From Actinomadura mexicana (GTDB lineage Bacteria; Actinomycetota; Actinomycetes; Streptosporangiales; Streptosporangiaceae): a stretch of DNA of 64,000 nt. The stretch covers positions 62,001 to 126,000 of the forward strand of contig NZ_FZNP01000019.1 of assembly GCF_900188105.1 (NCBI RefSeq), written 5' to 3'. The notes under the pieces are model-generated. The model searched no databases and was not told where the DNA came from. It was given only the letters and a program-made list of their open reading frames with translations. Positions 1 through 64,000 of this stretch are shown here, one piece after another. The number at the start of each line of letters is the position of its first letter. Position 1 is the stretch's first letter. Position numbers and translations under genes: made by a program.

Positions 1-175
1 TCCGGTACAGCGCACCCTGCCCCGTCCGGGTGGCGGCGGCGAGTTCGGCCGTCGTGCGCGGGCCCTCGGCCAGGTGGTCGGCCACCCCGAGTTCGGCCGC
101 CGCGCGCAGCGCGGCCGAGTAGGCGAACCCCATCGCCTCCTCGAAGAGGAAGAGCGCGGACTGCTGCGCGTCCAT
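1..175 (-). CDS. Small-molecule O-methyltransferase, N-terminal fragment
   Basis: Only the first 58 codons lie in the window; the gene continues past the left edge. It starts at ATG 175 and begins MDAQQSALFLFEEAMGF. The segment reads as the dimerisation/winged-helix part of acetylserotonin-type O-methyltransferases: a helix rich in alanine, then ELGVADHLAEGPRTTAELA and TGQGALYR, the usual pattern before the SAM-binding domain. The SAM domain is not visible, so substrate cannot be judged. It is divergent from the N-methyltransferase gene at 309 and shares an AT-rich intergenic gap with it. It is probably a tailoring enzyme of the same cluster. A MarR-type regulator is the main alternative for so short a fragment. 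Confidence 0.7.
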   Translation of the reverse strand, partial: MDAQQSALFLFEEAMGFAYSAALRAAAELGVADHLAEGPRTTAELAAATRTGQGALYR

Positions 176-225
176 GGGCCCCTGCTCCCTTCCGACGGCT
201 GCCCGCCGTGGTCCGGCCCTGCCGG

Positions 226-252
226 AAGTTACTCTATGAATATAAAGTATCT
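226..252. promoter_or_regulatory. AT-rich cluster element (site a)
   Basis: This AT-rich stretch lies in the divergent gap between the O-methyltransferase (start 175) and the N-methyltransferase (start 309). It contains AGTTAC at 227-232 and TAAAGT at 243-248, exactly 10 bases apart, the same arrangement as at 6370-6391. It is probably a promoter or operator for a cluster regulator; this is inferred from recurrence and position only. Confidence 0.5.
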
Positions 253-308
253 GCGGTCACAAGCAACGGTGGGCGGCCCTCGCCCCGATCCATCGTGAAG
301 GACGCCTG

Positions 309-1061
309 ATGAGCTACGGAGCGGCGCACGCCGAACTCTACGATCCCGTGTTCCGCAGCCGCGGGAAGGACTTCGAGGCGGAGGCCGAGGGGGTGAACCG
401 TCTGGTCCGGCACAGGTTCCCGGGGGCGCGTTCCCTGCTCGACGTCGCCTGCGGCACCGGCGCCCACCTGGAGAACCTCGCCAAGCACTTCGACCACGTG
501 GAGGGGCTCGACCACTCGCCCGCCATGCGGGACGTCGCGCGCGGGCGGCTGCCCGGCGTCGCCGTGCACCCCGGCGACATGCGCGACTTCGAGCTCCACC
601 GGACCTTCGACGTGGTCATCTGCATGGGCAGCGGGCTCGCCGAGGCGGAGTCGCCCGAGCAGATTGCCGACTCGGTCGCCAGGATGTCGGCGCACGTCGC
701 ACCGGGCGGGGTCCTCGTCGTCGAACCGTGGTACTTCCCCGACAACTTCCTCGACGGACATGCCGCCGGGCACCTGTTCCGGGAGGACGGGCAGGTGGTC
801 TCGCGGATGACGCATTCGGCGAGACACGGGGACAGGAGCCGCGTGGAGATCAGGTTCATGATCGTGGACTCGTCCGGGTTCCGGGAGTTCACCGACGTGA
901 TCGTCAAGTACCTGCTTCCCCGGGAACGCTACGAGGCGGCCTTCGAGCGGGCCGGCTGCACCGTCGAGTTCGTGCCCGGCTTCTCGCTGGCCGACGGCCG
1001 CCCGAACAGCCCCGGGCTCTTCGTCGGCGTCCGCGCCGGCGGCACCGACCGGTCCGGATAG
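309..1061 (+). CDS. SAM-dependent amino-sugar N-methyltransferase (DesVI/TylM1-like)
   Basis: A 250-residue class I methyltransferase. The start YGAAHAELYDPVFRSRGKDF, the SAM motif LLDVACGTGAHLE (about residue 45) and the later GDMRDFEL, VEPWYFP and PGLFVGV segments match, by recall, the family that N,N-dimethylates TDP-3- or 4-aminosugars (DesVI, TylM1). The expected role is methylation of an amino-sugar nucleotide made by the DegT aminotransferase downstream. It starts at ATG 309 after GAAGGACGCCTG. The glycosyltransferase follows after a gap holding another AT-rich element. The family is clear; regiochemistry and one versus two methyl transfers are not. Confidence 0.87.
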   Translation: MSYGAAHAELYDPVFRSRGKDFEAEAEGVNRLVRHRFPGARSLLDVACGTGAHLENLAKHFDHVEGLDHSPAMRDVARGRLPGVAVHPGDMRDFELHRTFDVVICMGSGLAEAESPEQIADSVARMSAHVAPGGVLVVEPWYFPDNFLDGHAAGHLFREDGQVVSRMTHSARHGDRSRVEIRFMIVDSSGFREFTDVIVKYLLPRERYEAAFERAGCTVEFVPGFSLADGRPNSPGLFVGVRAGGTDRSG

Positions 1062-1063
1062 TC

Positions 1064-1090
1064 GTTACTTGACTTTAATATAGTTATAGC
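1064..1090. promoter_or_regulatory. AT-rich cluster element (site b)
   Basis: The stretch contains TTGACT, ACTTTA (1072-1077) and TATAGTTATAGC within the short gap before the glycosyltransferase. It shares the words ACTTTA and AGTTA with the other cluster sites but not their exact 10-base spacing. It could be a plain promoter (TTGACT followed by an AT-rich -10 region) or a diverged copy of the shared element. Confidence 0.4.
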
Positions 1091-1200
1091 TCGATGCTGT
1101 CGCCATAGCGGAGCGTTCGGCGCGCCCTGCGGGGGGAACGGTCGCCTCGGGGTCATCGGTGCACCGGACGCACGGTTTCGAGCGTTGGCGGTGTTCAGCA

Positions 1201-2388
1201 GTGGCCTACCGAATCGCCCTTGTCAATGTCGCCAATCACGGCAGCGTCCTCCCCACCCTTCCGGTGGTGTCGGAGCTGGTCCGGCGCGGGCACGACGTCG
1301 GTTACGTGACGTCGCCGGAGTACGCCGGGCTGGTCGAGCGGGCCGGTGCGAAGGCGGTCCCGTACGAGTCGGGGGCCTCCGGCGCGGCCGAGGCGTTCGC
1401 GGACGACGACCCGGCCCGGCCGCACATGCTGTACCTCGCCGAGAACGAGGCGATCCTGCGGGCGGCGCAGGCGCACTACGCCGGGGACGCGCCGGACCTG
1501 GTGCTGTACGGAGAAGTGCCGATCATCGCCGGCCAGGTGCTGGCGGCCGCCTGGAAGCGCCCCGCCTGCCGGATCAACCCGGGCTTCGCCTCCAACCACG
1601 CGTACTCCTACTCGCGGGAGATGATCGAGGAGACCGGCGGCGTCGACGAGCACACGCGGGGCGTCGTCGACGCGAGGCTGGGCGCCCTGTTCGCCGAGTA
1701 CGGCCTGCGGGACCGGGCCGGAGAGTTCGCCGACCGCGTCGAGGACCTCAACCTGGTCCTCATCCCGCGCGAGTTCCAGATCGCGGCGGACACCTTCGAC
1801 GAGAGGTTCGCTTTCGTCGGGCGCTCGGCCGCCCACGAGGGGCGGCCCGGGGCGTGGCGCCCCCCGGAAGACGGCTCGCCGGTGGTGCTGATCTCGCTGG
1901 GGACGACCTTCAACGACCATCCCGACTTCTACCGGCAGTGCGCGGAGGCGTTCGAGGGCGCGCCCTGGCACGTGGTGATGGCCTTGGGGGACCGGGTCGA
2001 AGCGGACGACCTCAGCCCCCTGCCTCCGAACGTCGAGGCGCACCGGTGGGTGTCCCTGCCCGCCGTGCTCGAACACGCGCGCCTGCTCGTCACCCACGGC
2101 GGCATCGGCGCCGTGATGGACGCCCTGATCGCGGGCCGGCCCATGGTCGTCGTGCCGTTCACGTTCGACGTCAAGCCGATGGCCCGGCGGGTGGGCGAGC
2201 TGGGGCTGGGGACGGTGGTCCCCGCGGCGGAGTTCACCGGCGCGCGGCTGCGCGAGGCGGTGGAGGAACTGGCGGGGGACCGGGCCACGCTGGAACGGGT
2301 GCGCCGCATGCGGGAGCACACGGCGCGGGCCGGCGGCGCGGCCCGCGCCGCCGACGTGATCGAAGCCTATCTGGCACGGGGACGTTGA
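1201..2388 (+). CDS. MGT-family glycosyltransferase (GT1, GT-B fold)
   Basis: About 395 residues, the normal size for macrolide-type GT1 transferases of natural-product pathways. The N-terminal VNVANHGSVLPTLPVVSELVRRGH is the acceptor-domain opening; the C-terminal nucleotide-sugar domain has SLGTTFND and the donor-binding LVTHGGIGAVMDALIAGRP motif. It would move a deoxy or amino sugar from an NDP donor to the aglycone or to another sugar. I chose GTG 1201 because it places the fold's first strand at the normal position; an in-frame GTG at 1159 would add 14 residues. Neither start has a strong ribosome site. It is the only glycosyltransferase in the window, so a multi-sugar product would need others to the left. 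Confidence 0.88.
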   Translation: MAYRIALVNVANHGSVLPTLPVVSELVRRGHDVGYVTSPEYAGLVERAGAKAVPYESGASGAAEAFADDDPARPHMLYLAENEAILRAAQAHYAGDAPDLVLYGEVPIIAGQVLAAAWKRPACRINPGFASNHAYSYSREMIEETGGVDEHTRGVVDARLGALFAEYGLRDRAGEFADRVEDLNLVLIPREFQIAADTFDERFAFVGRSAAHEGRPGAWRPPEDGSPVVLISLGTTFNDHPDFYRQCAEAFEGAPWHVVMALGDRVEADDLSPLPPNVEAHRWVSLPAVLEHARLLVTHGGIGAVMDALIAGRPMVVVPFTFDVKPMARRVGELGLGTVVPAAEFTGARLREAVEELAGDRATLERVRRMREHTARAGGAARAADVIEAYLARGR

Positions 2389-2408
2389 CCGGGACGAAGA
2401 CCGCGCCG

Positions 2409-2432
2409 TAACTTTAAAAATCGATATCAAAT
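2409..2432. promoter_or_regulatory. AT-rich cluster element (site c)
   Basis: The gap before the aminotransferase holds ACTTTA (2411-2416), 10 bases, then TCAAAT (2427-2432), a looser match to the spaced dyad of sites a, e and f. It ends 35 bases before the start codon at 2468, the same distance as site f from its gene. It is probably a shared promoter or operator. Confidence 0.45.
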
Positions 2433-2467
2433 GGCTCGGGCGTCGTCCCAGCGAGAGGGAGTCCGCG

Positions 2468-3607
2468 ATGATTCCGCTGTTCAAGGTCGCGATGGCGCCG
2501 GACGCGCTCGGCCGGATCTCCGAGGTGTTCGACAGCGGCCGGCTGGAGCACGGACCCAAGATGGCGGAGTTCGAGAAGGCCCTGGCGCTGCGCCTCGGCA
2601 ACCCCCGCGTCCTCGCGGTCAACTGCGGCACCTCCGGCCTTCACCTCGCGCTCAGCATGGTGGCCGACCCCGATCGGTTCCCCGCGACGGCCCAGCCCGC
2701 CGGCGGTCCGGGCGAGGTGCTGAGCACGCCGCTGACCTTCGAGGCCACGAACTGGCCGATCCTGGCCCACGGGCTGCGCGTGCGCTGGGTCGACGTCGAT
2801 CCGGCCACGCTGACGATCGACCTCGGCGACCTCGCCGCGAAGATCTCGCCGGCCACCCGCGCGATCGTCGTCGTCCACTGGCTGGGCTATCCGGTGGACC
2901 TCGACCGGCTGCGCGAGATCGTCGACCGGGCCGAGCAGGCCCACGGATTCCGTCCCGTGGTGATCGAGGACTGCGCGCAGGCGTGGGGCGCGACCTACCG
3001 GGGGGCGCCGCTCGGCAACCACGGGAACGTCTGCGTGTACAGCTTCGGCGCCATCAAGATCCTCACCTGCGGAAGCGGCGGGCTGATCGTGCTTCCCGAC
3101 GAGGACCTGCACCGGCGGGCCCGGCTGCGCCGCTGGCTCGGCATCGAGCGGCAGGCCGACCGGGTGCACGGCGACTACGACGTCGCCGAATGGGGCTACC
3201 GCTTCCCGATGAACGACATCTCCGCCGCGATAGGGCTGTCCAACCTGGAGATCGTCGACGGCCTGCTCGCCCGGACGCGGAGCAATGCCGCCTTCTACGA
3301 CAAGGAGCTGTCGGGGATCGCGGGCGTCGAGCACACCGAGCGGGCCGACGACCGGGAGCCCTCGTTCTGGGCGTACCCGCTGAAGGTGGCGGACCGCACG
3401 TCCTTCATGCGGAAGATGGCCGATGCCGGGATCATGACGAGCATGATCTCGCGGCGCAACGACGCCCACAGCTGCGTCGCCGCGGCGCGGGAGGAGCTGC
3501 CGGGCCTGGACGGCGTGCACGACCGCGTGGTCTACGTGCCCGTCGGCTGGTGGCTGTCGGAGGAGGAGCGCGGCCACATCGCGGACACGATCAGGTCGGG
3601 CTGGTGA
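2468..3607 (+). CDS. DegT/DnrJ/EryC1-family PLP sugar aminotransferase
   Basis: A 379-residue fold-type I aminotransferase. The SFGAIKILTCGSGG segment gives the PLP-binding lysine (about K197); NCGTSGLHLAL is the phosphate-binding start and VIEDCAQAWGATYRG the conserved aspartate region. The family transaminates keto-sugar nucleotides, usually with glutamate. It starts at ATG 2468 after AGGGAG. With the DesVI-like methyltransferase it makes an N-methylated amino sugar the likely output; the keto substrate could come from the RmlB product or from an oxidised and decarboxylated UDP-uronic acid. It converges on the MoaD-like gene. Members acting on cyclitols exist, so a sugar substrate is likely rather than certain. 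Confidence 0.87.
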   Translation: MIPLFKVAMAPDALGRISEVFDSGRLEHGPKMAEFEKALALRLGNPRVLAVNCGTSGLHLALSMVADPDRFPATAQPAGGPGEVLSTPLTFEATNWPILAHGLRVRWVDVDPATLTIDLGDLAAKISPATRAIVVVHWLGYPVDLDRLREIVDRAEQAHGFRPVVIEDCAQAWGATYRGAPLGNHGNVCVYSFGAIKILTCGSGGLIVLPDEDLHRRARLRRWLGIERQADRVHGDYDVAEWGYRFPMNDISAAIGLSNLEIVDGLLARTRSNAAFYDKELSGIAGVEHTERADDREPSFWAYPLKVADRTSFMRKMADAGIMTSMISRRNDAHSCVAAAREELPGLDGVHDRVVYVPVGWWLSEEERGHIADTIRSGW

Positions 3608-3640
3608 CACACCCCGGGCGGGCGGGGCCGGCCGCGGCGG

Positions 3641-3916
3641 CTAGCCTCCCGCCAGCGGCGGGATGATCTCGACGCGGCTGCCGGGCGTGAGCGCGACGTC
3701 GCCCGGCGGCGTCGTGTTGGGCACCTGCTCGCCGTCGACGAGGAACAGGTGGTAGGGCAGCAGCTCGCCGGCGGGGGAGTAGAGCCGGTAGCCGGCCTCC
3801 GGGTGCGAGCGCACGAACGTCTCCAGGAGCTCGCGCAGGTCGGCCGCGGGCAGCTCCGAGCGCACCTTGCCGGAGGTCACGTTGTGCCAGCTGCCGGGGA
3901 CGATGAGGTGGGGCAT
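3641..3916 (-). CDS. MoaD/ThiS-like sulfur-carrier protein with C-terminal Gly-Gly
   Basis: A 91-residue protein from ATG 3916, ending VEIIPPLAGG. The terminal Gly-Gly directly before the stop and the preceding hydrophobic turn are the mark of beta-grasp carriers (MoaD, ThiS, CysO, QbsE) that are adenylated and then carry sulfur as a C-terminal thiocarboxylate. Because Gly-Gly is already terminal, no trimming protease is needed. No E1-like activator (MoeZ/ThiF type) is in the window, so a housekeeping one would have to serve. It lies 10 bases after the FGE-fold gene in the same direction, after GTGAGGAT. A longer in-frame start exists but overlaps that gene. It probably delivers sulfur to a product or sugar; its partner enzyme is unknown. 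Confidence 0.82.
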   Translation of the reverse strand: MPHLIVPGSWHNVTSGKVRSELPAADLRELLETFVRSHPEAGYRLYSPAGELLPYHLFLVDGEQVPNTTPPGDVALTPGSRVEIIPPLAGG

Positions 3917-3926
3917 GGGGGCATCC

Positions 3927-4835
3927 TCACGGGTCGCGGACGCATCGGAAACCACTGGCGAAGCAGGCCCAGCCGGTGGGGTCGCCGTGCAGGCGCTCAC
4001 TGGTCCGGGCCTGGAAACGCAGGTTCATCCAGGAGCCGCCGCGGATGACGCGGAAGCGGTCCATCACGGTCAGCAGCGACTCGTCGCAGTCGGGCGACGG
4101 GCCGTAGAGCCGGCTCGGCGAGGCCGTCCACTCGTAGACGTTGCCGGCCATGTCCGACACCCCGTACGGGCTGTCGCCGTGCGGGCTGAAGCTTCCGACC
4201 GGGGTGGTCAGCGGGATCGGGCCCTGGCCGCCCTGGACCTCCTTCCACCACGCGCGCCACTCGGTGGCGCTGCGGGTGGTGTCGCCCAGCCGTAGCTCGG
4301 TGGTGTTGGTCAGCTCGCGCGACCATTCGTCGCCCCACGGCCACAGCCGGTACTCGGGGCCGCGCGCGGCAAGCTCCCACTCCGCCTCCGTCGGAAGCCG
4401 GCCGCCCGCCCACGCGGCGAAGGCCTCGGCGTCCTCGACGGCGATGTGGACGGCGGGGTGGTCGTCCGGCGGCGCGTAGCCGGTGTCCTGCCCGGCCGGA
4501 CGGCGCCAGGACGCGCCGGGCGTCCCCTGCCAGTAGTCGGCGCCGTAGACCAGGCTCCAGCCGCGGCGTTCGGCGACCGTCCGGTACCCGGTGGCCTCCA
4601 CGAAGGCCGCGTACCGGCCGGAGGTGACCGGGTAGCGGTCGATCACGAACGGCGCGACCTCCACGAGCGTCTGCGGGGTCTCGTCGCGGAACCAGGGCGT
4701 GGGGAAGGGCTGGTCCTGTTCCGCCAGCCAGTCGAGCACCCACTCCGGCGATCCGAGCCGGAATGCCGCTCCTTCGATGAGGACCGATTCCGCGGCCTCC
4801 ACGCCGCCGCGCGTCGCCGTCTCGTGGTCTGCCAC
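3927..4835 (-). CDS. FGE/SUMF1-fold protein lacking the FGE cysteine pair
   Basis: A 302-residue single-domain FGE-sulfatase fold: PFVIDRYPVT, GRLPTEAEWELAARG, YRLWPWGDEW, YGVSDMAGNVYEWT and RVIRGGSWMN are the standard blocks in order. In true formylglycine-generating enzymes the region after GGSW carries two copper-binding cysteines; here it reads MNLRFQARTSE, with cysteines only later in GWACFASGFRC. The N-terminal DinB domain that supplies iron ligands in EgtB/OvoA sulfoxide synthases is absent too. It should therefore not be called an FGE or EgtB. It starts at GTG 4835 after GGGATGG and is co-directional with the carrier gene 10 bases downstream, which suggests a joint role. Actual chemistry is unknown. 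Confidence 0.8.
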   Translation of the reverse strand: MADHETATRGGVEAAESVLIEGAAFRLGSPEWVLDWLAEQDQPFPTPWFRDETPQTLVEVAPFVIDRYPVTSGRYAAFVEATGYRTVAERRGWSLVYGADYWQGTPGASWRRPAGQDTGYAPPDDHPAVHIAVEDAEAFAAWAGGRLPTEAEWELAARGPEYRLWPWGDEWSRELTNTTELRLGDTTRSATEWRAWWKEVQGGQGPIPLTTPVGSFSPHGDSPYGVSDMAGNVYEWTASPSRLYGPSPDCDESLLTVMDRFRVIRGGSWMNLRFQARTSERLHGDPTGWACFASGFRCVRDP

Positions 4836-4871
4836 AGCGCCATCCCGTAGACGATGGTTCTCATCGAGCAG

Positions 4872-4895
4872 AAACTATATAAAGATATAGCATTC
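4872..4895. promoter_or_regulatory. AT-rich cluster element (site d)
   Basis: This lies between the end of the sugar dehydrogenase (4917) and the start of the FGE-fold gene (4835), so it is placed as the promoter region of the FGE-fold/carrier pair. It contains AACTATATAAAG and ATATAGC; on the minus strand TGCTATAT is shared with site f. The exact 10-base spaced dyad is not present. Confidence 0.4.
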
Positions 4896-4916
4896 GAAGG
4901 TCGCCCGCGCCATGGC

Positions 4917-6269
4917 TCACCGCCCGATCCCGCGGTAGCCGAAGCCGAGGTCGCGCAGCCGCCGGATGGTCTCCGCCCGGTAGTGCATGCGCCCATCGAA
5001 GATCAGGCACGGCATCGCGACCAGCCGCCGCAGCCGTTCCAGGTCGATCTGGCGGAACTGCCGGTGCCCGGCGAGGAAGGCGACGGAGTCGGCGCCCCGC
5101 ACCGCCTGATCGAGGTCGGCGGCGGGGGAGCCGCCCACCTCCGACCGGATCCGCTCCTTCTCGGCGAGGGGGTCGAAGACCCGTACCTCCGCGCCGGCCG
5201 CCTGGAGGGCCCGGACGACCCCCTTCACGGGGGTGTTGCGCAGGTCGCCGGTGTCGTTCTTGAAGGCGGCGCCGAGAACGGCGATCCGCGCCGACGCCAG
5301 GTCCTTGCCCATCTTGGCGAGGCCGTCCCTGATGACCTCGTAGGCGTATTCGGGCATGGCGTCGTTGACGTGCCGCGCCGTCTCCACCGTCCGCAGCCGG
5401 ACGCCGCGGTCGCGGGCGGTACGCCAGGTCATCCACGGGTCCTTGGTCAGGCAGGGTCCGCCGACGCCCGCGCCGGGCCGCAGGATGTTGACCCGCCCGT
5501 CCCCCTTCGGCAGCGAGTTCGCCGCGGCGATCACTTCCATCACGTCGACCTCGAACAGCGCGCAGAACCGGGCCAGCTCGTTGGCCATCGCGACGTTCGC
5601 GTCGATCCACCAGTTGTTGGCCAGCTTGACGATCTCGGCGATGTCGGCCGTGGGCACGATCCGGACGGGCACGCCCAGCGCCGCCTTCCAGAACCGGGCC
5701 GCCGCCGCCGTGCTGCCGGGGCCGCACCCGCCGACGATGACCGTCAGCTCGCGCACCTGGGCCAGCGCGTCCCCCTCGGCCAGCCGCTCCGGGCAGTAGG
5801 CGAGGCCGAAGTCCCGGCCCTCGGCCAGGCCGCTGCTCTCCAGCAGTGGAACGACCAGCGTGCGCGTGGTCCCCGGGGCGACGGTGCTCTTCAGGATGAC
5901 CAGCTGGCCGGCGCGCAGCCGCAGTGCGAGCTGCCGGCACACCTCCTCCAGCTGCGCGGTCAGCAGCGCGCCGTTCCCGTCGACGGGCGTACCGACCGTG
6001 ATGAGCACGACGTCGGCGTCCCGCAGGGCGTCGTAGTCGGTGGTGCACGCCAGCCGCGCGCTCGCGACCAGCGGAGCCAGCGCCTCGGCCAGGCCGGGCT
6101 CGGGGATCGCGCAGCGGCCGGCCCGCAGTTCGGCGATCATCGGTGCGTCGCTGTCGATGCCGACGACGCTCATACCGCGCTCGGCCAGGGCGACCCCGAG
6201 GCACGAGCCGATGTAGCCGAAGCCCAGGATCGCGATCCGCGGGTGGGGAGAATCTGACAAGAATTCCAT
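4917..6269 (-). CDS. Nucleotide-sugar 6-dehydrogenase (UDP-glucose/UDP-HexNAc type)
   Basis: 450 residues with the three domains of the UDP-glucose/GDP-mannose dehydrogenase family: NAD-binding ILGFGYIGSCLGVALAERG at the N-terminus, the catalytic-lysine helix EIVKLANNWWIDANVAMANE, and the catalytic cysteine in GVGGPCLTKDP (about C273), followed by the C-terminal UDP-binding domain. It makes an NDP-uronic acid with two NAD+. UDP-glucose is the simplest substrate; the GGPCL.KDP wording also occurs in UDP-HexNAc dehydrogenases. It starts at ATG 6269 after AGGAAGG. In related clusters such an enzyme opens an aminopentose route through UDP-xylose, but no decarboxylase is seen here. Divergent from the sulfur operon. 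Confidence 0.87.
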   Translation of the reverse strand: MEFLSDSPHPRIAILGFGYIGSCLGVALAERGMSVVGIDSDAPMIAELRAGRCAIPEPGLAEALAPLVASARLACTTDYDALRDADVVLITVGTPVDGNGALLTAQLEEVCRQLALRLRAGQLVILKSTVAPGTTRTLVVPLLESSGLAEGRDFGLAYCPERLAEGDALAQVRELTVIVGGCGPGSTAAAARFWKAALGVPVRIVPTADIAEIVKLANNWWIDANVAMANELARFCALFEVDVMEVIAAANSLPKGDGRVNILRPGAGVGGPCLTKDPWMTWRTARDRGVRLRTVETARHVNDAMPEYAYEVIRDGLAKMGKDLASARIAVLGAAFKNDTGDLRNTPVKGVVRALQAAGAEVRVFDPLAEKERIRSEVGGSPAADLDQAVRGADSVAFLAGHRQFRQIDLERLRRLVAMPCLIFDGRMHYRAETIRRLRDLGFGYRGIGR

Positions 6270-6366
6270 GGTCGCCTTCCTCGTCGTTCTCCGCGCCTTC
6301 CGCGGTGGCCGGGTCGGGCGTGCGCGCGGCCCCTGGACGCCGCCGATCGGCTCCGGCGCCGCCGAG

Positions 6367-6397
6367 CATAGTTACAATATATTACTAAAGTGATTAT
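6367..6397. promoter_or_regulatory. AT-rich cluster element (site e)
   Basis: Upstream of the sugar dehydrogenase in the divergent gap. AGTTAC at 6370-6375 and TAAAGT at 6386-6391 are separated by exactly 10 bases, as at 227-248, with an AT-only centre. It lies about 100 bases before ATG 6269 on the minus strand. This is one of the two best matches to the shared element. Confidence 0.5.
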
Positions 6398-6489
6398 GTC
6401 CCCGACTGGCCTGCGAGGCCGCCGGTCCGCAGCGGCGACCGCTGCCCGTCCTGGGGATCTTCTGGACATGGTCATTGGAGTCGTCCGAT

Positions 6490-6513
6490 CACTTGCTATA
6501 TGATAGTTAAGTG
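6490..6513. promoter_or_regulatory. AT-rich cluster element (site f), imperfect inverted repeat
   Basis: The stretch is flanked by CACTT and AAGTG, with CTAT and ATAG inside, forming an imperfect inverted repeat. Read as ACTTGC (6491-6496), 10 bases, TTAAGT (6507-6512), it fits the A-S-TT-R-C, N10, T-W-AAGT pattern of sites a and e. It ends 35 bases before the start codon of the sulfur operon at 6548. Confidence 0.5.
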
Positions 6514-6547
6514 AGTGACCTCGCGCTCGTGACCTCCGGAACGGGAG

Positions 6548-7345
6548 ATGGTGACCGAGGAACGCCCTGCCGGCGTCGACCTGTCCTCGCTGGCACAGCG
6601 CCATGCCGACCAGTGGGCCCCCGCGGGCGGGCACGGCCCCTCGATCGCCCGGCTGGCCCGTACCGCGGTCCGGCTGGACGAGGACTACTGCCGGGCCGTG
6701 GCGGCGCACTACGACCGCGCGCCCCTACGCGGCGACGGCGCGGGGCTGCGCCGGCGCTACGACCGGTTGAAGCGCCAGAACCTCCGGCAGTTCCGGTCGA
6801 TCGTCGAGGCCGGCATCGAGATCGCCCCGTGGCTCGGAGAGGGGCAGCCGTACGAGGGATCGCGGCACCTGCGCGAGAGCGTGCACCGGACCGGGCGGCT
6901 CCACGTCTACCTGACCAGCTCGGGCCACGGGCCGTCGCCGGCCGCCGGGGACCATCCGCTGTCCGGGCCGTCGGGCGTCGTGGTCGACGGTGTGGAGTTC
7001 TGCCACAACGACCTGTTCCGGGCCGTGCACGACATCTTCGGGCACGTGATGCTCGGCAACGGGTTCGGCCCCAAGGGAGAGTTCCTCGCGGCCTTCTGCC
7101 ACATGCACACGTACTCCCGGGACGTGCATCCGATCCTGTTCACCGAGCAGATCGGCCAGATCTGCTGGTTCTTCTACGGCCCGCACCTCCTGGACGGCGC
7201 GGGCGGGCTGCCGGGACCCGGCGACCCCGGCTACCTGGCGCCGGCCCGCCGCCCGTACCCGGAGCAGAAGGTCTTCGAGTTCCCGGTGCGATTCCTCGAC
7301 GCGTTCACGAGCCTGTTCCAGCCCGAGAGGAGTCCGGATGACTGA
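6548..7345 (+). CDS. Putative metalloenzyme with aromatic-amino-acid-hydroxylase-like HxxxxH...E site
   Basis: 265 residues, not assigned to a named family with confidence. The centre reads NDLFRAVHDIFGHVMLG and, 34 residues later, LFTEQIGQICWFFYG. That spacing and the hydrophobic context resemble the HELLGH...E iron site of pterin-dependent aromatic amino acid hydroxylases, giving candidate ligands H161, H166 and E200 (a 2-His-1-carboxylate triad). The pterin-binding parts are not recognisable. It is the first gene of an operon running to 12695 and overlaps the cysteine desulfurase by 8 bases, so it likely acts in the same sulfur or sugar chemistry. The start is ATG 6548 or GTG 6551, just after GGGAG. 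An oxygenase role is inferred. Confidence 0.6.
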   Translation: MVTEERPAGVDLSSLAQRHADQWAPAGGHGPSIARLARTAVRLDEDYCRAVAAHYDRAPLRGDGAGLRRRYDRLKRQNLRQFRSIVEAGIEIAPWLGEGQPYEGSRHLRESVHRTGRLHVYLTSSGHGPSPAAGDHPLSGPSGVVVDGVEFCHNDLFRAVHDIFGHVMLGNGFGPKGEFLAAFCHMHTYSRDVHPILFTEQIGQICWFFYGPHLLDGAGGLPGPGDPGYLAPARRPYPEQKVFEFPVRFLDAFTSLFQPERSPDD

Positions 7346-8645
7346 CGTGATGCCGCAAGGAGGGGGATCTCCGGTACGGCTCGCGGACCAGGCGTTCCTT
7401 CCCAGATCCATCAGGGACGACTTCCCGATCCTGGCGACCGCGCAAGGCGGCGAGCCGCTCGTCTACCTCGACAACGCCGCGACGGCGCAGAAGCCGCGGG
7501 CGGTCCTCGACGCGCTCGTCGACTACTACTCGACGGCGAACAGCAACGTGGGCCGCGGATACTACCGGCTGAGCATGGCCTCCACCGACCGCTACGAGGA
7601 GGCGCGCGAGACCGTGCGGCAGGCGCTCGGCGCCGAGCACGCCGACGAGATCGTGTTCACCCGGGGCACGACGGACGCGGTGAACCTGATCGCGGACGGC
7701 CTGGGCGCCCGGCTGGTCGGCAGGGGGGACCAGGTCGTCGTCACCGGCATGGAGCACAACTCCAACCTGCTGCCGTGGCGGCGGCTCTGCGAGCGGGCGG
7801 GAGCGGAGCTGGTGGTCGCCCCCGTCGACGAGCGGGGCGCCGTCGACGCCGCGGCCTTCGCCGCCGTCCTCGGCCCCCGCGTCCGGATCGCCGCCGTCGC
7901 CCACGTGTCCAACGTGCTGGGCACCGTCAACCCGGTGCGCGAGATGATCGCCGAGGCGCACCGGCGCGGTGTCCCGGTCGTCGTGGACGGCGCCCAGGCG
8001 GTGCCGCACGCGCCGGTGGACGTGCGCGGACTCGACGCCGACCTCTACTGCTTCTCCGGGCACAAGGCCTACGGCCCGATGGGCACCGGGGTGCTGTACG
8101 GCAGGCGCGACCTGCTCGCGGAGCTGCCGCCGTACCAGGTCGGCGGCGGAACGGTGAAGGGGGTGAGCCACACCGAGCCCGTCCGCTACGTTCCCGTACC
8201 CGCCCGGTTCGAGGCGGGCACCCCGAACGTGGCGGGGGCCGTGGGCCTGGCCGCCGCGCTGCGGTACGTCCGCGATCTCGGCTGGGACGCCGTGCGGCGG
8301 CATGACGAGGCGCTGGTGCGGCACGCGGTCGAGTCGCTTCGGCGGATCCGCGGCGTGCGGGTCGTCGGCGACCCCGCCGCCGCGCCCAGCGGGATCGTGT
8401 CCTTCGTCGTCGACGGCATCCACCCCTACGACGTCGGCGGGCATCTGGACCGCCACGGCGTGGCCGTGCGCAGCGGCGTGCACTGCGCCAGCACCTTCCT
8501 GGACGAGATGGGCCTGCTCGGGACCGTGCGGATGTCGTTCGCGGTCTACAACACCGCCGACGAGATCGACGTCCTGGCCGACGCCCTGCGCTCGGTGCGG
8601 CCGGGGTCGTGGACCACCGACCACCCGACCACGCGGTTCCTGTGA
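7338..8645 (+). CDS. SufS-type cysteine desulfurase
   Basis: 435 residues of group II cysteine desulfurase. LVYLDNAATAQKP opens the fold, CFSGHKAYGPMGTGVL holds the PLP lysine (about K243), and VRSGVHCASTF holds the persulfide-forming cysteine (about C383) where SufS has RTGHHCA. The enzyme takes sulfur from cysteine as a persulfide and releases alanine. It overlaps the preceding gene by 8 bases and precedes the next PLP enzyme by one base, so expression is coupled. No SufE/U or SufBCD genes are nearby, which argues for a pathway-specific sulfur donor, possibly to the MoaD-like carrier, rather than Fe-S assembly. A selenocysteine lyase activity cannot be excluded. Confidence 0.9.
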   Translation: MTDVMPQGGGSPVRLADQAFLPRSIRDDFPILATAQGGEPLVYLDNAATAQKPRAVLDALVDYYSTANSNVGRGYYRLSMASTDRYEEARETVRQALGAEHADEIVFTRGTTDAVNLIADGLGARLVGRGDQVVVTGMEHNSNLLPWRRLCERAGAELVVAPVDERGAVDAAAFAAVLGPRVRIAAVAHVSNVLGTVNPVREMIAEAHRRGVPVVVDGAQAVPHAPVDVRGLDADLYCFSGHKAYGPMGTGVLYGRRDLLAELPPYQVGGGTVKGVSHTEPVRYVPVPARFEAGTPNVAGAVGLAAALRYVRDLGWDAVRRHDEALVRHAVESLRRIRGVRVVGDPAAAPSGIVSFVVDGIHPYDVGGHLDRHGVAVRSGVHCASTFLDEMGLLGTVRMSFAVYNTADEIDVLADALRSVRPGSWTTDHPTTRFL

Positions 8646-8646
8646 C

Positions 8647-9765
8647 ATGCGCTTCGACACGAGGCTGGTCCACCTCGGCCAGGAACCCGACGGCGTCACC
8701 GGAGACGTGGTGCCGCCCGTCCATGTCGCGGCGACGTTCGAGCGGCGGGTCCAGGATCCGTTGCGCTACTTCTACTCGCGCGGCGAGAACCCGACGCGCG
8801 AGGCCCTCGAACGCTGCCTGGCGGGGCTGGAGGACGCGCGCTTCGCCCTCGCCTTCGGCTCCGGACAGGCGGCGGGGACGACGGCGCTGTCCCTGCTCCG
8901 CGCCGGCCGCAGGCTGATCGCCTCGGACGACGTGTACGGCGGCACCCGGTCGCTGTTCGCGCTCCTCGGCCGGTACGGCGTCACCGTGGACCACGTCGAC
9001 CTCACCGACCCGCCCGCGCTCGACGCCGCGCTCGGCGACGACGTGGACATGGTCTGGGTGGAGGCGCCGACCAACCCGCTGCTGAAGGTCGCCGACCTCT
9101 CGGTGGTGTGCGAGCGGGCCCGGCGGATCGGCGCCCGCGTCGTGGTGGACAACACCCTCGCCGGTCCGGCGCTGCAGCAGCCGCTGCGGTTCGGCGCCGA
9201 CATCACCCTGTACAGCACCACCAAGTCGATCGCCGGCCACTCCGACGTCATCGGCGGCGCCCTGGTCTACGACGACGAGGAACTGCACCGCGAGCTGTCG
9301 TCCCACCGCACCACCACGGGGAGCGTGCCCGGCGGCTTCGACTGCTTCCTGGTGCATCGCGGGCTGAAGACGCTCTCGTTGCGCGCGGCCCGGCAGGTCG
9401 GCAACGCGGAGGCGATCGCCGCCGCGCTGCGCGGGTGCGAGCGGGTGGGCGCCGTCCACTATCCGGGGCTGCCCGAGCACCCGCAGCACGAGGTGGCGGC
9501 CCGGCAGATGTCGGCGCCCGGGTCGATCCTGAGCTTCGAGTACCTCGGCGATCCGGAGAAGCTCCTGGACCGGGTGCGGCTGTACGCGTGCGCGGTCAGC
9601 CTCGGCGGCGTGCGCTCGCTCATCGAGTGCCCCGCCATGATGACCCACGCCTCCGTCCCCCGCGAGATCCGGGGGCCGCTGGGCATCTCGGACAACCTCA
9701 TTCGGGTGTCGGCGGGCATCGAGGACCCGGCCGACCTGGTGCGGGACCTGATGGACGCGCTCTGA
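8647..9765 (+). CDS. Cystathionine gamma-lyase/synthase-family PLP enzyme
   Basis: 372 residues of the Cys/Met-metabolism PLP family. TRLVHLGQEPDGVTGDVVPPVHVAATF is the usual start, EAPTNPLLKVADL and VVVDNTLAGP hold the cofactor aspartate region, and YSTTKSIAGHSDVIGG the PLP lysine (about K193). Members do gamma-elimination or gamma-replacement at cystathionine, homoserine esters or methionine. Here it is one base after a cysteine desulfurase and 17 before a homocysteine S-methyltransferase, so it may make or break a C-S bond on a pathway intermediate or feed cysteine/H2S. Sequence alone does not separate lyase from synthase or methionine gamma-lyase. The start is ATG 8647. Confidence 0.87.
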   Translation: MRFDTRLVHLGQEPDGVTGDVVPPVHVAATFERRVQDPLRYFYSRGENPTREALERCLAGLEDARFALAFGSGQAAGTTALSLLRAGRRLIASDDVYGGTRSLFALLGRYGVTVDHVDLTDPPALDAALGDDVDMVWVEAPTNPLLKVADLSVVCERARRIGARVVVDNTLAGPALQQPLRFGADITLYSTTKSIAGHSDVIGGALVYDDEELHRELSSHRTTTGSVPGGFDCFLVHRGLKTLSLRAARQVGNAEAIAAALRGCERVGAVHYPGLPEHPQHEVAARQMSAPGSILSFEYLGDPEKLLDRVRLYACAVSLGGVRSLIECPAMMTHASVPREIRGPLGISDNLIRVSAGIEDPADLVRDLMDAL

Positions 9766-9782
9766 ACTGCGGAGGGATGGAC

Positions 9783-10739
9783 ATGATGAACGACCTGTCT
9801 GGGGGCCGTCGGTCCGGAAGCGGCGGACCCGTGCGGCTGGACGGCGGGACCGCGACCGAACTGCAGCGCGCCGGTATGAGCGTCGACGGGCCGTGGTGGA
9901 CCGTCCGGGCCATGAACTCCGAGGCCGACCGCACGCGGTTGCGGGGGATCCACCAGGGCTACCTGGGCGCCGGAGCGCAGGTGATCACCGCCAACACCTT
10001 CCGGTGCAACCTGCGGGCGCTCAGCCGCCTCGGCCTCTTCGACGCCGGCCTCGCGTGGATGGTGCACGCCGCCGTCGGCGTGGCCCAGGCCGCGGTGCGC
10101 GCCGGCGAGGAAGGGCGGGCGGTCGGCCGGGAGGACGCGGACCGCGCGCGGATCGCGGGCTCCGTGGGTCCCGTCGAGGACTGCTACCGGCCCGACCTGG
10201 TTCCCCCCGACGACGAACTGCGGGCCGAGCACCGCTGGCTGGCGACGGAGCTGGTGCGGGTGGGCGTGGACCTCGTCCTGATCGAGACGATGAACTCCGA
10301 GCGCGAGGCGCGCATCGCGCTGGAGGAGGCGCGGCGGGCGGGCGCCCGCGCCTGGGTCGGCTTCGTGTGCGACGCCGACGCCCGGCTGCTGTCGGGGGAG
10401 AAGCTGGCCGACGCGGCCGGCGCCGTCGAACGGGACGGCGCCGAGGCCGTGCTCGTCAACTGCACCGCTCCGGCCGACACCGAGACGGCGCTGCGGGCGC
10501 TGCGGGACGCCTGCTCGGGCCCGATCGGCGCCTACCCCAACATCGAGGACCGCGACGGCATCCCCCGTTCGGCGCACGTCGACCGGCACGTCCCCGCCGC
10601 GCTGGGGCCCGACGAGTTCGCCGATCTGATCGCCCGCTGGGACGCGGAGTTCTCCCTGGACGTGGTCGGCGGCTGCTGCGGCACGACACCGGACCATCTG
10701 GCCGCGGCCCACGACCGGCTGCTCCGGAGCGGGCGATGA
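9783..10739 (+). CDS. Homocysteine S-methyltransferase (MmuM-like)
   Basis: 318 residues of the zinc-dependent family that methylates homocysteine or related thiols, usually with S-methylmethionine or SAM. RLDGGTATELQRAG is the standard start; the zinc thiolates are visible as VLVNCTAP (about C227) and VVGGCCGTTPDH (about C298, C299). I chose ATG 9783 because GGAGG stands 7 bases before it; ATG 9777 lies too close to that site. In this operon the enzyme may recycle methionine for the several methyltransferases, or methylate a pathway thiol such as a thiosugar; the second idea is speculative. No cobalamin-dependent MetH features are present. Confidence 0.88.
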   Translation: MMNDLSGGRRSGSGGPVRLDGGTATELQRAGMSVDGPWWTVRAMNSEADRTRLRGIHQGYLGAGAQVITANTFRCNLRALSRLGLFDAGLAWMVHAAVGVAQAAVRAGEEGRAVGREDADRARIAGSVGPVEDCYRPDLVPPDDELRAEHRWLATELVRVGVDLVLIETMNSEREARIALEEARRAGARAWVGFVCDADARLLSGEKLADAAGAVERDGAEAVLVNCTAPADTETALRALRDACSGPIGAYPNIEDRDGIPRSAHVDRHVPAALGPDEFADLIARWDAEFSLDVVGGCCGTTPDHLAAAHDRLLRSGR

Positions 10740-10776
10740 GGGTCCGCGGCGCCCCTCGCCGAGCGCGGACCGGCTC

Positions 10777-11775
10777 ATGAGGATCCTGGTGACCGGCGGC
10801 GCCGGATTCGTCGGGTCCCACTACGTGCGCCGGCTCCTCGGCCCGGGGCGGACCGGCGGCGGCGAGCACCAGGTCACCGTGCTGGACAAGCTCACCTACG
10901 CCGGCAACCCGGCCAACCTCGCCCCGGTGCGCCGCGCGCCGGGCTTCGCCTTCGTCCACGGGGACGTCGCGGACGCCGCGGTGGTCGACGATCTCGTCGC
11001 CGGCCACGACGCGATCGTCCACTTCGCCGCGGAGTCCCACGTCGACCGGTCGATCCGGTGCGCGCAGGACTTCGTCGTCACCAACGTCCTCGGCACCCAG
11101 ACCCTGCTGGAGGCGGCGCGGCGCCACGGCACCGCCCCCTTCGTGCACGTGTCGACCGACGAGGTGTACGGGCCGATCGGGACGGGGCGGTGGAGCGAGC
11201 GGGACCCGCTGGCGCCCGGCAACCCGTACGCGGCGTCCAAGGCCGCGGCCGACCTCATCGTGCTCGCCTGCCACCGGACCTTCGGGATGGACGTCCGGAT
11301 CACCCGGGGCTCCAACACCTACGGCCCGTACCAGTTCCCCGAGAAGATCGTCCCGCTGTTCGTCACCGAGCTGCTCGACGGGGGGAAGGTGCCGCTGTAC
11401 GGCGACGGGCTGCACGTCCGCGAGTGGCTCCACGTCGACGACCACTGCCGCGCCGTGCACCTGGCGCTGACCAGGGGCCGGGCGGGCGAGGTCTACAACA
11501 TCGGCGGCGTTCCGCTGACCAACCGCGAGCTGACCGGCCGGCTGCTCGCCCAGTGCGGCGCGGGCTGGGACGCGGTGTCGTACGTGCAGGACCGCAAGGG
11601 GCACGACCGCCGGTACGCGATGGACTGCTCGAAGATCGCGACGGAGCTCGGGTTCCGGCCGTGCCGGGACCTCATGGCCGGCCTCGCGGAGACCGTCGAC
11701 TGGTACCGGGACAACCGCGAGTGGTGGGAGCCGCTCACCATGCACGTACCGCGGGACGTGGAGGTGAACTCGTGA
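10777..11775 (+). CDS. dTDP-glucose 4,6-dehydratase (RmlB-like)
   Basis: 332 residues of the extended SDR dehydratases. VTGGAGFVGSHYVRRLL is the NAD site, VHVSTDEVYGPI carries the catalytic Asp-Glu pair, and NPYAASKAA gives the YxxxK pair (about Y151, K155). It converts an NDP-hexose to the 4-keto-6-deoxy sugar, the common entry to deoxysugars. No RmlA-type nucleotidyltransferase is in the window. It starts at ATG 10777, 37 bases after the methyltransferase, and its stop overlaps the next start by 4 bases. Together with the aminotransferase and N-methyltransferase it supports an amino-deoxyhexose. Confidence 0.92.
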   Translation: MRILVTGGAGFVGSHYVRRLLGPGRTGGGEHQVTVLDKLTYAGNPANLAPVRRAPGFAFVHGDVADAAVVDDLVAGHDAIVHFAAESHVDRSIRCAQDFVVTNVLGTQTLLEAARRHGTAPFVHVSTDEVYGPIGTGRWSERDPLAPGNPYAASKAAADLIVLACHRTFGMDVRITRGSNTYGPYQFPEKIVPLFVTELLDGGKVPLYGDGLHVREWLHVDDHCRAVHLALTRGRAGEVYNIGGVPLTNRELTGRLLAQCGAGWDAVSYVQDRKGHDRRYAMDCSKIATELGFRPCRDLMAGLAETVDWYRDNREWWEPLTMHVPRDVEVNS

Positions 11776-12695
11776 CGGCCGCGGACATCGACCCGGCCGA
11801 CGTCAAGCAGGGGCAGCGGGCCTCCTGGGACGCCCTCAGCTCGAACTGGGAGGCGGCGCAGGAGCGGTTCGAGCTGGGAGCGGCCGCGGTGACGGAGCGG
11901 CTGCTCGACCTCGGCGGCGTGCGGGCGGGCCACGCGGTCCTCGACGTCGGGACCGGGCACGGTGAGCCCGCCCTCACGGCGGCCCGGCGGGTGGGGCCCA
12001 CCGGGCGGGTGACCGGAGTGGACATCTCCCCGTCGATGCTCCACCTGGCCCGGCGCCGGGCCGAGGGCACGCCCAACATCGAGTTCGCCGAGGCGGACGT
12101 GGAGTCCATCGACCTGCCGGCGGCCTCGTTCGACGTCGTGGTCAGCCGCTGGGGGCTGATGTTCGCGGTGGACCGCGTCGCCGCCTTCCGCGGTCTCGCC
12201 CGGCTCCTGGTCCCCGGGGGCGTGCTCGCCGCGGCGGTCTGGAGCGAGGCGCCCGGCGCACCGGCGATCTCGCTGGGCTTCCGGGTGCTGAGCGAGCGGC
12301 TCGAACTGCCGCCTCCGCCGCCGGGCATGCCGGGCCCGTTCAGCATGGCCGACCCGCAGCGGCTCGCCGCCGAGGTGGCCGCGGCGGGGTTCACGGACGT
12401 GGCGGTGACCGAGTTCGTCGCGCGGTTCCCGTTCGACTCCGTCGAGCAGTGCGTCGCCTTCACCAAGGCCGTGACGCCGCCGATGCTGCTGCAGAAGCTC
12501 GCGGAGCGCTTCGGGTCCGCGGACGACCCCGGCACGTGGCGAGCCTTCGCCGACGCAACCGAGCCCTACCGTTCCGGCGGTGGGGCGTTCACGCTGCCGT
12601 CGACGGCGCTGATCATCCGGGCCGTCGCCCCCGCCCGGGACCGTGCTCGAACGTCGACATCACCAGCCACTCGTCCAGTTCGGGGTCGTAGATGA
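11772..12695 (+). CDS. Class I SAM methyltransferase (UbiE-like)
   Basis: 307 residues from GTG 11772, which overlaps the dehydratase stop as GTGA. VLDVGTGHGEPALTAARRVGPTGRVTGVDIS is the SAM-binding motif and AEADVESIDLPAASFDVVVSRWGLMF the following acidic and motif II region. It is the last gene of the operon that begins at 6548. The family includes C-, O- and S-methyltransferases; a role in S-methylating a thiosugar or O-methylating sugar or core is possible but not shown. The C-terminal tail after ALIIRAVAPA is arginine-rich and may be read-through into non-conserved sequence. Confidence 0.85.
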   Translation: MTAADIDPADVKQGQRASWDALSSNWEAAQERFELGAAAVTERLLDLGGVRAGHAVLDVGTGHGEPALTAARRVGPTGRVTGVDISPSMLHLARRRAEGTPNIEFAEADVESIDLPAASFDVVVSRWGLMFAVDRVAAFRGLARLLVPGGVLAAAVWSEAPGAPAISLGFRVLSERLELPPPPPGMPGPFSMADPQRLAAEVAAAGFTDVAVTEFVARFPFDSVEQCVAFTKAVTPPMLLQKLAERFGSADDPGTWRAFADATEPYRSGGGAFTLPSTALIIRAVAPARDRARTSTSPATRPVRGRR

Positions 12696-13041
12696 GGTTC
12701 GTGAACCCTCCTCCCTCCCCGGCGCCGGATGACCGGAGACCACAGGCAGGTCAGGGTCTGTTCTCGACCCGGTGAGGGAACGCGGCGTGCCGGTGGCCGG
12801 GCCCGGTCATCCGGTCGGGCGGTCGGGGGAGCGGCCGCCGCGGGACGGCGGGGCGCCTGACGTGGGACTCGGGGGGAAACGGCGGTGTCAAGGGCGAAGA
12901 CCGCCGCCCGACGACACTTCGTAAATGTAGTGATTCGCCATAGTTGAGTTACGTGAGCGCTGCTTGTCTCTAGATCGGCCGGGCGTCCCCTCCGGCCGAT
13001 CCCCCGAGACCGGGCCCTTGGGCCCGCCTCCAGGAGGCAAG
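12696..13041. other. Intergenic gap at the right edge of the cluster
   Basis: 346 bases without a convincing gene. A pocket of lower GC at about 12918-12955 (GTAAATGTAGTG, then CATAGTTGAGTTACG) probably holds the protease promoter. It contains AGTT words like those in the cluster elements but not the 10-base dyad, so I treat it as separate. This is the likely right border of the biosynthetic cluster. Confidence 0.5.
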
Positions 13042-15933
13042 GTGCCCAGGAAACGCTGGACCTCCGCGACCGCTCTGGCGGCCACCGGAACACTCCTCAC
13101 CGTCGGCCTCGCAGTCCCCGGACGGGCCGAGCCGCGACCTCCCCGTCCGCAGCCGCCGGGTGAGCACACCGAACCGGCCGACAAGGACGCGCGGCCGGGG
13201 CGGCTGGCCCCGACGAGCCGCCAGGTGGGCGCCGCCCGCGGCGTGACCGTGCGGTGGAACAAGCTCGGCACCCCCGCCTCGGTGACCGATGCCGGGCCCC
13301 TGGCAGACGGGCTGCCCGACGATCCGGAGAAGGCCGCCCGCGCGTACCTGGCCGGGCACCGGGACCTGTTCGGCCTCGACGCCGCCGCCGTCGGCGCCCT
13401 GGAGAAGGTCGCCGTCAACCCGATCGGCGACGGCGCGGCCGTGCTGCTGCGCCAGCGGTTCGGCGGCCTGCCCGCCGGCCACGACGGGCTGGTGGCGGTC
13501 GGCGTGACCGGCGGCGAGGTCGTCTCGGTCACCTCGACCCTCTCCCGGGACGGCGGCGCCCCGGCGCCCGCCACGCTCTCCCCGAAGGACGCGGTGGCCG
13601 CGGCCGGACGGGACGCGGGCATCTCCGCGTCGGCCGGCGACCCCGGCAAGGCGCGGCTCGTCGCGGTGCCCACGGCCGAGGGCGTCCGCAGCGCGTACCA
13701 GGTCACGCTCATGGACGCCTCCGGGGCCGAGCCGAAGGCCGTCACGTCCCACGTCGACGCCCGGACCGGCTCGGTGCTCGTGCGGGAGAACCTCGTCGAC
13801 CACGACGGCGACAACCCGCGCTGGGCGGTGTTCCCGGCGACCCCGCCCGGCGACTACTCCTCCCGCGACACCCGGGAGACCTGGTGCTTCGCGCCCGCGG
13901 CGGGTTGCCGCGCCGTCGGCGGCGACCCCTCCAGCGGACGGCCCTGGGACGTCGACCCGGCGACCGGCGCGCCGAGCACGACGACCGTGGGCAACGCGGC
14001 GAGGGCGCACGAGAACCGCGCTAGCAGCGACCCGTTCACGGTCGGGACCCGCACCGGCGCGCCGAAGCCCGACCGCGGCTACACCTATCCGTGGACCAAC
14101 CAGTGGTACACGAGCAAGTGCGACCCCGCGACGCTGGACACCCCGCAGGAGGCGGACCTGGAAGCGGCCATGTCCAACCTGTTCGTCCAGCACAACCGCA
14201 TGCACGACTGGTCCTACCGGCTCGGCTTCACCGAGTCGGCCTGGAACATGCAGGCCGACAACGGTGAGCGCGGCGGGCTGGGCGGCGACCCCGAGCAGGG
14301 CAACGCGCAGGCCGGGGCGCGGTTCCCGGCCGTTCGCGACAACGCCAACCAGATCACCCCGCCGGACGGGACCCCCGCCATCACCAACATGTACCTGTGG
14401 CAGCCGATCGCGGGCTCGTTCTACCCGCCGTGCGTCGACGGCGACTTCGACATGAGCGTCATCGGGCACGAGTACACCCACGCCATCTCCGGCCGCATGA
14501 TCGCGGGACCGGACGCCGGGTGGAGCGGCCCGCAGGCGGGCGCCATGAACGAGAGCACCTCCGACCTGTTCGCCATGGAGTACCTCAACGAGTACGGGCT
14601 GCGCCAGCCCGGCCGCACGCCGTACGTCGTCGGCGGGTACGCCACCGGCGACCGGCGCGCCGGAATCCGCAACTACGACATGAGCCGGAGCCCGCTGAAC
14701 TACGCCGACCTCGGGTACGACCTGGTCGGCACCCAGGTCCACGCTGACGGCGAGATCTGGACCGCCACCCAGTTCGACCTGCGTGCGGCGTTCGTCCGGC
14801 GGTACGGCGACGGCGGCGCCGCGTCGCAGCGCAAGTGCGCCGACGGGGCGGTGCCGGTGGCGAAGTGCCCGGGCAACCGGCGGTGGGCGCAGGTGTCGTT
14901 CGACGCGCTGCTGCTCATGGCCAGTGGCGCGGTCAGCTACGTCGACCACCGCGACGCCCTGCTGGCCGCCGACGCCATCCGCTTCGGCGGCAGGGACCAC
15001 GAGATGATGTGGAAGGTCTTCGCCGAGCACGGACTGGGGGAGGACGCCGCCAGCAACGGCCCCGCCGACGCCGACCCGGCACCGAGCTTCGCCTCGCCCC
15101 TGTCGCGCGACGCACGCGTCCGGCTGACTCCCCTCGGGGACGCCAGGGGCGGCAAGGTCCGCCTTTACGTGGGCGACTACGAGGCCCGCGCGGTGCCCGT
15201 CGCCGACACCGACCCGGCGACCCCGCTCGGCGACACCGTCGCGCTCACTCCGGGCCGGTACTCCTTCGTCGCGGTGGGCGCGGGCTTCGGGCACCGGAGG
15301 TTCACCGCCGCGATCGGCACGTCGCAGCGGACCCTGCCGGTCGCGATGTCCCGCAACGTGGCCGCGAGCGCCAACGGGGCGACGGCGACCGGCGACGGGG
15401 CGTCCCAGGCCGCACTGCTGGACGAGACGGAGGCCACCGACTGGCAGTCGGTGACGGCCCCGGTCGCCGGACGGCAGGTGACCGTCGACCTGGCCGGCGA
15501 CCGCCCGGTCAGGGTCGGCCGGGTCCAGGTCAGCGCGATGCTGCGGCCGTCGGCGGCGGGCGACCCGGAGGGCCCGGGCGGCACGCAGAACCGGTTCACG
15601 GCGCTGCGCGCCTTCCGGCTGCTGGCCTGCGACGCCTCCAAGGCCGACTGCGCGCGGGCGGCCTCGTACCGGACCGTCTACACCAGCCCGTCCGACGCCT
15701 TCCCGGCCGACCGCCCGCGGCCCACGGCGCCCGACCTGATCATGCGCTCGTTCGACCTGCGGGACGTCACCGCGACGCACCTGCGCCTCGACGTGGTCTC
15801 CAGCCAGTGCACCGGCGCGCCGACCTACGCGGGTGAGCAGGACGCCGACCCGCGGTCGGGCACCGACTGCGGCACCGCGAGCCCGAGCGCGGGCATCGTC
15901 CGGACCGCCGAGATCCAGGCGTTCGCCCGGTAG
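13042..15933 (+). CDS. Secreted M36 (fungalysin-type) metalloprotease with FTP propeptide
   Basis: 963 residues from GTG 13042 after GGAGG. The N-terminus KRWTSATALAATGTLLTVGLA is a signal peptide. A long propeptide (FTP/PepSY-like, to about residue 260) precedes the catalytic domain, whose zinc site is HEYTH (about H476, E477, H480) with the third ligand in NESTSDLFA (about E504). The last 200 residues look like a galactose-binding beta-sandwich (TDWQSVTAPVAGRQVTVDLAG) with two cysteine pairs. It is an extracellular endopeptidase activated by loss of the propeptide, used for protein breakdown. It is followed by a strong hairpin and has no functional link to the sugar cluster that I can see. 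Confidence 0.9.
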   Translation: MPRKRWTSATALAATGTLLTVGLAVPGRAEPRPPRPQPPGEHTEPADKDARPGRLAPTSRQVGAARGVTVRWNKLGTPASVTDAGPLADGLPDDPEKAARAYLAGHRDLFGLDAAAVGALEKVAVNPIGDGAAVLLRQRFGGLPAGHDGLVAVGVTGGEVVSVTSTLSRDGGAPAPATLSPKDAVAAAGRDAGISASAGDPGKARLVAVPTAEGVRSAYQVTLMDASGAEPKAVTSHVDARTGSVLVRENLVDHDGDNPRWAVFPATPPGDYSSRDTRETWCFAPAAGCRAVGGDPSSGRPWDVDPATGAPSTTTVGNAARAHENRASSDPFTVGTRTGAPKPDRGYTYPWTNQWYTSKCDPATLDTPQEADLEAAMSNLFVQHNRMHDWSYRLGFTESAWNMQADNGERGGLGGDPEQGNAQAGARFPAVRDNANQITPPDGTPAITNMYLWQPIAGSFYPPCVDGDFDMSVIGHEYTHAISGRMIAGPDAGWSGPQAGAMNESTSDLFAMEYLNEYGLRQPGRTPYVVGGYATGDRRAGIRNYDMSRSPLNYADLGYDLVGTQVHADGEIWTATQFDLRAAFVRRYGDGGAASQRKCADGAVPVAKCPGNRRWAQVSFDALLLMASGAVSYVDHRDALLAADAIRFGGRDHEMMWKVFAEHGLGEDAASNGPADADPAPSFASPLSRDARVRLTPLGDARGGKVRLYVGDYEARAVPVADTDPATPLGDTVALTPGRYSFVAVGAGFGHRRFTAAIGTSQRTLPVAMSRNVAASANGATATGDGASQAALLDETEATDWQSVTAPVAGRQVTVDLAGDRPVRVGRVQVSAMLRPSAAGDPEGPGGTQNRFTALRAFRLLACDASKADCARAASYRTVYTSPSDAFPADRPRPTAPDLIMRSFDLRDVTATHLRLDVVSSQCTGAPTYAGEQDADPRSGTDCGTASPSAGIVRTAEIQAFAR

Positions 15934-15947
15934 GCGGCACCGGCCAG

Positions 15948-15976
15948 GCGGGGGGCGGAGAGCAGCCGCCCCCCGC
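15948..15976 (+). terminator. GC hairpin after the M36 protease
   Basis: A perfect 11-bp stem (GCGGGGGGCGG at 15948-15958 with its complement at 15966-15976) and a 7-base loop start 15 bases after the stop codon. There is no T-tract, which is common in high-GC actinomycetes. It is probably the protease terminator. Confidence 0.55.
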
Positions 15977-16203
15977 TCCGCCTTGCGCGGCGGGCGCCGA
16001 CCGGCCGGACGCTCGGCGGTGCCCGCCAGGGGGCCCGTCTGCGCGTCCCCGACCCCGGCAGCGCCTTCCACCGGTGTCCACCGCTGCTCTGACCTCGACT
16101 TGGGCTGATCCGCGGAGAAGACGGCAGGCCCGCTGCGGGCCCGGCTCCCCGCCGCGGGCGGCCGGTGTTGTCACCGGGTAACACCCCCGGATACCGTGCT
16201 GTC

Positions 16204-16857
16204 ATGACGAGTGCGGCGGACCCGCCGGAGCCCGGACCACGGCGTGATCCCGGCCGCCGCCGTGCCCTGCTGGAGGCGGCCGACCGGGTCATCCAGCGGG
16301 AGGGCCCCGAGGCGTCCATGGCCGCGATCGCCGCCGAGGCGGGGATCAGCAAGCCGATCCTGTACCGCCACTTCGGCGACAAGAGCGGCCTCTACCAGGC
16401 GCTCGCCGAGCGGCACACGCGCAAGCTGATCGAAGGGATCCGGGACGAGTTCTCCCGCGACGACCCGATCCGCGACCGCACCCGCTCCACCATCGACACC
16501 TACCTGGCGACGATCTCCAAGAACCTCAACCTCTACCGGTTCCTCATGCACCGGGCGAGCGCCGAGGACACGGCCACGCACAGCGCGATGAGTACCATGA
16601 TCCGGGATGTGAGCCGGGAGCTGGCCGAGGTGATGATCGCCGAGGGGGAGATGGCCGACCGGACGCGCGCCTACGTGTGGGGGCACGCGATCGTCGGCAT
16701 GGTGCAGACGGCCGGCGACTGGTGGCTCGACCACGCCGACGACGTGCCGCGCGAGGCCGTCGTGGACGGCCTCGTCGAACTCGTCCTCGGCGGGCTGCCC
16801 GCCGCCGCGTCCGAAGCCCGCGGCCCCAGGCCGTCCGACGCCTACGGCCGCGCCTGA
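16204..16857 (+). CDS. TetR-family transcriptional regulator
   Basis: 217 residues with an N-terminal helix-turn-helix: ALLEAADRVIQREGPEASMAAIAAEAGISKPILYRHFGDKSGLYQALAERH. The C-terminal ligand domain (INLYRF...GMVQTAGDWWLD type) resembles the TetR_C domain with HxxxGMxQ helices seen in lipid-gene regulators, though the ligand is not evident. It starts at ATG 16204 with no Shine-Dalgarno; TACCGT lies just upstream, so a leaderless transcript is possible. Its last 16 bases overlap the end of the convergent ABC ATPase gene. The target is unknown. Confidence 0.87.
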   Translation: MTSAADPPEPGPRRDPGRRRALLEAADRVIQREGPEASMAAIAAEAGISKPILYRHFGDKSGLYQALAERHTRKLIEGIRDEFSRDDPIRDRTRSTIDTYLATISKNLNLYRFLMHRASAEDTATHSAMSTMIRDVSRELAEVMIAEGEMADRTRAYVWGHAIVGMVQTAGDWWLDHADDVPREAVVDGLVELVLGGLPAAASEARGPRPSDAYGRA

Positions 16858-17912
16858 CCCTCGCGCGCCCCGCCCTCCGGCGCCCGGCCCCGCGCGGGCG
16901 GGGCCGTCGATCCGGCGCCGTCGGCGAAGTGGCAGGCCACCGCCTGGGGCAGCCCGTCCCGCGGGACGAGCGCGGGCGTCTCCCGCTCGCAGACGTCGGC
17001 GGCCATGTAGCAGCGGGTCCGGAACCGGCACCCGCTGGGCGGCTCGGCCGGCGGCGGCACCTCCCCGCGCAGCACGATCTCACCCGCGTCGTCGTCCGGC
17101 CGGTCATGGACGGACGGCGCCGCCGACAGCAGCGCCCGCGTGTAGGGGTGCTGCGGGTCGCCGAACACCTCGGCGGCCGGGCCCTGCTCCACGATCGTCC
17201 CGAGGTACATGACGGCGACGTCGTGGGCGATGTGCCGGACGACGTCCAGGTCGTGGGAGATGAACAGGTACGCCACGCCCAGCTCGGACTGCAGGTCGGC
17301 CAGCAGGTTGAGGATCTGCGCGCGGACCGACACGTCCAGGGCGGACACCGCCTCGTCGCACACCAGGAGCTTGGGCCGCAGCGCCAGGGCGCGGGCGATC
17401 GCGACGCGCTGGCACTGGCCGCCCGACAGCTGGTGCAGGTGCCGGGGGCCGTGCTCGGGGCTCAGGCCCACGAGGTCGAGGAGCCGGGCGACCTCGGCGT
17501 CCGCACGGTCGCGCGGCACGATCCCGGAATGGACGCGCCAGCCCTCGGCGATGACGTCGGCGACGGTCATCCTCGGGTTCAGCGACGTGTAGGGGTCCTG
17601 GAACACCATCTGCAGGTCGCGGCTCATGCGGCGCCGCCGCCGGGGCGGGACGGACGCCAGGTCCGCGCCCGCGAACTCGATCGACCCGGCGAACGCGGGG
17701 CGCAGCCCCACCACGGCCCGCGCCAGCGTCGACTTGCCGCAGCCCGACTCGCCGACGACGCCGAGCGTCCGCCCGGCCCGCACGGTCAGGTCGAGCCCGG
17801 CGACGACGGGCACCCGCCGCCGCCCGAACCCGTGGCGGCCGGGGCGCTCGTACCCCGCCTCCAGGCCGCTGACCTTGAGCACGACCTCGGTGTCCTGCGC
17901 GGTGGCCGTCAT
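16842..17912 (-). CDS. Oligopeptide/dipeptide-type ABC transporter ATP-binding protein (DppF-like)
   Basis: 356 residues. Walker A is GESGCGKSTLARAV, the signature LSGGQCQRVAIARAL, Walker B KLLVCDEAVSALDV, and the C-terminal PPAEPPSGCRFRTRCYMAADVC is the oligopeptide-transporter C-terminal domain with its cysteine pattern. It is the second ATPase of the Opp/Dpp transporter encoded upstream and the last gene of the operon that starts at 26025. The ATG at 17912 overlaps the stop of the partner ATPase by 4 bases. Substrate specificity rests with the lipoprotein, not this subunit. Confidence 0.92.
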   Translation of the reverse strand: MTATAQDTEVVLKVSGLEAGYERPGRHGFGRRRVPVVAGLDLTVRAGRTLGVVGESGCGKSTLARAVVGLRPAFAGSIEFAGADLASVPPRRRRRMSRDLQMVFQDPYTSLNPRMTVADVIAEGWRVHSGIVPRDRADAEVARLLDLVGLSPEHGPRHLHQLSGGQCQRVAIARALALRPKLLVCDEAVSALDVSVRAQILNLLADLQSELGVAYLFISHDLDVVRHIAHDVAVMYLGTIVEQGPAAEVFGDPQHPYTRALLSAAPSVHDRPDDDAGEIVLRGEVPPPAEPPSGCRFRTRCYMAADVCERETPALVPRDGLPQAVACHFADGAGSTAPPARGRAPEGGAREGQARP

Positions 17913-18943
17913 CTGGGCTCCTCGCTGTGCTGGGAGGCGACGACCTCCGCGGAGTGGTGGCAGGCGACGGCGCGGCCGCCGTCCTCGGTGAGCGGCGGGT
18001 CCTCGGTGCGGCACCTCTCGGTCGCGAACGGGCAGCGCGGATGGAACGCGCAGCCGCCGGGACGGTGCCGCGGGTCCGGCGGGACGCCGTCGATCGGCTT
18101 GAGGCGCCCGCCGGACCCGGCGTCGGGCATGGCCTCCAGCAAGCCGAGCGTGTACGGGTGGGCGGGACGCGTGTAGACGGCGTCCAGCGGGCCGCGCTCC
18201 ACGATCCGCCCGGCGTACATGACCGCGACGTCCTGCGCGACCCGCGCCACCACGCCGAGGTCGTGCGAGACCAGCAGGGTCGCGAGGTCCGCCTCGTGCT
18301 GGCGGCGCGCCAGCAGCCGCAGGATCTGCGCCTGCACGGTGACGTCGAGCGCGGTGGTGGGCTCGTCGGCGAGCAGCACCGACGGGCCGAGCGCCAGCGC
18401 CATCGCGATCACCGCGCGCTGCCGCATGCCGCCGGAGAACTCGTGGGGGTGGTCGCCGTAGCGGGACCCGGCGCCGGCGATGCCGACCTCGCGCATCAGC
18501 GCGACCGCCCGTTCCCGGGCCTCCCGCCGGCCGAGGCCGAGGCGCCGCCGGAAGGGCTCGGCGATCTGCGGGCCGACGGCGAAGCCGGGGTTCAGCGCCG
18601 CCATCGGATCCTGGAAGATCATCGCGACGCGGCTGCCGCGGGTCTCGCGCCAGCGCCGGGCCGAGAACCCGCCCGTGTCCTCGCCTTCCAGGACGACGGA
18701 GCCCGAGGTGACCTGCGCGCCGGGCGGCAGCAGCCCGATGAGCGCGAGCGAGGTCAGGCTCTTGCCGCTGCCCGACTCGCCGACCAGGGCGAGGACGCGG
18801 CCGCGCCGCAGCCGCAGGTCGACGCCCCGCACGACCGGCGTGACCTGCCGGCCGGAGCGGAACCCGATGTGCACGTCGCGCAGCTCCGCGGCCACGTCCC
18901 CGGAGGCCGGGGCGTGCGCGTGGTCGACGGCTGGAACGGTCAT
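17909..18943 (-). CDS. Oligopeptide/dipeptide-type ABC transporter ATP-binding protein (DppD-like)
   Basis: 344 residues. Walker A GESGSGKSLTSLALIG, signature EFSGGMRQRAVIAMAL, Walker B SVLLADEPTTALDV, and a C-terminal HRPGGCAFHPRCPFATERC domain. The start ATG 18943 has GGAGG six bases upstream; the in-frame ATG at 18955 would overlap that site. It is the first ATPase of the transporter, 25 bases after the DppC-like permease gene. Confidence 0.92.
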   Translation of the reverse strand: MTVPAVDHAHAPASGDVAAELRDVHIGFRSGRQVTPVVRGVDLRLRRGRVLALVGESGSGKSLTSLALIGLLPPGAQVTSGSVVLEGEDTGGFSARRWRETRGSRVAMIFQDPMAALNPGFAVGPQIAEPFRRRLGLGRREARERAVALMREVGIAGAGSRYGDHPHEFSGGMRQRAVIAMALALGPSVLLADEPTTALDVTVQAQILRLLARRQHEADLATLLVSHDLGVVARVAQDVAVMYAGRIVERGPLDAVYTRPAHPYTLGLLEAMPDAGSGGRLKPIDGVPPDPRHRPGGCAFHPRCPFATERCRTEDPPLTEDGGRAVACHHSAEVVASQHSEEPR

Positions 18944-18968
18944 GTGCGCCTCCATGGGATGTGCGCCG

Positions 18969-19847
18969 TCAGATCTGCGAGCGCGGGTCGGTCAGGTCGC
19001 GGAAGGCGTCGCCCACGAGGCCGACGCCGGTGACGACGGCGGCCAGCGCGATCGCCGGCATGGTGGAGATCCACCAGGCCGAGCCGAGGTAGTCGCGGCC
19101 CGCCGAGACGGTCGCGCCCCAGGACGCCTGGTCCGGCGGGATTCCGAGGCCGAGGAAGCTCAGCGACGCCTCCGCCACCATGACCAGGCCGATCTGCACG
19201 GTCGCCGCGACCAGCAGCGGCTGCCAGCACGACGGCAGCACGTGCCGGAACAGGATCCGCGCGTGCCCCGCGCCGAGCACCCGCGCCGAGTCGACGAACT
19301 CCAGGTCCCGGGTCGCCAGCGCGGACGCCCGCACCACCCGGGCGAAGATCACCCAGCGGGTCACCGCCAGCGTGATGACGATGTTGGTGACGCTCGGGCC
19401 GAGGACGCCCGCGATGAGGATGGCGAGCAGGATCGACGGGAACGCCAGCTGCACGTCCCCGAACCGGGACAGCACGCCGTCGGTCCAGCCGCCGAAGTAG
19501 CCGGACACGAGCCCCGCCACCAGGCCCACGGCGCCGCCGATGAGCACGGTGGCGGCGCCGACCAGCAGCGACACGCGGCTTCCCGCCAGCAGCGCGGTCA
19601 GCATGTCGCGCCCGACCTGGTCGGTGCCGAGCCACGCGACCGACCCGTCCCCGAGCCGGGACCCCGGCGCCAGCAGCCGGTGCGGCAGGTCGGTCGCGGC
19701 CGGGTCGTAGGGCATCAGCATCGGCCCGAACACGGCCGCCAGCACGAACAGCCCGACGATCCCGAGGCCCGCCCACGCCCGCGCGGGCAGCCTCCTGCGC
19801 CGCCGGGCCGCGGGGACCGTGACCACGGCGGGAGCGATGGCACTCAT
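18969..19847 (-). CDS. ABC transporter permease (DppC-like)
   Basis: 292 residues with an N-terminal arginine-rich tail, one early membrane helix (LGIVGLFVLAAVFGP) and the BPD_transp_1 domain with about five more; the coupling-loop motif is EFVDSARVLGAGHARILFRHVLP. The start is ATG 19847 with AAGGAGG 5 bases upstream. The frame stays open upstream through the whole tandem repeat, but the strong ribosome site argues against a repeat-encoded N-terminus. The stop of the repeat ORF overlaps this start as ATGA, so the gene is translationally coupled to the repeat. Confidence 0.92.
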   Translation of the reverse strand: MSAIAPAVVTVPAARRRRRLPARAWAGLGIVGLFVLAAVFGPMLMPYDPAATDLPHRLLAPGSRLGDGSVAWLGTDQVGRDMLTALLAGSRVSLLVGAATVLIGGAVGLVAGLVSGYFGGWTDGVLSRFGDVQLAFPSILLAILIAGVLGPSVTNIVITLAVTRWVIFARVVRASALATRDLEFVDSARVLGAGHARILFRHVLPSCWQPLLVAATVQIGLVMVAEASLSFLGLGIPPDQASWGATVSAGRDYLGSAWWISTMPAIALAAVVTGVGLVGDAFRDLTDPRSQI

Positions 19848-20116
19848 GCTTCCTCCTTGTGGGGGACGATCCCCCACGCCCCCTGGTTCGCTGCGCTCAT
19901 GCGTTTTCCCAGTGGGGGGGCGACCCCCCACACCCCCTGGTTCGCTGCGCTCATGCGTTCTCCCAGTGGGGGGGCGACCCCCCACACCCCCTGGTTCGCT
20001 GCGCTCATGCGTTTTCCCAGTGGGGGGGCGACCCCCCACACCCCCCGGTTCGCTGCGCTCATGCGTTCTCCCAGTGGGGGGGCGACCCCCCACACCCCCC
20101 GGTTCGCTGCGCTCAT
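19844..20116 (-). CDS. 90-codon ORF made of 18-residue repeats between dppB-like and dppC-like genes
   Basis: The ORF starts at ATG 20116, whose ATGA overlaps the stop of the upstream permease, and ends at 19844, overlapping the next permease start as ATGA. It reads as five near-identical 18-residue units beginning MSAAN(R/Q)GVWGVAPPLG(E/K)R, then ends WGIVPHKEEA. A Shine-Dalgarno GGAG stands before the first ATG and GGGAGAACGC or GGGAAAACGC before each internal ATG. The frame is kept because the repeat is 54 bases long. It may be a translated linker that keeps ribosomes moving between the permeases, or a passive result of repeat expansion at an ATGA junction. No known domain is seen. Confidence 0.4.
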   Translation of the reverse strand: MSAANRGVWGVAPPLGERMSAANRGVWGVAPPLGKRMSAANQGVWGVAPPLGERMSAANQGVWGVAPPLGKRMSAANQGAWGIVPHKEEA

Positions 20117-20118
20117 GC
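19863..20118. repeat. Five-copy 54-bp tandem repeat with hairpin in each unit
   Basis: The word GGTTCGCTGCGCTCATGCG recurs at 19885, 19939, 19993, 20047 and 20101, an exact 54-bp period. Each unit holds an inverted repeat (GTGGGGGG and CCCCCCAC around a 4-base loop). In the unit nearest the DppC-like gene the closing pair is changed on both arms (GTGGGGGA and TCCCCCAC), so pairing is kept. The array fills the gap between two permease genes of one operon. Units differ at a few positions, such as TTTTCCC versus TTCTCCC in alternate copies. Confidence 0.9.
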
Positions 20119-21039
20119 GTTCTCCGGAGTCAGTCTCGGGTCGAGGGCGACGCACAGGACGTCCACGAGCAGGTTCAACGCGATGTAGGAGACCGTGATC
20201 GTGACGATCGCGGCCTCGACGACGGCGTAGTCGCGGTTGGTGATCGCGTCCACCATCAGCGAGCCGATGCCCGGCCAGGAGAACACGACCTCGATGATCA
20301 CAGCGTTGGCGATGAAGTTGCCCATCAGCAGCCCGAGGACGGTGACGACCGGCAGCGCGATGTTGCGGGCGACGTGCACGTACATCACGGCTCCCTCGCC
20401 GGTCCCCTTCGCGCGGGCGGTGCGGACGTAGTCCTTGCCGCTCTCCTCCAGCGCGCCGTTGCGGACGAGCCGGGCCAGCCAGCCGACGAACGGCAGCGCC
20501 AGCGTGACCGAGGGCAGGATCACCGCCTCCGGGCCGCCGCCCGCCGTGCTCGGCAGCCAGTTCAGCTGCCGGGCGAACAGCAGGATCAGCACGATGCCGA
20601 GCCAGAACGAGGGCACCGCCTGCCCGACCAGCGAGCCCGTGGAGACCAGCAGGTCGAGGATCTTGCCGGGCCGCCGCGCGCACAGCATGCCGAGCGGGTA
20701 GCCGACGGCGAGGGTGATGACCAGCGCCAGCGCGGCCAGCGTCAGGGTGGCGGGGAACCGGTCGAGGACGGCGCCCATCGCGCCGCCGCCGAGCCGCCAC
20801 GAGTCGCCGAAGTCGCCGCGCAGGATCTCGCCCATGTGCGCGATGTACTGCCGCCAGAGCGGCTCGTCGAGTCCGAAGTCGGCGCGGACGGAGGCGAGCT
20901 GCGCGGGGCCGGCGTCCGGCCCGAGGATCAGCGTCGCGGGGTCGCCGGGGACGACGCGCACCACGAGGAACACGACCGTGATCGCGCCCCAGGCCACGAC
21001 GAGGGCCTGACCGGCGCGCCTCAGCAGGAACCGTCCCAT
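20113..21039 (-). CDS. ABC transporter permease (DppB-like)
   Basis: 308 residues: MGRFLLRRAGQALVVAWGAITVVFLVVRVVPGDPA is the classic first helix of DppB-type permeases, followed by the TM_PBP1 N-terminal domain and five further helices with the coupling motif LEESGKDYVRTARAKGTGE. The start ATG 21039 overlaps the LacI-family stop by one base. The C-terminus LDPRLTPENA ends inside the last copy of the tandem repeat, and its TGA is formed by the repeat's ATGA. Confidence 0.92.
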   Translation of the reverse strand: MGRFLLRRAGQALVVAWGAITVVFLVVRVVPGDPATLILGPDAGPAQLASVRADFGLDEPLWRQYIAHMGEILRGDFGDSWRLGGGAMGAVLDRFPATLTLAALALVITLAVGYPLGMLCARRPGKILDLLVSTGSLVGQAVPSFWLGIVLILLFARQLNWLPSTAGGGPEAVILPSVTLALPFVGWLARLVRNGALEESGKDYVRTARAKGTGEGAVMYVHVARNIALPVVTVLGLLMGNFIANAVIIEVVFSWPGIGSLMVDAITNRDYAVVEAAIVTITVSYIALNLLVDVLCVALDPRLTPENA

Positions 21040-22100
21040 CAGCCGCCTCCGTTCGCGGTCCGCGACGAGGCGCGGACGACCAGTTCCGCGGGCAGCAGGG
21101 TCTGCCGCGGGGAGCCCGCGCCGGACTCGCCCGACATACGTTCCAGGAGCCGGTCCACCGCGGCGGCGCCGACGTCGGCGGCCGGCAGCCGGACCGTGGT
21201 GAGCGCCGGCGCGAGGTAGGCGGCGAACGGGTGGTCGCCGTGCCCGGCGACGCGGACGTCGCCGGGGATGCTCAGCCCGTGCTCGGTGAGCGCCCGGTAC
21301 ACGCCGAGCGCGAAGTAGTCGTTGCCGGCCAGGACGGCGGAGCCCGGCCCGAGGCGGGCGGCGAGACCGCGCCCGATCTCGTAGGAGTCCACCGGGTCCC
21401 ACGGCTGGGAGCTGGCCTCGCGGCGCCGGGTCGGCACCTTCACCATGTGGTCGTCGCGGACCGCGATGCCGTGCTCGTCGAGCACGGCCCGGAACCCCCG
21501 GACGCGCTCCGCCACGGGCGAGATGTCCAGGTCCTCCTCGACCAGGTACAGGTCGCGGGCGCCCTCGGCGACGAGGTGCTCGGTGGCGCGCCGCGCGCTG
21601 TCGTAGTAGTCGACGCCGACGAGGTCGGTGTCGAGCCCCGGCAGGTCGCGGTTGACCAGGACGACGGGCGTCCCCGACTTGCGGAGCCGGTCCCAGTGGT
21701 CGATCCCGTGCTGGACGGGCACCGCGAGGACGCCGTCCACGCCCCAGCGCATCAGCTCCTCCACGACGCGCTTCTCGTTGTCCACGCTGTCTTCGGTGAC
21801 CATCAGCATCAGCGAGTAGCCGTGGACCCGGCCGCGGTCCTCGATGGCGCTGATCAGACGCGTGTAGAAGGGGTTGGACGGGTTGGTGATGACCAGCCCG
21901 AGGGTCATCGCGTTGCCCTGCACGAGGGAGCGCGCCATGGTGTTCGGGACGTACCCGAGGCGTTCGGCCTCGGCCCGCACCCGCTCGCGGGTCTCCGGGC
22001 TGACCGCGTCCTTGCCGGCCAGAGCGCGGGACACCGTGTTGACCGACAGGTCGAGGGCGGCGGCGATGTCCCGCAGGGTGGCCCTGCGGCGGGGTGTCAT
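21039..22100 (-). CDS. LacI-family transcriptional regulator
   Basis: 353 residues. The N-terminal TLRDIAAALDLSVNTVSRALAGKDAVSPETRERVRAEAERLGYVPN is a textbook LacI DNA-binding domain with hinge, and the rest is a periplasmic-binding-protein-like sensor domain. ATG 22100 follows GGAGG and overlaps the lipoprotein stop as ATGA; its own stop touches the DppB start. It sits inside the operon it probably controls: a LacI-type palindrome lies at 26055-26072, just before the first gene. The inducer is unknown, presumably the transported compound or a breakdown product. Confidence 0.93.
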   Translation of the reverse strand: MTPRRRATLRDIAAALDLSVNTVSRALAGKDAVSPETRERVRAEAERLGYVPNTMARSLVQGNAMTLGLVITNPSNPFYTRLISAIEDRGRVHGYSLMLMVTEDSVDNEKRVVEELMRWGVDGVLAVPVQHGIDHWDRLRKSGTPVVLVNRDLPGLDTDLVGVDYYDSARRATEHLVAEGARDLYLVEEDLDISPVAERVRGFRAVLDEHGIAVRDDHMVKVPTRRREASSQPWDPVDSYEIGRGLAARLGPGSAVLAGNDYFALGVYRALTEHGLSIPGDVRVAGHGDHPFAAYLAPALTTVRLPAADVGAAAVDRLLERMSGESGAGSPRQTLLPAELVVRASSRTANGGG

Positions 22101-23611
22101 GGATTCCTCCTGACCGCGGACAGGTCCGGCTGGTTGTTCGCCGCCGGGGTGAAGCCGGTGAGCCCGGTCCGCAGCCCGTAGGCGGTGGTGAGCGCGGCGG
22201 GGAAGATCCCGACCGCGTCGTCCCAGATCGTCTTGCAGGCCCGCGCGTACAGCTCCTCGCGCCGCTCGGGGTCGGCGGCCTGCCCGGCCTCGGCGAGCAC
22301 CGCGTCCAGCCCGGCGTTGCGGTAGCCCATCCGGTCGGCCTTGGAGGTGTAGAGCCGGCCGAGGGTGAACGCGGCGTCGCCGGTCGTCACGGTGTTGGTC
22401 TGCAGCTCCATGTCCCAGTCGAGGGAGTTGAGGCGCTGCAGCCACTGGGCCTTCTCGATGCTCTGCGGCCTGACCTCGACCCCGATCCGCGCCCACGCCG
22501 AGATCATCGACTGGGCCAGCTCCCGGGCGAGGGGGCCGGTGGCGTCGAACCACATCATCGTGGTCTCGAAGCCGTCCCCGAGGCCCGCGGCGCGCAGCGC
22601 CGCGCGGGCCGCGCCCGGGTCGTACCGGTACGGCGGCTGCTCGGCGTAGCCGAACACGGTGGAGGGGATCGGCGCGCGCATCTGCTCGGCGCCGGCGCCG
22701 AACAGCTTCCCGACGATCTCCTCCATGTCCAGCGCCTGCCACATCGCGCGCCGGACCCGCGGATCGGTGAACGGCTTGCGGCCGCAGTTGAACCACGTGA
22801 GGTAGTAGGTCCAGCTCGGCACGGTCGCGACCCTGACCCCGCGCCGCCCCCGCACCTCGCCGAGCTGGTCGGACGGAACGGGCCACAGCAGGTCGACGTC
22901 GCCGTTCCGCAGCGCCGTGATCGCGCTGGAGGTCTCGGCGATGAACGGCATCGAGATGCCGGGCAGCCCGGCGCGGCCTCCCCAGTACCCGTCGAACCGG
23001 GCCAGCTCCACGTTGGTCGACGGGGTGAACCCCGTCACGCGGAACGGGCCCGAGCCCACCGGGCGGCGCTTCTGCGCCGGGTCGGCCACGCGCCGGGCCG
23101 GCACGATGAACAGCAGCGTCAGGTTCACCGGCAGGGTGCCCATCGGACCGTCCGTCACGAACGTGACCCGGTGGTCGCCGTCCGCCCGCGCGGACTTCAC
23201 CGTGGCCCACAGCGCGGACTGCGCCGACTTCACGGCCTTGGTGCGCTCCACGCAGGCGACGACGTCCCGCGCGGTCAGCGGGCTCCCGTCGTGGAAGCGG
23301 ACGCCGGGACGCAGCTCGAACACCCACGTCGTGTCGCCGGTCCGCCGCCACGACGTCGCCAGTCCGGGCGCGAGCCGCCCGCCCTCGTAGCGGACGAGGG
23401 TGTCGAACACCAGCCGCTTGACGATCAGTGACGCCTCGTCGACCGCCGTCCCCGCGTTGTAGGGGTCGAGGTCGGTGACCGGCTGCCCGAACGCGGCGCG
23501 CAGCGAGCCGTCCGGCGCGGCCGCCGCCCCAGGCGCCCCGCAGCCGCCGAGCGCCACGGCGGAGGCGGCCAGGCCGGTCAGGGCGAGGAACTCGCGCCTG
23601 CGCACGTCCAT
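22097..23611 (-). CDS. Extracellular solute-binding lipoprotein (SBP_bac_5)
   Basis: 504 residues. The leader MDVRRREFLALTGLAASAVALGGCG has twin arginines and a lipobox cysteine, so it may be Tat-exported and lipid-anchored. The mature part has the family-5 signatures RLAPGLATSWRRTGDTTWVFELRPGVRFHDGSPLTARDV and VGSGPFRVTGF. It captures the substrate for the Opp/Dpp-type permeases. Family 5 proteins bind peptides, nickel, oligosaccharides, opines and others, so peptide specificity should not be assumed. It is encoded 13 bases after the 112-residue protein gene. Confidence 0.9.
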   Translation of the reverse strand: MDVRRREFLALTGLAASAVALGGCGAPGAAAAPDGSLRAAFGQPVTDLDPYNAGTAVDEASLIVKRLVFDTLVRYEGGRLAPGLATSWRRTGDTTWVFELRPGVRFHDGSPLTARDVVACVERTKAVKSAQSALWATVKSARADGDHRVTFVTDGPMGTLPVNLTLLFIVPARRVADPAQKRRPVGSGPFRVTGFTPSTNVELARFDGYWGGRAGLPGISMPFIAETSSAITALRNGDVDLLWPVPSDQLGEVRGRRGVRVATVPSWTYYLTWFNCGRKPFTDPRVRRAMWQALDMEEIVGKLFGAGAEQMRAPIPSTVFGYAEQPPYRYDPGAARAALRAAGLGDGFETTMMWFDATGPLARELAQSMISAWARIGVEVRPQSIEKAQWLQRLNSLDWDMELQTNTVTTGDAAFTLGRLYTSKADRMGYRNAGLDAVLAEAGQAADPERREELYARACKTIWDDAVGIFPAALTTAYGLRTGLTGFTPAANNQPDLSAVRRNP

Positions 23612-23624
23612 GACGGCTCCTCTC

Positions 23625-23963
23625 TCAGCTCTTCAGCGCGAGGTAGATCATGACCTTCGCCGACGCCTCGCCGCCGGCGTCGCCCTCGACGGTGCCCTTC
23701 AGCCGCAGCCAGCCGCCGAAGCCGGACGACTCCCAGGTGACGAGGTCGTCGGACACCTCCCGCTCGGGATCGAGATCGCACCAGTGCAGGCCGTCGGGGG
23801 AGACCTGCGTGGTGACCCGCATCAGGGCGCCGGCCCCGGTCCGCTCCAGCGTCCGGACGAACCAGCGGGCCTCCGCGGCCCACGCCACCTCGTACGGCTC
23901 CGTCGCGAAGCCGCCCGCGAGGGTGCGGTTGCGTTCCAGGACCGCCGTGAACGACTCACGCAT
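23625..23963 (-). CDS. Uncharacterised 112-residue protein
   Basis: It starts MRESFTAVLERNRTLAGGF at ATG 23963 and ends KVMIYLALKS. No signal peptide or membrane helix. The pattern (WFVRTLERTGAGALMRVTTQVSPDGLHWCDL...GFGGWLRLKGTV) suggests a small all-beta fold, possibly one that binds a carbohydrate or ester ligand. I do not recognise the family. Position between the 316-residue protein and the lipoprotein, in the same operon, ties it to the transported substrate. Confidence 0.6.
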   Translation of the reverse strand: MRESFTAVLERNRTLAGGFATEPYEVAWAAEARWFVRTLERTGAGALMRVTTQVSPDGLHWCDLDPEREVSDDLVTWESSGFGGWLRLKGTVEGDAGGEASAKVMIYLALKS

Positions 23964-23977
23964 GCTCTGGGGGCTCC

Positions 23978-24928
23978 TCACCAGTCGACCGAGATCAGGA
24001 CGGAGTCCAGGTACAGGAAGTTGCGCACGTCGGTGTGCGTCCTGACCGAGACGTAGAAGTTCAGCAGGTTCCCGAGGGAGCCGTACTCCTCCTCGTACGG
24101 CGGCACCGGCACGTCGCGCATGTCGTAGACGGTGTCGTTGACCTGCAGTTCGATGTTCGAGCGCGTGCTGGTGTCGATCACCCAGCGCACGTAGTGCCAG
24201 TTCACCTTGGTCGGCACTTCGTTGTAGCAGAGCTCCTGCGGTCCGCCGAACGGCTTCCAGTCGTCCGGCTCCGGGGCGGTGAAGTCGGCGGTCGGCGGCA
24301 GCTTGATCTTGCCTTCGAAGTGCTCGCGCGGGGTCGGCTCGGGCACCGTCGGGTACACCCACTCGCGCCGCAGCCGGTTCTCCACGTCGGTGTTCAGGTA
24401 GCGGGCGACGCAGTGGTAGCGGACGCCGTCGCAGATGTCGGTGGCGATGGTGAACGCGCCGAACTGCTGCTCGGAGGGGTGCAGGTTCGCGTCCCACTCG
24501 CCGGCGCCCGCCTTGTGCGCCGCCTGGTTCTCCTCCGAGGCGGCCTCGGTCTTGAAGGTCAGGTACGCCTCGAACTGCACGCGCCCCCGTCCGGCCATCG
24601 TGAGCCGCCGGATCGCGACGCCGGTGTGCCCGGCCACCGGGCGCGTCGCGACCTTCAGCGCGTACGTCCCGGACATCGCGCCGTGCGTGCCGACGTCGAA
24701 GAAGTTGCAGGAACTGAGCTGCGGCGGCCGGAAGTCGCGCATGTGGTCGTCGACGGTGTCGAGGTCGCCGTGCCCGTCGTAGTTGCCGAGCAGCTCGATC
24801 CAGCCGTGCGTGCCGGTGTTGAACTCGTCGTGGACGAGGATCCGGTCCAGCGGGTTGAAGCGGGACAGGGCGGGGTCGGCCCTGCGCAGCTGCGCGACCA
24901 GCGACTGCTCGCTCGCGGGGAGGGTCAT
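23978..24928 (-). CDS. Uncharacterised 316-residue beta-rich protein
   Basis: It starts at ATG 24928, overlapping the phosphohydrolase stop by 4 bases. Blocks such as RILVHDEFNTGTHGWIELLGNYDGHGDLD, ALKVATRPVAGHTGVAIRRLTM, and NIELQVNDTVYDMRDVPVPP read like a LamG/jelly-roll sandwich similar to carbohydrate-binding or polysaccharide-lyase-like domains. There is no signal peptide, so it would act in the cytoplasm unless exported otherwise. I do not recognise a named function; a DUF of this shape near sugar-transport operons is known to me only vaguely. It is probably an enzyme or binding protein for the imported compound. Confidence 0.6.
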   Translation of the reverse strand: MTLPASEQSLVAQLRRADPALSRFNPLDRILVHDEFNTGTHGWIELLGNYDGHGDLDTVDDHMRDFRPPQLSSCNFFDVGTHGAMSGTYALKVATRPVAGHTGVAIRRLTMAGRGRVQFEAYLTFKTEAASEENQAAHKAGAGEWDANLHPSEQQFGAFTIATDICDGVRYHCVARYLNTDVENRLRREWVYPTVPEPTPREHFEGKIKLPPTADFTAPEPDDWKPFGGPQELCYNEVPTKVNWHYVRWVIDTSTRSNIELQVNDTVYDMRDVPVPPYEEEYGSLGNLLNFYVSVRTHTDVRNFLYLDSVLISVDW

Positions 24929-26025
24929 CGAGTGGGCTCCTGGATCCTGACGGTGGCGTGCATCATGTTGTGGTCGGACCGCAGCAGGTCGCGCGGCTCG
25001 CCGGCCTGCGCGGTGGTCTGCGGGACGAGCGTCCACTGCAGGACGCGCGTGCCGTTGCGGACGAAGATGTGGTCGATCTTGTCCTCGGACCTCGGCAGCG
25101 GGATCTTGCCGCCGTTGAACGAGGCGTACTCGGCGCCGGTGCGGCGGTCGGCGGGCGCGGCGTCGAACGAGTCGGCGTAGCCGACGTCGGAGAAGGCGTC
25201 GTAGGCGCTGTGGCCGTCCTCCTTCGACGCCGAGTTCATGTCCCCGGCGAACACGATCGGCAGCCGCCGGGTGTAGGCGTTGTCCCGGGTGAGGTACTCG
25301 GCCGTCCGGCGCGCGTCGAGGTAGCGGACCTCGTCCCAGTTCTTGGTCCAGCCGTTGGGGTCGGTCGCGCCGTTCTTGCGGTACTCCAGGTGCATGTCGA
25401 CGACCACGAACCGCATCCCGGTGCGCAGGTCGCGCAGGGTGTTCCAGGTCATCGTCTTGCCGTAGATCTCGGTGGAGTCCGGCAGCCACAGCAGGTCGTG
25501 GGGGAGCGCGCGGCCGCGCTCGTCCAGGTGGGAGAACCTGCGGGCGTCGTAGTAGGTGAAGCGCCCGGCTCCGGACTTCAGCGGGTAGCCCGCCTGCGGG
25601 TGCCTGGTCCCGGCGTAGTCGGCGGGCGCCTCGGCGTAGCCGCGGGTCCGCATCGCCTTCGTCAGCGGGGCGCGGAACGACTCCACGTCCACGCCGGGCT
25701 GCGTCGGCGTGGGGTTGTTGCCGATCTCCTGGGTGACGACGACCCCGGCGCGCGCCCGGACGATGTCGTCGGCGACCCGCGCGGCGCGCCCGTCGGCCCA
25801 GGGCTCGAGCTTGGTGGCGCAGTCGCGCCCGATGGTGTCGACGCAGGCCTGCGTGGTCGGCAGGCATCCGTGCCCGCAGGTGTTGTAGGTCGCGATCCGC
25901 AGGTCGAGCTTGCGGTGCGGGCCCTGCGCGGCCTGCGCGCCCGCGGCGGGGACGAGCAGCGCCGCGGCGGCGAGGGCGGCGGTCAGGGTCGCGAGGGGAC
26001 GGGCGGGGGGACGCGGTGTCCTCAT
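24925..26025 (-). CDS. Secreted endonuclease/exonuclease/phosphatase (EEP) family protein
   Basis: 366 residues with a signal peptide (ATLTAALAAAALLVPAAGAQAAQ). The EEP fold is shown by LRIATYNTCG at the start, TQEIGNN with the metal-binding glutamate, DMHLEYR, FAGDMNS and the final RSDHNMMHATV. Such enzymes cleave phosphodiesters in nucleic acids, phospholipids, phosphoinositides or sphingomyelin. As the first gene of an operon for an importer, it may release the substrate outside the cell. It starts at ATG 26025 after GGAAGG, 29 bases below a LacI-type operator. A cysteine pair near residue 50 may form a disulfide. Confidence 0.87.
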   Translation of the reverse strand: MRTPRPPARPLATLTAALAAAALLVPAAGAQAAQGPHRKLDLRIATYNTCGHGCLPTTQACVDTIGRDCATKLEPWADGRAARVADDIVRARAGVVVTQEIGNNPTPTQPGVDVESFRAPLTKAMRTRGYAEAPADYAGTRHPQAGYPLKSGAGRFTYYDARRFSHLDERGRALPHDLLWLPDSTEIYGKTMTWNTLRDLRTGMRFVVVDMHLEYRKNGATDPNGWTKNWDEVRYLDARRTAEYLTRDNAYTRRLPIVFAGDMNSASKEDGHSAYDAFSDVGYADSFDAAPADRRTGAEYASFNGGKIPLPRSEDKIDHIFVRNGTRVLQWTLVPQTTAQAGEPRDLLRSDHNMMHATVRIQEPTR

Positions 26026-26054
26026 GCGAGGAGGCCTTCCGTTGTCGGGGGCGT

Positions 26055-26072
26055 CACATTAACGTTAACGTG
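26055..26072. promoter_or_regulatory. LacI-type operator before the EEP/ABC operon
   Basis: CACATTAACGTTAACGTG is an 18-bp palindrome with one mismatched pair and the central TTAACGTTAA perfect. Even length with a central CG is typical of LacI-family operators. It lies 29 bases before the first gene of the operon that also encodes a LacI-family regulator. Confidence 0.75.
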
Positions 26073-26117
26073 ATCGTTCACACACCATGGATGTTCGGCC
26101 ATCCGCCTGTCAAGAGC

Positions 26118-26166
26118 CGAAAAGAAAACGACCCGGCCGTCCGCGTGAGCGGACGACCGGGCCGTC
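26118..26166 (-). terminator. Rho-independent terminator of the symporter operon
   Basis: On the minus strand a long GC stem (CGGCCCGGTCGTCCGC pairing with GCGGACGGCCGGGTCG) with a short CTCA-like loop is followed by TTTTCTTTTC. It lies 112 bases after the symporter stop and protects the opposing EEP operon promoter. Confidence 0.8.
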
Positions 26167-26277
26167 GGTATGCCGGTCGGGGGTGACCGGATTACCGGAG
26201 CAGGGTCCGGTGACCGGTGGCGAGGCCGCTTTCCGCGCGGCGAGCGCCGGCGCCCGCCGATGGTCGGCCTCGCCGGA

Positions 26278-27888
26278 TCAGGTGCTGGCGCTCAGCTCCA
26301 GATCCTTGATCTTCGGGTCGCCCTCGTCGGCGAGGTAGTCCGCCGGGCGCGTCGCGTCCTTGCCGTCCGCGACCTTGGCGGCCCTGCACACCAGGGTTCC
26401 GCCGACCGCCACCACCACGTTGACGGCGAGCGCCAGCATGCCGACGTACACCGTGGTCTTGGTGTCCAGGCCGAGGTCGCTCAGCGGGTAGGCCGAGCCG
26501 CCGAAGTGCTCCTTGCCCTTCACCGGGTTCGGGATCCGGTACAGCATCCACAGGCCGGCCGCCATTCCGGCGGCCCAGCCGGCGATGAGGGCGCCGCGGT
26601 GGAACCAGCGGGTGACGAGGCCGAGCCCCACCGCCGGCAGCGTCTGCAGGATGATGACGCCGCCGATGAGCTGCAGGTCGATGGAGAACTCGGGGTCGAG
26701 GGCGAGGATGCACACCACCGCGCCGGCCTTGACGATCAGCGAGACCAGCTTGCTGACGGTCGCCTCCTCCTTGGCGTCGGCGTCGCGGCGGATGTACTCC
26801 TTGTAGATGTTGCGGGTGAACAGGTTGGCCGCCGCGATCGACATGATCGCCGCCGGGACCAGCGCGCCGATGCCCACGGCGGCGAACGCCACGCCGGCGA
26901 ACCAGTCCGGGAACATGTGGTCGAAGAGCTGCGGGACCACGGTGTTGGTGTCGGGCTTGCCGCCGGTGCTGACCGGCTTCACACCCGCCGCGATCGCCAT
27001 GTAGCCGAGCAGCGCGATCAGGCCGAGCACGAAGCTGTAGGCGGGCAGCGCCGCCATGTTGCGCTTGATCACGTTGCGGTTCTTGCCGGCCAGCACGCCG
27101 GTGATGCTGTGCGGGTAGAGGAACAGCGCCATCGCCGAGCCGAGCGCCAGCATCGCGTAGTTCAGCTGGCCGCTGCCGGCGATCGTGATGCCGTCACCGG
27201 GCGCGGGCGTCTTGTCGAACTTGGCCTTGGCCGCGTCGAAGATGTCGCCCCAGCCGCCGAGCTTCGCCGGGATGTACAGGACCGCGACGATGATGACCAG
27301 GTAGATCAGCACGTCCTTGACGAAGGCGATCAGCGCGGGGGCGCGCAGTCCGGACTGGTAGGTGTAGGCGGCGAGGATCACGAACGCGATGATGATCGGC
27401 CAGTGCCCGTTGACGCCCATCGTCTTCAGCACCGCCTCGATGCCGACCAGCTGGAGCGCGATGTAGGGCATCGTGGCGATGATGCCGGTGATGGCGATCA
27501 CGAGCGCCAGCGTCGGGGAGCCGAACCGGGCCCGGACGAAGTCGGCCGGCGTCACGAAGCCGTGCACGTGCGACACCGACCAGAGCTTGATCAGTACCAG
27601 GAACACCAGCGGGTACACGACGATCGTGTACGGGACGGCGAAGAAGCCCGCCGCGCCCGCGCCGAACACCAGCGCCGGGACGGCCACGAACGTGTAGGCG
27701 GTGTAGAGGTCGCCGCCGATCAGGAACCAGGTGATCCAGCTGCCGAAGCTGCGGCCGCCGAGGCCCCACTCGTCCAGGCTGTGCATGGAGTCGGGCCGCC
27801 GCCACCGGGCGGCGACGAATCCCATCCCGCTGACCAGCAGGAACAGGACGGCGAAGACGATGATCTCGGTGAGGTGGTCGCGTGCCAT
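26278..27888 (-). CDS. Sodium:solute symporter, MctP/monocarboxylate type
   Basis: 536 residues, about 13 membrane helices. GLGGRSFGSWITWFLIGGDLYTAYTF, GFVTPADFVRARFGSPTLAL and PHSITGVLAGKNRNVIKRNMAALPAYSF are typical of SSS permeases of the monocarboxylate (MctP/MctC) branch, which take up acetate, pyruvate, lactate or similar with sodium. It starts at ATG 27888, 4 bases after the DUF3311 gene, its usual partner. It ends before a clear terminator. The substrate within the group is inferred. Confidence 0.88.
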   Translation of the reverse strand: MARDHLTEIIVFAVLFLLVSGMGFVAARWRRPDSMHSLDEWGLGGRSFGSWITWFLIGGDLYTAYTFVAVPALVFGAGAAGFFAVPYTIVVYPLVFLVLIKLWSVSHVHGFVTPADFVRARFGSPTLALVIAITGIIATMPYIALQLVGIEAVLKTMGVNGHWPIIIAFVILAAYTYQSGLRAPALIAFVKDVLIYLVIIVAVLYIPAKLGGWGDIFDAAKAKFDKTPAPGDGITIAGSGQLNYAMLALGSAMALFLYPHSITGVLAGKNRNVIKRNMAALPAYSFVLGLIALLGYMAIAAGVKPVSTGGKPDTNTVVPQLFDHMFPDWFAGVAFAAVGIGALVPAAIMSIAAANLFTRNIYKEYIRRDADAKEEATVSKLVSLIVKAGAVVCILALDPEFSIDLQLIGGVIILQTLPAVGLGLVTRWFHRGALIAGWAAGMAAGLWMLYRIPNPVKGKEHFGGSAYPLSDLGLDTKTTVYVGMLALAVNVVVAVGGTLVCRAAKVADGKDATRPADYLADEGDPKIKDLELSAST

Positions 27889-27892
27889 CGGC

Positions 27893-28144
27893 TCAGCCCC
27901 TCTTCTTCGTCATCTGGTACACGAGGACCGTGCAGGCGACGCCCAGCGGGATGAAGGCCAGCTGGATCCAGTAGAAGGCGGGGAAGCCCGCGAGACGGGG
28001 CTCGTCGTCGTTGTAGAGGAAAGTGAGCAGCGGGAGCGCGACGGGCACGATCAGGAGCCAGTTCCAGGGGCTCCGGTCGGTGCGGTCGGCGTCCGGTGCC
28101 GGGGGCTGGGTCGGAGTCGGTTCCCGGGAGTCGTCGGGAGTCAT
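27893..28144 (-). CDS. DUF3311 small membrane protein
   Basis: 83 residues: a polar proline-rich N-terminus, then two helices, WNWLLIVPVALPLLTFLYN and FYWIQLAFIPLGVACTVLVYQMTKKRG. This is the DUF3311 pattern of proteins encoded directly upstream of SSS symporters; it probably assists assembly or function of the transporter. ATG 28144 follows GAGGAGG. Confidence 0.85.
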   Translation of the reverse strand: MTPDDSREPTPTQPPAPDADRTDRSPWNWLLIVPVALPLLTFLYNDDEPRLAGFPAFYWIQLAFIPLGVACTVLVYQMTKKRG

Positions 28145-28523
28145 AGGGGTCCTCCTCGTCTCGCCCGCGCACGGTCCGCCCGGATCGCGCGCGGGACCGT
28201 GCCGGGGGTGCGGCCGGGCGAGCCTACACATCCCCTGGTCACAGCCGGATATCGGCCGCGGCACGACTTCGATGGATCGCTCCACCGGAGGAAGGGCCAG
28301 GTGGGGAACCGGTCGGTACCGGGTCAGGGGACGGCCGGACGGTCCGCCCGGCCGCCGTGTTCGGCTCGTGCCGCGCGTCGCCGGACGGGCTCGGTCCGCC
28401 GCCTGCTCCATGCCGCCGCCCACGAGCGCGAGATGGTCGGCCCCGCGTAACTCGGCCTCGGTGTTCTGCCTGGTCACGACGCTGCTCCCCGTGCGGGCGC
28501 AGAGCCCGCGGGTGCGTCCGTGG
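28145..28523. other. Intergenic gap between DUF3311 and the trp leader
   Basis: About 380 bases holding the divergent promoters of the symporter operon and of the trp leader. I see no convincing gene; open frames crossing it are GC-driven. No clear -35 element or conserved palindrome was recognised. Confidence 0.4.
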
Positions 28524-28529
28524 TAACCT
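28524..28529 (+). promoter_or_regulatory. Probable -10 box of a leaderless trpL transcript
   Basis: TAACCT stands six bases before the leader-peptide ATG at 28536. That spacing would put the transcription start at or near the ATG, a common leaderless arrangement in actinomycetes. No good -35 box is visible. Confidence 0.4.
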
Positions 28530-28535
28530 CGCCGC

Positions 28536-28574
28536 ATGCGAACCGCAGCCTCCCGGTGGTGGTGGCGCCGCTGA
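28536..28574 (+). CDS. trpL: trp leader peptide
   Basis: A 12-residue peptide, MRTAASRWWWRR, with three consecutive tryptophan codons (TGG TGG TGG). It lies 104 bases before the anthranilate synthase start and directly before a terminator hairpin. When charged Trp-tRNA is scarce the ribosome stalls at these codons and should prevent the terminator from forming. This is the classic attenuation layout known for enterobacterial trp operons, rhizobial trpE(G) and some Streptomyces. No Shine-Dalgarno is seen, in keeping with a leaderless start. Confidence 0.87.
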   Translation: MRTAASRWWWRR

Positions 28575-28606
28575 GGCGGTGCCGGTTCGCGCGTGTTCCA
28601 GACCAG

Positions 28607-28638
28607 CGACCGCCCTCATCCGGCGGTCGTTTCGTGTT
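28607..28638 (+). terminator. trp attenuator terminator hairpin
   Basis: CGACCGCC at 28607-28614 pairs with GGCGGTCG at 28622-28629 across a CTCATCC loop, and TTTCGTGTT follows. It is a rho-independent terminator between the leader peptide and the anthranilate synthase gene. The leader segment with GGTGGTGGTGGCGCC upstream can offer competing pairings. Confidence 0.75.
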
Positions 28639-28678
28639 CGCGACGCCCGGTGGGGGCCCGACACGAGGGGCCACCGCG

Positions 28679-30841
28679 GTGGAGACCGTCTCACGACTGC
28701 CGCTGACCAGCGAGTTCGTCACGGCCGGGGGCGTACGGGTGACCCGTACCGCCGTCCCGGTCGACTCCGAGCGCAAGTCCGACGCGCTGAACGTCCTCGT
28801 CGCCGCCGTGGGGGAGCGGCGCGGCGGCGTGCTCAGTTCCGGCATGGAGTACCCGGGCCGCTACAGCCGCTGGCACATGGCCTACGTCGATCCCTGCCTG
28901 GAGATCGTCGCGCGCGGCCGGACGGTCGCCGTCCGCCCCCTGAACGGGCGCGGCCGGATCGTCCTGCCCGCGCTGGCGGGCGCGCTGCGCGCCGTCGGCG
29001 AGGTGCGGACCGACGAGCCCGGCCTGTTCGAGATCTTCGTCCCGCCGGCCGAGGGCTTCTTCGCCGAGGAGGAGCGCAGCCGCCAGCCGACCGTCTTCAC
29101 CGCGCTGCGCGCCGTCGTCGACCTGTTCCGCTGCGAGGACCCCCACCTCGGCCTCTACGGGGCGTTCGGGTACGACCTGTCGCTGCAGTTCGAGCCGTTG
29201 CGGACCCGGCTGGAGCGGCCCGACGACCAGCGCGACCTCGTCCTGCACCTGGCCGACGAGATGGTCGTCGTCGACCGCAAGCGCGAGACCTCGCACCGGA
29301 TCTCCTACGAGTTCGAGGTGGACGGGTCGGGCACCGCGGGGCTGCCGCGCGACACCGGGGCGACGCCGGTCCGGCGGCGGGCCGGCGTCCCGGCGCAGCC
29401 CGTCCCCGGCGTTTACGCGCAGATGGTGCGGGACGCCAAGGAGAAGTTCGTCAGGGGCGACCTGTTCGAGGTCACGCCGGGGCACGCGATGCACGGGCGC
29501 TGCGACGCGCCCGCCGCGTTCTTCGAGCGGCTGCGGGAGTCCAACCCGGCCCCGTACGAGTTCCTGTTCAACCTCGGTGAGGGCGAGTTCCTGGTCGGCG
29601 CGTCGCCCGAGATGTTCGTCCGGGTCAGCGGCGACCGCGTCGAGACCTGCCCGATCGCCGGGACGATCAGGCGCGGCGCCGATCCGCTGGAGGACGCCGA
29701 GCAGATCCGCACGATCCTGTCCTCGGCGAAGGACGAGTCCGAGCTGACCATGTGCACCGACGTGGACCGCAACGACAAGTCCCGGATCTGCGTGCCCGGC
29801 AGCGTGCGCGTCCTCGGGCGGCGGCAGATCGAGATCTACTCCCGGCTCATCCACACCGTCGACCACATCGAGGGGAGGCTGCGCCCGGGCTTCGACGCGC
29901 TCGACGCGTTCCTCACCCACATGTGGGCGGTGACCGTCACGGGCGCGCCCAAGGCGTGGGCGATGCAGTTCATCGAGGACCACGAGGACTCGCCCCGCCG
30001 CTGGTACGGCGGCGCGGTCGGCTGCGTCGGCTTCGACGGCTCGATGAACACCGGCCTGACGCTGCGGACCGCGCAGATCCGCGACGGCGTGGCGACCGTC
30101 CGGGCCGGGGCGACGCTGCTCTACGACTCCGATCCCGACGAGGAGGAGCGCGAGACGCATCTCAAGGCCAGCGCCCTGCTGAGCGCGCTCGCCGCCGTGC
30201 GGAAGGGCGCCGGCGCCGCGCCGCAGGAGACGCCGCTCCCCGTGCAGCCGGGCGAGGGCGTCCGGGTGCTGCTCGTCGACCACGAGGACTCGTTCGTCAA
30301 CACCCTCTCCGACTACTTCCGGCAGCACGGCGCCTCCGTGGTGACCCTGCGGCACGGGTTCCCGGTGCGGCTGCTGGACGAGCACGCGCCCGACCTGGTC
30401 GTGCTGTCTCCCGGCCCCGGACGCCCGGAGGACTTCGGCACTCGTGCCCTCCTGGACGAGTTGGACGCCCGGAAGCTGCCGGTCTTCGGCGTCTGCCTCG
30501 GGCTGCAGGCGATGGTCGAGCACGCCGGCGGCGAGCTGTCGCTGCTGCCCGAGCCGTCCCACGGCAAGCCCGGCCGGGTGAAGGTCGAGGGGGGCGACCT
30601 GTTCGAGGGCCTGCCGGAGGAGTTCACCGCCGCCCGCTACCACTCGCTGCACGCCACGCCCGACCGCGTGAAGGGATTCCGGATCACGGCACTGACCGGG
30701 GACGTCGTCATGGCGATCGAGGACCCGGTGCGGCGGCGCTGGGCCGTGCAGTTCCATCCGGAGTCGATCCTCACCGCCGCCGAGGGCGCCGGGCACCGCA
30801 TCGTCGCCAACGTCCTGCGCCTGTGCCGCTCCCGGGGCTGA
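28679..30841 (+). CDS. trpE(G): Anthranilate synthase, fused TrpE-TrpG
   Basis: 720 residues from GTG 28679. The N-terminal part and the chorismate-binding domain (PGHAMHGRC, GEFLVGASPEMFVRV, CPIAGTIRRGADPLEDAEQI, VTVTGAPKAWAMQFI) are followed from about residue 525 by a class I glutamine amidotransferase domain with FGVCLGLQAMVEH (nucleophile about C606) and VQFHPESI. It makes anthranilate from chorismate and glutamine, the first step of tryptophan synthesis. The single-chain form of about 720 residues resembles the rhizobial TrpE(G) clade. The leader and attenuator upstream show tryptophan feedback at transcription, so I read it as primary metabolism. No other trp genes are next to it. Confidence 0.93.
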   Translation: METVSRLPLTSEFVTAGGVRVTRTAVPVDSERKSDALNVLVAAVGERRGGVLSSGMEYPGRYSRWHMAYVDPCLEIVARGRTVAVRPLNGRGRIVLPALAGALRAVGEVRTDEPGLFEIFVPPAEGFFAEEERSRQPTVFTALRAVVDLFRCEDPHLGLYGAFGYDLSLQFEPLRTRLERPDDQRDLVLHLADEMVVVDRKRETSHRISYEFEVDGSGTAGLPRDTGATPVRRRAGVPAQPVPGVYAQMVRDAKEKFVRGDLFEVTPGHAMHGRCDAPAAFFERLRESNPAPYEFLFNLGEGEFLVGASPEMFVRVSGDRVETCPIAGTIRRGADPLEDAEQIRTILSSAKDESELTMCTDVDRNDKSRICVPGSVRVLGRRQIEIYSRLIHTVDHIEGRLRPGFDALDAFLTHMWAVTVTGAPKAWAMQFIEDHEDSPRRWYGGAVGCVGFDGSMNTGLTLRTAQIRDGVATVRAGATLLYDSDPDEEERETHLKASALLSALAAVRKGAGAAPQETPLPVQPGEGVRVLLVDHEDSFVNTLSDYFRQHGASVVTLRHGFPVRLLDEHAPDLVVLSPGPGRPEDFGTRALLDELDARKLPVFGVCLGLQAMVEHAGGELSLLPEPSHGKPGRVKVEGGDLFEGLPEEFTAARYHSLHATPDRVKGFRITALTGDVVMAIEDPVRRRWAVQFHPESILTAAEGAGHRIVANVLRLCRSRG

Positions 30842-30998
30842 CCGTCCCCTGGGTGGAGGCGTCCGTAGTTCCGAAGCACTAGGGACCGGGGCCCGGAAAT
30901 GGGCCTGAGGTTCCTGTCGCGGCCCCCGTCGCGGCGGAAGACTTGTTCCCGGCCACAGCGCGCCGCCCTTCCGCGGCGCGGGTGATCGCCGTTATCCC

Positions 30999-31031
30999 GC
31001 GGAGGGGGGAGGCCCGTCCTCCCCCCTCCGC
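30999..31031. terminator. Perfect 14-bp GC hairpin
   Basis: GCGGAGGGGGGAGG (30999-31012) is fully complementary to 31018-31031, with a CCCGT loop. It stands 158 bases after the anthranilate synthase and 75 before the small membrane protein. No T-tract follows, so it is a likely but not certain terminator. Confidence 0.5.
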
Positions 31032-31105
31032 AACAAAACGGGTATTTCGGTCATCCACAATGAGATTGTGGTTTCTTGGGCTTCTCTGGGGGGACGCCGG
31101 AAGCC

Positions 31106-31252
31106 ATGATGACAATCCTGTGGCTCATCGCGGTCATCCTGGTGATCGCCGGCATCTACGTGATCCTCGCGCGTCGCGACCTGCTCTGGGGCATCGTCCT
31201 CATCGTCGTCGGACTCCTCGTCGGCCCCGGTGGGGTGAGCATCTTCACCTGA
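31106..31252 (+). CDS. Small hydrophobic membrane protein (48 residues)
   Basis: The ORF begins ATGATGACAATC at 31106 and reads as two helices, ILWLIAVILVIAGIYVILA and LLWGIVLIVVGLLVGPGGVS, joined by RRD and ending SIFT. The GPGG ending is typical of short hydrophobic proteins common in actinomycetes. CGGAAG precedes the ATG. Function is unknown. Confidence 0.7.
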   Translation: MMTILWLIAVILVIAGIYVILARRDLLWGIVLIVVGLLVGPGGVSIFT

Positions 31253-31321
31253 CCGAAAACTCGGCCGGCCGGGGCGAAACCCTGACGTGACCTGTCAGGT
31301 TTCGGTGCCAGCATCATCCCC

Positions 31322-32239
31322 ATGAGCCGTGCACTGACAGGAAAGACCGCACTGGTCGCGGGCGCCACGCGCGGAGCGGGACGGGGAATCGCCGTCCAAC
31401 TCGGCGCCGCGGGCGCGACCGTCTACGTGACGGGACGGTCCACCCGGACCCACCGGTCGGAGATGGACCGTCCCGAGACCATCGAGGAGACCGCCGAGCT
31501 GGTCACGGCCGCTGGCGGCGAGGGCATCGCCGTCCAGGTCGACCACCTCGACCCGGAGCGGGTCGCCGCCCTCGTCCGCCGCATCGACGAGGAGCGCGGC
31601 AGGCTGGACGTCCTCGTCAACGACGTCTGGGGCGCGGACCGGCTCTTCGAGTTCGGCAGGCCGCTGTGGGAGCAGTCCCTGGACGACGGCCTGCGGATGC
31701 TCAGGCTGGCCATCGACACCCACGCCATCACCAGCCACTGCGCCCTGCCGCTGCTGATCCGCGAGCCCGGCGGCCTGGTCGTGGAGATCACGGACGGGAC
31801 CGCCGAGTACAACGCCGCGTACCGCAGGGAGTGCGGCTACTTCTACGATCTCGCCAAGAGCGCCGTCATCCGGATGGCCCTCGCCCAGTCGGAGGAGATC
31901 GCGCCCTACGGCGCGACGGCCCTGTCGCTGACGCCGGGATGGCTGCGCTCGGAGGCGATGCTCGACAACTACGGCGTCACCGAGGAGACCTGGCACGACG
32001 CCGCGAAGGCGACGCCGCACTTCGCGATCTCCGAGTCGCCGGCGTTCGTGGGGCGCGCCGTCGCGGCACTGGCCGCCGATCCGGACCGGGCGCGCTGGAA
32101 CGGGGCGTCGCTGTCCAGCGGCGGGCTCGCCCAGGTCTACGGGTTCACCGACGCGGACGGCAGCCGCCCCGACGCCTGGCGCTACATCGTCGAGGTGGAG
32201 CAGGCGGGCCGTCCCGCCGACGTCACCGGCTACCGGTAG
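31322..32239 (+). CDS. SDR-family oxidoreductase
   Basis: 305 residues. ALTGKTALVAGATRGAGRGIAVQLG is the NAD(P)-binding TGxxxGxG region (here AGATRGAGRG), LDVLVNDVWG the NNAG position (altered to NDVWG), and YFYDLAKSAV the YxxxK pair. The length and the GTAEYNAAYRRECGYFYDLAKSA block match an uncharacterised SDR subgroup common in actinomycetes. Substrate is unknown. It starts at ATG 31322 with no clear ribosome site; the stop is followed by GC-rich non-coding DNA and the convergent WYL regulator. Confidence 0.85.
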   Translation: MSRALTGKTALVAGATRGAGRGIAVQLGAAGATVYVTGRSTRTHRSEMDRPETIEETAELVTAAGGEGIAVQVDHLDPERVAALVRRIDEERGRLDVLVNDVWGADRLFEFGRPLWEQSLDDGLRMLRLAIDTHAITSHCALPLLIREPGGLVVEITDGTAEYNAAYRRECGYFYDLAKSAVIRMALAQSEEIAPYGATALSLTPGWLRSEAMLDNYGVTEETWHDAAKATPHFAISESPAFVGRAVAALAADPDRARWNGASLSSGGLAQVYGFTDADGSRPDAWRYIVEVEQAGRPADVTGYR

Positions 32240-32310
32240 CCGGCGGCCCCGGGCCGGCCGGGGAGCGGGACCGGCGGGCAGGACCGCCCGCGCGGGCGGG
32301 GCCGCGCGGG

Positions 32311-33294
32311 TCAGTCCGCCGTCCGGTAGAGCTCCGCGAGCCGGGCGGCGTTGCCCGCCATCCGCGCCCGCAGCTCCGGCGGGGCGAGGACCTCGACCTC
32401 GGGCCCGAGGCGCATCAGCTCGGACGCCGCGACCGCCGCCGACTCCACCGGCAGCATGGTCACCACCCACCCCCGCTCGTCGGGCTCGCCGGCGGCCGCG
32501 GCCGCCTGCCGGGCCGCGTACGGCTCGACGGCGTACCGCAGGATCCGCATGCCGGTGGGGGACAGGCGCACCGTGGCCTCCTCGCGCAGCACCGACCGCA
32601 CGAAGGCGGCGGCCTGCCCGCGCCAGTGCCCGGCGAGGTCGAAGTCCTCGTCGCGCTGGAAGAACTCCCCGGTGGGGCGGACGGCGGCGACGCGGTCCAC
32701 CCGGTAGGTGCGGTGCCCGCCGCCGGTCCGTGCGACCAGGTACCAGACGCCGTTCTTGAGGACGAGCCCGTACGGCTCGGCCGTCCGGGTGACCTCGGAG
32801 TCCTTGCGGCGGTAGCGCAGCTCCACGGTCTCGTCGTCCCACACGGCGCGGGCGAGGTCGCGCAGCAGCGGCGGCGGTCCGCTCTCGCCGAACCAGCCGG
32901 GCGCGTCCAGGTGGAAGCGCTGGTTCGCGCGGGCGGGCGCGTCGCGCAGCGCCCTCGGCAGCGCGGCGAGGACCTTCAGCTCGGCGGCCGCGAGCGCGTC
33001 GGCGCGTCCCATGTCCCCGGCGGGGCCGGGCAGCCCGGACAGGAACAGCGCCTCGGCCTCCTCGCGGGTGAGCCCGGTGAGCCGCGTCCGGTAGCCGCCG
33101 ACCAGCCGGTACCCGCCGCCCCGCCCCTGGTCGGCGTAGACCGGCACCCCGGCCGCCGACAGCGCGTCCATGTCCCGGTAGACGGTGCGCTCGGACACCT
33201 CCAGCTCGCGCGCCAGTTCGGCGGCGGTCATCGTCTCCCGCGACTGCAGGAGGAGCACGGTGGAGATCAGGCGGGCGGCGCGCACGGTGACCAT
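32311..33294 (-). CDS. WYL-domain transcriptional regulator (YafY-like)
   Basis: 327 residues. The HTH_11 domain is ARLISTVLLLQSRETMTAAELARELEVSERTVYRDMDALSAAGVPVYADQGRGGGYRLV. The later WYL domain covers ETVELRYRRKDSEVTRTAEPYGLVLKNGVWYLVART, and a C-terminal WCX-like segment follows. Such regulators sense nucleic acid or small ligands; many control defence or metabolic genes, and none of the former are seen here. It is divergent from the adenosine deaminase with a 90-base shared promoter gap. I chose ATG 33294 because it begins the helix-turn-helix. Confidence 0.88.
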   Translation of the reverse strand: MVTVRAARLISTVLLLQSRETMTAAELARELEVSERTVYRDMDALSAAGVPVYADQGRGGGYRLVGGYRTRLTGLTREEAEALFLSGLPGPAGDMGRADALAAAELKVLAALPRALRDAPARANQRFHLDAPGWFGESGPPPLLRDLARAVWDDETVELRYRRKDSEVTRTAEPYGLVLKNGVWYLVARTGGGHRTYRVDRVAAVRPTGEFFQRDEDFDLAGHWRGQAAAFVRSVLREEATVRLSPTGMRILRYAVEPYAARQAAAAAGEPDERGWVVTMLPVESAAVAASELMRLGPEVEVLAPPELRARMAGNAARLAELYRTAD

Positions 33295-33384
33295 CCTGCC
33301 GAACGGGAGGGTTCCTGACAATTTCGTGGGAGGTTCGCCGCATTCGCCTGTGCCGGCAGGTCGGGTGGCTGCTAATTTCGCGGC

Positions 33385-34410
33385 GTGCCTACCGACGACA
33401 GCAGCATCGCGGCGTTCATCGACGCCCTCCCGAAGGTCGAGCTCCACGTCCACCTCGTGGGCTCCGCCTCCGTCCCGACCGTCCTCGAACTCGCCCGCCG
33501 CCACCCGGACGGGGCCGTCCCCGTCGACGAGCGCGAGCTGCGCGCCTTCTACGAGTTCCGCGACTTCCCGCACTTCGCCGAGGTGTACGAGTCGGTGTCC
33601 GGCCTCGTCCGGACGCCGGAGGACGTCGGCACGCTCGTCTCCGGCATCGCCCGCGACCTCGCCGCGCAGAACGTCCGGTACGTCGAGCTGACCGTCACGC
33701 CGTACACCCACCAGCGGGCCGGGATGCCGATGCCCGCGGTGACCGAGGCGCTCGACCTCGCCGCCCGCGAGGCCCGCGACCGGCTCGGCGTCCGCCTCTC
33801 CTACATCTTCGACATCCCCGGCGAGTTCGGCGCCGAGGGCGCCCGCGGCACCCTCGACCACGCGCTGCACCACCCGCCGGAGACGCTCGTCGGTTTCGGG
33901 ATCGGCGGCATCGAGCAGTGCCGCGCGCCGTTCCGGGACGCGTTCCGCGACGCGTTCGCCGCCGCCCGCGCCGCCGGGCTGCGCAGCGTCCCGCACGCGG
34001 GAGAGATGACCGGCCCGGAGACGATCTGGGAGGCCATCGAGGGCCTCGGCGCCGAGCGCATCGGCCACGGCACCAACTGCCTGGACGACCCGCGCCTCGT
34101 CGCCCACCTGCGCGAGACGCAGCTGCCGCTGGAGGTGTGCCCGACCTCCAACGTCTGCACCGGCCAGGTCGCGGGCCTCGCCGCCCACCCCCTGCCGCGG
34201 ATGCTGGAGGAGGGGCTGTTCGTCACCCTGAACAGCGACGACCCGCCGATGTTCAACACGACCCTCACCGGTGAGTACCGCGTCGCCGCCGAGGTGTTCG
34301 GGCTCGGCCGCGCCGAGCTGGCCTCCCTGGCCCGCAACGCCGTGACGGCCTCGTCGCTGGACGAGGAGGGACGCAAGGCGATCCTCGCCGACATCGACGC
34401 GCTGGGCTGA
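33385..34410 (+). CDS. add: Adenosine deaminase-family hydrolase
   Basis: 341 residues of the metal-dependent adenosine/AMP deaminase family. KVELHVHLVGS gives the zinc ligands (about H21, H23), VPHAGEMTGPETIW the catalytic H204 and E207, IGHGTN the next histidine and LNSDDPPMF the paired aspartates. It should convert adenosine (or a related aminopurine) to inosine. Family members acting on adenine or on futalosine intermediates differ little in these motifs, and the second H-x-H residue is followed by V where most ADAs have D or E, so adenosine is probable rather than fixed. The start is GTG 33385; TAATTT six bases upstream suggests a leaderless transcript. Confidence 0.85.
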   Translation: MPTDDSSIAAFIDALPKVELHVHLVGSASVPTVLELARRHPDGAVPVDERELRAFYEFRDFPHFAEVYESVSGLVRTPEDVGTLVSGIARDLAAQNVRYVELTVTPYTHQRAGMPMPAVTEALDLAAREARDRLGVRLSYIFDIPGEFGAEGARGTLDHALHHPPETLVGFGIGGIEQCRAPFRDAFRDAFAAARAAGLRSVPHAGEMTGPETIWEAIEGLGAERIGHGTNCLDDPRLVAHLRETQLPLEVCPTSNVCTGQVAGLAAHPLPRMLEEGLFVTLNSDDPPMFNTTLTGEYRVAAEVFGLGRAELASLARNAVTASSLDEEGRKAILADIDALG

Positions 34411-34419
34411 GCCGGACGG

Positions 34420-35673
34420 TCAGCCCCAGGCCATGCGCCGCCACGGGCTGCCCGGGTCCTCGGCGAGGACGCGGTGGCCGGTGAGGGAGCGTTCGTACCA
34501 TTCGCCGAACTCGCCCTCGTCGAACCGCAGCATCCGGCCGAGGACGTACCCGGCCGAGAACCCGTGCCACGAGGCGTACACCTGGTGGGCCCGGTGCCCC
34601 GCCGTGAGGACGCACTTCTCGGCCTCCTCGGCGTCGCAGTACCCGGCGTTCAGGCCCCAGCGGGCCATGTTCACCGCGCGCCCGAAGTCGTAGCCGTAGA
34701 CGCTCTCGACCCGGCCGTCGGGCGGGAGCAGGCCGTCCGCCCGGAACCGCGCCTCGTAGCGCAGGACCGCCTCGGACAGCTCCACGACCTCCCGGACGGT
34801 CTGCTCGGAGATGTCGCGCTCGCCGCACCAGGCGACGATCGCGTCCTGCCAGGCCCGCCTGTCGGTGCCCCTGCCGCGCCGGTCGAGCACCATCTGGATC
34901 GCCGGGTCGCTGTTGCGGGCGTCGAGTAGCGCGTCCACCTGCTCGCGCCAGCCCCCGGAGTCGGTGATGCCCCAGTCGCGCTCCAGCAGCACCCGGTCGT
35001 CGCGGGTGCTCTCGTGGTCGGTGAGCCTGTTCCAGGCGACGCCGTTCCCGACGGCCAGATGGGCGCCGACGGCGAGGGCCGCTGCGAGCCGTCCCCACGC
35101 GGCGCTGCCGGGGTCGGTGACGAGGATGTCGTGGTCGCGGTCGGGGCGCCGCTCGGCCTCCGCGAGCAGCTCGGCGACCTGCCGGTACGCCTCGCCGCCG
35201 GGCGGCATCTGCGCCACCAGCTCGCGCAGCGGCCGCAGCGCGCCGCGCGGGCCCGCGTCCTGCAGGATCAGCCGCGCGGCGTGCACGCCCGCGGAGCCGG
35301 CGCGCTTGGGATCCCGCAGCGACCCGAACCCCGACATCGCGGCCCAGGCGCGCCGTGCGGCCTCACCCGTCCGGCCCGCGGCGGCCAGGACGTGCGCCGC
35401 CTGGGCGTCCAGCCCCGCCCGGACCCCGGCCGGCATCGAGGCGGCCGCCCGGTCGAGGACGTCGAGGACGCGCTGCGCCTCGCCGGTCCTCCCCGCGGCG
35501 GCGAGCGCCCGCGCGTACCGCGCCCGCGCCGCCGCGGCCGACGCCCGGTCGCCGCGCGCCTCCATGGCCTCGGCGGCATCGGCGTAGGCGGCCGCGGCCT
35601 CCTCGGCCCGGCCCTGCCGCTCGTACTTCCGGGCGCGGTCGAGCACGGCGGCGGTATCGGTCTGTAGCGTCAT
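34420..35673 (-). CDS. DUF1266-domain protein with N-terminal TPR-like helices
   Basis: 417 residues from ATG 35673 after GGAGGGA. The first 180 residues are alanine-rich helical pairs (EAAAAYADAAEAMEARGDRASAAAARARYARAL and similar), like tetratricopeptide repeats. The C-terminal 220 residues are a DUF1266 domain (LLERDWGITDSGGWREQVDALLDAR, ending YVLGRMLRFDEGEFGEWY). DUF1266 proteins have no settled function. It is cytoplasmic by sequence and convergent with the deaminase gene, 9 bases apart. Confidence 0.82.
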   Translation of the reverse strand: MTLQTDTAAVLDRARKYERQGRAEEAAAAYADAAEAMEARGDRASAAAARARYARALAAAGRTGEAQRVLDVLDRAAASMPAGVRAGLDAQAAHVLAAAGRTGEAARRAWAAMSGFGSLRDPKRAGSAGVHAARLILQDAGPRGALRPLRELVAQMPPGGEAYRQVAELLAEAERRPDRDHDILVTDPGSAAWGRLAAALAVGAHLAVGNGVAWNRLTDHESTRDDRVLLERDWGITDSGGWREQVDALLDARNSDPAIQMVLDRRGRGTDRRAWQDAIVAWCGERDISEQTVREVVELSEAVLRYEARFRADGLLPPDGRVESVYGYDFGRAVNMARWGLNAGYCDAEEAEKCVLTAGHRAHQVYASWHGFSAGYVLGRMLRFDEGEFGEWYERSLTGHRVLAEDPGSPWRRMAWG

Positions 35674-35750
35674 CGATCCCTCCAGGCCACACCGTACCGC
35701 CCGCAAAGATCTCGTCACCCGTCCTCCCGCGAAGCCGTTTCGCTGGTGCC

Positions 35751-36269
35751 CTATTCTCCGGTGCGGCCGTCGATGGCTTCGCGCAGGAGGTCGGCGTGGC
35801 CGTTGTGGCGTGCGTATTCTTCGAGCATGTGGAGGTAGACCCAGCGCAGGGTCAGGTTGCGGGTTCTTCCTGGGAATTCCTCGCCCAGTGACCTGCCCAG
35901 TGTGACCTGCCGGGCCAGTTCGACTTCCCTGGTGTAGACGGCGAAGTCCTCTCGGGCTCCGGCAGCGTTGCCGAGGTCGAAGTCCCCGTCGGGATGCTCC
36001 TGCGAGCAGTACAGGTCACCCAGCGCGGCCTGCTTGTCGAAATTGCGGCGGAACCACCACCGCTCGTTCTCCGCAAGGTGCCGGACAAGGCCGAGCAACG
36101 TCAGGCTCGTGCTCGGCAGCGGCCTTGATGCGAGCTGTTCACCGGTCAACCCGCCGCACTTGAGCAGCAAGGTGGCGCGGTGGAAGTCCAGATACGCCTC
36201 CAGAGACGCACCCTCGTCGTCTCCGAAAGGGAAATCGCCGCGATTCACCGCGGGCGCAGTCCATGTCAT
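35751..36269 (-). CDS. DinB-family protein (DUF664/mycothiol-transferase-like)
   Basis: 172 residues, four-helix DinB bundle. The likely metal histidines are in LTLLGLVRHLAENERWWFRR and in the C-terminal YARHNGHADLLREAIDG. Actinobacterial members are often bacillithiol- or mycothiol-dependent S-transferases or remain uncharacterised. It starts at ATG 36269. Base composition is a little less GC-rich than its neighbours, which could reflect a different origin. Confidence 0.85.
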   Translation of the reverse strand: MTWTAPAVNRGDFPFGDDEGASLEAYLDFHRATLLLKCGGLTGEQLASRPLPSTSLTLLGLVRHLAENERWWFRRNFDKQAALGDLYCSQEHPDGDFDLGNAAGAREDFAVYTREVELARQVTLGRSLGEEFPGRTRNLTLRWVYLHMLEEYARHNGHADLLREAIDGRTGE

Positions 36270-36383
36270 GGGAGCGAATCCTTGCCGACGGGCACCCGGG
36301 AATCCACGGGATTACGCTTCCGCCGGTCAACTCCCACGGAGGGGGACACGTCACATCGGTACGTTCTTGACCAGGAGCCGCCG

Positions 36384-36869
36384 ATGTACTCACAGCCAGT
36401 TCCGCCACGCTCCCCCCGTCCGCCGGCGCCGCGCAGCGGCTTGACCGGCCCCGTTGTGGCGGTCATCGCCGGCGCGTGCCTGCTCTTCGGCGGACTCGGC
36501 GGATGCGCGGTCGGCATGGGGATCGGGAGCGCCGCGGGTCCGACCGCTCCGCCGTCTCCCGTGGCCTCCACCGGGAAGTTGGCGTCCGGTCGCGCGGCGC
36601 CTTCCAAGCCGGCGTCCTCCTCTCCGGCGCCGTCCCCGTCGACCGCCGTCCCGACGCGCCGGAGCGGCCCGACCAGCAGGCCCACCGTTCGCAAGGTCGA
36701 GCCGAAGCCGTCGGTGCACAGGACGCCCCGGCCGAGGCGGACCACTGCGCGCCCGCGGGCGCGCATCGTCCATCCGGGCGCGTTCTGCTCACCCGCCGGA
36801 GCGGCCGGCACCGCCAACGGCCGGGTCTACACCTGCAAGGGGCCCGGCCAGGCGCGGTGGCGCCGCTAG
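36384..36869 (+). CDS. Secreted or membrane-anchored Pro/Ser/Thr-rich protein
   Basis: 161 residues. A short proline-rich N-terminus precedes one hydrophobic segment (GPVVAVIAGACLLFGGLGGCAVGMGIGSAAG), then a long linker rich in Pro, Ser, Thr and Arg. The small C-terminal module FCSPAGAAGTANGRVYTCKGPGQARWRR has two cysteines and is a motif I have seen at the end of many short actinomycete exported proteins. GGAG precedes ATG 36384. Its final 81 bases overlap the end of the molybdopterin oxidoreductase on the other strand. Function is unknown. Confidence 0.7.
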   Translation: MYSQPVPPRSPRPPAPRSGLTGPVVAVIAGACLLFGGLGGCAVGMGIGSAAGPTAPPSPVASTGKLASGRAAPSKPASSSPAPSPSTAVPTRRSGPTSRPTVRKVEPKPSVHRTPRPRRTTARPRARIVHPGAFCSPAGAAGTANGRVYTCKGPGQARWRR

Positions 36870-38897
36870 GGCGGTGATCTCCACGCGGGTGTCGTGGAAG
36901 ACGGGGCCGCCGCCGAGGTCGGTGTCGCGCTCGTCGACCACGGCGTTGGCGTTGGAGCCGCCGGAGAGCTTGGCCCAGTGGCCCTTGGCGGTCGCCGCGA
37001 CGCCGGGACGGACCTCGTCGGTGATCTTCAGGACGGCCTCGAACGCGCCCCGGTCGTTGCCGACGGCGACCCGCTGCCCGTCGCTCAGGCCCCGCGCCTT
37101 CGCGTCGTCCTCGTGGAGGCGGACGGTGAGGCCGCCCGAGCGGCGCCGCAGCTCGGGGTTGTTGGCGAACTGGGTGTTGAGGAACTCGTGCGGCGCCGCC
37201 GAGACCAGGGCGAGCGGGTACTTCTCGGCCCGCTCCTCGTCGGCGACCTCACCGGGTGGGACGTATCCGGCCAGCCCGGCGGCGGAGCGGAACTCGAACC
37301 GTCCCGACGGGGTGGGGAAGCCGTCGGCGTACGGCAGGAACGGGTCCGGGACCGACATGCGCACGAACCCCTCCTTGCGGAGCCGGTCCAGCGTGACGCC
37401 CGCCATCCACGGGTGGTCCGACGCGAGCAGTTGTTCGGCGAGGCTCTCGTCGGAGTCGTAGAGGGCCGGCTCTTGCAGGCCCATCCGGCGCGCCAGGCGG
37501 CGGAAGGTCTCGGTCGTCGGCAGGCACTCCCCGGGCGGTGCCACCGCCGGCTCGTTCCAGGTGAGGTACAGGTGGCCGTAGCCCTCGTGCAGGTCGGTGT
37601 GCTCGTGCTGCGCCGTCGCGGGCAGCACGATGTCGGCGTAGTCCACGGTGTCGGTCGGGAACTGCTCCATGACCACGGTGAACAGGTCGTCGCGGGCCAG
37701 GCCCCGGCGCACCTTGTTCTGGTGCGGGGTGCTGCCCGCCGGGTTCGCCGCGATGACGAACAGGGCCTTGACCGGCGGTTCCCGGACGTCCAGCAGGCCC
37801 TCGCCGAGCCGGCTCATCGACAGCGTCCGCACCGGGCGGGGGCGCAGGTCGTCGCGCCACAGCGCGGCCTTGTCCAGCTTCACGTGGCCGGACGTGGAGA
37901 ACGCGACCCCGCCGCCGCGCCGTGCCCAGTCGCCGGTCACGGCGGGGATGGCGGCGATCATCCGCAGGGCGGCCCCGCCGCCGGAGTGCCGCTGGAGACC
38001 CTGCGTCGCGCGGATCGCGGTGGGGCGGGTGCGGGCGATGCGCTCGCCGAGCGCGACGATGCGGTCCGCCGGGACGCCGGTGATACGCGCGGCCCGGTCC
38101 GGCGGGTACTCGGCGATCCGGTCCCGGAACTCCTCCCATCCGAGCGTGCCGCGGGCCAGGAAGTCCGCGTCCTGCGCATCGAGGCCCACGATGACGTGGA
38201 GCAGGCCGAGCGCGAGGGCCCCGTCCGTTCCGGGCAGGGGCGCCAGGTGCTCGTCGGCCTGCCGCGCCGTCCGCGTCAGCACCGGGTCGATCGCCACCAG
38301 GTGCGCGCCCGCCCTCCGCGCGTCCTGCACGAACTTCCACACGTGATGGCCGCTGGTCAGGGGATTGGTGCCCCACAGCAGGACGAGCCGGGCGTGCGCG
38401 AGGTCCTCGGGGTCCATGCCCCCCGGTGAGCCGACCGCCTCGGCCATCCCGGCGCTGCCCGCCGCCGAGCAGATGTTCGCGTCATGGGCCGAGGCTCCGA
38501 GCACGTTGAAGAACCGGCGGCCGGAGTACCCTTCGAGGCCCTGCAGGTAGCCGAGCGTGCCCGTCCCCCAGTAGGGCCAGATCGCCTCGCCGCCGTGCTC
38601 CCGGGCGACGTCCTCCAGCCGCGCGGCGATCTCGCCGAGCGCCTCGTCCCAACCGATGCGCTCGAACCGGCCCTCGCCCTTGGCGCCCACCCGGCGCAGC
38701 GGGTACAGGATGCGGTCCGGCTGGGCGGCGCGCTCCAGCCACCGGTTCACCTTCGCGCACAGCGCCCCGCGCGTGTACGGGTGGTCGGGGTTGCCGCGCA
38801 GCCGGACCGCCGCCCCGTCCCGCACGGTGACCACCCACGAGCAGCCGTCGGGGCAGTCCAGCGGGCAGGCCCCGAGCACTGTCAGTTCCGATGGCAT
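36789..38897 (-). CDS. Molybdopterin-dependent oxidoreductase (formate dehydrogenase/BisC-like)
   Basis: 702 residues. A 4Fe-4S site is formed by CPLDCPDGC (C11, C15, C19) and GALC (C47). The molybdopterin domains follow (PYWGTGTLGYLQGLEGYSGRRFFN, LVLLWGTNPLTSGHH, ANPAGSTPHQNKVRRGL, TDTVDYADIVLPATAQHEHTDLHEGYGHLYL), ending with the dinucleotide-binding domain (VRLHEDDAKARGLSDGQRVAV). No Tat leader is present, so it works in the cytoplasm. No electron-transfer subunit is adjacent. It may oxidise or reduce a small molecule such as formate, thiosulfate-type or N-oxide substrates; the substrate cannot be told from sequence. Confidence 0.88.
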   Translation of the reverse strand: MPSELTVLGACPLDCPDGCSWVVTVRDGAAVRLRGNPDHPYTRGALCAKVNRWLERAAQPDRILYPLRRVGAKGEGRFERIGWDEALGEIAARLEDVAREHGGEAIWPYWGTGTLGYLQGLEGYSGRRFFNVLGASAHDANICSAAGSAGMAEAVGSPGGMDPEDLAHARLVLLWGTNPLTSGHHVWKFVQDARRAGAHLVAIDPVLTRTARQADEHLAPLPGTDGALALGLLHVIVGLDAQDADFLARGTLGWEEFRDRIAEYPPDRAARITGVPADRIVALGERIARTRPTAIRATQGLQRHSGGGAALRMIAAIPAVTGDWARRGGGVAFSTSGHVKLDKAALWRDDLRPRPVRTLSMSRLGEGLLDVREPPVKALFVIAANPAGSTPHQNKVRRGLARDDLFTVVMEQFPTDTVDYADIVLPATAQHEHTDLHEGYGHLYLTWNEPAVAPPGECLPTTETFRRLARRMGLQEPALYDSDESLAEQLLASDHPWMAGVTLDRLRKEGFVRMSVPDPFLPYADGFPTPSGRFEFRSAAGLAGYVPPGEVADEERAEKYPLALVSAAPHEFLNTQFANNPELRRRSGGLTVRLHEDDAKARGLSDGQRVAVGNDRGAFEAVLKITDEVRPGVAATAKGHWAKLSGGSNANAVVDERDTDLGGGPVFHDTRVEITALAAPPRLAGPLAGVDPAVGGAGRSGG

Positions 38898-39057
38898 AGA
38901 ACCTCCCCAGCTGGACGAACCTCTCCAGTGTGGGGCACGACACCATGAGCGTCATCCAGGACGTTCATTACCCCGAAGGCCGAGCCCCCGGGTCGCGGCC
39001 GGGGTGCCGGGGTGGTTTCCTAAGGGGCGACGGAAACGACCCGTAGGGGGAACGAGA

Positions 39058-39855
39058 GTGAAGAGCGTCGAGCCCGAGGTGTTCCTCGTTGCGCGGCCCG
39101 AACTGGACTACGACGAGGTCGCCCGGTACCTGCGGGACGTGGGCGGGGAGGGCTGGCTGGAGCGGCTCGACCGGGGCGAGCTCGACGACGAGCTGAACGA
39201 CCCGCAGAACCTCGCCGAGTTCGCGGGCCGGCTCTGCTACCGCTCCTGGGAGCCGGGCCTCAACCCCAATGTCACCAAGATCCGCACCGACTCGGGCCAG
39301 TACCTGGAGAACATCCTGCGCAGCCTGCACGGCTCGGTGCTGGAGCACGTCAGCTTCAGCTTCGTCCTGCACAACGTGAGCCGGGTGCTGACCCACGAGC
39401 TCGTCCGGCACCGCCCGGGCGTGGCCATCTCGCAGGAGTCGCTGCGGTTCGTCCGGCTGCAGGACATCCCGTTCTGGTTCCCGGAGTGGGCCCGCGAGGA
39501 CCCCGAGCTGATGAAGCGCGCCACCGCCATGCTGGAGCAGATGGAGGAGTTCCAGGGGTGGATGGCCGACCACTTCGGTCTGGACGACGAGGGCGTGCCG
39601 TTCAAGGAGAAGAAGCACAAGACCTCGTTCATGCGCCGCTTCGCCCCCGAGGGCGTCGGCACCGGCCTGGTCTGGACGGCCAACGTCCGCACCCTGCGCC
39701 ACACCCTGGAGAACCGCACCGCGCCCGGCGCCGAGGAGGAGATCCGGCTGCTCTTCAGCAAGATCGGCGAGGTGATGCGGGCGGAGGCCCCGGACCTGTT
39801 CGGCGACTACGTCGTCGAGGACGGCTCCTGGGTGCCGCGGTGGCGCAAGGTCTGA
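39058..39855 (+). CDS. thyX: Flavin-dependent thymidylate synthase ThyX
   Basis: 265 residues. The ThyX motif is present as RHRPGVAISQESLR (from about R117). It makes dTMP from dUMP with methylene-THF as carbon source and NADPH through FAD. GTG 39058 follows GGGGGAA. The segment FPEWAREDPELMKRATAMLEQ and the C-terminal RTAPGAEEEIRLLFSKIGEVM are typical of actinobacterial ThyX. The usual neighbour dapB or dapA is not in view. Confidence 0.95.
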   Translation: MKSVEPEVFLVARPELDYDEVARYLRDVGGEGWLERLDRGELDDELNDPQNLAEFAGRLCYRSWEPGLNPNVTKIRTDSGQYLENILRSLHGSVLEHVSFSFVLHNVSRVLTHELVRHRPGVAISQESLRFVRLQDIPFWFPEWAREDPELMKRATAMLEQMEEFQGWMADHFGLDDEGVPFKEKKHKTSFMRRFAPEGVGTGLVWTANVRTLRHTLENRTAPGAEEEIRLLFSKIGEVMRAEAPDLFGDYVVEDGSWVPRWRKV

Positions 39856-39912
39856 TCCCGCGCCACCTTGGGCCTGGGCGCACCCGGTCCGACTGGGGAA
39901 TAGTTGGACGCT

Positions 39913-40635
39913 ATGTCTGACATCTCCATTCCGGTGGGCGCCCGCGAGCTGCCGGGCTACCTCGCCGTCCCCGAGGGGGAGGGCCCCTGGCCGGGCGTCG
40001 TGATCGTGTTCGAGGCGATGGGCGCGAACGACGACATGCGCGCCCAGGCCGACCGGTTCGCCGCCCACGGGTACCTCGCCGTCCTGCCCGACCTCTACGA
40101 CGGGGCGCCCTGGGTGCGCTGCGTCGCCAAGGCGATGCGCGACATGCGCGCCCAGCGCGGGCCGACCTACGACCACATCGAGGCGGCCCGCGCATGGCTC
40201 GCCGGCCGGGACGACTGCGCCGGCGGTGTCGGGGTGTGCGGGTTCTGCATGGGCGGCGGGTTCGCGCTGGTCGCGGCGGCGAAGTACGACTTCCAGGCCG
40301 CCGCGGCCAACTACGGGATCCTGCCCCGCCGGCCGGAGGAGTCCCTGCGGGGCGCGTGCCCGATCGTCGGCAGTTACGGCGCCGCCGACCCGTCGCTGCG
40401 GGGGGCGGCCGGCAAGCTGGAGCGCGCCCTCACGGCGGCCGGCGTGCCGCATGACGTGAAGGAGTACCCGGGGACCGGGCACGGGTTCCTCACCGGCCTC
40501 ACGCCGCCGCCCCCGCTCGGCCCGATCGCGAGGATCGTCATGGGGTTCGGGAAGGGCCGCGAGCACGCCCCGGACGGCTGGGAGCGCATCCTCGCGTTCT
40601 TTGCCGAGCACCTCGCTGAAAGATCTACAACGTAA
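39913..40635 (+). CDS. Dienelactone hydrolase-family protein
   Basis: 240 residues, alpha/beta-hydrolase of the carboxymethylenebutenolidase family. The nucleophile is a cysteine, GVCGFCMGGGF (C112), with the aspartate in YGAADPS and the histidine in GTGHGFLTG. Members hydrolyse dienelactone or other small esters and lactones. ATG 39913 was chosen; a TTG at 39904 would add three residues. It follows ThyX by 57 bases in the same direction and converges on the PaaI gene. Confidence 0.9.
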   Translation: MSDISIPVGARELPGYLAVPEGEGPWPGVVIVFEAMGANDDMRAQADRFAAHGYLAVLPDLYDGAPWVRCVAKAMRDMRAQRGPTYDHIEAARAWLAGRDDCAGGVGVCGFCMGGGFALVAAAKYDFQAAAANYGILPRRPEESLRGACPIVGSYGAADPSLRGAAGKLERALTAAGVPHDVKEYPGTGHGFLTGLTPPPPLGPIARIVMGFGKGREHAPDGWERILAFFAEHLAERSTT

Positions 40636-40653
40636 AGCCGCCGGCCGGCGGGA

Positions 40654-41058
40654 TCAGGGGCGGAGCACGGCCTGGGTCTGGGTCACCTGGGCGACACGCC
40701 GCCCGGTCGCGTCGAAGAGGTCGGTCTGGACGACGATCGAGGTCCGACCGGTGTGCAGCGGACGGGAGACGCCCCGGACGCGCCCCTCCCTGACCCCGCG
40801 GAAGAAGTTGGTCTTGGACTCCAGCGTCGAGGTGGAGGTGTCCGGCGGGAGGTTGAGGAACGCGCACGCCGCGCCGAGCGTGTCGGCCAGGGCCATGAGC
40901 GCGCCGCCGTGCATGAGGCCGCCGGCGGTGCAGCGGTCGGGGGCCCATTCCAGGTGGCCGGCGACCTCCTCGGGGCCCGCGGCGTCGATCTCCATGCCGA
41001 GCGCGCGGGCGAACGGCATGGCGTCGGTCAGCTGGCCGGGGGTGAGCTCGGTCGTCAT
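40654..41058 (-). CDS. PaaI/YbgC-type hotdog thioesterase
   Basis: 134 residues of the hotdog fold, with the PaaI signature TAGGLMHGGALMALADTLGAACAFLNLPP. The HGG and the following aspartate region hold the active site. It would hydrolyse acyl- or aryl-CoA thioesters in the cytoplasm. ATG 41058 follows GGAGGC (read as taggaggc on the minus strand). It is divergent from the XRE regulator. Confidence 0.88.
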   Translation of the reverse strand: MTTELTPGQLTDAMPFARALGMEIDAAGPEEVAGHLEWAPDRCTAGGLMHGGALMALADTLGAACAFLNLPPDTSTSTLESKTNFFRGVREGRVRGVSRPLHTGRTSIVVQTDLFDATGRRVAQVTQTQAVLRP

Positions 41059-41172
41059 GGGGCCTCCTAAGACGGGGGGTGGTCGGCTCCCACCCTGGCC
41101 GCCGCGGCCTCACGGCGTCCATTACCCCGCACGTAATCGTGGGCTTGACCTGGAAGCCGCTACCGTCGTTGC

Positions 41173-41982
41173 GTGATGACGATGACGACGGGGTTGAGCG
41201 ACGTGCGCCCGATCGGGGACCAGCTTCGTGCCTGGCGGCAGCGGCGCCGGCTGAGCCAGCTGGAGCTGGCGTCGGAGGCGGACGTGTCGACGCGGCACCT
41301 GAGCTTCGTGGAGACGGGGCGCTCGGCGCCGAGCCGGGAGATGGTGCTGCGGCTGGCCGAGCACCTGGACGTGCCGCTGCGCGACCGCAACCTGCTGCTC
41401 GTGGCGGCCGGGTACGCGCCGGTGTTCGACGAGACGCCGATCGAGGAACCGAAGATGGACACGGTCCGTGCGGCGCTCCGGCAGGTGCTGGCGGGCCACG
41501 AGCCCTATCCGGCGGTGGTCGTGGACCGGTTCTGGAACCTGATCGACGCCAACGGCGCGGCCGCGTTCTTCATGGAGGGCGCGCCGCCGGAGCTGCTGGA
41601 GCCGCCGCTGAACGTGCTGCGGCTCAGCATGCACCCGGACGGGATGGCGAAGAACATCCTGAACCTGGCGGAGTGGCGCGCCCACATGATCGACCGGGTC
41701 CGGCGGCATGTGGCGTTGACCGCGGACGCGGCGCTCGCCCAGCTGTACAGGGAGTTGCGGAGCTTCCCCGGCGACGTGGGGGAGGCGATCGCCCCGCCCG
41801 CGAACCACGAGGTCTTCGTTCCGCTGCGGATGCGGGTGGACGGCCGGGAACTGTCGTTCTTCAGCACGATCGCGACCTTCGGGACGCCGGTCGACATCAC
41901 GGTGGCGGAACTGGCGATCGAGTCGTTCTACCCGGCGGACGCGAAGACGACCGAGTTCCTGCGGGAGCGCGCCGGCTGGTGA
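41173..41982 (+). CDS. XRE-family regulator with MmyB-like ligand domain
   Basis: 269 residues. The helix-turn-helix is GDQLRAWRQRRRLSQLELASEADVSTRHLSFVETGRSAPSREMVLRLAEHLDVPLRDRN. The C-terminal half (YPAVVVDRFWNLIDANGAAAFFM, LNVLRLSMHPDGMAKNILNLAEW, IESFYPADAKTTEFLRE) is the MmyB-like domain, which is PAS-related and thought to bind a fatty-acid-like ligand. GTG 41173 has TACCGT six bases upstream, fitting a leaderless start; ATG 41176 is the alternative. The target may be the flavohemoprotein gene that converges from the right or the PaaI gene. Confidence 0.88.
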   Translation: MMTMTTGLSDVRPIGDQLRAWRQRRRLSQLELASEADVSTRHLSFVETGRSAPSREMVLRLAEHLDVPLRDRNLLLVAAGYAPVFDETPIEEPKMDTVRAALRQVLAGHEPYPAVVVDRFWNLIDANGAAAFFMEGAPPELLEPPLNVLRLSMHPDGMAKNILNLAEWRAHMIDRVRRHVALTADAALAQLYRELRSFPGDVGEAIAPPANHEVFVPLRMRVDGRELSFFSTIATFGTPVDITVAELAIESFYPADAKTTEFLRERAGW

Positions 41983-41988
41983 CGGGCG

Positions 41989-43110
41989 TCAGTCCCCGGC
42001 CGTGAGCAGGTCGTGGTGGACGCGCGTCAGCGGCACGCCGAGCCGCTGCAGGGCGGTGACCGTCGCGCGGACGAGCGGGGCGGGCCCGGCCACGTAGGCG
42101 TCGTGGCCGCCGGCCCCGTCCAGGAGTTGGGGCAGGACGTCCGGCACGCGGCCGGTGAGGGCGCCGGCCGCGGGCTCGCGTGACACCACGGGGACGACCT
42201 GGAGCCGGGTGTGGGCGGCCTCCAGTTGCCGCAGCGCGGGAAGGTCGTAGAGGGCGCTCTCGGTGCGGGAGGCGACGACGAGCAGGACGTCGCGGCCCGT
42301 GCCGGAGGCGAGTGCCTGCTCGGCCAGCGCCTTCACGGGGGCCAGGCCGGTGCCGCCGCCGATCAGCAGCAGCGGGCGATCCGAGTCGGGGTCGAGGGTC
42401 ATCGCGCCGTCCGGCGGGCCCAGCAGCACGCTGTCGCCCGGACCGGTGTGCCGGACCAGCGCGCCGCTCACCCATCCGGCGGGGCGGGCCCGGACGTGCA
42501 GGCAGACCGTCCCGTCCGGGCGGGGCGCGTTCGCGATCGAGTACGGCCGCCAGACCCGGGGCCAGCGGGCCGCCTGCACGCTCACGTGCTGCCCGGGCGC
42601 GAACGGCATGAGCCGCTCGGGGCGCAGCGTGAGGACGGCGAGGTCGAAGGCGCGGCGTTCGTGCCGCACGACCTCGGCGACCCACCACGGCGGGGCGTCC
42701 ACGGCGTCCCGCTCCGCGGCGCCGGCCATGGCGTCGGCCGCGGCGCGGTAGGCGGCGCGCCAGGCGGCCTCCGCCTCGGCCGTCCAGACGTCGGCGGCGA
42801 AGGCGCGCAGCGTCGCGGTCAGGGCCTCCTCGACGGCCGGATAGTGCTCGCGAAGCACCCCGTACTTGCGGTGGCCTCGGCCGAGGCCCTCCAGGTGGCG
42901 GGCGAGATCCTCGGGGTTGTCCTGGCTCCACACGATCCGGCTGAGCGCGTGGAAGAACCGGTCGTGCTGGCCGTCCATCGCGGGTGGGAACAGGGTGCGC
43001 AGCCGCGGCCGCGCCGCGAAAAGGCGGCCGTAGAAATAGCGCATGGCGCCCACGGGATCGGCCTCAAGGCGTGCGAAGCATTCTTTGATAACGCGAGTTT
43101 CCGGTGACAT
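41989..43110 (-). CDS. Flavohemoprotein (globin plus FAD/NAD reductase)
   Basis: 373 residues. The globin domain spans about 1-135 (GAMRYFYGRLFAARPRLRTLFPPAM; the proximal histidine is likely in LGRGHRKYGV). The reductase follows with FAD site RVWRPYSIANAP and NAD site LLLIGGGTGLAPVKALAEQ. Flavohemoglobins turn nitric oxide into nitrate, or act in related redox chemistry. It is shorter than classical Hmp (about 400), with a trimmed linker. ATG 43110 was chosen over the ORF's earlier start because the globin begins there. Two palindromes upstream (43289-43303 and 43328-43342) may control it. Confidence 0.87.
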   Translation of the reverse strand: MSPETRVIKECFARLEADPVGAMRYFYGRLFAARPRLRTLFPPAMDGQHDRFFHALSRIVWSQDNPEDLARHLEGLGRGHRKYGVLREHYPAVEEALTATLRAFAADVWTAEAEAAWRAAYRAAADAMAGAAERDAVDAPPWWVAEVVRHERRAFDLAVLTLRPERLMPFAPGQHVSVQAARWPRVWRPYSIANAPRPDGTVCLHVRARPAGWVSGALVRHTGPGDSVLLGPPDGAMTLDPDSDRPLLLIGGGTGLAPVKALAEQALASGTGRDVLLVVASRTESALYDLPALRQLEAAHTRLQVVPVVSREPAAGALTGRVPDVLPQLLDGAGGHDAYVAGPAPLVRATVTALQRLGVPLTRVHHDLLTAGD

Positions 43111-43654
43111 TCGGTCGGCTCGCCTCCCCACAGGGCTGTTTTCGGCGGTCGGACGGCAGGGCTCACGGACGATCCGGGCGTGCTTGCTGCCCGAGTTGGT
43201 GAGATTCTCTCATCAATCTCCGCAGGTGTTCAATCGATCGCTCCCGCAGAGATGCAAGATCGCTACTCAGCGTAATGGCCTGTCAATTCCGTGTGACACA
43301 CGGTAAGTGGGACGGTCAACGCATACTGATCGGTATCCGATCGGGGAGGGAACGTTCGGGAAGAACCATCCGGAAGGGGAGGAAGAACCTGCATCAGAGA
43401 AGAAGATTTCAGAATTTCTCGGCGTTTCCTGCTCCGCGCCGTTCCGGGAGCCGGGCACCGCCCCCGGCACCGCGGTGCGCCGATCTCGCCACTTCCGACG
43501 GCGGAGATCCGCGCCGTGCGGCAAGCTGACCGGGAGCAGGGCCGGGGGCGGACGGCACGAGGAGGCGGGTGACGCACGGTGACGTGCGGCCGGCAGGCAG
43601 ATCACCCGTGTCGGCGGCCGCCCAGGCCGGTGTCCAGCACAGGGGGGAGCACGC
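43111..43654. other. 544-bp gap with two palindromes
   Basis: The gap is less GC-rich than its surroundings and has no convincing gene. It contains CCGTGTGACACACGG (43289-43303; 7-bp arms, one-base centre) and GATCGGTATCCGATC (43328-43342; 6-bp arms, TAT centre). These are regulator-site-like and lie between the flavohemoprotein (minus) and the class I amidotransferase-like gene (plus), so they could act on either promoter. Confidence 0.55.
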
Positions 43655-44404
43655 ATGTCAGGAGCCGCGCGCGGAGCGCCGCATCCGGCGGCCGGTGAGG
43701 GCGGGCCGCCGCTCATCGGCATCACCACATACCAGGAGCCGGCCCGCTGGGGGGTCTGGGTGCGCGAGGCCGCACTGCTGCCCGTGCCGTACGCGCGCTC
43801 GGTCGAGCGGGCCGGCGGCGTCCCGGTCCTGCTGCCCCCGGCCGCGACCCTGCGCGGGCTGGACACCCTCGTCTCCCGCCTGGACGGCGTCGTCCTGGCG
43901 GGTGGCGGCGATCTCGACCCGGAGCTGTACGGCGCCGTCCGGCACTTCGAGACCGGGCCGCCGCAGCCGCAGCGCGACCGGTTCGAGCTGGCCCTGGCCC
44001 GCGCCGCCGTCGACGCCGACCTGCCGTTCCTGGCGATCTGCCGGGGCATGCAGGTGCTGAACGTCGCGCGCGGCGGCGCCCTCGTCCAGCACCTGCCGGA
44101 GGCGGTCGGCCACAGGGGGCATGCCCCGGAGGCCGGGCTCGTCGGCTCGCACCGCGTGCGGATCGGCGAGGGGAGCCGGATCGGCAGGATCCTCGGCCCC
44201 TCGTCCGACGTCCCCACCTACCACCATCAGGCGGTGGGCCGCCTCGGCAAGGGCCTGACCGCCGTCGCCTGGACCGAGGACCAGGTGGTGGAGGCGCTGG
44301 AGCTGCAGGGCCACCGTTTCGGGCTCGCGGTGCAGTGGCACCCCGAGGAGGGCGACGACAGGCGGCTGTTCGAGGCCCTCGTCGCCGCGGCCGCCGGACG
44401 CTGA
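43655..44404 (+). CDS. Gamma-glutamyl-GABA hydrolase-like class I GATase (PuuD-like)
   Basis: 249 residues of the peptidase C26/GATase1-like family. The nucleophile is in LAICRGMQVLN (about C129), the histidine and glutamate in GLAVQWHPEEG. The start IGITTYQEPARWGVW and DGVVLAGGGDLDPELYG are the usual PuuD blocks. It should hydrolyse a gamma-glutamyl amide, for example in polyamine or amine catabolism. ATG 43655 follows GGGGGGAG. No puu pathway neighbours are seen, so the true substrate is open. Confidence 0.88.
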   Translation: MSGAARGAPHPAAGEGGPPLIGITTYQEPARWGVWVREAALLPVPYARSVERAGGVPVLLPPAATLRGLDTLVSRLDGVVLAGGGDLDPELYGAVRHFETGPPQPQRDRFELALARAAVDADLPFLAICRGMQVLNVARGGALVQHLPEAVGHRGHAPEAGLVGSHRVRIGEGSRIGRILGPSSDVPTYHHQAVGRLGKGLTAVAWTEDQVVEALELQGHRFGLAVQWHPEEGDDRRLFEALVAAAAGR

Positions 44405-44481
44405 CGCAGGGGATTGGCGGCCGGGTCACCGGGCAGGCCGAGGGGGTGGATTTCCGCCGATGTCCCCCCGGAGGCCGCCGC

Positions 44482-45447
44482 ATGCCCCTGCACCCGCAGA
44501 CCGTGAGCTTTCTGGAGCAGCTCGCCTCGTGGACCGCCGCACCTCCGGGGCGGGACGGGCCCCCCGAGCCCACGATCGCGGAGATGCGGGAGCGGATCGG
44601 CGCGGCCTTCCCGGTCGTGCGGCGTGAGCTTCCGCGTGTCCGCGACGTCGAGGTGCCGGGCCCAGGGGGGCCCGTGCCGGTGCGCCTGTACCGCCCGGCG
44701 CCGCCCGAGCGGGGGCCCCTGCCGGCCGTCGTGTACCTGCACGGCGGGGGGTGGGTGCTCGGCGGCGTCGACAACGTGGACGCCTTCTGCCGCGACCTGG
44801 CGGCCGCGGCGGGGTGCGCCGTGCTGAACGTCGGCTACCGGCTGGCCCCCGAGCACCCGTTCCCCGCGGCGGTGGACGACGCCTGGGCCGTGGTGTCCTC
44901 GGTGGCGCGCGAGCCAGGCCGGTACGGCGTGCTGAGCGGGGCCTTGGCGGTCGCCGGCGACAGCGCCGGCGGGAACCTCGCCGCCGTCGCCGCGCTGCTG
45001 GCCAGGGACGCCGGAGTCCCCCTCGCCCACCAGCTGCTCGTCTACCCGGTGACCGACACGGCGAAGGACACCCCGAGCTGGCGGGAGTACGGGACGGGCT
45101 ACGGGCTGGACGCCGGGTCGCTCGCCCGGTTCATGGACCTCTACCGGGACGGCGCCGACCCGGCCGACCCCCGGCTCGCCCCGCTGCGCGCCCCGGACCT
45201 GGCCGGCGCCGCGCCCGCCACCGTGATCACCGCCGAGTGCGACATCCTGCGCGACGAGGCCGAGGGCTACGCGCGCCGCCTCGCCGCGGCCGGCGTGCCG
45301 GTCGAGCTGCGCCGCTACGACGGCGTCGTGCACTCCTTCTTCCTGCTGCCCGAGATCTTCGACGCCGGCGCCGAGGCGGTGGAGTTCGCCGTGCGACGAT
45401 TGCGCGCGGCATTCGACGACCACTCGCGGCAGGGGAGTGCGGCATGA
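44482..45447 (+). CDS. Alpha/beta hydrolase, hormone-sensitive-lipase (HSL) family
   Basis: 321 residues. [13 protein letters not shown] is the HGGG oxyanion motif and [13 protein letters not shown] the nucleophile elbow; the acid and histidine are in AECDILRDE and DGVVHSFF. It hydrolyses short to medium acyl esters. ATG 44482 follows CGGAGG. Its stop overlaps the start of the enoyl-CoA hydratase by 4 bases, so the two are coupled. Confidence 0.9.
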
Positions 45448-46235
45448 CGCGGTACGACGCGTACGAGCAGCTGAAGATCGACTGGGCGGCGGAGGGGGTG
45501 CTGCGGGTCACCATCAGCACGCCGGGCAAGCTGAACGCGGTCGACACCACAGGGCACCGCGAGCTGGCGGAGATCTGGCGGGACGCCGACGCCGACGACG
45601 AGGCGCGCGTGGTGCTCGTGCGGGGGGAGGGGACGGCGTTCTCCGCCGGCGGCGACCTCGCCATGATCGAGGAGATGATGACCGACCACGCCGCCCGCCG
45701 CCGGATCATGCGCGAAGCCCGCGACATCGTGATGAACGTGCTGAACTGCTCCAAGCCCGTGGTCAGCGCCGTCCAGGGCCCGGCGGTGGGCGCCGGGCTC
45801 GCGGTCGCGCTGCTGGCCGACGTCTCCGTCGCGGGCCGCACCGCGAAGATAATCGACGGGCACACGCGGCTGGGCGTCGCGGCCGGCGACCACGCGGCGA
45901 TCGTGTGGCCGCTGCTGTGCGGGCTCGCGAAGGCCAAGTACTACCTGCTGCTCAACGACGTCCTCACCGGCGAGGAGGCCGAGCGGATCGGCCTGGTCTC
46001 GCTGTGCGTGGACGACGCTCGGGTGCACGAGCGCGCACTGGAGATCGCCGGCCGGCTCGCCGCCGGGCCCACCGAGGCGCTGTCGCTGACCAAGCACGCG
46101 CTGAACAACTGGCTGCGCCTCGCCGGGCCGACGTTCGACGCGTCCCTGGCGATGGAGTTCTTCGGGTTCACCGGCCCGGACGTGCGCGAGGGCGTCGCGG
46201 CGATCCGGGAGAAGCGCCCGCCCCGGTTCGGCTGA
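45444..46235 (+). CDS. Enoyl-CoA hydratase/isomerase-family protein
   Basis: 263 residues of the crotonase fold. [20 protein letters not shown] is the first oxyanion-hole segment and [25 protein letters not shown] the second. The usual hydratase glutamates are not obvious ([25 protein letters not shown] occupies the place), so hydratase, isomerase or lyase activity is open. ATG 45444 overlaps the preceding stop. With the adjacent acyl-CoA dehydrogenase it suggests acyl-CoA degradation. Confidence 0.88.
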
Positions 46236-46275
46236 GGCGCCGCCGGCGCGTCCCGCGCGCCCCGCGCGGCCCGGC

Positions 46276-47457
46276 TCAGTACGACTTGGGGAGTCCCAGT
46301 TCGTGCTGGGCGATGTGGGCCAGGACGAGCTCCTCGGCGACCGGGATGTTCTTGGCGATGCGGGCGTCGCGGAACATCCGGGCGACCGGGTACTCCAGTG
46401 AGTACGCCATGCCGCCGTAGGTCTGGAACGCCCGGTCGGCCGCCTGCCAGGCCGCGTCCGCCGCCGTGAGCTTGGCGATGTTGGCCTCCGAGCCGCAGGG
46501 CCGGCCGCGGTCCCACAGCCAGGCGGCCTTGTAGGTCATCAACCGGGCCAGTTCCAGTTGCGCCTTGATCCGCGCGAGCGGGAACGCGACGGCCTGGTTC
46601 GCCCCGATCGGCGTGCCGAACGGGGCGCGCTCGCCGGCGTACTCGCAGGCGATCCTCAGCACCAGGCCGCCGGACCCGACGCCGCCCGCGGCGGCCAGGA
46701 TCCGCTCGGGGTTGAGGATGTCCCACAGGACGGCGAAACCCTGGTCGGGGTCGCCGAGGACACGGTCGGCGGGCACGCGCACGCCGTCCAGGAAGACCAT
46801 GCTGGAGGCGACGGTGTTGGTGCCGAGCTTCGGGATCGGCCGGTAGGTCAGCGTGCCCGCGGCCACGGCCTCTTTCACGTCCACCAGCAGGACGGTGAAG
46901 CCGGCGGTGCGGGGGCGGGCCTGGGCGGCCGGGATCGTCCGGGTGACCAGGACGAGGAAGTCGGCGCGCTCGACGCCGGAGATCCAGATCTTCTGGCCGC
47001 TGACGACGAAGGAGTCGCCGTCGCGGCGCGCCTGGGTGGAGATCGCGATGGCGTTGCTGCCCGCGTCCGGCTCGGTGATGGCGAAGCACGTCTCGACCTC
47101 GCCGGAGGCGATCTTCGGCAGCAGCTCGCGCTTCTGCTCCGCGGTGCCGTGCCTGGCGACGGTGAGGCCGCCGAAGGCGGGCGTCAGCAGGTACATGAAG
47201 GACGCGGCGCCGCCCGCCCCTCCCTCGGCGAGCGCCTCCAGGGCCACCGCCAGCTCCAGCAGCCCCTGGCCCCCGCCGCCGTACTCCTCGGGGATCGCCA
47301 GGCTGTGCCAGCCGCCGTCGACCAGCTCCCGCCAGACCTCCTCCGGCCAGCGCTTGTCCGCGTCGCACCGGCCCCAGTAGTCCTGGTCGTACTTCCCGGC
47401 GACCGCCAGCACGCCCTCGCGCACCGCGGCCGCGCCCTCCGGCAGATCGAAGTCCAT
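46276..47457 (-). CDS. Acyl-CoA dehydrogenase
   Basis: 393 residues with the full FAD-dependent ACAD fold: CFAITEPDAGSNAIAISTQARRDGDSFVVSGQKIWISG, DILNPERILAAAGGVG, and YGGMAYSLEYPVARMFRDARIAKN near the C-terminus. It oxidises an acyl-CoA to the enoyl-CoA and passes electrons to ETF. It converges on the enoyl-CoA hydratase and is divergent from the aldehyde dehydrogenase, with an operator-like palindrome between them. The chain-length range is not evident. Confidence 0.92.
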   Translation of the reverse strand: MDFDLPEGAAAVREGVLAVAGKYDQDYWGRCDADKRWPEEVWRELVDGGWHSLAIPEEYGGGGQGLLELAVALEALAEGGAGGAASFMYLLTPAFGGLTVARHGTAEQKRELLPKIASGEVETCFAITEPDAGSNAIAISTQARRDGDSFVVSGQKIWISGVERADFLVLVTRTIPAAQARPRTAGFTVLLVDVKEAVAAGTLTYRPIPKLGTNTVASSMVFLDGVRVPADRVLGDPDQGFAVLWDILNPERILAAAGGVGSGGLVLRIACEYAGERAPFGTPIGANQAVAFPLARIKAQLELARLMTYKAAWLWDRGRPCGSEANIAKLTAADAAWQAADRAFQTYGGMAYSLEYPVARMFRDARIAKNIPVAEELVLAHIAQHELGLPKSY

Positions 47458-47503
47458 CGCGCCTCCCTCGCACGTTCTCGCGTGCGCTCACGGTAGCCGA
47501 CGC

Positions 47504-47520
47504 GAGTAAGTGCTCACTGA
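47504..47520. promoter_or_regulatory. TetR-like operator in the ACAD/ALDH divergent gap
   Basis: GAGTAAGTGCTCACTGA contains an imperfect inverted repeat, AGTAAGTGCTCACT, of the AGTgAGcgCTCACT type often bound by TetR regulators of acyl-CoA genes. It lies between the divergent acyl-CoA dehydrogenase and aldehyde dehydrogenase genes; a TetR gene follows the latter. Confidence 0.5.
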
Positions 47521-47618
47521 CGCGGGGTGGGTCATTGAAGCGCCTCTCCCCGGGTAGGCGACATGGGGACCTCGGCATGGGGCCCGGCCTGGGGGAGCCG
47601 ACACGGGAGGGGGAGGCC

Positions 47619-49052
47619 ATGCGGCCACGCGACAGGTGGATGCTGGCTGGCGGGCGGTGGATCCAGGGCACCGGCGACGGGACGTTCACGGTGACCGATC
47701 CGGCCACCGGCGAGCCGCTGGGCGTGGTGGCCGCCTCCTCGGTGGCGGACGTGGACACGGCCGTGGCGGCGGCCCGCGGCGCCGCGCCCGGCTGGGCGGC
47801 CACGCCGGCGGCCGAACGGGGCGCGGCCCTGCACGCGGCCGCGCGCGCGGTCGAGGAGCGCATGGACGAGCTGGCCGCCCTGGTGACGGCGGAGATGGGC
47901 AAGCCGACCGGTGACGCGCTCGGCGGCGTGGAGGCCGGGATCGGCACCCTGCGCCAGTACGCCGAGCTGGGGCGGCTGCACGGCGGGCGCAGCCTCCAGG
48001 GCGGACGGGACGCCGCCGACTTCATGGTCCGCGAGCCGTGGGGCGTCGTCGCGGCGATCACGCCGTGGAACGATCCGGTGGCGATCGCCTGCGGCCTGGT
48101 CGGCGCAGCCGTGGCGGTGGGCAACGCCGTCGTCCACAAGCCGTCCGAGCGCACGCCCCACACCGGCGCGATGCTCGCCGAGCTGGTCGCCGGGTGCCTG
48201 CCGGACGGTGTGTTGAACATGGTCACCGGCGGCGGTGCGGTCGGCGAGGCCCTCGCCGGGCACGCGGGCGCGGACGTCGTCGCGCACGTCGGCTCCACCC
48301 GCGCCGGCCGCCGCATCGCCGAGCTGGCCGCACGGACCGGGGCGAGGACCGTGCTGGAGAACGGCGGCGCCGACCCGCTGATCGTGGACGCCGGGGTGGA
48401 CCCGTCCTGGGCCGCCGAGCAGGCCGCCCTCGGGTGCTTCGCCAACGCCGGGCAGATCTGCACCTCGGTCGAGCGCGTCTACGTGCACGAGGCCGTCGCC
48501 GAGCCGTTCCTGGACGCGCTCGCCGCCCGCGCCCGGCACCTGCGCACGGGGCCGGGCGCCGAGCCGTCCACCGAGCTCGGTCCCCTCGTCGACGAGCGCC
48601 ACCGCACCAGGGTCCACCAGCAGGTGGAGAAGGCCCTCGCGGACGGGGCGCGGGCGCTGACCGGCGCGCGCCTGCCCGAAGGCCCCGGCTGCTTCTATCC
48701 GGCGACCGTCCTCGCGGGCTGCGCCGACCACATGGCGATCATGGCGGAGGAGACCTTCGGCCCCGTCGCCCCCGTCCGCACCGTGGCCGGATTCGAGCAG
48801 GCGCTGGAGGCCGCGAACCGCTCCCGCTACGGCCTCGCGGCGACCGTCCTCACCCGCGACATGGCGCACGCCCAGGCCGCCTGGCGCACGCTGGAGGCCG
48901 GCACCGTGAAGATCAACGCGGTGTTCGGCGGCGCCCCGGGAGGCGCCGCGGCCCCGCGCCGCGCCAGCGGCCGCGGATTCGGCTACGGCCCCGAGCTCCT
49001 GGACGAGATGACGGCCGTCAAGGTCGTCCACGTCCAGGCCGCCATCCCCTGA
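47619..49052 (+). CDS. NAD(P)-dependent aldehyde dehydrogenase
   Basis: 477 residues of the ALDH superfamily. ITPWNDPV is the cofactor loop, VLENGGADPLIV contains the general-base glutamate, and GQICTSVERVYV the catalytic cysteine (about C281). The family oxidises aldehydes to acids; semialdehyde or aldehyde-CoA specificity cannot be read. I chose ATG 47619 after GGGAGG; the in-frame region further upstream is not family-like. It converges on the TetR gene, 3 bases apart. Confidence 0.92.
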   Translation: MRPRDRWMLAGGRWIQGTGDGTFTVTDPATGEPLGVVAASSVADVDTAVAAARGAAPGWAATPAAERGAALHAAARAVEERMDELAALVTAEMGKPTGDALGGVEAGIGTLRQYAELGRLHGGRSLQGGRDAADFMVREPWGVVAAITPWNDPVAIACGLVGAAVAVGNAVVHKPSERTPHTGAMLAELVAGCLPDGVLNMVTGGGAVGEALAGHAGADVVAHVGSTRAGRRIAELAARTGARTVLENGGADPLIVDAGVDPSWAAEQAALGCFANAGQICTSVERVYVHEAVAEPFLDALAARARHLRTGPGAEPSTELGPLVDERHRTRVHQQVEKALADGARALTGARLPEGPGCFYPATVLAGCADHMAIMAEETFGPVAPVRTVAGFEQALEAANRSRYGLAATVLTRDMAHAQAAWRTLEAGTVKINAVFGGAPGGAAAPRRASGRGFGYGPELLDEMTAVKVVHVQAAIP

Positions 49053-49055
49053 GCC

Positions 49056-49649
49056 TCACCCGGCGCCCGGGCCGCGGGGTCCCGCGGGGGCGGCCATGTA
49101 GGCGGTCACCATGCGGGCGACGAAGTGGGCGAAGACCTCCGGGGGCCCCGACGGGAGCATGATGTGGCTCATCGTCAGGCGCACGGCCGCGTCGGCGATC
49201 TCGGTGAGCGCGGCGCGGTCCAGATCCGGCCACTGGCGCAGGGCGTGCTCGGCGATGCGGGCGCTGGCGGAGAACAGCACCGGCTCGGCCTGCGTGGTGA
49301 GCAGCGGCAGCATCTCGTCGCCGCCCGCGCCCGTCAGCACCGCCTTCTTCAGCTGGTCGTCGGCGGAGGTCTCCAGCGTGAACGTGACCGCGGCGACCAC
49401 CGCCGAGTACAGGTCGGCGTGCTCGGACAGCACCGCGTCGATGCCGTCGAGGTAGCGCTCGTTGTCGCGGATCACGACCGCCTGCGCGAGGCCCCACTTG
49501 TCGCCGAACTCGTTGTAGACGGTCTGCCGGCTCACCCCGGCGGCGGACGCGACGTCCCGCATCCGGACGGCCCGGTAGCCGCGCTCCACCAGGAGGTCCG
49601 CGGCGGCGTCCAGCAGGGATTCGCGCACGGAACGGCCGGCGGTGCCCAT
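49056..49649 (-). CDS. TetR-family transcriptional regulator
   Basis: 197 residues. The helix-turn-helix is ESLLDAAADLLVERGYRAVRMRDVASAAGVSRQTVYNEFGDKWGLAQAVV. The C-terminal domain (ETSADDQLKKAVLTGAGGDEMLPLLTTQAEP) resembles the AlkX/TetR_C group of alkane and acyl-chain regulators. Its best candidate site is the palindrome at 47504-47520. ATG 49649 lies 26 bases from the ROK gene end. Confidence 0.9.
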   Translation of the reverse strand: MGTAGRSVRESLLDAAADLLVERGYRAVRMRDVASAAGVSRQTVYNEFGDKWGLAQAVVIRDNERYLDGIDAVLSEHADLYSAVVAAVTFTLETSADDQLKKAVLTGAGGDEMLPLLTTQAEPVLFSASARIAEHALRQWPDLDRAALTEIADAAVRLTMSHIMLPSGPPEVFAHFVARMVTAYMAAPAGPRGPGAG

Positions 49650-49674
49650 GTGTCGTCGCCCTCCAGGAAGCTGG

Positions 49675-50907
49675 TCAGTACGCCATTATCCCCCGCGGGC
49701 CGCCGCCGGGCCATCGCGAGACCGCCGGGTCGCCGCCGTCGAGCAGGTGCGCGAGCGGGAGGGTGGCCGCGCCCACGGCGACCGCCTCCGGCCCGAGGTG
49801 GCACAGCTCGATCGAGGTCTGCGCGAACGGCTGGCGCAGCGCGTAGGCGGCGGTGGCCGCGACGATCCGGTCCAGCATCCGGCCGCCGATCAGCAGCCCC
49901 GCCCAGCCGCCGATGATGATCTTCTCCGGGCTGAACAGGTTGACCAGGTCGGCGATGCCCGCGCCGAGGTGTTCGGCGATGTCCTCGCGCAGGGCGGCCG
50001 CCGCCTCGGACGGGTCGGCCAGCAGCCCGGCGAGGGCGGCCTCCTCGTCCGTCCCGGCCGGGCCGCCCGCGGCCCTGTAGCGTTCCAGCAGAGCGGTCGC
50101 GCCGACATAGGACTCCAGGCAGCCGCGGGACCCGCACCGGCAGGGCGCGCCGCCGACCCGGGACGTCGTGTGGCCCCACTCGCCCGCGCTGCCGGCCGCG
50201 CCCCGGTACGGCGAGCCGTCGATCATCACGGCCGCGCCGACGCCGGATCCGATCAGGGCGACGACGGCGCCCCGATGCCCGCGTCCGGCGCCGAACCACA
50301 TCTCCGCCTGGCCGAGCGACGTCGCGCCGTTGTCCACGAACAGCGGCAGGCGGGTGCCCTCGCGCAGCATCCGCTCCAGCGGCACGCCGTCCCAGCCGAT
50401 GGTCTGGCAGTGCACGACGGCCTCCGGGCCGTGCTCGATCACGCCGGGGACGCCGACGCCGACACCGATGATCGACGCCGGGTCGACCGACGCGCCCTCG
50501 ATCACCGCCGGCAGGCCGTCCAGGATGTGCCGGACGACGGCGCGCTCGTCGTGGCCGCCGTCGCCGAGGGGCAGGTCGGCCTTGGCGAGCTGGGTCAGCT
50601 CCAGGTCGAACAGCTCGACCATCACCCGCGTCTCGCCGACGTCCACGCCGACGAGGTGGCCGTAACCGGCCGCGGTCTTCAGCAGCACGCGCGGCCGCCC
50701 GCCGTCGGACTCGACGCTGCCCGCCTCCACGACGAGCCCGGCCTCGATCAGCTCGCTGACCACGTTGCTGACCGACGCGGGGCTGAGGCCGGTCTCGCGG
50801 GCCAGGTCCTGGCGGCTGAGCGGCCCGTCGAAGTACAGCCGCCTCAGCAGCACCGACCGGTTGGTGCGGCGCAGGTCGCGCACGGTCCTCCGGCGCCGTT
50901 CCGGCAT
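49675..50907 (-). CDS. ROK-family transcriptional regulator (NagC/XylR-like)
   Basis: 410 residues. The N-terminal winged helix is NRSVLLRRLYFDGPLSRQDLARETGLSPASVSNVVSELIEAGLVVEAG. The ROK domain has VGVDVGETRVMVEL, VGVGVPGVIE and the zinc motif GAPCRCGSRGCLESYVG. It probably represses the divergent sugar ABC/beta-glucosidase operon until a sugar binds. A perfect inverted repeat at 50989-51021 lies in the shared gap. Confidence 0.92.
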   Translation of the reverse strand: MPERRRRTVRDLRRTNRSVLLRRLYFDGPLSRQDLARETGLSPASVSNVVSELIEAGLVVEAGSVESDGGRPRVLLKTAAGYGHLVGVDVGETRVMVELFDLELTQLAKADLPLGDGGHDERAVVRHILDGLPAVIEGASVDPASIIGVGVGVPGVIEHGPEAVVHCQTIGWDGVPLERMLREGTRLPLFVDNGATSLGQAEMWFGAGRGHRGAVVALIGSGVGAAVMIDGSPYRGAAGSAGEWGHTTSRVGGAPCRCGSRGCLESYVGATALLERYRAAGGPAGTDEEAALAGLLADPSEAAAALREDIAEHLGAGIADLVNLFSPEKIIIGGWAGLLIGGRMLDRIVAATAAYALRQPFAQTSIELCHLGPEAVAVGAATLPLAHLLDGGDPAVSRWPGGGPRGIMAY

Positions 50908-50988
50908 CGGCCCCCCTCATCCCGCGGCCCGGGCCGGGCCGCGTCCCCCGCAGGTTCTCAGGTCTTGACCCCGCCATTATGTCACTGC

Positions 50989-51021
50989 TTAGATCACGGC
51001 GTGAAATAAGGTGTGATCTAA
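50989..51021. promoter_or_regulatory. Probable ROK operator
   Basis: TTAGATCAC (50989-50997) and GTGATCTAA (51013-51021) are perfect 9-bp inverted repeats separated by 15 bases. They sit between the divergent ROK gene and the ABC operon, 43 bases before the substrate-binding protein start. The AT-rich arms stand out from the GC background. Confidence 0.72.
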
Positions 51022-51063
51022 CTCTCCGAGTGACCCCCGTCACCTGATCGGAAGGTCGAGCCG

Positions 51064-52374
51064 ATGCGTCCTACCCCCTCGCGGGCCCTCGCCGTCCTCG
51101 CGGCCGGGCTCCTGGCCGCCGCCGCGGCGGGCTGCGGCGGCGGCACCACGTCCGGCGGCGGGAACGGCGACCCGAAGACGCTGACCTACTGGGCCAGCAA
51201 CCAGGGCACCGACCTCGCGGCCGACCGGAAGGTGCTGGACCCCGAGCTGGCCAAGTTCGAGAAGCAGACCGGCATCAGGGTGAAGCTGGAGGTCGTCCCC
51301 TGGACCGACCTGCTCAACCGCATCCTCGCCGCCACCACCTCCGGCCAGGGGCCGGACGTGCTCAACATCGGCAACACCTGGTCGGCGTCGCTGCAGGCCA
51401 CCGGCGGCCTGCTGCCCTTCGATTCCGCGGCGATGGCCGAGGTCGGCGGCGCGGGGCGGTTCGTGCCCGCCGCGCTCGCCGCCGCGGGCGCCCGGGGCAA
51501 GGATCCTGCCGCCGTCCCGCTCTACTCCCTCGCCTACGGCCTCTACTACAACAAGAAGATGTTCGCGGACGCGGACCTGGACCCGCCCGGGACGTGGCAG
51601 GAACTCGTCGACGCCGGCCGCAGGCTCACCGGGGACGGCAGGTACGGCATCGCGATCGAGGGCGCCAGCATCCCCGAGAACGTCCACCAGGCGTTCACCC
51701 TGGGCCAGATGTACGGCGCCGACTTCTTCACCCCGGACGGCAGGCCGCAGTTCGCCACCCCGCAGGCCGTCGCGGCGGTCAAGTCCTACGTCGACCTGCT
51801 CGGCAAGGAGAGGATCGCCGCGCCGGGCAACGCCGAGTACTCGGCCAACCAGTCGCTGAACGACTTCGCCACCGGCAAGGCCGCGATGCTGCTGTGGCAG
51901 GCCACCACCAGCGGGCTCACCAACCTCGGCATGAAGCCCGGCGACTGGGGCGTCGTGCCGACCCCGAGGCCGTCCCCCGCGCCGCCGGGCGGCCGGAACG
52001 TCACCTCCATGGTCGCCGGCATCAACATCGCGGTCTTCAAGAGCACCGGCAACCGCGACGGCGCGCTGAAGTTCGTGAAGTTCATGACCGGCGACGAGGA
52101 GCAGAAGATCCTCAACAGGGCGTACGGGTCGCTGCCCTCGGTCGTCTCCGCGCAGAGCGACCCGGCCTTCGACACGGCCGACCTCAAGGTCTTCAAGGGC
52201 GTCCTCGCCACGAGCGCGGCGCCGCTGCCGCAGGTGCCGCAGGAGAGCCAGTTCGAGACGGCCGTCGGCACCGCCATGAAGGAGCTGTTCGCCGACGCCG
52301 CCGCCGGGCGCCCGATCACCGAGGCCAGGGTGCGGGAGCGGCTCACCGCCGCCCAGCAGCAGATGGGCGGGTAG
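51064..52374 (+). CDS. Sugar ABC transporter substrate-binding lipoprotein (SBP_bac_1)
   Basis: 436 residues with a lipoprotein leader (LAVLAAGLLAAAAAGCGGG; lipobox cysteine at about 25). The family-1 fold is shown by LTYWASNQGTDLAADRKVLDPELAKFEKQTGIRVKLEVVPWTDLLNRILAATTSGQGPDVLNIGNTW and DFATGKAAMLLWQATT. It binds a sugar outside the membrane for the two downstream permeases. ATG 51064 follows GGAAGG. The co-encoded beta-glucosidase suggests a beta-glucoside such as cellobiose. Confidence 0.93.
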   Translation: MRPTPSRALAVLAAGLLAAAAAGCGGGTTSGGGNGDPKTLTYWASNQGTDLAADRKVLDPELAKFEKQTGIRVKLEVVPWTDLLNRILAATTSGQGPDVLNIGNTWSASLQATGGLLPFDSAAMAEVGGAGRFVPAALAAAGARGKDPAAVPLYSLAYGLYYNKKMFADADLDPPGTWQELVDAGRRLTGDGRYGIAIEGASIPENVHQAFTLGQMYGADFFTPDGRPQFATPQAVAAVKSYVDLLGKERIAAPGNAEYSANQSLNDFATGKAAMLLWQATTSGLTNLGMKPGDWGVVPTPRPSPAPPGGRNVTSMVAGINIAVFKSTGNRDGALKFVKFMTGDEEQKILNRAYGSLPSVVSAQSDPAFDTADLKVFKGVLATSAAPLPQVPQESQFETAVGTAMKELFADAAAGRPITEARVRERLTAAQQQMGG

Positions 52375-52378
52375 CCGG

Positions 52379-53401
52379 ATGGCCTCCGCCGACGTGTCGG
52401 CCGCCGCCGTCTCCGCCGGGGGGACGGCGCGGCCGGAGGAGACCGGACCCGGCGGGCGGGGGCCCGCCGGGAGGGCGCGCGGGAGGCGGCCGCGGCTGCC
52501 TGCGGGCGCGCTGCCGTACCTGCTGCTCGCGCCCGCGGTCGTCGCCGAGCTGATCGTCCACGTGGTGCCGATCGCCGTCGGGGTCTGGATGAGCTTCAAG
52601 GAGCTCACCCTCTTCTACATCCGCGACTGGTCGAAGGCGCCCGGCAAGGGACTCGGCAACTACCGCGTCGCGGTGGACGCCGACGGCGCGATCGGCGCGG
52701 ACCTGCTGCGCTCGTTCCTGGTCACGCTCGCCGTCACACTCCTGGCGGTCGCACTGTCGTGGCTGTTCGGCGCCGCGGCGGCGATCCTCATGCAGGACCG
52801 CTTCCGGGGACGCGGGCCGCTGCGCGCGCTCTTCCTCGTCCCGTACGCGCTGCCGGTCTACGCCGCCGTGATGACCTGGGCGTTCATGTTCCAGCGCGAC
52901 AACGGCCTGGTGAACCACGTGCTGGCCGACCAGCTGCACCTGACCGGCGGGGACCGGCCGTTCTGGCTGATCGGCGGCAACAGCTTCTGGGCGCTGGTCA
53001 CCGTCGTCGTGTGGCGGTCGTGGCCGTTCGCCTTCCTGGTGCTGACCGCCGGGATGCAGAGCGTCTCCCGCGACCTGTACGAGGCCTCCGCGCTGGACGG
53101 CGCGGGCGTGTGGCGGCAGATCCGGCACATCACGCTGCCGGCGCTGCGGCCCGTCAACCAGGTGCTCGTCCTGGTGCTGTTCCTGTGGACCTTCAACGAC
53201 TTCAACACGCCGTTCGTCCTGTTCGGCAGGGCCGCGCCGGAGGGCGGAGACCTGGTCTCGGTGCACATCTACCACGCCTCGTTCGTCACCTGGAACTTCG
53301 GGACGGGCTCGGCGATGTCGGTGCTGCTCCTGCTGTTCCTGCTGCTGGCCACGGTGGCGTACCTGCTCGCCACGTCGAGGAGGAGGCCCGCGCATGGCTG
53401 A
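52379..53401 (+). CDS. Sugar ABC transporter permease (MalF-like)
   Basis: 340 residues with a charged N-terminal tail of about 40 residues and six membrane helices beginning LPYLLLAPAVVAELIVHVVPIAVGVWMSF. The coupling motif is SRDLYEASALDGAGVWRQIRHITLPALRP. It starts 5 bases after the lipoprotein stop and overlaps the next permease by 8 bases. No ATPase is encoded here, so a shared MsiK-type ATPase is likely used, as known for such actinomycete importers. Confidence 0.93.
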   Translation: MASADVSAAAVSAGGTARPEETGPGGRGPAGRARGRRPRLPAGALPYLLLAPAVVAELIVHVVPIAVGVWMSFKELTLFYIRDWSKAPGKGLGNYRVAVDADGAIGADLLRSFLVTLAVTLLAVALSWLFGAAAAILMQDRFRGRGPLRALFLVPYALPVYAAVMTWAFMFQRDNGLVNHVLADQLHLTGGDRPFWLIGGNSFWALVTVVVWRSWPFAFLVLTAGMQSVSRDLYEASALDGAGVWRQIRHITLPALRPVNQVLVLVLFLWTFNDFNTPFVLFGRAAPEGGDLVSVHIYHASFVTWNFGTGSAMSVLLLLFLLLATVAYLLATSRRRPAHG

Positions 53402-54272
53402 CCCGCGTCCCGTCCGCAGGGGCCGGGCGCCGACCGACCCGCCCGCCTCGTTCGTCTGGACGCGGCGGATCGTGCTGGCCCTGCTGGCCGCGTTCACCCT
53501 CCTCCCGGTCTACGCGATGGCCAGCTCGTCGCTGAAGCCGCTGGAGGACGTGCAGCGCCGGTTCCGGTGGCTCCCGTCGCAGCCGACGGTCCGCCCCTAC
53601 ATTGACATGTGGTCGACCGTTCCGCTGGCCCGCTACTTCGCCAACAGCGTGATCGTGGCGGGCGGCGCGACGCTGGCGTCCGTGGCGATCGCGATCGGGG
53701 CGGCGTACGCCGTCAGCCGGTACCGGTTCGCCGGCCGCCGGGCGTTCACGGTGACGGTGCTGTCCACGCAGATGTTCCCGGGGATCCTGTTCCTGCTCCC
53801 GCTGTTCCTGATCTTCGTGAACGCGGGGAACGCGACCGGCGTCGCCCTCTACGGCAGCCGGGGCGCGCTCATCCTCACCTACCTGACGTTCTCGCTGCCG
53901 TTCTCGATCTGGATACTCGCCGGCTACTTCGAGTCGATCCCGCGGGAACTGGACGAGGCGGCCCGGGTGGACGGCTGCGGCCCGGTCGGCGCGCTGCTGC
54001 GGGTGATCGTCCCGGCGTCGCTGCCCGGCATCGTCGCGGTGACCGTCTACGCGTTCATGACGGCCTGGGGCGAGGTCCTGTTCGCCTCGGTGATGACCAA
54101 CGACCAGACCCGCACCCTCGCGATCGGACTGCAGGGCTACTCCACGCAGCACGAGGTCTACTGGAACCAGGTGATGGCCGCCTCCCTCGTGGTGAGCGTC
54201 CCCGTCGTCGCCGGGTTCCTGCTGCTCCAGCGCTTCCTGGTGGCCGGGCTGACCGCCGGCTCCGTCAAGTGA
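53394..54272 (+). CDS. Sugar ABC transporter permease (MalG-like)
   Basis: 292 residues, six helices from [24 protein letters not shown], with the coupling loop [30 protein letters not shown] and the C-terminal TAGSVK ending usual for the family. It pairs with the preceding permease, overlapping it by 8 bases. Confidence 0.93.
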
Positions 54273-54300
54273 CCCGTCTCGACGAACCCGAGGGAGACCC

Positions 54301-55680
54301 GTGCCCATCGACGACCTGACCGCGTTCGCCCCCGACTTCGCCTGGGGGGCGGCCACCTCCGCCTACCAGGTCGAGGGGGCCGTCGCGGAGGACGGCCGCG
54401 CCCCCTCCATCTGGGACGCGTTCTGCCGCGTCCCGGGCGCGATCGCCGGGGGCGACACCGGCGACACCGCCTGCGACCACTACCACCGCTGGCCCGCGGA
54501 CATCGCGCTGATGGCGGAGCTCGGGCTGCGCGCCTACCGGTTCTCGATCGCCTGGCCGCGGGTGCTGCCCGCCGGCGGCGGCCCGGTCAACGCGGCCGGC
54601 CTCGCCTTCTACGACCGGCTCGTCGACGCCCTGCTCGCGGCCGGGATCGAGCCCCACCCGACCCTGTACCACTGGGACCTGCCGCAGGCACTGCAGGACC
54701 GCGGCGGCTGGCCGTCCCGCGACACCGCCGAGCGGTTCGCCGAGTACGCCTCCGTCGTCGCCGCGGCGCTCGGCGACCGCGTCACGTCGTGGGCCACCCT
54801 CAACGAGCCGGTGTGCGCGGCCTGGATCGGGCACCTGCAGGGGACCATGGCGCCAGGCGTCGCCGACATCCGCGCGGCCGTGCCCGCCGCCTACCACCTG
54901 CTGCTGGCACACGGCCTCGGCGTCCAGGCCGTGCGCGCGGCCGCCCCCGGCGCCCGCGTGGGCATCGTCAACCTGCTCACCGACTGCGAGCCGGGCGGTG
55001 CAGGCGAGGCGGACGCGGCGGCGGCCCGGCGCGAGGACGGCCACCACAACCGCTGGTGGCTCGACCCGATCCACGGCCGCGGGCTGCCCGCCGACATGAT
55101 CGAGGTGTACGGGGTGGAGCCGCCGGTGCGGCCCGGCGACCTGGAGGCGATCGCCGCGCCGCTGGACTGGCTCGGCGTCAACTACTACCGCCGGTCCGTC
55201 ACCGTCGCCGACCCCGGCGGCCCGCCGCCGCACACCCGGCAGATCACCCCGGCGGGAACGCCGCGCACCGGCATGGACTGGGAGATCCACCCGGACCGGC
55301 TGGCGAAGATCCTCGTCCGCGTCACCGAGGACTACGCGCCGCGCAGCATCATGGTCACCGAGAACGGCGCCGCCTACGCCGACACGGTGGCGCCCGGCGG
55401 GGCCGTCCACGACGCCGAGCGCGCCGCCTACCTGGAGGCGCACCTGTCGGCGTGCGCGTCGGCGATCCGCGCGGGCGTCCCCCTGGACGGCTACTTCGCC
55501 TGGTCGCTGCTGGACAACTTCGAGTGGGCCTACGGGTACGCGCAGCGGTTCGGGCTCGTGCACGTCGACTTCGCCACACAGGAACGCCGCGTCAAGGACA
55601 GCGGGCGCCGGTACGCCGAGATCATCCGCGCGCACCGCGACCTCCGGGCGCGGCCCCTGGCGGCCCGCTCTCTAGAGTGA
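54301..55680 (+). CDS. bglA: GH1 beta-glucosidase
   Basis: 459 residues of glycoside hydrolase family 1, a TIM barrel. [14 protein letters not shown] is the N-terminal signature, [13 protein letters not shown] has the acid/base glutamate (about E169), and [11 protein letters not shown] the nucleophile (about E354). No signal peptide, so it cleaves imported beta-glucosides in the cytoplasm. GTG 54301 follows GAGGGAG, 28 bases after the permease. It is the last gene of the ROK-controlled operon. Confidence 0.94.
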
Positions 55681-55714
55681 GGGCCGACCGGCTCAGGCGA
55701 GGTGAGGAGGCCGG

Positions 55715-58700
55715 GTGGGCGGGATCCTTGTGGCCAACCGGGGAGAGATCGCGCTGCGGGTCGTCCGGGCCGCGTCCGAACTGGGCCTGCGGACGGTCGC
55801 CGTGCACACCCGCGACGACGCCGCCTCGCCGCACGCCCGGCGCGCCGACGAGACGCGCGTCCTGCCCGGCGAAGGCGCCGCCGGATACCTCGACGCGGAC
55901 GCGCTCATCGCCGCCGCGAAGGACGCCGGCGCCACGGCCGTCCACCCCGGCTACGGCTTCCTGAGCGAGAACGCGGGCTTCGCCGCCGGCTGCGCCGCGG
56001 CCGGGCTGGCCTTCGTCGGCCCGCGCCCGGAGCTGCTGGAGCTGTTCGGCGACAAGACCAGGGCGCGCGGCCTGGCGCGGGAGGCGGGCGTGCCCGTGAC
56101 GCCCGGCACGCCGGGCGCGGCGGGCCTCGCCGAGGCCGAGGCCTTCGCGCGCGAGCACGGCACCGTCGTGATCAAGGCGCTCGCGGGCGGCGGCGGGCGC
56201 GGCATGCGCGTCGTCACCGGCCCCGCCGCCGTGGCGGACGCCTACGAGCGGTGCCGGTCGGAGGCGCTCGCCTCCTTCGGCGGCGGCGAGCTGTACGCCG
56301 AGAAGTACGTGCCGCGGGCCCGCCACATCGAGGTCCAGGTCGCGGGCGACGGCTCCGGGGCCGCCACCCACCTGTGGGAGCGCGACTGCAGCGTCCAGCG
56401 CCGCCACCAGAAGCTGATCGAGATCGCCCCCGCGCCCGCGCTGCCCGAAGGCGTCAGGGACGCGCTGCTGGACGCCGCTCTGCGCATGGCGGCCCGGGTC
56501 CGCTACGAGGGCCTCGGCACCTTCGAGTTCCTCGTCGACGGCGAGGCGTTCTGGTTCCTGGAGGCCAACCCCCGGCTCCAGGTCGAGCACACCGTGACCG
56601 AGGAGATCACCGGCGTCGACCTGGTGAAGGCGCAGATCAGGCTGGCGCTGGGGGAGGACCTCGCCGGGGTGGGCCTGGCCGCGCCGCCGCGGGCGTCCGG
56701 CTGCGCCGTCCAGGTGCGGGTCAACGCCGAGACGATCGGCGCGGACGGCGCGCCCCGCCCGAGCGCCGGGACGCTCACCGCGTTCGCGCCGCCGTCCGGG
56801 CCCGGCGTCCGCGTCGACACCCACGGGTACGCCGGCCTCCGCACGAGCCCGCGCTACGACCCGCTGCTCGCCAAGGTCATCGCCCGCGCGGAGGACCTGC
56901 CGTCCGCCGCCGCCCGCGCGCACGGCGCCCTCGGCGAGTTCGAGATCGCGGGCGTGGCGACGAGCATCGCGCTGCTGCAGGGCGTGCTGCGCCACCCCGG
57001 CTTCACCTCCGGCGGCGCCGGCACGTCGTTCATCGCCGACCACCTGCCCGAGCTGCTGGACAGCGAGCACCGCCGGTACTACGTCGAGACGGCCCGGAGC
57101 ACTGCCGGGCGCGAGCCCGCGGCCGTCCCGGACGCGCCGCCCGGCACGGTCGCCGTCCCCGCGCCGACGCAGGGGACGGTCGTGAGCGTCGAGGTGGCCG
57201 AGGGCGACCTCGTCCGGGCCGGGGCGCCGGTGTTGATCCTCGAAGCGATGAAGATGGAGCACGTCGTCCGCGCGGGAGAGGCGGGCATCGTCCGGGCCCT
57301 GGCCGCCGCGCCCGGCGACACCGTCGCCGCGGGCGCGCCGCTGCTGTTCACCGAGCCCGCCGAGGGAGGCGGCGATCACGCCGCCGAGGACCAGGCGGCC
57401 GACCTCGACCTGATCCGCGCCGACCTCGCCGAGACGCTGCGCCGGCACGAGATCGGACTCGACGCGGCCCGCCCCGAGGCGGTGGCCGGGCGGCACGCGC
57501 GCGGCCGCCGCACCGCGCGGGAGAACATCGACGACCTGTGCGACGCCGGCACGTTCGTCGAGTACGGCGCCCTCGTCATCGCCGCGCAGCGGCGGCGCCG
57601 CTCCCTCGACGACCTCATCGAGCGCACCCCCGCCGACGGCATGGTCTGCGGCATCGGCGACGTCGACGGCGCGCAGGCCGTCGTCATGTCCTACGACTAC
57701 ACCGTCCTCGCCGGGACGCAGGGCCACCTGAACCACCGCAAGACCGACCGCATGCTCGACATCGCCCACCGCCGCCGCCTGCCGCTCGTGCTGTTCGCCG
57801 AGGGCGGCGGGGGACGCCCCGGCGACACCGACTCCACGACCGTCTCGGGCCTGGACGTGACGACGTTCCACGCGATGGGGCGGCTCAGCGGCGCCGTCCC
57901 GTCCGTCGGCGTCGCGAGCGGGCGCTGCTTCGCCGGGAACGCGGCCCTGCTCGGCTGCTGCGACGTCATCATCGCCACCCGGGACGCCAACATCGGCATG
58001 GGCGGCCCCGCCATGATCGAGGGCGGCGGCCTCGGCGTCTTCACGCCCGAGGAGATCGGCCCGGTCGCCGACCAGGAACCGAACGGCGTCATCGACATCG
58101 TGGTGGACGACGAGGCCGGGGCGGTCCGGGCGGCCCGCCAGTACCTGTCCTACTTCCGGGGCCCCTCCGACGGCTGGACCTGCGACGACCAGCGGATCCT
58201 GCGGCACCTCGTCCCGGCGAACCGGCTGCGCGCCTACGACGTCCGCCGCGCCGTCGCCCACCTCGCCGACACCGGGTCGGTGCTGGAGCTGCGCCGCGCG
58301 TTCGGGGTCGGGATCATCACCGCGCTGGTCCGGGTCGAGGGCCGCCCGATGGGCCTGATCGCCAGCAACCCGGCGCACCTCGGCGGCGCCATCGACCGCG
58401 ACGCCGCGGACAAGGCCGCCCGGTTCCTGCAGCTGTGCGACGCGCACGGCCTGCCGGTGGTGTCCCTGTGCGACACCCCCGGCTTCATGGTCGGCCCGGA
58501 CGCCGAGCGGACCGCCACCGTCCGGCACTTCAGCCGCCTGTTCGTCATCGGCGCCAACCTGCGCGTCCCGATCGTCGCGATCGTGCTGCGCAAGGGCTAC
58601 GGGCTCGGCGCGCAGGCCATGGCGGGCGGCGGGTTCACGGCGCCGCTCGCGACCCTCGCCTGGCCCACCGGCGAGATCGGCGGCATGGGGCTGGAGGGCG

Positions 58701-58930
58701 CCGTCCGGCTCGGGTTCCGCAAGGAGCTGGAGGCCGCCGAGGACCCGCGCGCGATGTTCGAGCAGATGGTCGCCGCGGCCTACGAGCACGGCAAGGCGCT
58801 GCACGCGGCCACCGTGTTCGAGCTGGACGACGTCATCGACCCCGCCGACACCCGGCGCTGGATCACCGCCGTGCTGGCCGCCGCCCCGCAGACCGGTGAC
58901 CGTCCCCGCCCGTGGATCGACACGTGGTGA
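55715..58930 (+). CDS. Single-chain biotin-dependent acyl-CoA carboxylase
   Basis: 1071 residues with all parts in one chain. The biotin carboxylase covers about 1-450 (ILVANRGEIALRVVRAASELG; FLEANPRLQVEHTVTEEITGVDLV), the biotin carrier about 470-550 with EAMKMEHVV (biotinyl lysine K513), and the carboxyltransferase from about 560 to the end (GRRTARENIDDLCDAGTFVEYGA; LCDTPGFMVGPDAE). Actinobacteria usually split these into AccA and AccD subunits. The order and length match the single-chain long-chain acyl-CoA carboxylase known from mycobacteria. It carboxylates an acyl-CoA, exact chain length unknown. GTG 55715 follows GAGGAGG. Its last 68 bases overlap the end of the ABC ATPase gene on the other strand. 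Confidence 0.92.
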   Translation: MGGILVANRGEIALRVVRAASELGLRTVAVHTRDDAASPHARRADETRVLPGEGAAGYLDADALIAAAKDAGATAVHPGYGFLSENAGFAAGCAAAGLAFVGPRPELLELFGDKTRARGLAREAGVPVTPGTPGAAGLAEAEAFAREHGTVVIKALAGGGGRGMRVVTGPAAVADAYERCRSEALASFGGGELYAEKYVPRARHIEVQVAGDGSGAATHLWERDCSVQRRHQKLIEIAPAPALPEGVRDALLDAALRMAARVRYEGLGTFEFLVDGEAFWFLEANPRLQVEHTVTEEITGVDLVKAQIRLALGEDLAGVGLAAPPRASGCAVQVRVNAETIGADGAPRPSAGTLTAFAPPSGPGVRVDTHGYAGLRTSPRYDPLLAKVIARAEDLPSAAARAHGALGEFEIAGVATSIALLQGVLRHPGFTSGGAGTSFIADHLPELLDSEHRRYYVETARSTAGREPAAVPDAPPGTVAVPAPTQGTVVSVEVAEGDLVRAGAPVLILEAMKMEHVVRAGEAGIVRALAAAPGDTVAAGAPLLFTEPAEGGGDHAAEDQAADLDLIRADLAETLRRHEIGLDAARPEAVAGRHARGRRTARENIDDLCDAGTFVEYGALVIAAQRRRRSLDDLIERTPADGMVCGIGDVDGAQAVVMSYDYTVLAGTQGHLNHRKTDRMLDIAHRRRLPLVLFAEGGGGRPGDTDSTTVSGLDVTTFHAMGRLSGAVPSVGVASGRCFAGNAALLGCCDVIIATRDANIGMGGPAMIEGGGLGVFTPEEIGPVADQEPNGVIDIVVDDEAGAVRAARQYLSYFRGPSDGWTCDDQRILRHLVPANRLRAYDVRRAVAHLADTGSVLELRRAFGVGIITALVRVEGRPMGLIASNPAHLGGAIDRDAADKAARFLQLCDAHGLPVVSLCDTPGFMVGPDAERTATVRHFSRLFVIGANLRVPIVAIVLRKGYGLGAQAMAGGGFTAPLATLAWPTGEIGGMGLEGAVRLGFRKELEAAEDPRAMFEQMVAAAYEHGKALHAATVFELDDVIDPADTRRWITAVLAAAPQTGDRPRPWIDTW

Positions 58931-59708
58931 CGGACGGGCCGGTGCGGTAGGCGTCGCGCACGCGGGGATCGGCCCGCACCTCCGCCGGTGGCCCGGCGGC
59001 GATCACCTTGCCGCCGTCCAGGACGTGCAGGACGTCGCAGACGCCGAGCACCGGCTCGATCTCGTCCTCCACGACCAGCACCGCCAGCCCCTCCCCGGCC
59101 AGGTCCCGCAGCAGGACCTCCAGGGCCCGCGCACGCCGCACCGGGAGGCCCGCCCACGGCTCGTCCAGCACGAGCACGGCCGGTTCGGTGGCCAGGGCCC
59201 GCGCCAGGTCCACCAACCCGGCGACGCCGGGCGGCGCGTCCCGGACGGGCCTCCGCGCGTGGTCCTGGATGCCGATTCGGGCGAGGAGCGCGTCAGTGGC
59301 GGCGCCCGCGTCGCGGCGTGCCTCGAAGCGGCGCCGCCACCGGTCCCGCGCCGTGCGCCCCGGCTGCTCGCGCGTCATCGCGTGCCTGGCCGCGGCGGCC
59401 TGGACGGCGTCCCGGACGGTCGTCGAACCGGCCGCGCCCGCCCGCTGGAACGTGCGGGCGATGCCGCGCCGGGCGCGTTCCCGCGCCGCGCTGCGCGTCA
59501 GGTCGGCGTCGCCCAGCAGGACGGCGCCCGCCGCCGGGCGCCGCAGCCCCGTGATCACGTCGCACAGGGTCGTCTTTCCGGCGCCGCTCGGGCCGACCAG
59601 GCCGGTGACCGTGCCGGGCGGAGCGGTCAGCCCCGCCCCGTCGACCGCCGTCAGCGGGCCGAAGCGGACCGTCACGTCCCGCACCCGCAGGCCCTCCGCA
59701 GCGGCCAT
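58863..59708 (-). CDS. Lone LivG-like ABC ATP-binding protein with degraded signature motif
   Basis: 281 residues. Walker A is GPSGAGKTTLCDVITGL and Walker B AVLVLDEPWAGL, in the branched-chain amino-acid (LivG) style, including RRGIARTFQRAGAAGSTTVRDAVQAAA. Where LivG has an LSxGQ signature, this reads DAPPGVAGLVDLARAL, so the ABC signature is lost or strongly altered. No permease or binding protein is adjacent. It may be a decaying gene or a non-transport ATPase. The C-terminal 70 residues become arginine-rich and overlap the carboxylase gene by 68 bases. ATG 59708 is the start. Confidence 0.75.
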   Translation of the reverse strand: MAAAEGLRVRDVTVRFGPLTAVDGAGLTAPPGTVTGLVGPSGAGKTTLCDVITGLRRPAAGAVLLGDADLTRSAARERARRGIARTFQRAGAAGSTTVRDAVQAAAARHAMTREQPGRTARDRWRRRFEARRDAGAATDALLARIGIQDHARRPVRDAPPGVAGLVDLARALATEPAVLVLDEPWAGLPVRRARALEVLLRDLAGEGLAVLVVEDEIEPVLGVCDVLHVLDGGKVIAAGPPAEVRADPRVRDAYRTGPSVTTCRSTGGDGHRSAGRRPARR

Positions 59709-59809
59709 GGCACCCGCCCTCCGCGCCTCGTGTGATGTGGATCACTGCGGGTCCACACCCTACTGAGGCGCGCGGTCGGGGGCAACGGACCGGGGCGAAG
59801 GCGGGACGG

Positions 59810-60613
59810 TCAGGGCGCCGGGGGCGCCAGCCGGTCGCGGGTCCACTCCTTGACCCCGGCGACGAACGCCTCGACGTCAGCGGCCTTGCCGGAGGCCATC
59901 TCGCCGAACCAGCCCGGGACGTACTGCTCGAACCGTCCGCTCTCCAGGACCTCCAGCACGGCCGCGGCCACCTCCTGCGGCGGCAGCGCCTCCGCCACGT
60001 CGCTGAGCGGCGGCTCGTTGCCGGGAAGGGCGAACAGCTCCGTCCCGGCGATGAGGGCGGGCTGGATCACGTGGACCCCCACGCCCGTGCCGTCCAGATC
60101 GACCGCCATGCTCTCCCAGAACGCCGTGAGCGCCGCCTTGGAGGCGGAGTAGGCGGCCTCGTGCGGCGGGCCGAGCCGCGCCGCGACCGAGCCCATCGCC
60201 ACCAGGTGCCCGCGCCCGCGCGCGACCATGCCGGGCAGCAGCGCCAGCGTGAGCCGCACCGGGGACAGGTAGTTGAGCCGCATCACCTCGCCGGCCTCGG
60301 CGGGGGACAGGTCCTGGACGCGGCGCCGCTTCGGCATCCCCGCGTTGTTGACCAGCACGTCGACGCCGCCGAGCTCGCGTTCGGCCTCGGCGGCGAGGTC
60401 GTCGACCGCGTCGAGGTCGGCGAGGTCGGCCGCCCACATCGCCGAGTCCGGGGTGTGCTCGCGGCACCGCGAGAGCACCTCCGCGAGCCTGTCCTTGCGC
60501 CGCGCCACCAGGCCGACCCGCGCACCGGCGGCGGCGAGCGCCTCCGCCACCACGGCGCCGATGCCCGAGGAGGCCCCCGTGACCAGAGCGGACCGTCCGG
60601 TGAGAGTCGCCAT
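59810..60613 (-). CDS. SDR-family oxidoreductase
   Basis: 267 residues, classical SDR. ALVTGASSGIGAVVAEALAAAG is the NAD(P) site, VDVLVNNAGMP the NNAG motif, VAMGSVAARLG the catalytic serine strand and AAYSASKAAL the YxxxK pair. A tail with a helical C-terminus (SGKAADVEAFVAGVKEWTRDRL) is like the DltE/YbbO group. Substrate unknown. ATG 60613 is chosen; the gene is divergent from the HelD-like helicase. Confidence 0.9.
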   Translation of the reverse strand: MATLTGRSALVTGASSGIGAVVAEALAAAGARVGLVARRKDRLAEVLSRCREHTPDSAMWAADLADLDAVDDLAAEAERELGGVDVLVNNAGMPKRRRVQDLSPAEAGEVMRLNYLSPVRLTLALLPGMVARGRGHLVAMGSVAARLGPPHEAAYSASKAALTAFWESMAVDLDGTGVGVHVIQPALIAGTELFALPGNEPPLSDVAEALPPQEVAAAVLEVLESGRFEQYVPGWFGEMASGKAADVEAFVAGVKEWTRDRLAPPAP

Positions 60614-60766
60614 GCGGACCAACGTCACACACCGCGGCCCCACGGGCAAGGCGCAGCGCCGCCACCCCGGAAGGGCGGGACGCTGAAATGTCCAGCACCG
60701 CCCGTGCCGTGTCGGTAAGGTCGTGGGTTTGACCCCCACCACCCTCGCAGCCGGAGGTCTGTCCGC

Positions 60767-62788
60767 ATGCCCGCCGAGTCCGCCGCCCCTTCCGAACCCG
60801 CGGTCCTCGCAGCCGAGCGCGCCCACCTCGCCGAGTCCCGTGCCGCCCTGCGCCGGATGCGCGAGCACGCCGCGAGCCTTTCCGCCGACGTCGCCGCCGA
60901 CTGGGTCTCCAGGCAGTTCCTGGAGTCGCTGCTCGACCAGCGGGTCGAGGCGCTCGCCGACCACCCCGACACCCCGCTGTTCTTCGGCCGCATGGACCGC
61001 GACGGCGCGGCCGGCCCCGACCTGCCCGCCGTGATGTACGTGGGGCGGCGGCACGTCCACGACGGCGACGAGGGGCGCCCTCTCGTGCTGGACTGGCGCG
61101 CCCCCGTCTCCCGGGCTTTCTACCAGGCCGGACCCGCCGACCCGATGGGCTGGCGGCTGCGGCGGCGCTTCGGATTCCGGGCCGGCGAGCTGACCGCGTT
61201 CGAGGACGAGCCCCTCGACGGCGGCGACATCGGCCCGTCCCGGATCCTGACCGAGGAGATCGAGCGCCCCCGGACAGGCCCGATGCGCGACATCGTCGCC
61301 ACCATCCAGCCCGAGCAGGACGTGATCGTCCGCGCCGACCTGCCCCGGAGCGTCTGCGTCCAGGGCGCGCCCGGCACCGGCAAGACGGCCGTCGGCCTGC
61401 ACCGCGCCGCCTACCTGCTGTTCACGCACCGGGAGCGGCTGTCGCGGTCCGGCGTCCTCATCGTCGGGCCGAACCGCGCGTTCCTCGCCTACATCTCGGC
61501 GGTGCTGCCCGCGCTCGGCGAGGTCCGGGTGGAGCAGGCCACCATCGACGACCTGCTGGGCCCGCCGCTCGGCGACGAGCCCGCGGACGTGGCCGCCCTC
61601 AAGGGCGACGCCCGGATGGCCGACGTGCTGCGCAGGGCGCTGTGGCTGCACGTCCGCAAGCCGGAGGAGGGTCTCGTGGTCACGCGGGGCGCGGCGCGCT
61701 ACCGGCTCGCCGACCACGAGATCCGCGAGACCGCCGCCGCGCTGCGCGGGACGACCCGGTACGGCAGCGGCCGCGCCGCGTTCGCGCAGCGGCTGGCGCA
61801 CCAGATCCTCGTCCGGATGGAACGGCGCGGCGAGGCTCCCGACGACCGCGTCCAGGACCAGGTCGCGCGGAGCGGGCCGGTCAAGCAGGTCCTCGACGCG
61901 GTGTGGCCGAAGGTGAGCGCCGAGCAGGTCCTGCACCGGCTGCTGTCGGACGGCGATCTGCTGCGCGGGGCCGCGAAGGGCGTGCTGGACGAGGACGAGC
62001 AGGCCGCCCTCCTGCCGGCCAGGCCGGCCCGCTCGCACCGCTCCGCCAAGTGGACCGCCGCCGACCGGGCCCTCCTGGACGAGCTGGACGACCTCATCGA
62101 GCGCACCACCTCGCTGGGCCACCTGGTGGTGGACGAGGCGCAGGACCTGTCCGCGATGCAGCTGCGGGCGCTGGGCCGCCGCTGCGCGACGGGTTCGGCG
62201 ACCGTCCTCGGCGACCTCGCGCAGGGCACGACCGCGTGGTCGGCCCGCACGTGGAAGGAGGTCCTCGCCCATCTCGGGCAGGACGGGGAGGTGACCGAGC
62301 TGACCCTCGGGTTCCGCGTTCCGGGCACCGTCCTCGACTTCGCCGCCCGGCTGCTCCCGCACGTCGCGCCCGGCCTGGAGCGGCCGCGCTCGCTGCGGCC
62401 CGGCGCCGGGGCGCTCACCGTGCGGCGCGTCCCCGACCTGGCCGCCGCGACGGCCGAGGCCGCCCGCGCCGCCCTCGCCCGCCCGGGTTCGGTCGGCCTG
62501 ATCGTCCCGGATGCGCGGGCGGGAGCGCACGCGGCGGCGCTGGAGGCCGCCGGGCTGGAGCACGAAATCCTCGGGCCCGAGTCGGCCGGCACCGGGCGGC
62601 TGCTCGTGATCCCCGCGACCCTCGCCAAGGGCCTGGAGTACGACCACGTGATCGTCGCCGAGCCCGCCGCCATCGCCGCGGCCGAGGCCCGCGGCCTCGC
62701 CCGCCTGTACGTCGTGCTGACCCGCGCCGTCACCACGCTGACCGTGCTGCACGAGGACGACCTGCCCGCCGAGCTGGCGGCGCCGTAG
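60767..62788 (+). CDS. HelD/HelR-like superfamily 1 helicase
   Basis: 673 residues. The N-terminal helical arm (about 1-60) is followed by Walker A VQGAPGTGKTAVGLHRAAYLLF (about 200), HLVVDEAQDLSAMQLRALGRR as Walker B, and the C-terminal helicase motifs LTLGFRVPGTVLDFA and IPATLAKGLEYDHVIVAEP. This is the HelD group, which removes stalled RNA polymerase from DNA; actinobacterial HelR members also protect against rifamycins. I looked for a rifamycin-associated element upstream and did not see one. ATG 60767 follows GGAGG. Confidence 0.85.
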   Translation: MPAESAAPSEPAVLAAERAHLAESRAALRRMREHAASLSADVAADWVSRQFLESLLDQRVEALADHPDTPLFFGRMDRDGAAGPDLPAVMYVGRRHVHDGDEGRPLVLDWRAPVSRAFYQAGPADPMGWRLRRRFGFRAGELTAFEDEPLDGGDIGPSRILTEEIERPRTGPMRDIVATIQPEQDVIVRADLPRSVCVQGAPGTGKTAVGLHRAAYLLFTHRERLSRSGVLIVGPNRAFLAYISAVLPALGEVRVEQATIDDLLGPPLGDEPADVAALKGDARMADVLRRALWLHVRKPEEGLVVTRGAARYRLADHEIRETAAALRGTTRYGSGRAAFAQRLAHQILVRMERRGEAPDDRVQDQVARSGPVKQVLDAVWPKVSAEQVLHRLLSDGDLLRGAAKGVLDEDEQAALLPARPARSHRSAKWTAADRALLDELDDLIERTTSLGHLVVDEAQDLSAMQLRALGRRCATGSATVLGDLAQGTTAWSARTWKEVLAHLGQDGEVTELTLGFRVPGTVLDFAARLLPHVAPGLERPRSLRPGAGALTVRRVPDLAAATAEAARAALARPGSVGLIVPDARAGAHAAALEAAGLEHEILGPESAGTGRLLVIPATLAKGLEYDHVIVAEPAAIAAAEARGLARLYVVLTRAVTTLTVLHEDDLPAELAAP

Positions 62789-62796
62789 CCGGGGCC

Positions 62797-63390
62797 CTAC
62801 CCCGGCGCGCCCGGCCGGCCCGGGCGCCCGCGCGGGCGCAGCCCGTCGAAGGCGATCCGCAGGACGTCCTCGCGGGCCCCGGCGCGTCCGGCGGCGTAGG
62901 ACATGCCGGCCAGCAGCGCCATGACCTCGCCCGGCCCGACGTCGGCGCGGACGGCGCCCGCTTCCTGCGCCCGTCCGAGGAGGACCCCGAGGGCGGCCTT
63001 CAGGTCCGGTCCGGCGCGCCCGGTGGCCTCCCGGGCGTCGACGCCGGCCTCGGCCAGCGCCTCGGTGACGGCCTGCTTGGTCGCCGCCTGCGAGACCACC
63101 CGGGTGAAGAAGCCGAAGAACGCCGCGTCCGGGTCGTCGGCGGACCGCAGGTCCCGCGCCTCGGCCGCCAGCCGTTCCAGCAGGGCGACGAGCACGGCCT
63201 CCAGCAGCGACTCCTTGGTGGGGAAGTGCCGGAACACCGTCCCGATGCCGACCCCCGCCTTGCGCGCGACCTCCTCGGTGGAGGCGGAGGTCCCCTGGAC
63301 GGCGAAGACCTCCTCGGCCGCGGTGAGGACCTTGGCGCGGTTGCGCAGGGCGTCGGCGCGCAGCGGCCTGCCGGAGGCGGGTGATGTCAT
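62797..63390 (-). CDS. TetR-family transcriptional regulator of the SnoaL genes
   Basis: 197 residues. The helix-turn-helix is RAKVLTAAEEVFAVQGTSASTEEVARKAGVGIGTVFRHFPTKESLLEAVLVALLERL; the C-terminal domain matches the usual all-helical ligand pocket. ATG 63390 is divergent from the SnoaL gene at 63472, and two operator-like palindromes lie between them, one of them inside the promoter. It probably represses both directions and is relieved by a small molecule. Confidence 0.92.
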   Translation of the reverse strand: MTSPASGRPLRADALRNRAKVLTAAEEVFAVQGTSASTEEVARKAGVGIGTVFRHFPTKESLLEAVLVALLERLAAEARDLRSADDPDAAFFGFFTRVVSQAATKQAVTEALAEAGVDAREATGRAGPDLKAALGVLLGRAQEAGAVRADVGPGEVMALLAGMSYAAGRAGAREDVLRIAFDGLRPRGRPGRPGAPG

Positions 63391-63402
63391 CGCGGCCTTC
63401 CG

Positions 63403-63432
63403 TTGACAAATGGAGTCTTGACTCCGTATTTT
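63403..63432 (+). promoter_or_regulatory. Promoter of the SnoaL pair with operator in the spacer
   Basis: TTGACA (63403-63408) and TATTTT (63427-63432) are 18 bases apart. The palindrome GGAGTCTTGACTCC (63412-63425) occupies the spacer, so a bound repressor would block RNA polymerase. Confidence 0.7.
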
Positions 63433-63438
63433 CTCATG

Positions 63439-63454
63439 CGGAGCACGTACTCCG
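63439..63454. promoter_or_regulatory. Second operator of the TetR/SnoaL region
   Basis: CGGAGCACGTACTCCG is a 16-bp palindrome with one mismatched pair type, matching the first operator (GGAG, six bases, CTCC). It lies just after the expected transcription start and 17 bases before the SnoaL ATG. Confidence 0.7.
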
Positions 63455-63471
63455 ATTCTAGAGGAGATCGC

Positions 63472-63870
63472 ATGTCAGAGTTCGCCAGCCCCCGGGCCGT
63501 CTTCCAGCGGCTGATCGACGGGATCACCGCGCTGCGGCCGGAGGGCCTGCCGCAGCTCTACGCGCAGGACGCGGTGGTCGTGCACCCGTTCGCCCACCCG
63601 GCCTCGCGCCTGGAGGGCCGCGAGGCACTGCGCCGGCACTTCGCGCAGTTGGAGACGCTGACCGTGGAGCTGAAGGCGCGCAACGTCGTCGTGCACGAGA
63701 CCGCCGACCCCGAGGTGATCATTACCGAGTTCGAGTACGCGGGACGCAACACCGAGAACGGGCGGGAGTTCGTCGTGCCCAACATCTTCGTCCTGCGGGT
63801 GCGCGACGGGCACATCGTGGAGTCCCGCGACTACGCCCACCACCGCGCGTTCGAGGAGGCGATGGCGTGA
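63472..63870 (+). CDS. SnoaL-like (NTF2-fold) protein
   Basis: 132 residues of the SnoaL-like/DUF-type NTF2 fold: PRAVFQRLIDGITALRPEGLPQLYAQDAVVVHPFAHPASRLEGREALRRHFAQLE and ending SRDYAHHRAFEEAM. Such proteins bind small hydrophobic ligands and include cyclases, isomerases and hydrolases; many have no known reaction. ATG 63472 follows GAGGAG. The stop overlaps the next start as GTGA. The adjacent TetR regulator and paralogue suggest a small detoxification pair. Confidence 0.88.
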   Translation: MSEFASPRAVFQRLIDGITALRPEGLPQLYAQDAVVVHPFAHPASRLEGREALRRHFAQLETLTVELKARNVVVHETADPEVIITEFEYAGRNTENGREFVVPNIFVLRVRDGHIVESRDYAHHRAFEEAMA

Positions 63871-64000
63871 GACCCCCGGCCGCGGCGTCCCCCCACGAGG
63901 TGTTCGCGCGGCTCAGCGCGGGCATCTCGGCCGGCCGCTGGCACGAGCTCGCCGCCCTCTACGCCGAGGACGCGGTCGTCGAGCAGCCCTTCGCCCTCCC
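63867..64000 (+). CDS. Second SnoaL-like protein, N-terminal part
   Basis: It begins at GTG 63867, overlapping the previous stop by 4 bases, and runs off the right edge. The visible 44 residues, PHEVFARLSAGISAGRWHELAALYAEDAVVEQPFA, parallel the start of the upstream gene (SPRAVFQRLIDGI...LPQLYAQDAVVVHPFA), so it is a tandem paralogue. The C-terminus is outside the window. Confidence 0.85.
   Translation, partial: MRPPAAASPHEVFARLSAGISAGRWHELAALYAEDAVVEQPFAL

Follow-up and report, generated by a model that had tools for sequence, protein, structure and literature searches.

Calicheamicin biosynthesis uses a second polyketide synthase (PKS) for the orsellinate part, and esperamicin bears a methylthio sugar; the enediynes dynemicin and maduropeptin are not known to carry a trisulfide. 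The calicheamicin sulfur candidates given in the excerpted text of PMC4851618 (2016) are calE4, calS4 and calE6, of which CalE6 is a confirmed methionine gamma-lyase, and the installation enzymes are called unknown there. Excerpts of PMC10951976 name an Actinomadura, A. verrucosospora, as the source of esperamicin and describe the maduropeptin sugar as an aminopentose without sulfur, while in those of PMC5181780 the presence of R3 and the absence of E2 serve as markers of ten-membered enediynes. Two further systems offer precedents for sulfur transfer, as far as the excerpted sources describe them: in the BE-7585A 2-thiosugar route (BexX), a sulfur-carrier protein from primary metabolism donates sulfur to the sugar (PMC4784017), and in the leinamycin and guangnanmycin pathways (SH domains, GnmP), lyase domains of the PKS make a hydropersulfide that is then S-methylated (PMC8479088).

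Cluster type and warhead genes

The window, by which we mean the whole stretch of 64,000 nucleotides of Actinomadura mexicana DNA analysed, lies on a contig of 152 kb, of which 62 kb precede it. An initial annotation had proposed a calicheamicin/esperamicin-type enediyne as a candidate product, with the warhead genes out of view, and had advised inspecting the left flank for enediyne or other PKS genes. Within the window the warhead genes are indeed out of view, but they are present on the same contig, 32-42 kb to the left (C34 20271-30180), which that annotation missed: an enediyne PKS with KS, AT, KR and DH domains was found together with a thioesterase related to DynE7/CalE7 and with DUF1702 and UnbV-type genes. 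The contig genes matching DUF1702 and NQR2/RnfD are here presumed to be UnbL and UnbU, respectively. The candidate was borne out by this PKS, thioesterase and UnbL/UnbV-type set and by the nearest solved relatives of the cluster proteins, namely EspG2, CalS13, CalG3, CalE6 and CalU17. Compared with the thioesterase 5vpj, the cluster thioesterase reached 90% of its self score.

The glycosyltransferase at 1201-2388 (+) had EspG2 (5du2) as its best solved match (790.9 bits; self score 875.5) and CalG2 as the next (431.9 bits); this single-protein comparison, at 90% of the self score, likens the locus to esperamicin, to which we take EspG2 of 5du2 to belong. The sugar aminotransferase at 2468-3607 (+; PF01041) best matched CalS13 (4zas; 631.8 bits, self score 871.4), so that, with the EspG2/CalG2 and CalG3 matches, aminopentose and multiple glycosyltransferase genes of the Cal/Esp kind are in place; four glycosyltransferase-like genes were counted among the 57 genes scanned with Pfam (contig 6.1-74.7 kb). 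Further predicted tailoring genes are a SAM methyltransferase acting on a sugar or elsewhere (309-1061, +; PF13649) and a UDP-glucose dehydrogenase-like enzyme of the aminopentose route (4917-6269, -; TIGR03026, 361 bits). The locus resembles the calicheamicin cluster in that relatives of CalE6, CalU17, CalS13, CalG2 and CalG3 are all present, a Cal protein being the best solved match for four of the five and CalG2 second after EspG2, but it differs in that this contig gave only one ketosynthase match and so showed no second PKS that could make an orsellinate part. In openly licensed PMC literature, EspG2 led to an unrelated E. coli protein with no esperamicin or trisulfide terms among the matches listed, no paper was found for CalU17, and none of the matches listed describes the operon termed module A below as a unit. 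Taken together, the window probably covers the right-hand portion of a cluster for an enediyne of the esperamicin/calicheamicin type, a DNA-cutting antibiotic. Of its two sulfur modules, A would serve the methyl trisulfide of the core and B a thiosugar.

Module A and its distribution

The five proteins named in the initial annotation, a SufS-like desulfurase, a PLP lyase, a homocysteine S-methyltransferase, a MoaD-like carrier and a protein of the formylglycine-generating enzyme (FGE) fold, are all present, with the scores given below for each gene. Module A (6548-12695, +) begins with a conserved protein (6548-7345), followed by a SufS-family cysteine desulfurase (7338-8645; TIGR01979, 492 bits, above cut-off) that keeps the PLP lysine and cysteine motifs (SGHK at 240, RSGVHC at 378), a CalE6-like PLP lyase (8647-9765; CalE6 493 bits, next 324; PF01053, Cys/Met PLP enzyme, 391 bits), a homocysteine S-methyltransferase-like protein (9783-10739; PF02574, 185 bits) with the VNC and GGCCG motifs, and a SAM methyltransferase (11772-12695; PF13649). 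A dTDP-glucose 4,6-dehydratase-like gene (10777-11775; PF16363/PF01370) lies within the operon; this gene, the first gene and the methyltransferase had been overlooked initially. The intergenic distances of -8, 1, 37 and -4 were exact as annotated, and the third measures 11 or 17 according to which start codon the homocysteine S-methyltransferase-like gene uses, the annotated 17 (ATG at 9783) being favoured by the fit to an upstream GGAGG. The remark that no Fe-S assembly or molybdopterin genes accompany the set held for the 57 genes scanned, in which no such family was matched apart from SufS and the ThiS-like carrier, and no SufBCD or SufU neighbours of the desulfurase were detected.

The first protein gave no Pfam or NCBIfam match and no PDB match by Foldseek, VIA or a profile search of PDB sequences, the VIA absence being weak as 25 chains were covered. 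Its structure was predicted with an AF2 pLDDT of 92, and the predicted fold had 21 viral matches at E <= 0.001 and occurs in phage proteins. Its residues H161, H166, E178, E200 and K241 are invariant. A motif similar to that of aromatic amino acid hydroxylases (HDIFGH) was considered, the first comparison giving a probability of 7% and an E of 0.0048; this reading was dropped after a deeper profile, compared with four hydroxylases, scored 17.6, no better than 60 shuffled decoys, which reached up to 21.7, and Biopterin_H was likewise not matched in Pfam.

Module A was traced through this first gene in 50 genomes chosen for holding it. An enediyne PKS was found in 44 of them, and searches with UnbU and with the PKS C-terminus returned the same 44. 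Gene and PKS shared a contig in 31 of the 44, at 2.1-56.2 kb (median 7.5), and the 13 genomes with the two on different contigs were left out of the 31. Among 345 genomes of the order, the first gene occurred in 15, all within the 134 carrying UnbU (p 4e-7, a value too small, as are the other p-values here, because the genomes are related), and 9 of these 15 also belong to the set of 50. UnbU was rejected as a pure enediyne marker, since it matches the broad NQR2/RnfD family and is carried by 134 of the 345 genomes, and the main count was therefore made with the PKS C-terminal query. A locus scan found 91 relatives, of which 80 were kept; the enediyne copies group together in a tree that omitted L065, whose frame is too long, and the fragment L070, and that included only 10 of the distant relatives. 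Within the 31 clusters, the methyltransferase was present in 29 (and in six stand-alone loci) and not found in two, and the homocysteine S-methyltransferase-like gene was not found in six; such genes can be hidden by draft contigs, by the 80-kb limit and by the fact that the queries were genes of our own cluster. Relatives of our 2,3-dehydratase or glycosyltransferases were not found in 16 of the 31, and for this reason the most likely product of module A is the core trisulfide with its methyl group rather than a sugar.

In the remaining six of the 50 genomes, the whole module A set stands alone in a locus of seven genes, which includes an S-adenosylhomocysteine hydrolase, added in all six copies, and an MFS transporter, and no enediyne PKS was found in these genomes. 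Streptomyces xanthophaeus (L054) and Paraburkholderia phenazinium (L067) are among the carriers of the stand-alone locus; a survey of 299 Burkholderiaceae genomes gave its first gene in 2, neither of them a new carrier. The product of module A itself thus need not be part of an enediyne. It is conceivable, though we hold it only tentatively, that module A is a self-standing seven-gene natural-product pathway, scattered across Streptomyces, Micromonospora and Paraburkholderia and yielding a small methyl-polysulfide or persulfide compound for export, which was captured once by enediyne clusters to arm the trisulfide trigger, its first enzyme being a catalytic domain of an unsolved fold common to phage polyvalent proteins. 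The hydrolase in all six copies would also suit a supporting role in the methyl cycle, in which the homocysteine S-methyltransferase, the lyase and the SAM methyltransferase together recycle SAM and homocysteine for the numerous methylations and the core sulfur comes from other genes, for example a class V PLP enzyme (contig 57790-59127). Relatives of that enzyme occur in 28 of the 31 clusters, but none was seen within ~10 kb of the stand-alone copies beyond a weak SufS cross-match; a pure methyl cycle has no obvious use for a cysteine desulfurase or a lyase that releases sulfur, and the stand-alone copies have their own transporter, so we regard such a role as unlikely. The transporter-linked copies fit a small reactive sulfur product, as would be expected if persulfides or thiols quenched or trapped the activated enediyne for self-protection; this explanation appears very improbable, given that the first gene is found in only 15 of the 134 UnbU-bearing genomes of the order and most such clusters thus do without it.

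Module B and the sugar genes

Module B (3641-4835, -) comprises a ThiS/MoaD-like sulfur carrier (3641-3916; PF02597, 26.8 bits) ending in IIPPLAGG and an FGE-fold relative of CalU17 (3927-4835; PF03781, 193.8 bits). The two form a constant pair and are sometimes fused: a GG-ending ORF adjoined all 18 CalU17-type genes, one of them weakly (L116), and the fusions P0161, P0168 and P0203 keep the C-terminal PPLAGG. The contig that carries L116 is not the one with the markers found in its genome, and the carrier-like ORF there is upstream and divergent. No ThiF-type E1 was detected among the 57 genes scanned, and another part of the genome holds one that scored above cut-off (C50:291817). Assignment of the CalU17 relative as a formylglycine-generating enzyme found no support, as the active-site cysteine pair, which we take to be human C336/C341 (residues named as mutants in structure entry titles), was not found: the protein has cysteines only at 250, 291 and 298, the stretch after GGS lacks the pair when aligned to one FGE chain (5nxl), and C298 is the only invariant cysteine among 41 relatives. 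EgtB/OvoA sulfoxide synthases have an extra N-terminal iron-binding domain; the protein here consists of PF03781 alone (residues 14-300 of 302) and scored 92 bits with the EgtB model against a cut-off of 360, and this assignment found no support either.

Module B was present in 12 of the 31 module A clusters, all 12 with relatives of both the 2,3-dehydratase and the glycosyltransferases (11 at 40% identity), compared with 2 of the 19 clusters lacking it (Fisher p 6e-7, too small for related genomes); six clusters that lack a CalU17-type gene gave matches to the carrier alone (24.6-26.9 bits, E up to 1), and these were left out of the count. This co-occurrence suggests that module B tracks sugar genes and likely has a thiosugar role, with one counter-example. 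The second enediyne-type cluster of Actinomadura oligospora, which resembles maduropeptin as described in the excerpts of PMC10951976, has module B beside UDP-pentose genes, together with an additional PKS-like frame and a SufS-like gene, and no deoxyhexose set of our kind was found in it, so the pair was rejected as a strict thiohexose marker.

The initial annotation had treated the sulfur genes together as a single set whose product is perhaps a thio- or methylthio-sugar. Such a single pathway, with SufS loading the MoaD-like carrier and the lyase and methyltransferases making a methylthio group on the sugar, would suit the adjacency of both modules and the sugar genes in the window, the dehydratase at 10777-11775 inside the operon and the methylthio sugar of esperamicin. 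It is at odds with the 16 of 31 clusters that hold the first gene of the SufS/lyase operon and no relatives of our 2,3-dehydratase or glycosyltransferases, with the six genomes holding all of module A and no detected enediyne PKS, and with the second A. oligospora cluster, in which module B is present and, of module A, only the SufS-like gene (44% to ours) was found; only the carrier and FGE-fold pair follows the sugar genes. We consider one joint pathway improbable.

Proposed sulfur routes

From the gene content, linkage, pairing and distribution observed for both modules, we infer the chemical steps and both sulfur destinations. Module A would supply the methyl trisulfide on the core of the enediyne. 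SufS may transfer the sulfur of cysteine into a persulfide, the CalE6-like lyase may release methanethiol from methionine, the homocysteine S-methyltransferase-like protein and the SAM methyltransferase would supply or place a methyl group, and the first protein would take a further step. The scheme recalls the leinamycin and guangnanmycin lyases, but those are PKS domains and the module A enzymes are separate. In module B, a host E1 enzyme would charge the MoaD-like protein to a C-terminal thiocarboxylate. The charged carrier, whose constant partner is the CalU17-type protein, would then donate its sulfur to a nucleotide sugar, yielding the thiosugar; the carrier here is cluster-encoded and so paired, unlike the carriers in the BE-7585A route.

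The excerpted text of PMC4851618 (2016) calls the origin of both the calicheamicin trisulfide trigger and the thiosugar unknown. Treating the sulfur genes as two modules that differ in distribution offers two separable deletion experiments, and the chemistry of module A could be worked out in the stand-alone loci, a seven-gene system with no enediyne genes nearby. Two sets, one of which also occurs alone in other bacteria, make the question of the enediyne sulfur source testable.

Enediyne warhead genes and product type

The window was placed at positions 62001-126000 of contig C34 (NZ_FZNP01000019.1; 151,783 bp) in an 8.79-Mb draft genome; coordinates marked C34 refer to the contig and all others to the window. 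Family searches confirmed the presence of every sulfur and sugar gene named in the initial annotation, and its operon gaps were also confirmed, the third being 17 provided that the homocysteine S-methyltransferase (HcyMT) gene starts at 9783. Extension to the left, where it had proposed to look for enediyne genes, revealed warhead genes at C34 20271-30180, 31.8-41.7 kb left of the window, among left-flank genes called by a codon-usage script. Using Pfam, a PKS of 1887 residues with KS, AT, KR and DH domains, an FG-GAP/UnbV protein, a DUF1702 protein that we take to be of the UnbL type, an NQR2/RnfD-family membrane protein that is presumably UnbU, and a thioesterase were found in this interval. 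The thioesterase also matched two solved thioesterases, with 316-319 bits for 5vpj and 9ccr, followed by DynE7 (148) and CalE7 (128), and a genome-wide search gave a single ketosynthase match on C34. The PKS is flanked on either side by sugar genes (nucleotidyltransferase, 3,5-epimerase, 2,3-dehydratase, a second 4,6-dehydratase-like gene, aldo-keto reductase and glycosyltransferases) and by tailoring genes for P450s, O-methyltransferases and a radical SAM enzyme. The last (C34 13094-14596, left of the window) gave a B12-binding match slightly below the cut-off and has relatives 76% and 74% identical in two other clusters (G045, G032).

Among sugar-related genes, the glycosyltransferase at 1201-2388 reached 790.9 of 875.5 self bits with EspG2 and 432 bits with CalG2, the aminotransferase at 2468-3607 scored 632 of 871 self bits against CalS13, and the glycosyltransferase at C34 53534-54658 scored 515 bits against CalG3. 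The lyase at 8647-9765 matched CalE6 with 493 bits (next match 324), and the FGE-fold protein at 3927-4835 matched CalU17 with 354 bits (next match 114); relatives 91-94% identical to the latter carry the labels Actinomadura luteofluorescens, Actinomadura sp. and Spirillospora sp. Judged from sequence matches, the C34 cluster is very probably of the esperamicin/calicheamicin type.

Two adjacent TldD/PmbA-type genes (L018/L019; C34 35130-38126) also lie left of the window, with relatives in 13/31 and 12/31 enediyne clusters. Two solute-binding-protein genes (PF00496; C34 56033-57793 and 59509-61155) lie there with no transporter genes called alongside, and matches occur in 30/31 clusters, where both queries may hit one and the same gene; these proteins perhaps bind the product. 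Within the window, a tandem repeat (19843-20125; 54-base unit, 5.3 copies, 94% matches) sits between two permease-like genes.

Distribution of the two sulfur modules

The operon at 6548-12695 (module A) encodes a first protein, SufS, a CalE6-like lyase, an HcyMT-like protein and a methyltransferase. Fifty-one relatives of the first protein were aligned and one genome per species was scanned (84,980 species), giving 91 loci, of which 80 were retained. SufS, methyltransferase, CalE6-like and HcyMT-like neighbours lay within 10 kb at most of loci L021-L070, with a partial set at some, and none of the four was found within 10 kb at L071-L100. The first 50 loci defined 50 genomes, each carrying the first gene by construction; 44 of them contained UnbU, and these 44 were also exactly the genomes matched by a PKS C-terminal query. 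The first gene and PKS shared a contig in 31/44 genomes (2.1-56.2 kb apart, median 7.5 kb) and lay on separate draft contigs in 13. Among 345 genomes of the order, 15 carried the first gene and 134 UnbU, and all 15 carried both (chance 4e-7 under independence, uncorrected for kinship); nine of these 15 were already within the set of 50, with identical coordinates.

Up to ~80 kb around each of the 31 clusters with first gene and PKS on one contig was then searched with the genes of the window cluster; these rows contain close kin (for example, six genomes are from Nocardia and four are of Micromonospora kind), and certain contigs stop early. At ≥40% identity, relatives were found for SufS in 30 clusters, CalE6-like in 31, methyltransferase in 29, HcyMT-like in 25, a class V PLP enzyme (C34 57790-59127) in 28, and the CalU17-type protein, encoded with a MoaD-like carrier at 3641-4835, in 12. 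At 28% identity and 55% coverage, all 12 CalU17-type clusters had 2,3-dehydratase and glycosyltransferase relatives (11/12 at 40% identity, the exception being G001). Of the 19 others, two (G003, G027) had both sugar markers, one (G030) had a weak glycosyltransferase match, and 16 had neither by these queries, one of which (G022) has a 4,6-dehydratase-like match. Because of this distribution, we infer that module A is independent of the sugar genes and that the MoaD/CalU17 pair accompanies them. The initial annotation's enediyne guess was borne out by the warhead genes and Cal/Esp matches; its single thiosugar set was not supported, since the first gene of module A occurs in 16/31 clusters where neither sugar marker was found.

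Beside a CalU17-type/MoaD pair, a second enediyne-type cluster in Actinomadura oligospora (L254-L257) carries UDP-pentose genes and one SufS-like gene, plus another PKS-like frame; the module A first gene was not found in it. In P0161, P0168 and P0203, the CalU17-type protein is naturally fused to the sulfur carrier.

Stand-alone module A and its first protein

No UnbU or PKS match was obtained in 6/50 first-gene genomes (Streptomyces xanthophaeus, Streptomyces sp. MMG1121, Micromonospora tarensis, two Paraburkholderia and a gammaproteobacterial MAG). At each of these six loci, all five module A genes have a relative within 10 kb. Genes for an S-adenosylhomocysteine hydrolase and an MFS transporter accompany them in six of six, and at the three actinobacterial loci both run divergently from the five. 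In a midpoint-rooted tree of 59 first proteins, a branch with support 99/97 set the 43 enediyne-linked copies apart; the six stand-alone copies fell outside, and ten distant relatives formed a third group (100/99). Enediyne clusters likely captured a pre-existing pathway once.

The first protein (6548-7345) gave a predicted model of pLDDT 92. Foldseek against the PDB returned nothing at E <= 0.001 (best 7.8), and neither VIA, among the 25 chains compared, nor a profile search against PDB sequences gave a match. Viral models matched with E down to 1.6e-18 and TM up to 0.80; most of these matches lie within large proteins from uncultured phages, and some carry the label polyvalent. Of 25 relatives whose frames were followed, a set that includes three proteobacterial stand-alone copies, 9 sit in frames >2000 residues. 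For polyvalent proteins, PMC5512222 catalogues 40 unassigned domains, at least seven thought enzymatic. Thirteen residues are invariant among the 74-76 sequences aligned per position, including N154, D155, R158, H161, D162, H166, E178, E200 and K241, and look catalytic or metal-binding.

Proposed sulfur chemistry

For CalE6, methionine gamma-lyase activity has been measured, according to PMC4851618, which calls the enzymes for the calicheamicin trisulfide and thiosugar unknown, and hydropersulfide methylation can yield S-methylated di- and trisulfides (PMC8479088). On these two grounds, we propose that SufS would be the source of cysteine sulfur for the trisulfide and that its methylthio group would derive from methionine. 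The absence of the HcyMT-like gene from some clusters would fit a role in methionine supply. The class V PLP enzyme, of which no copy was seen beside stand-alone loci in the neighbourhood comparison, is a candidate for sulfur transfer to the core. The C34 cluster belongs to an already known kind of enediyne cluster, and the useful new points are that the sulfur genes split into two modules, that the MoaD/CalU17 pair is constant and that module A also occurs by itself.
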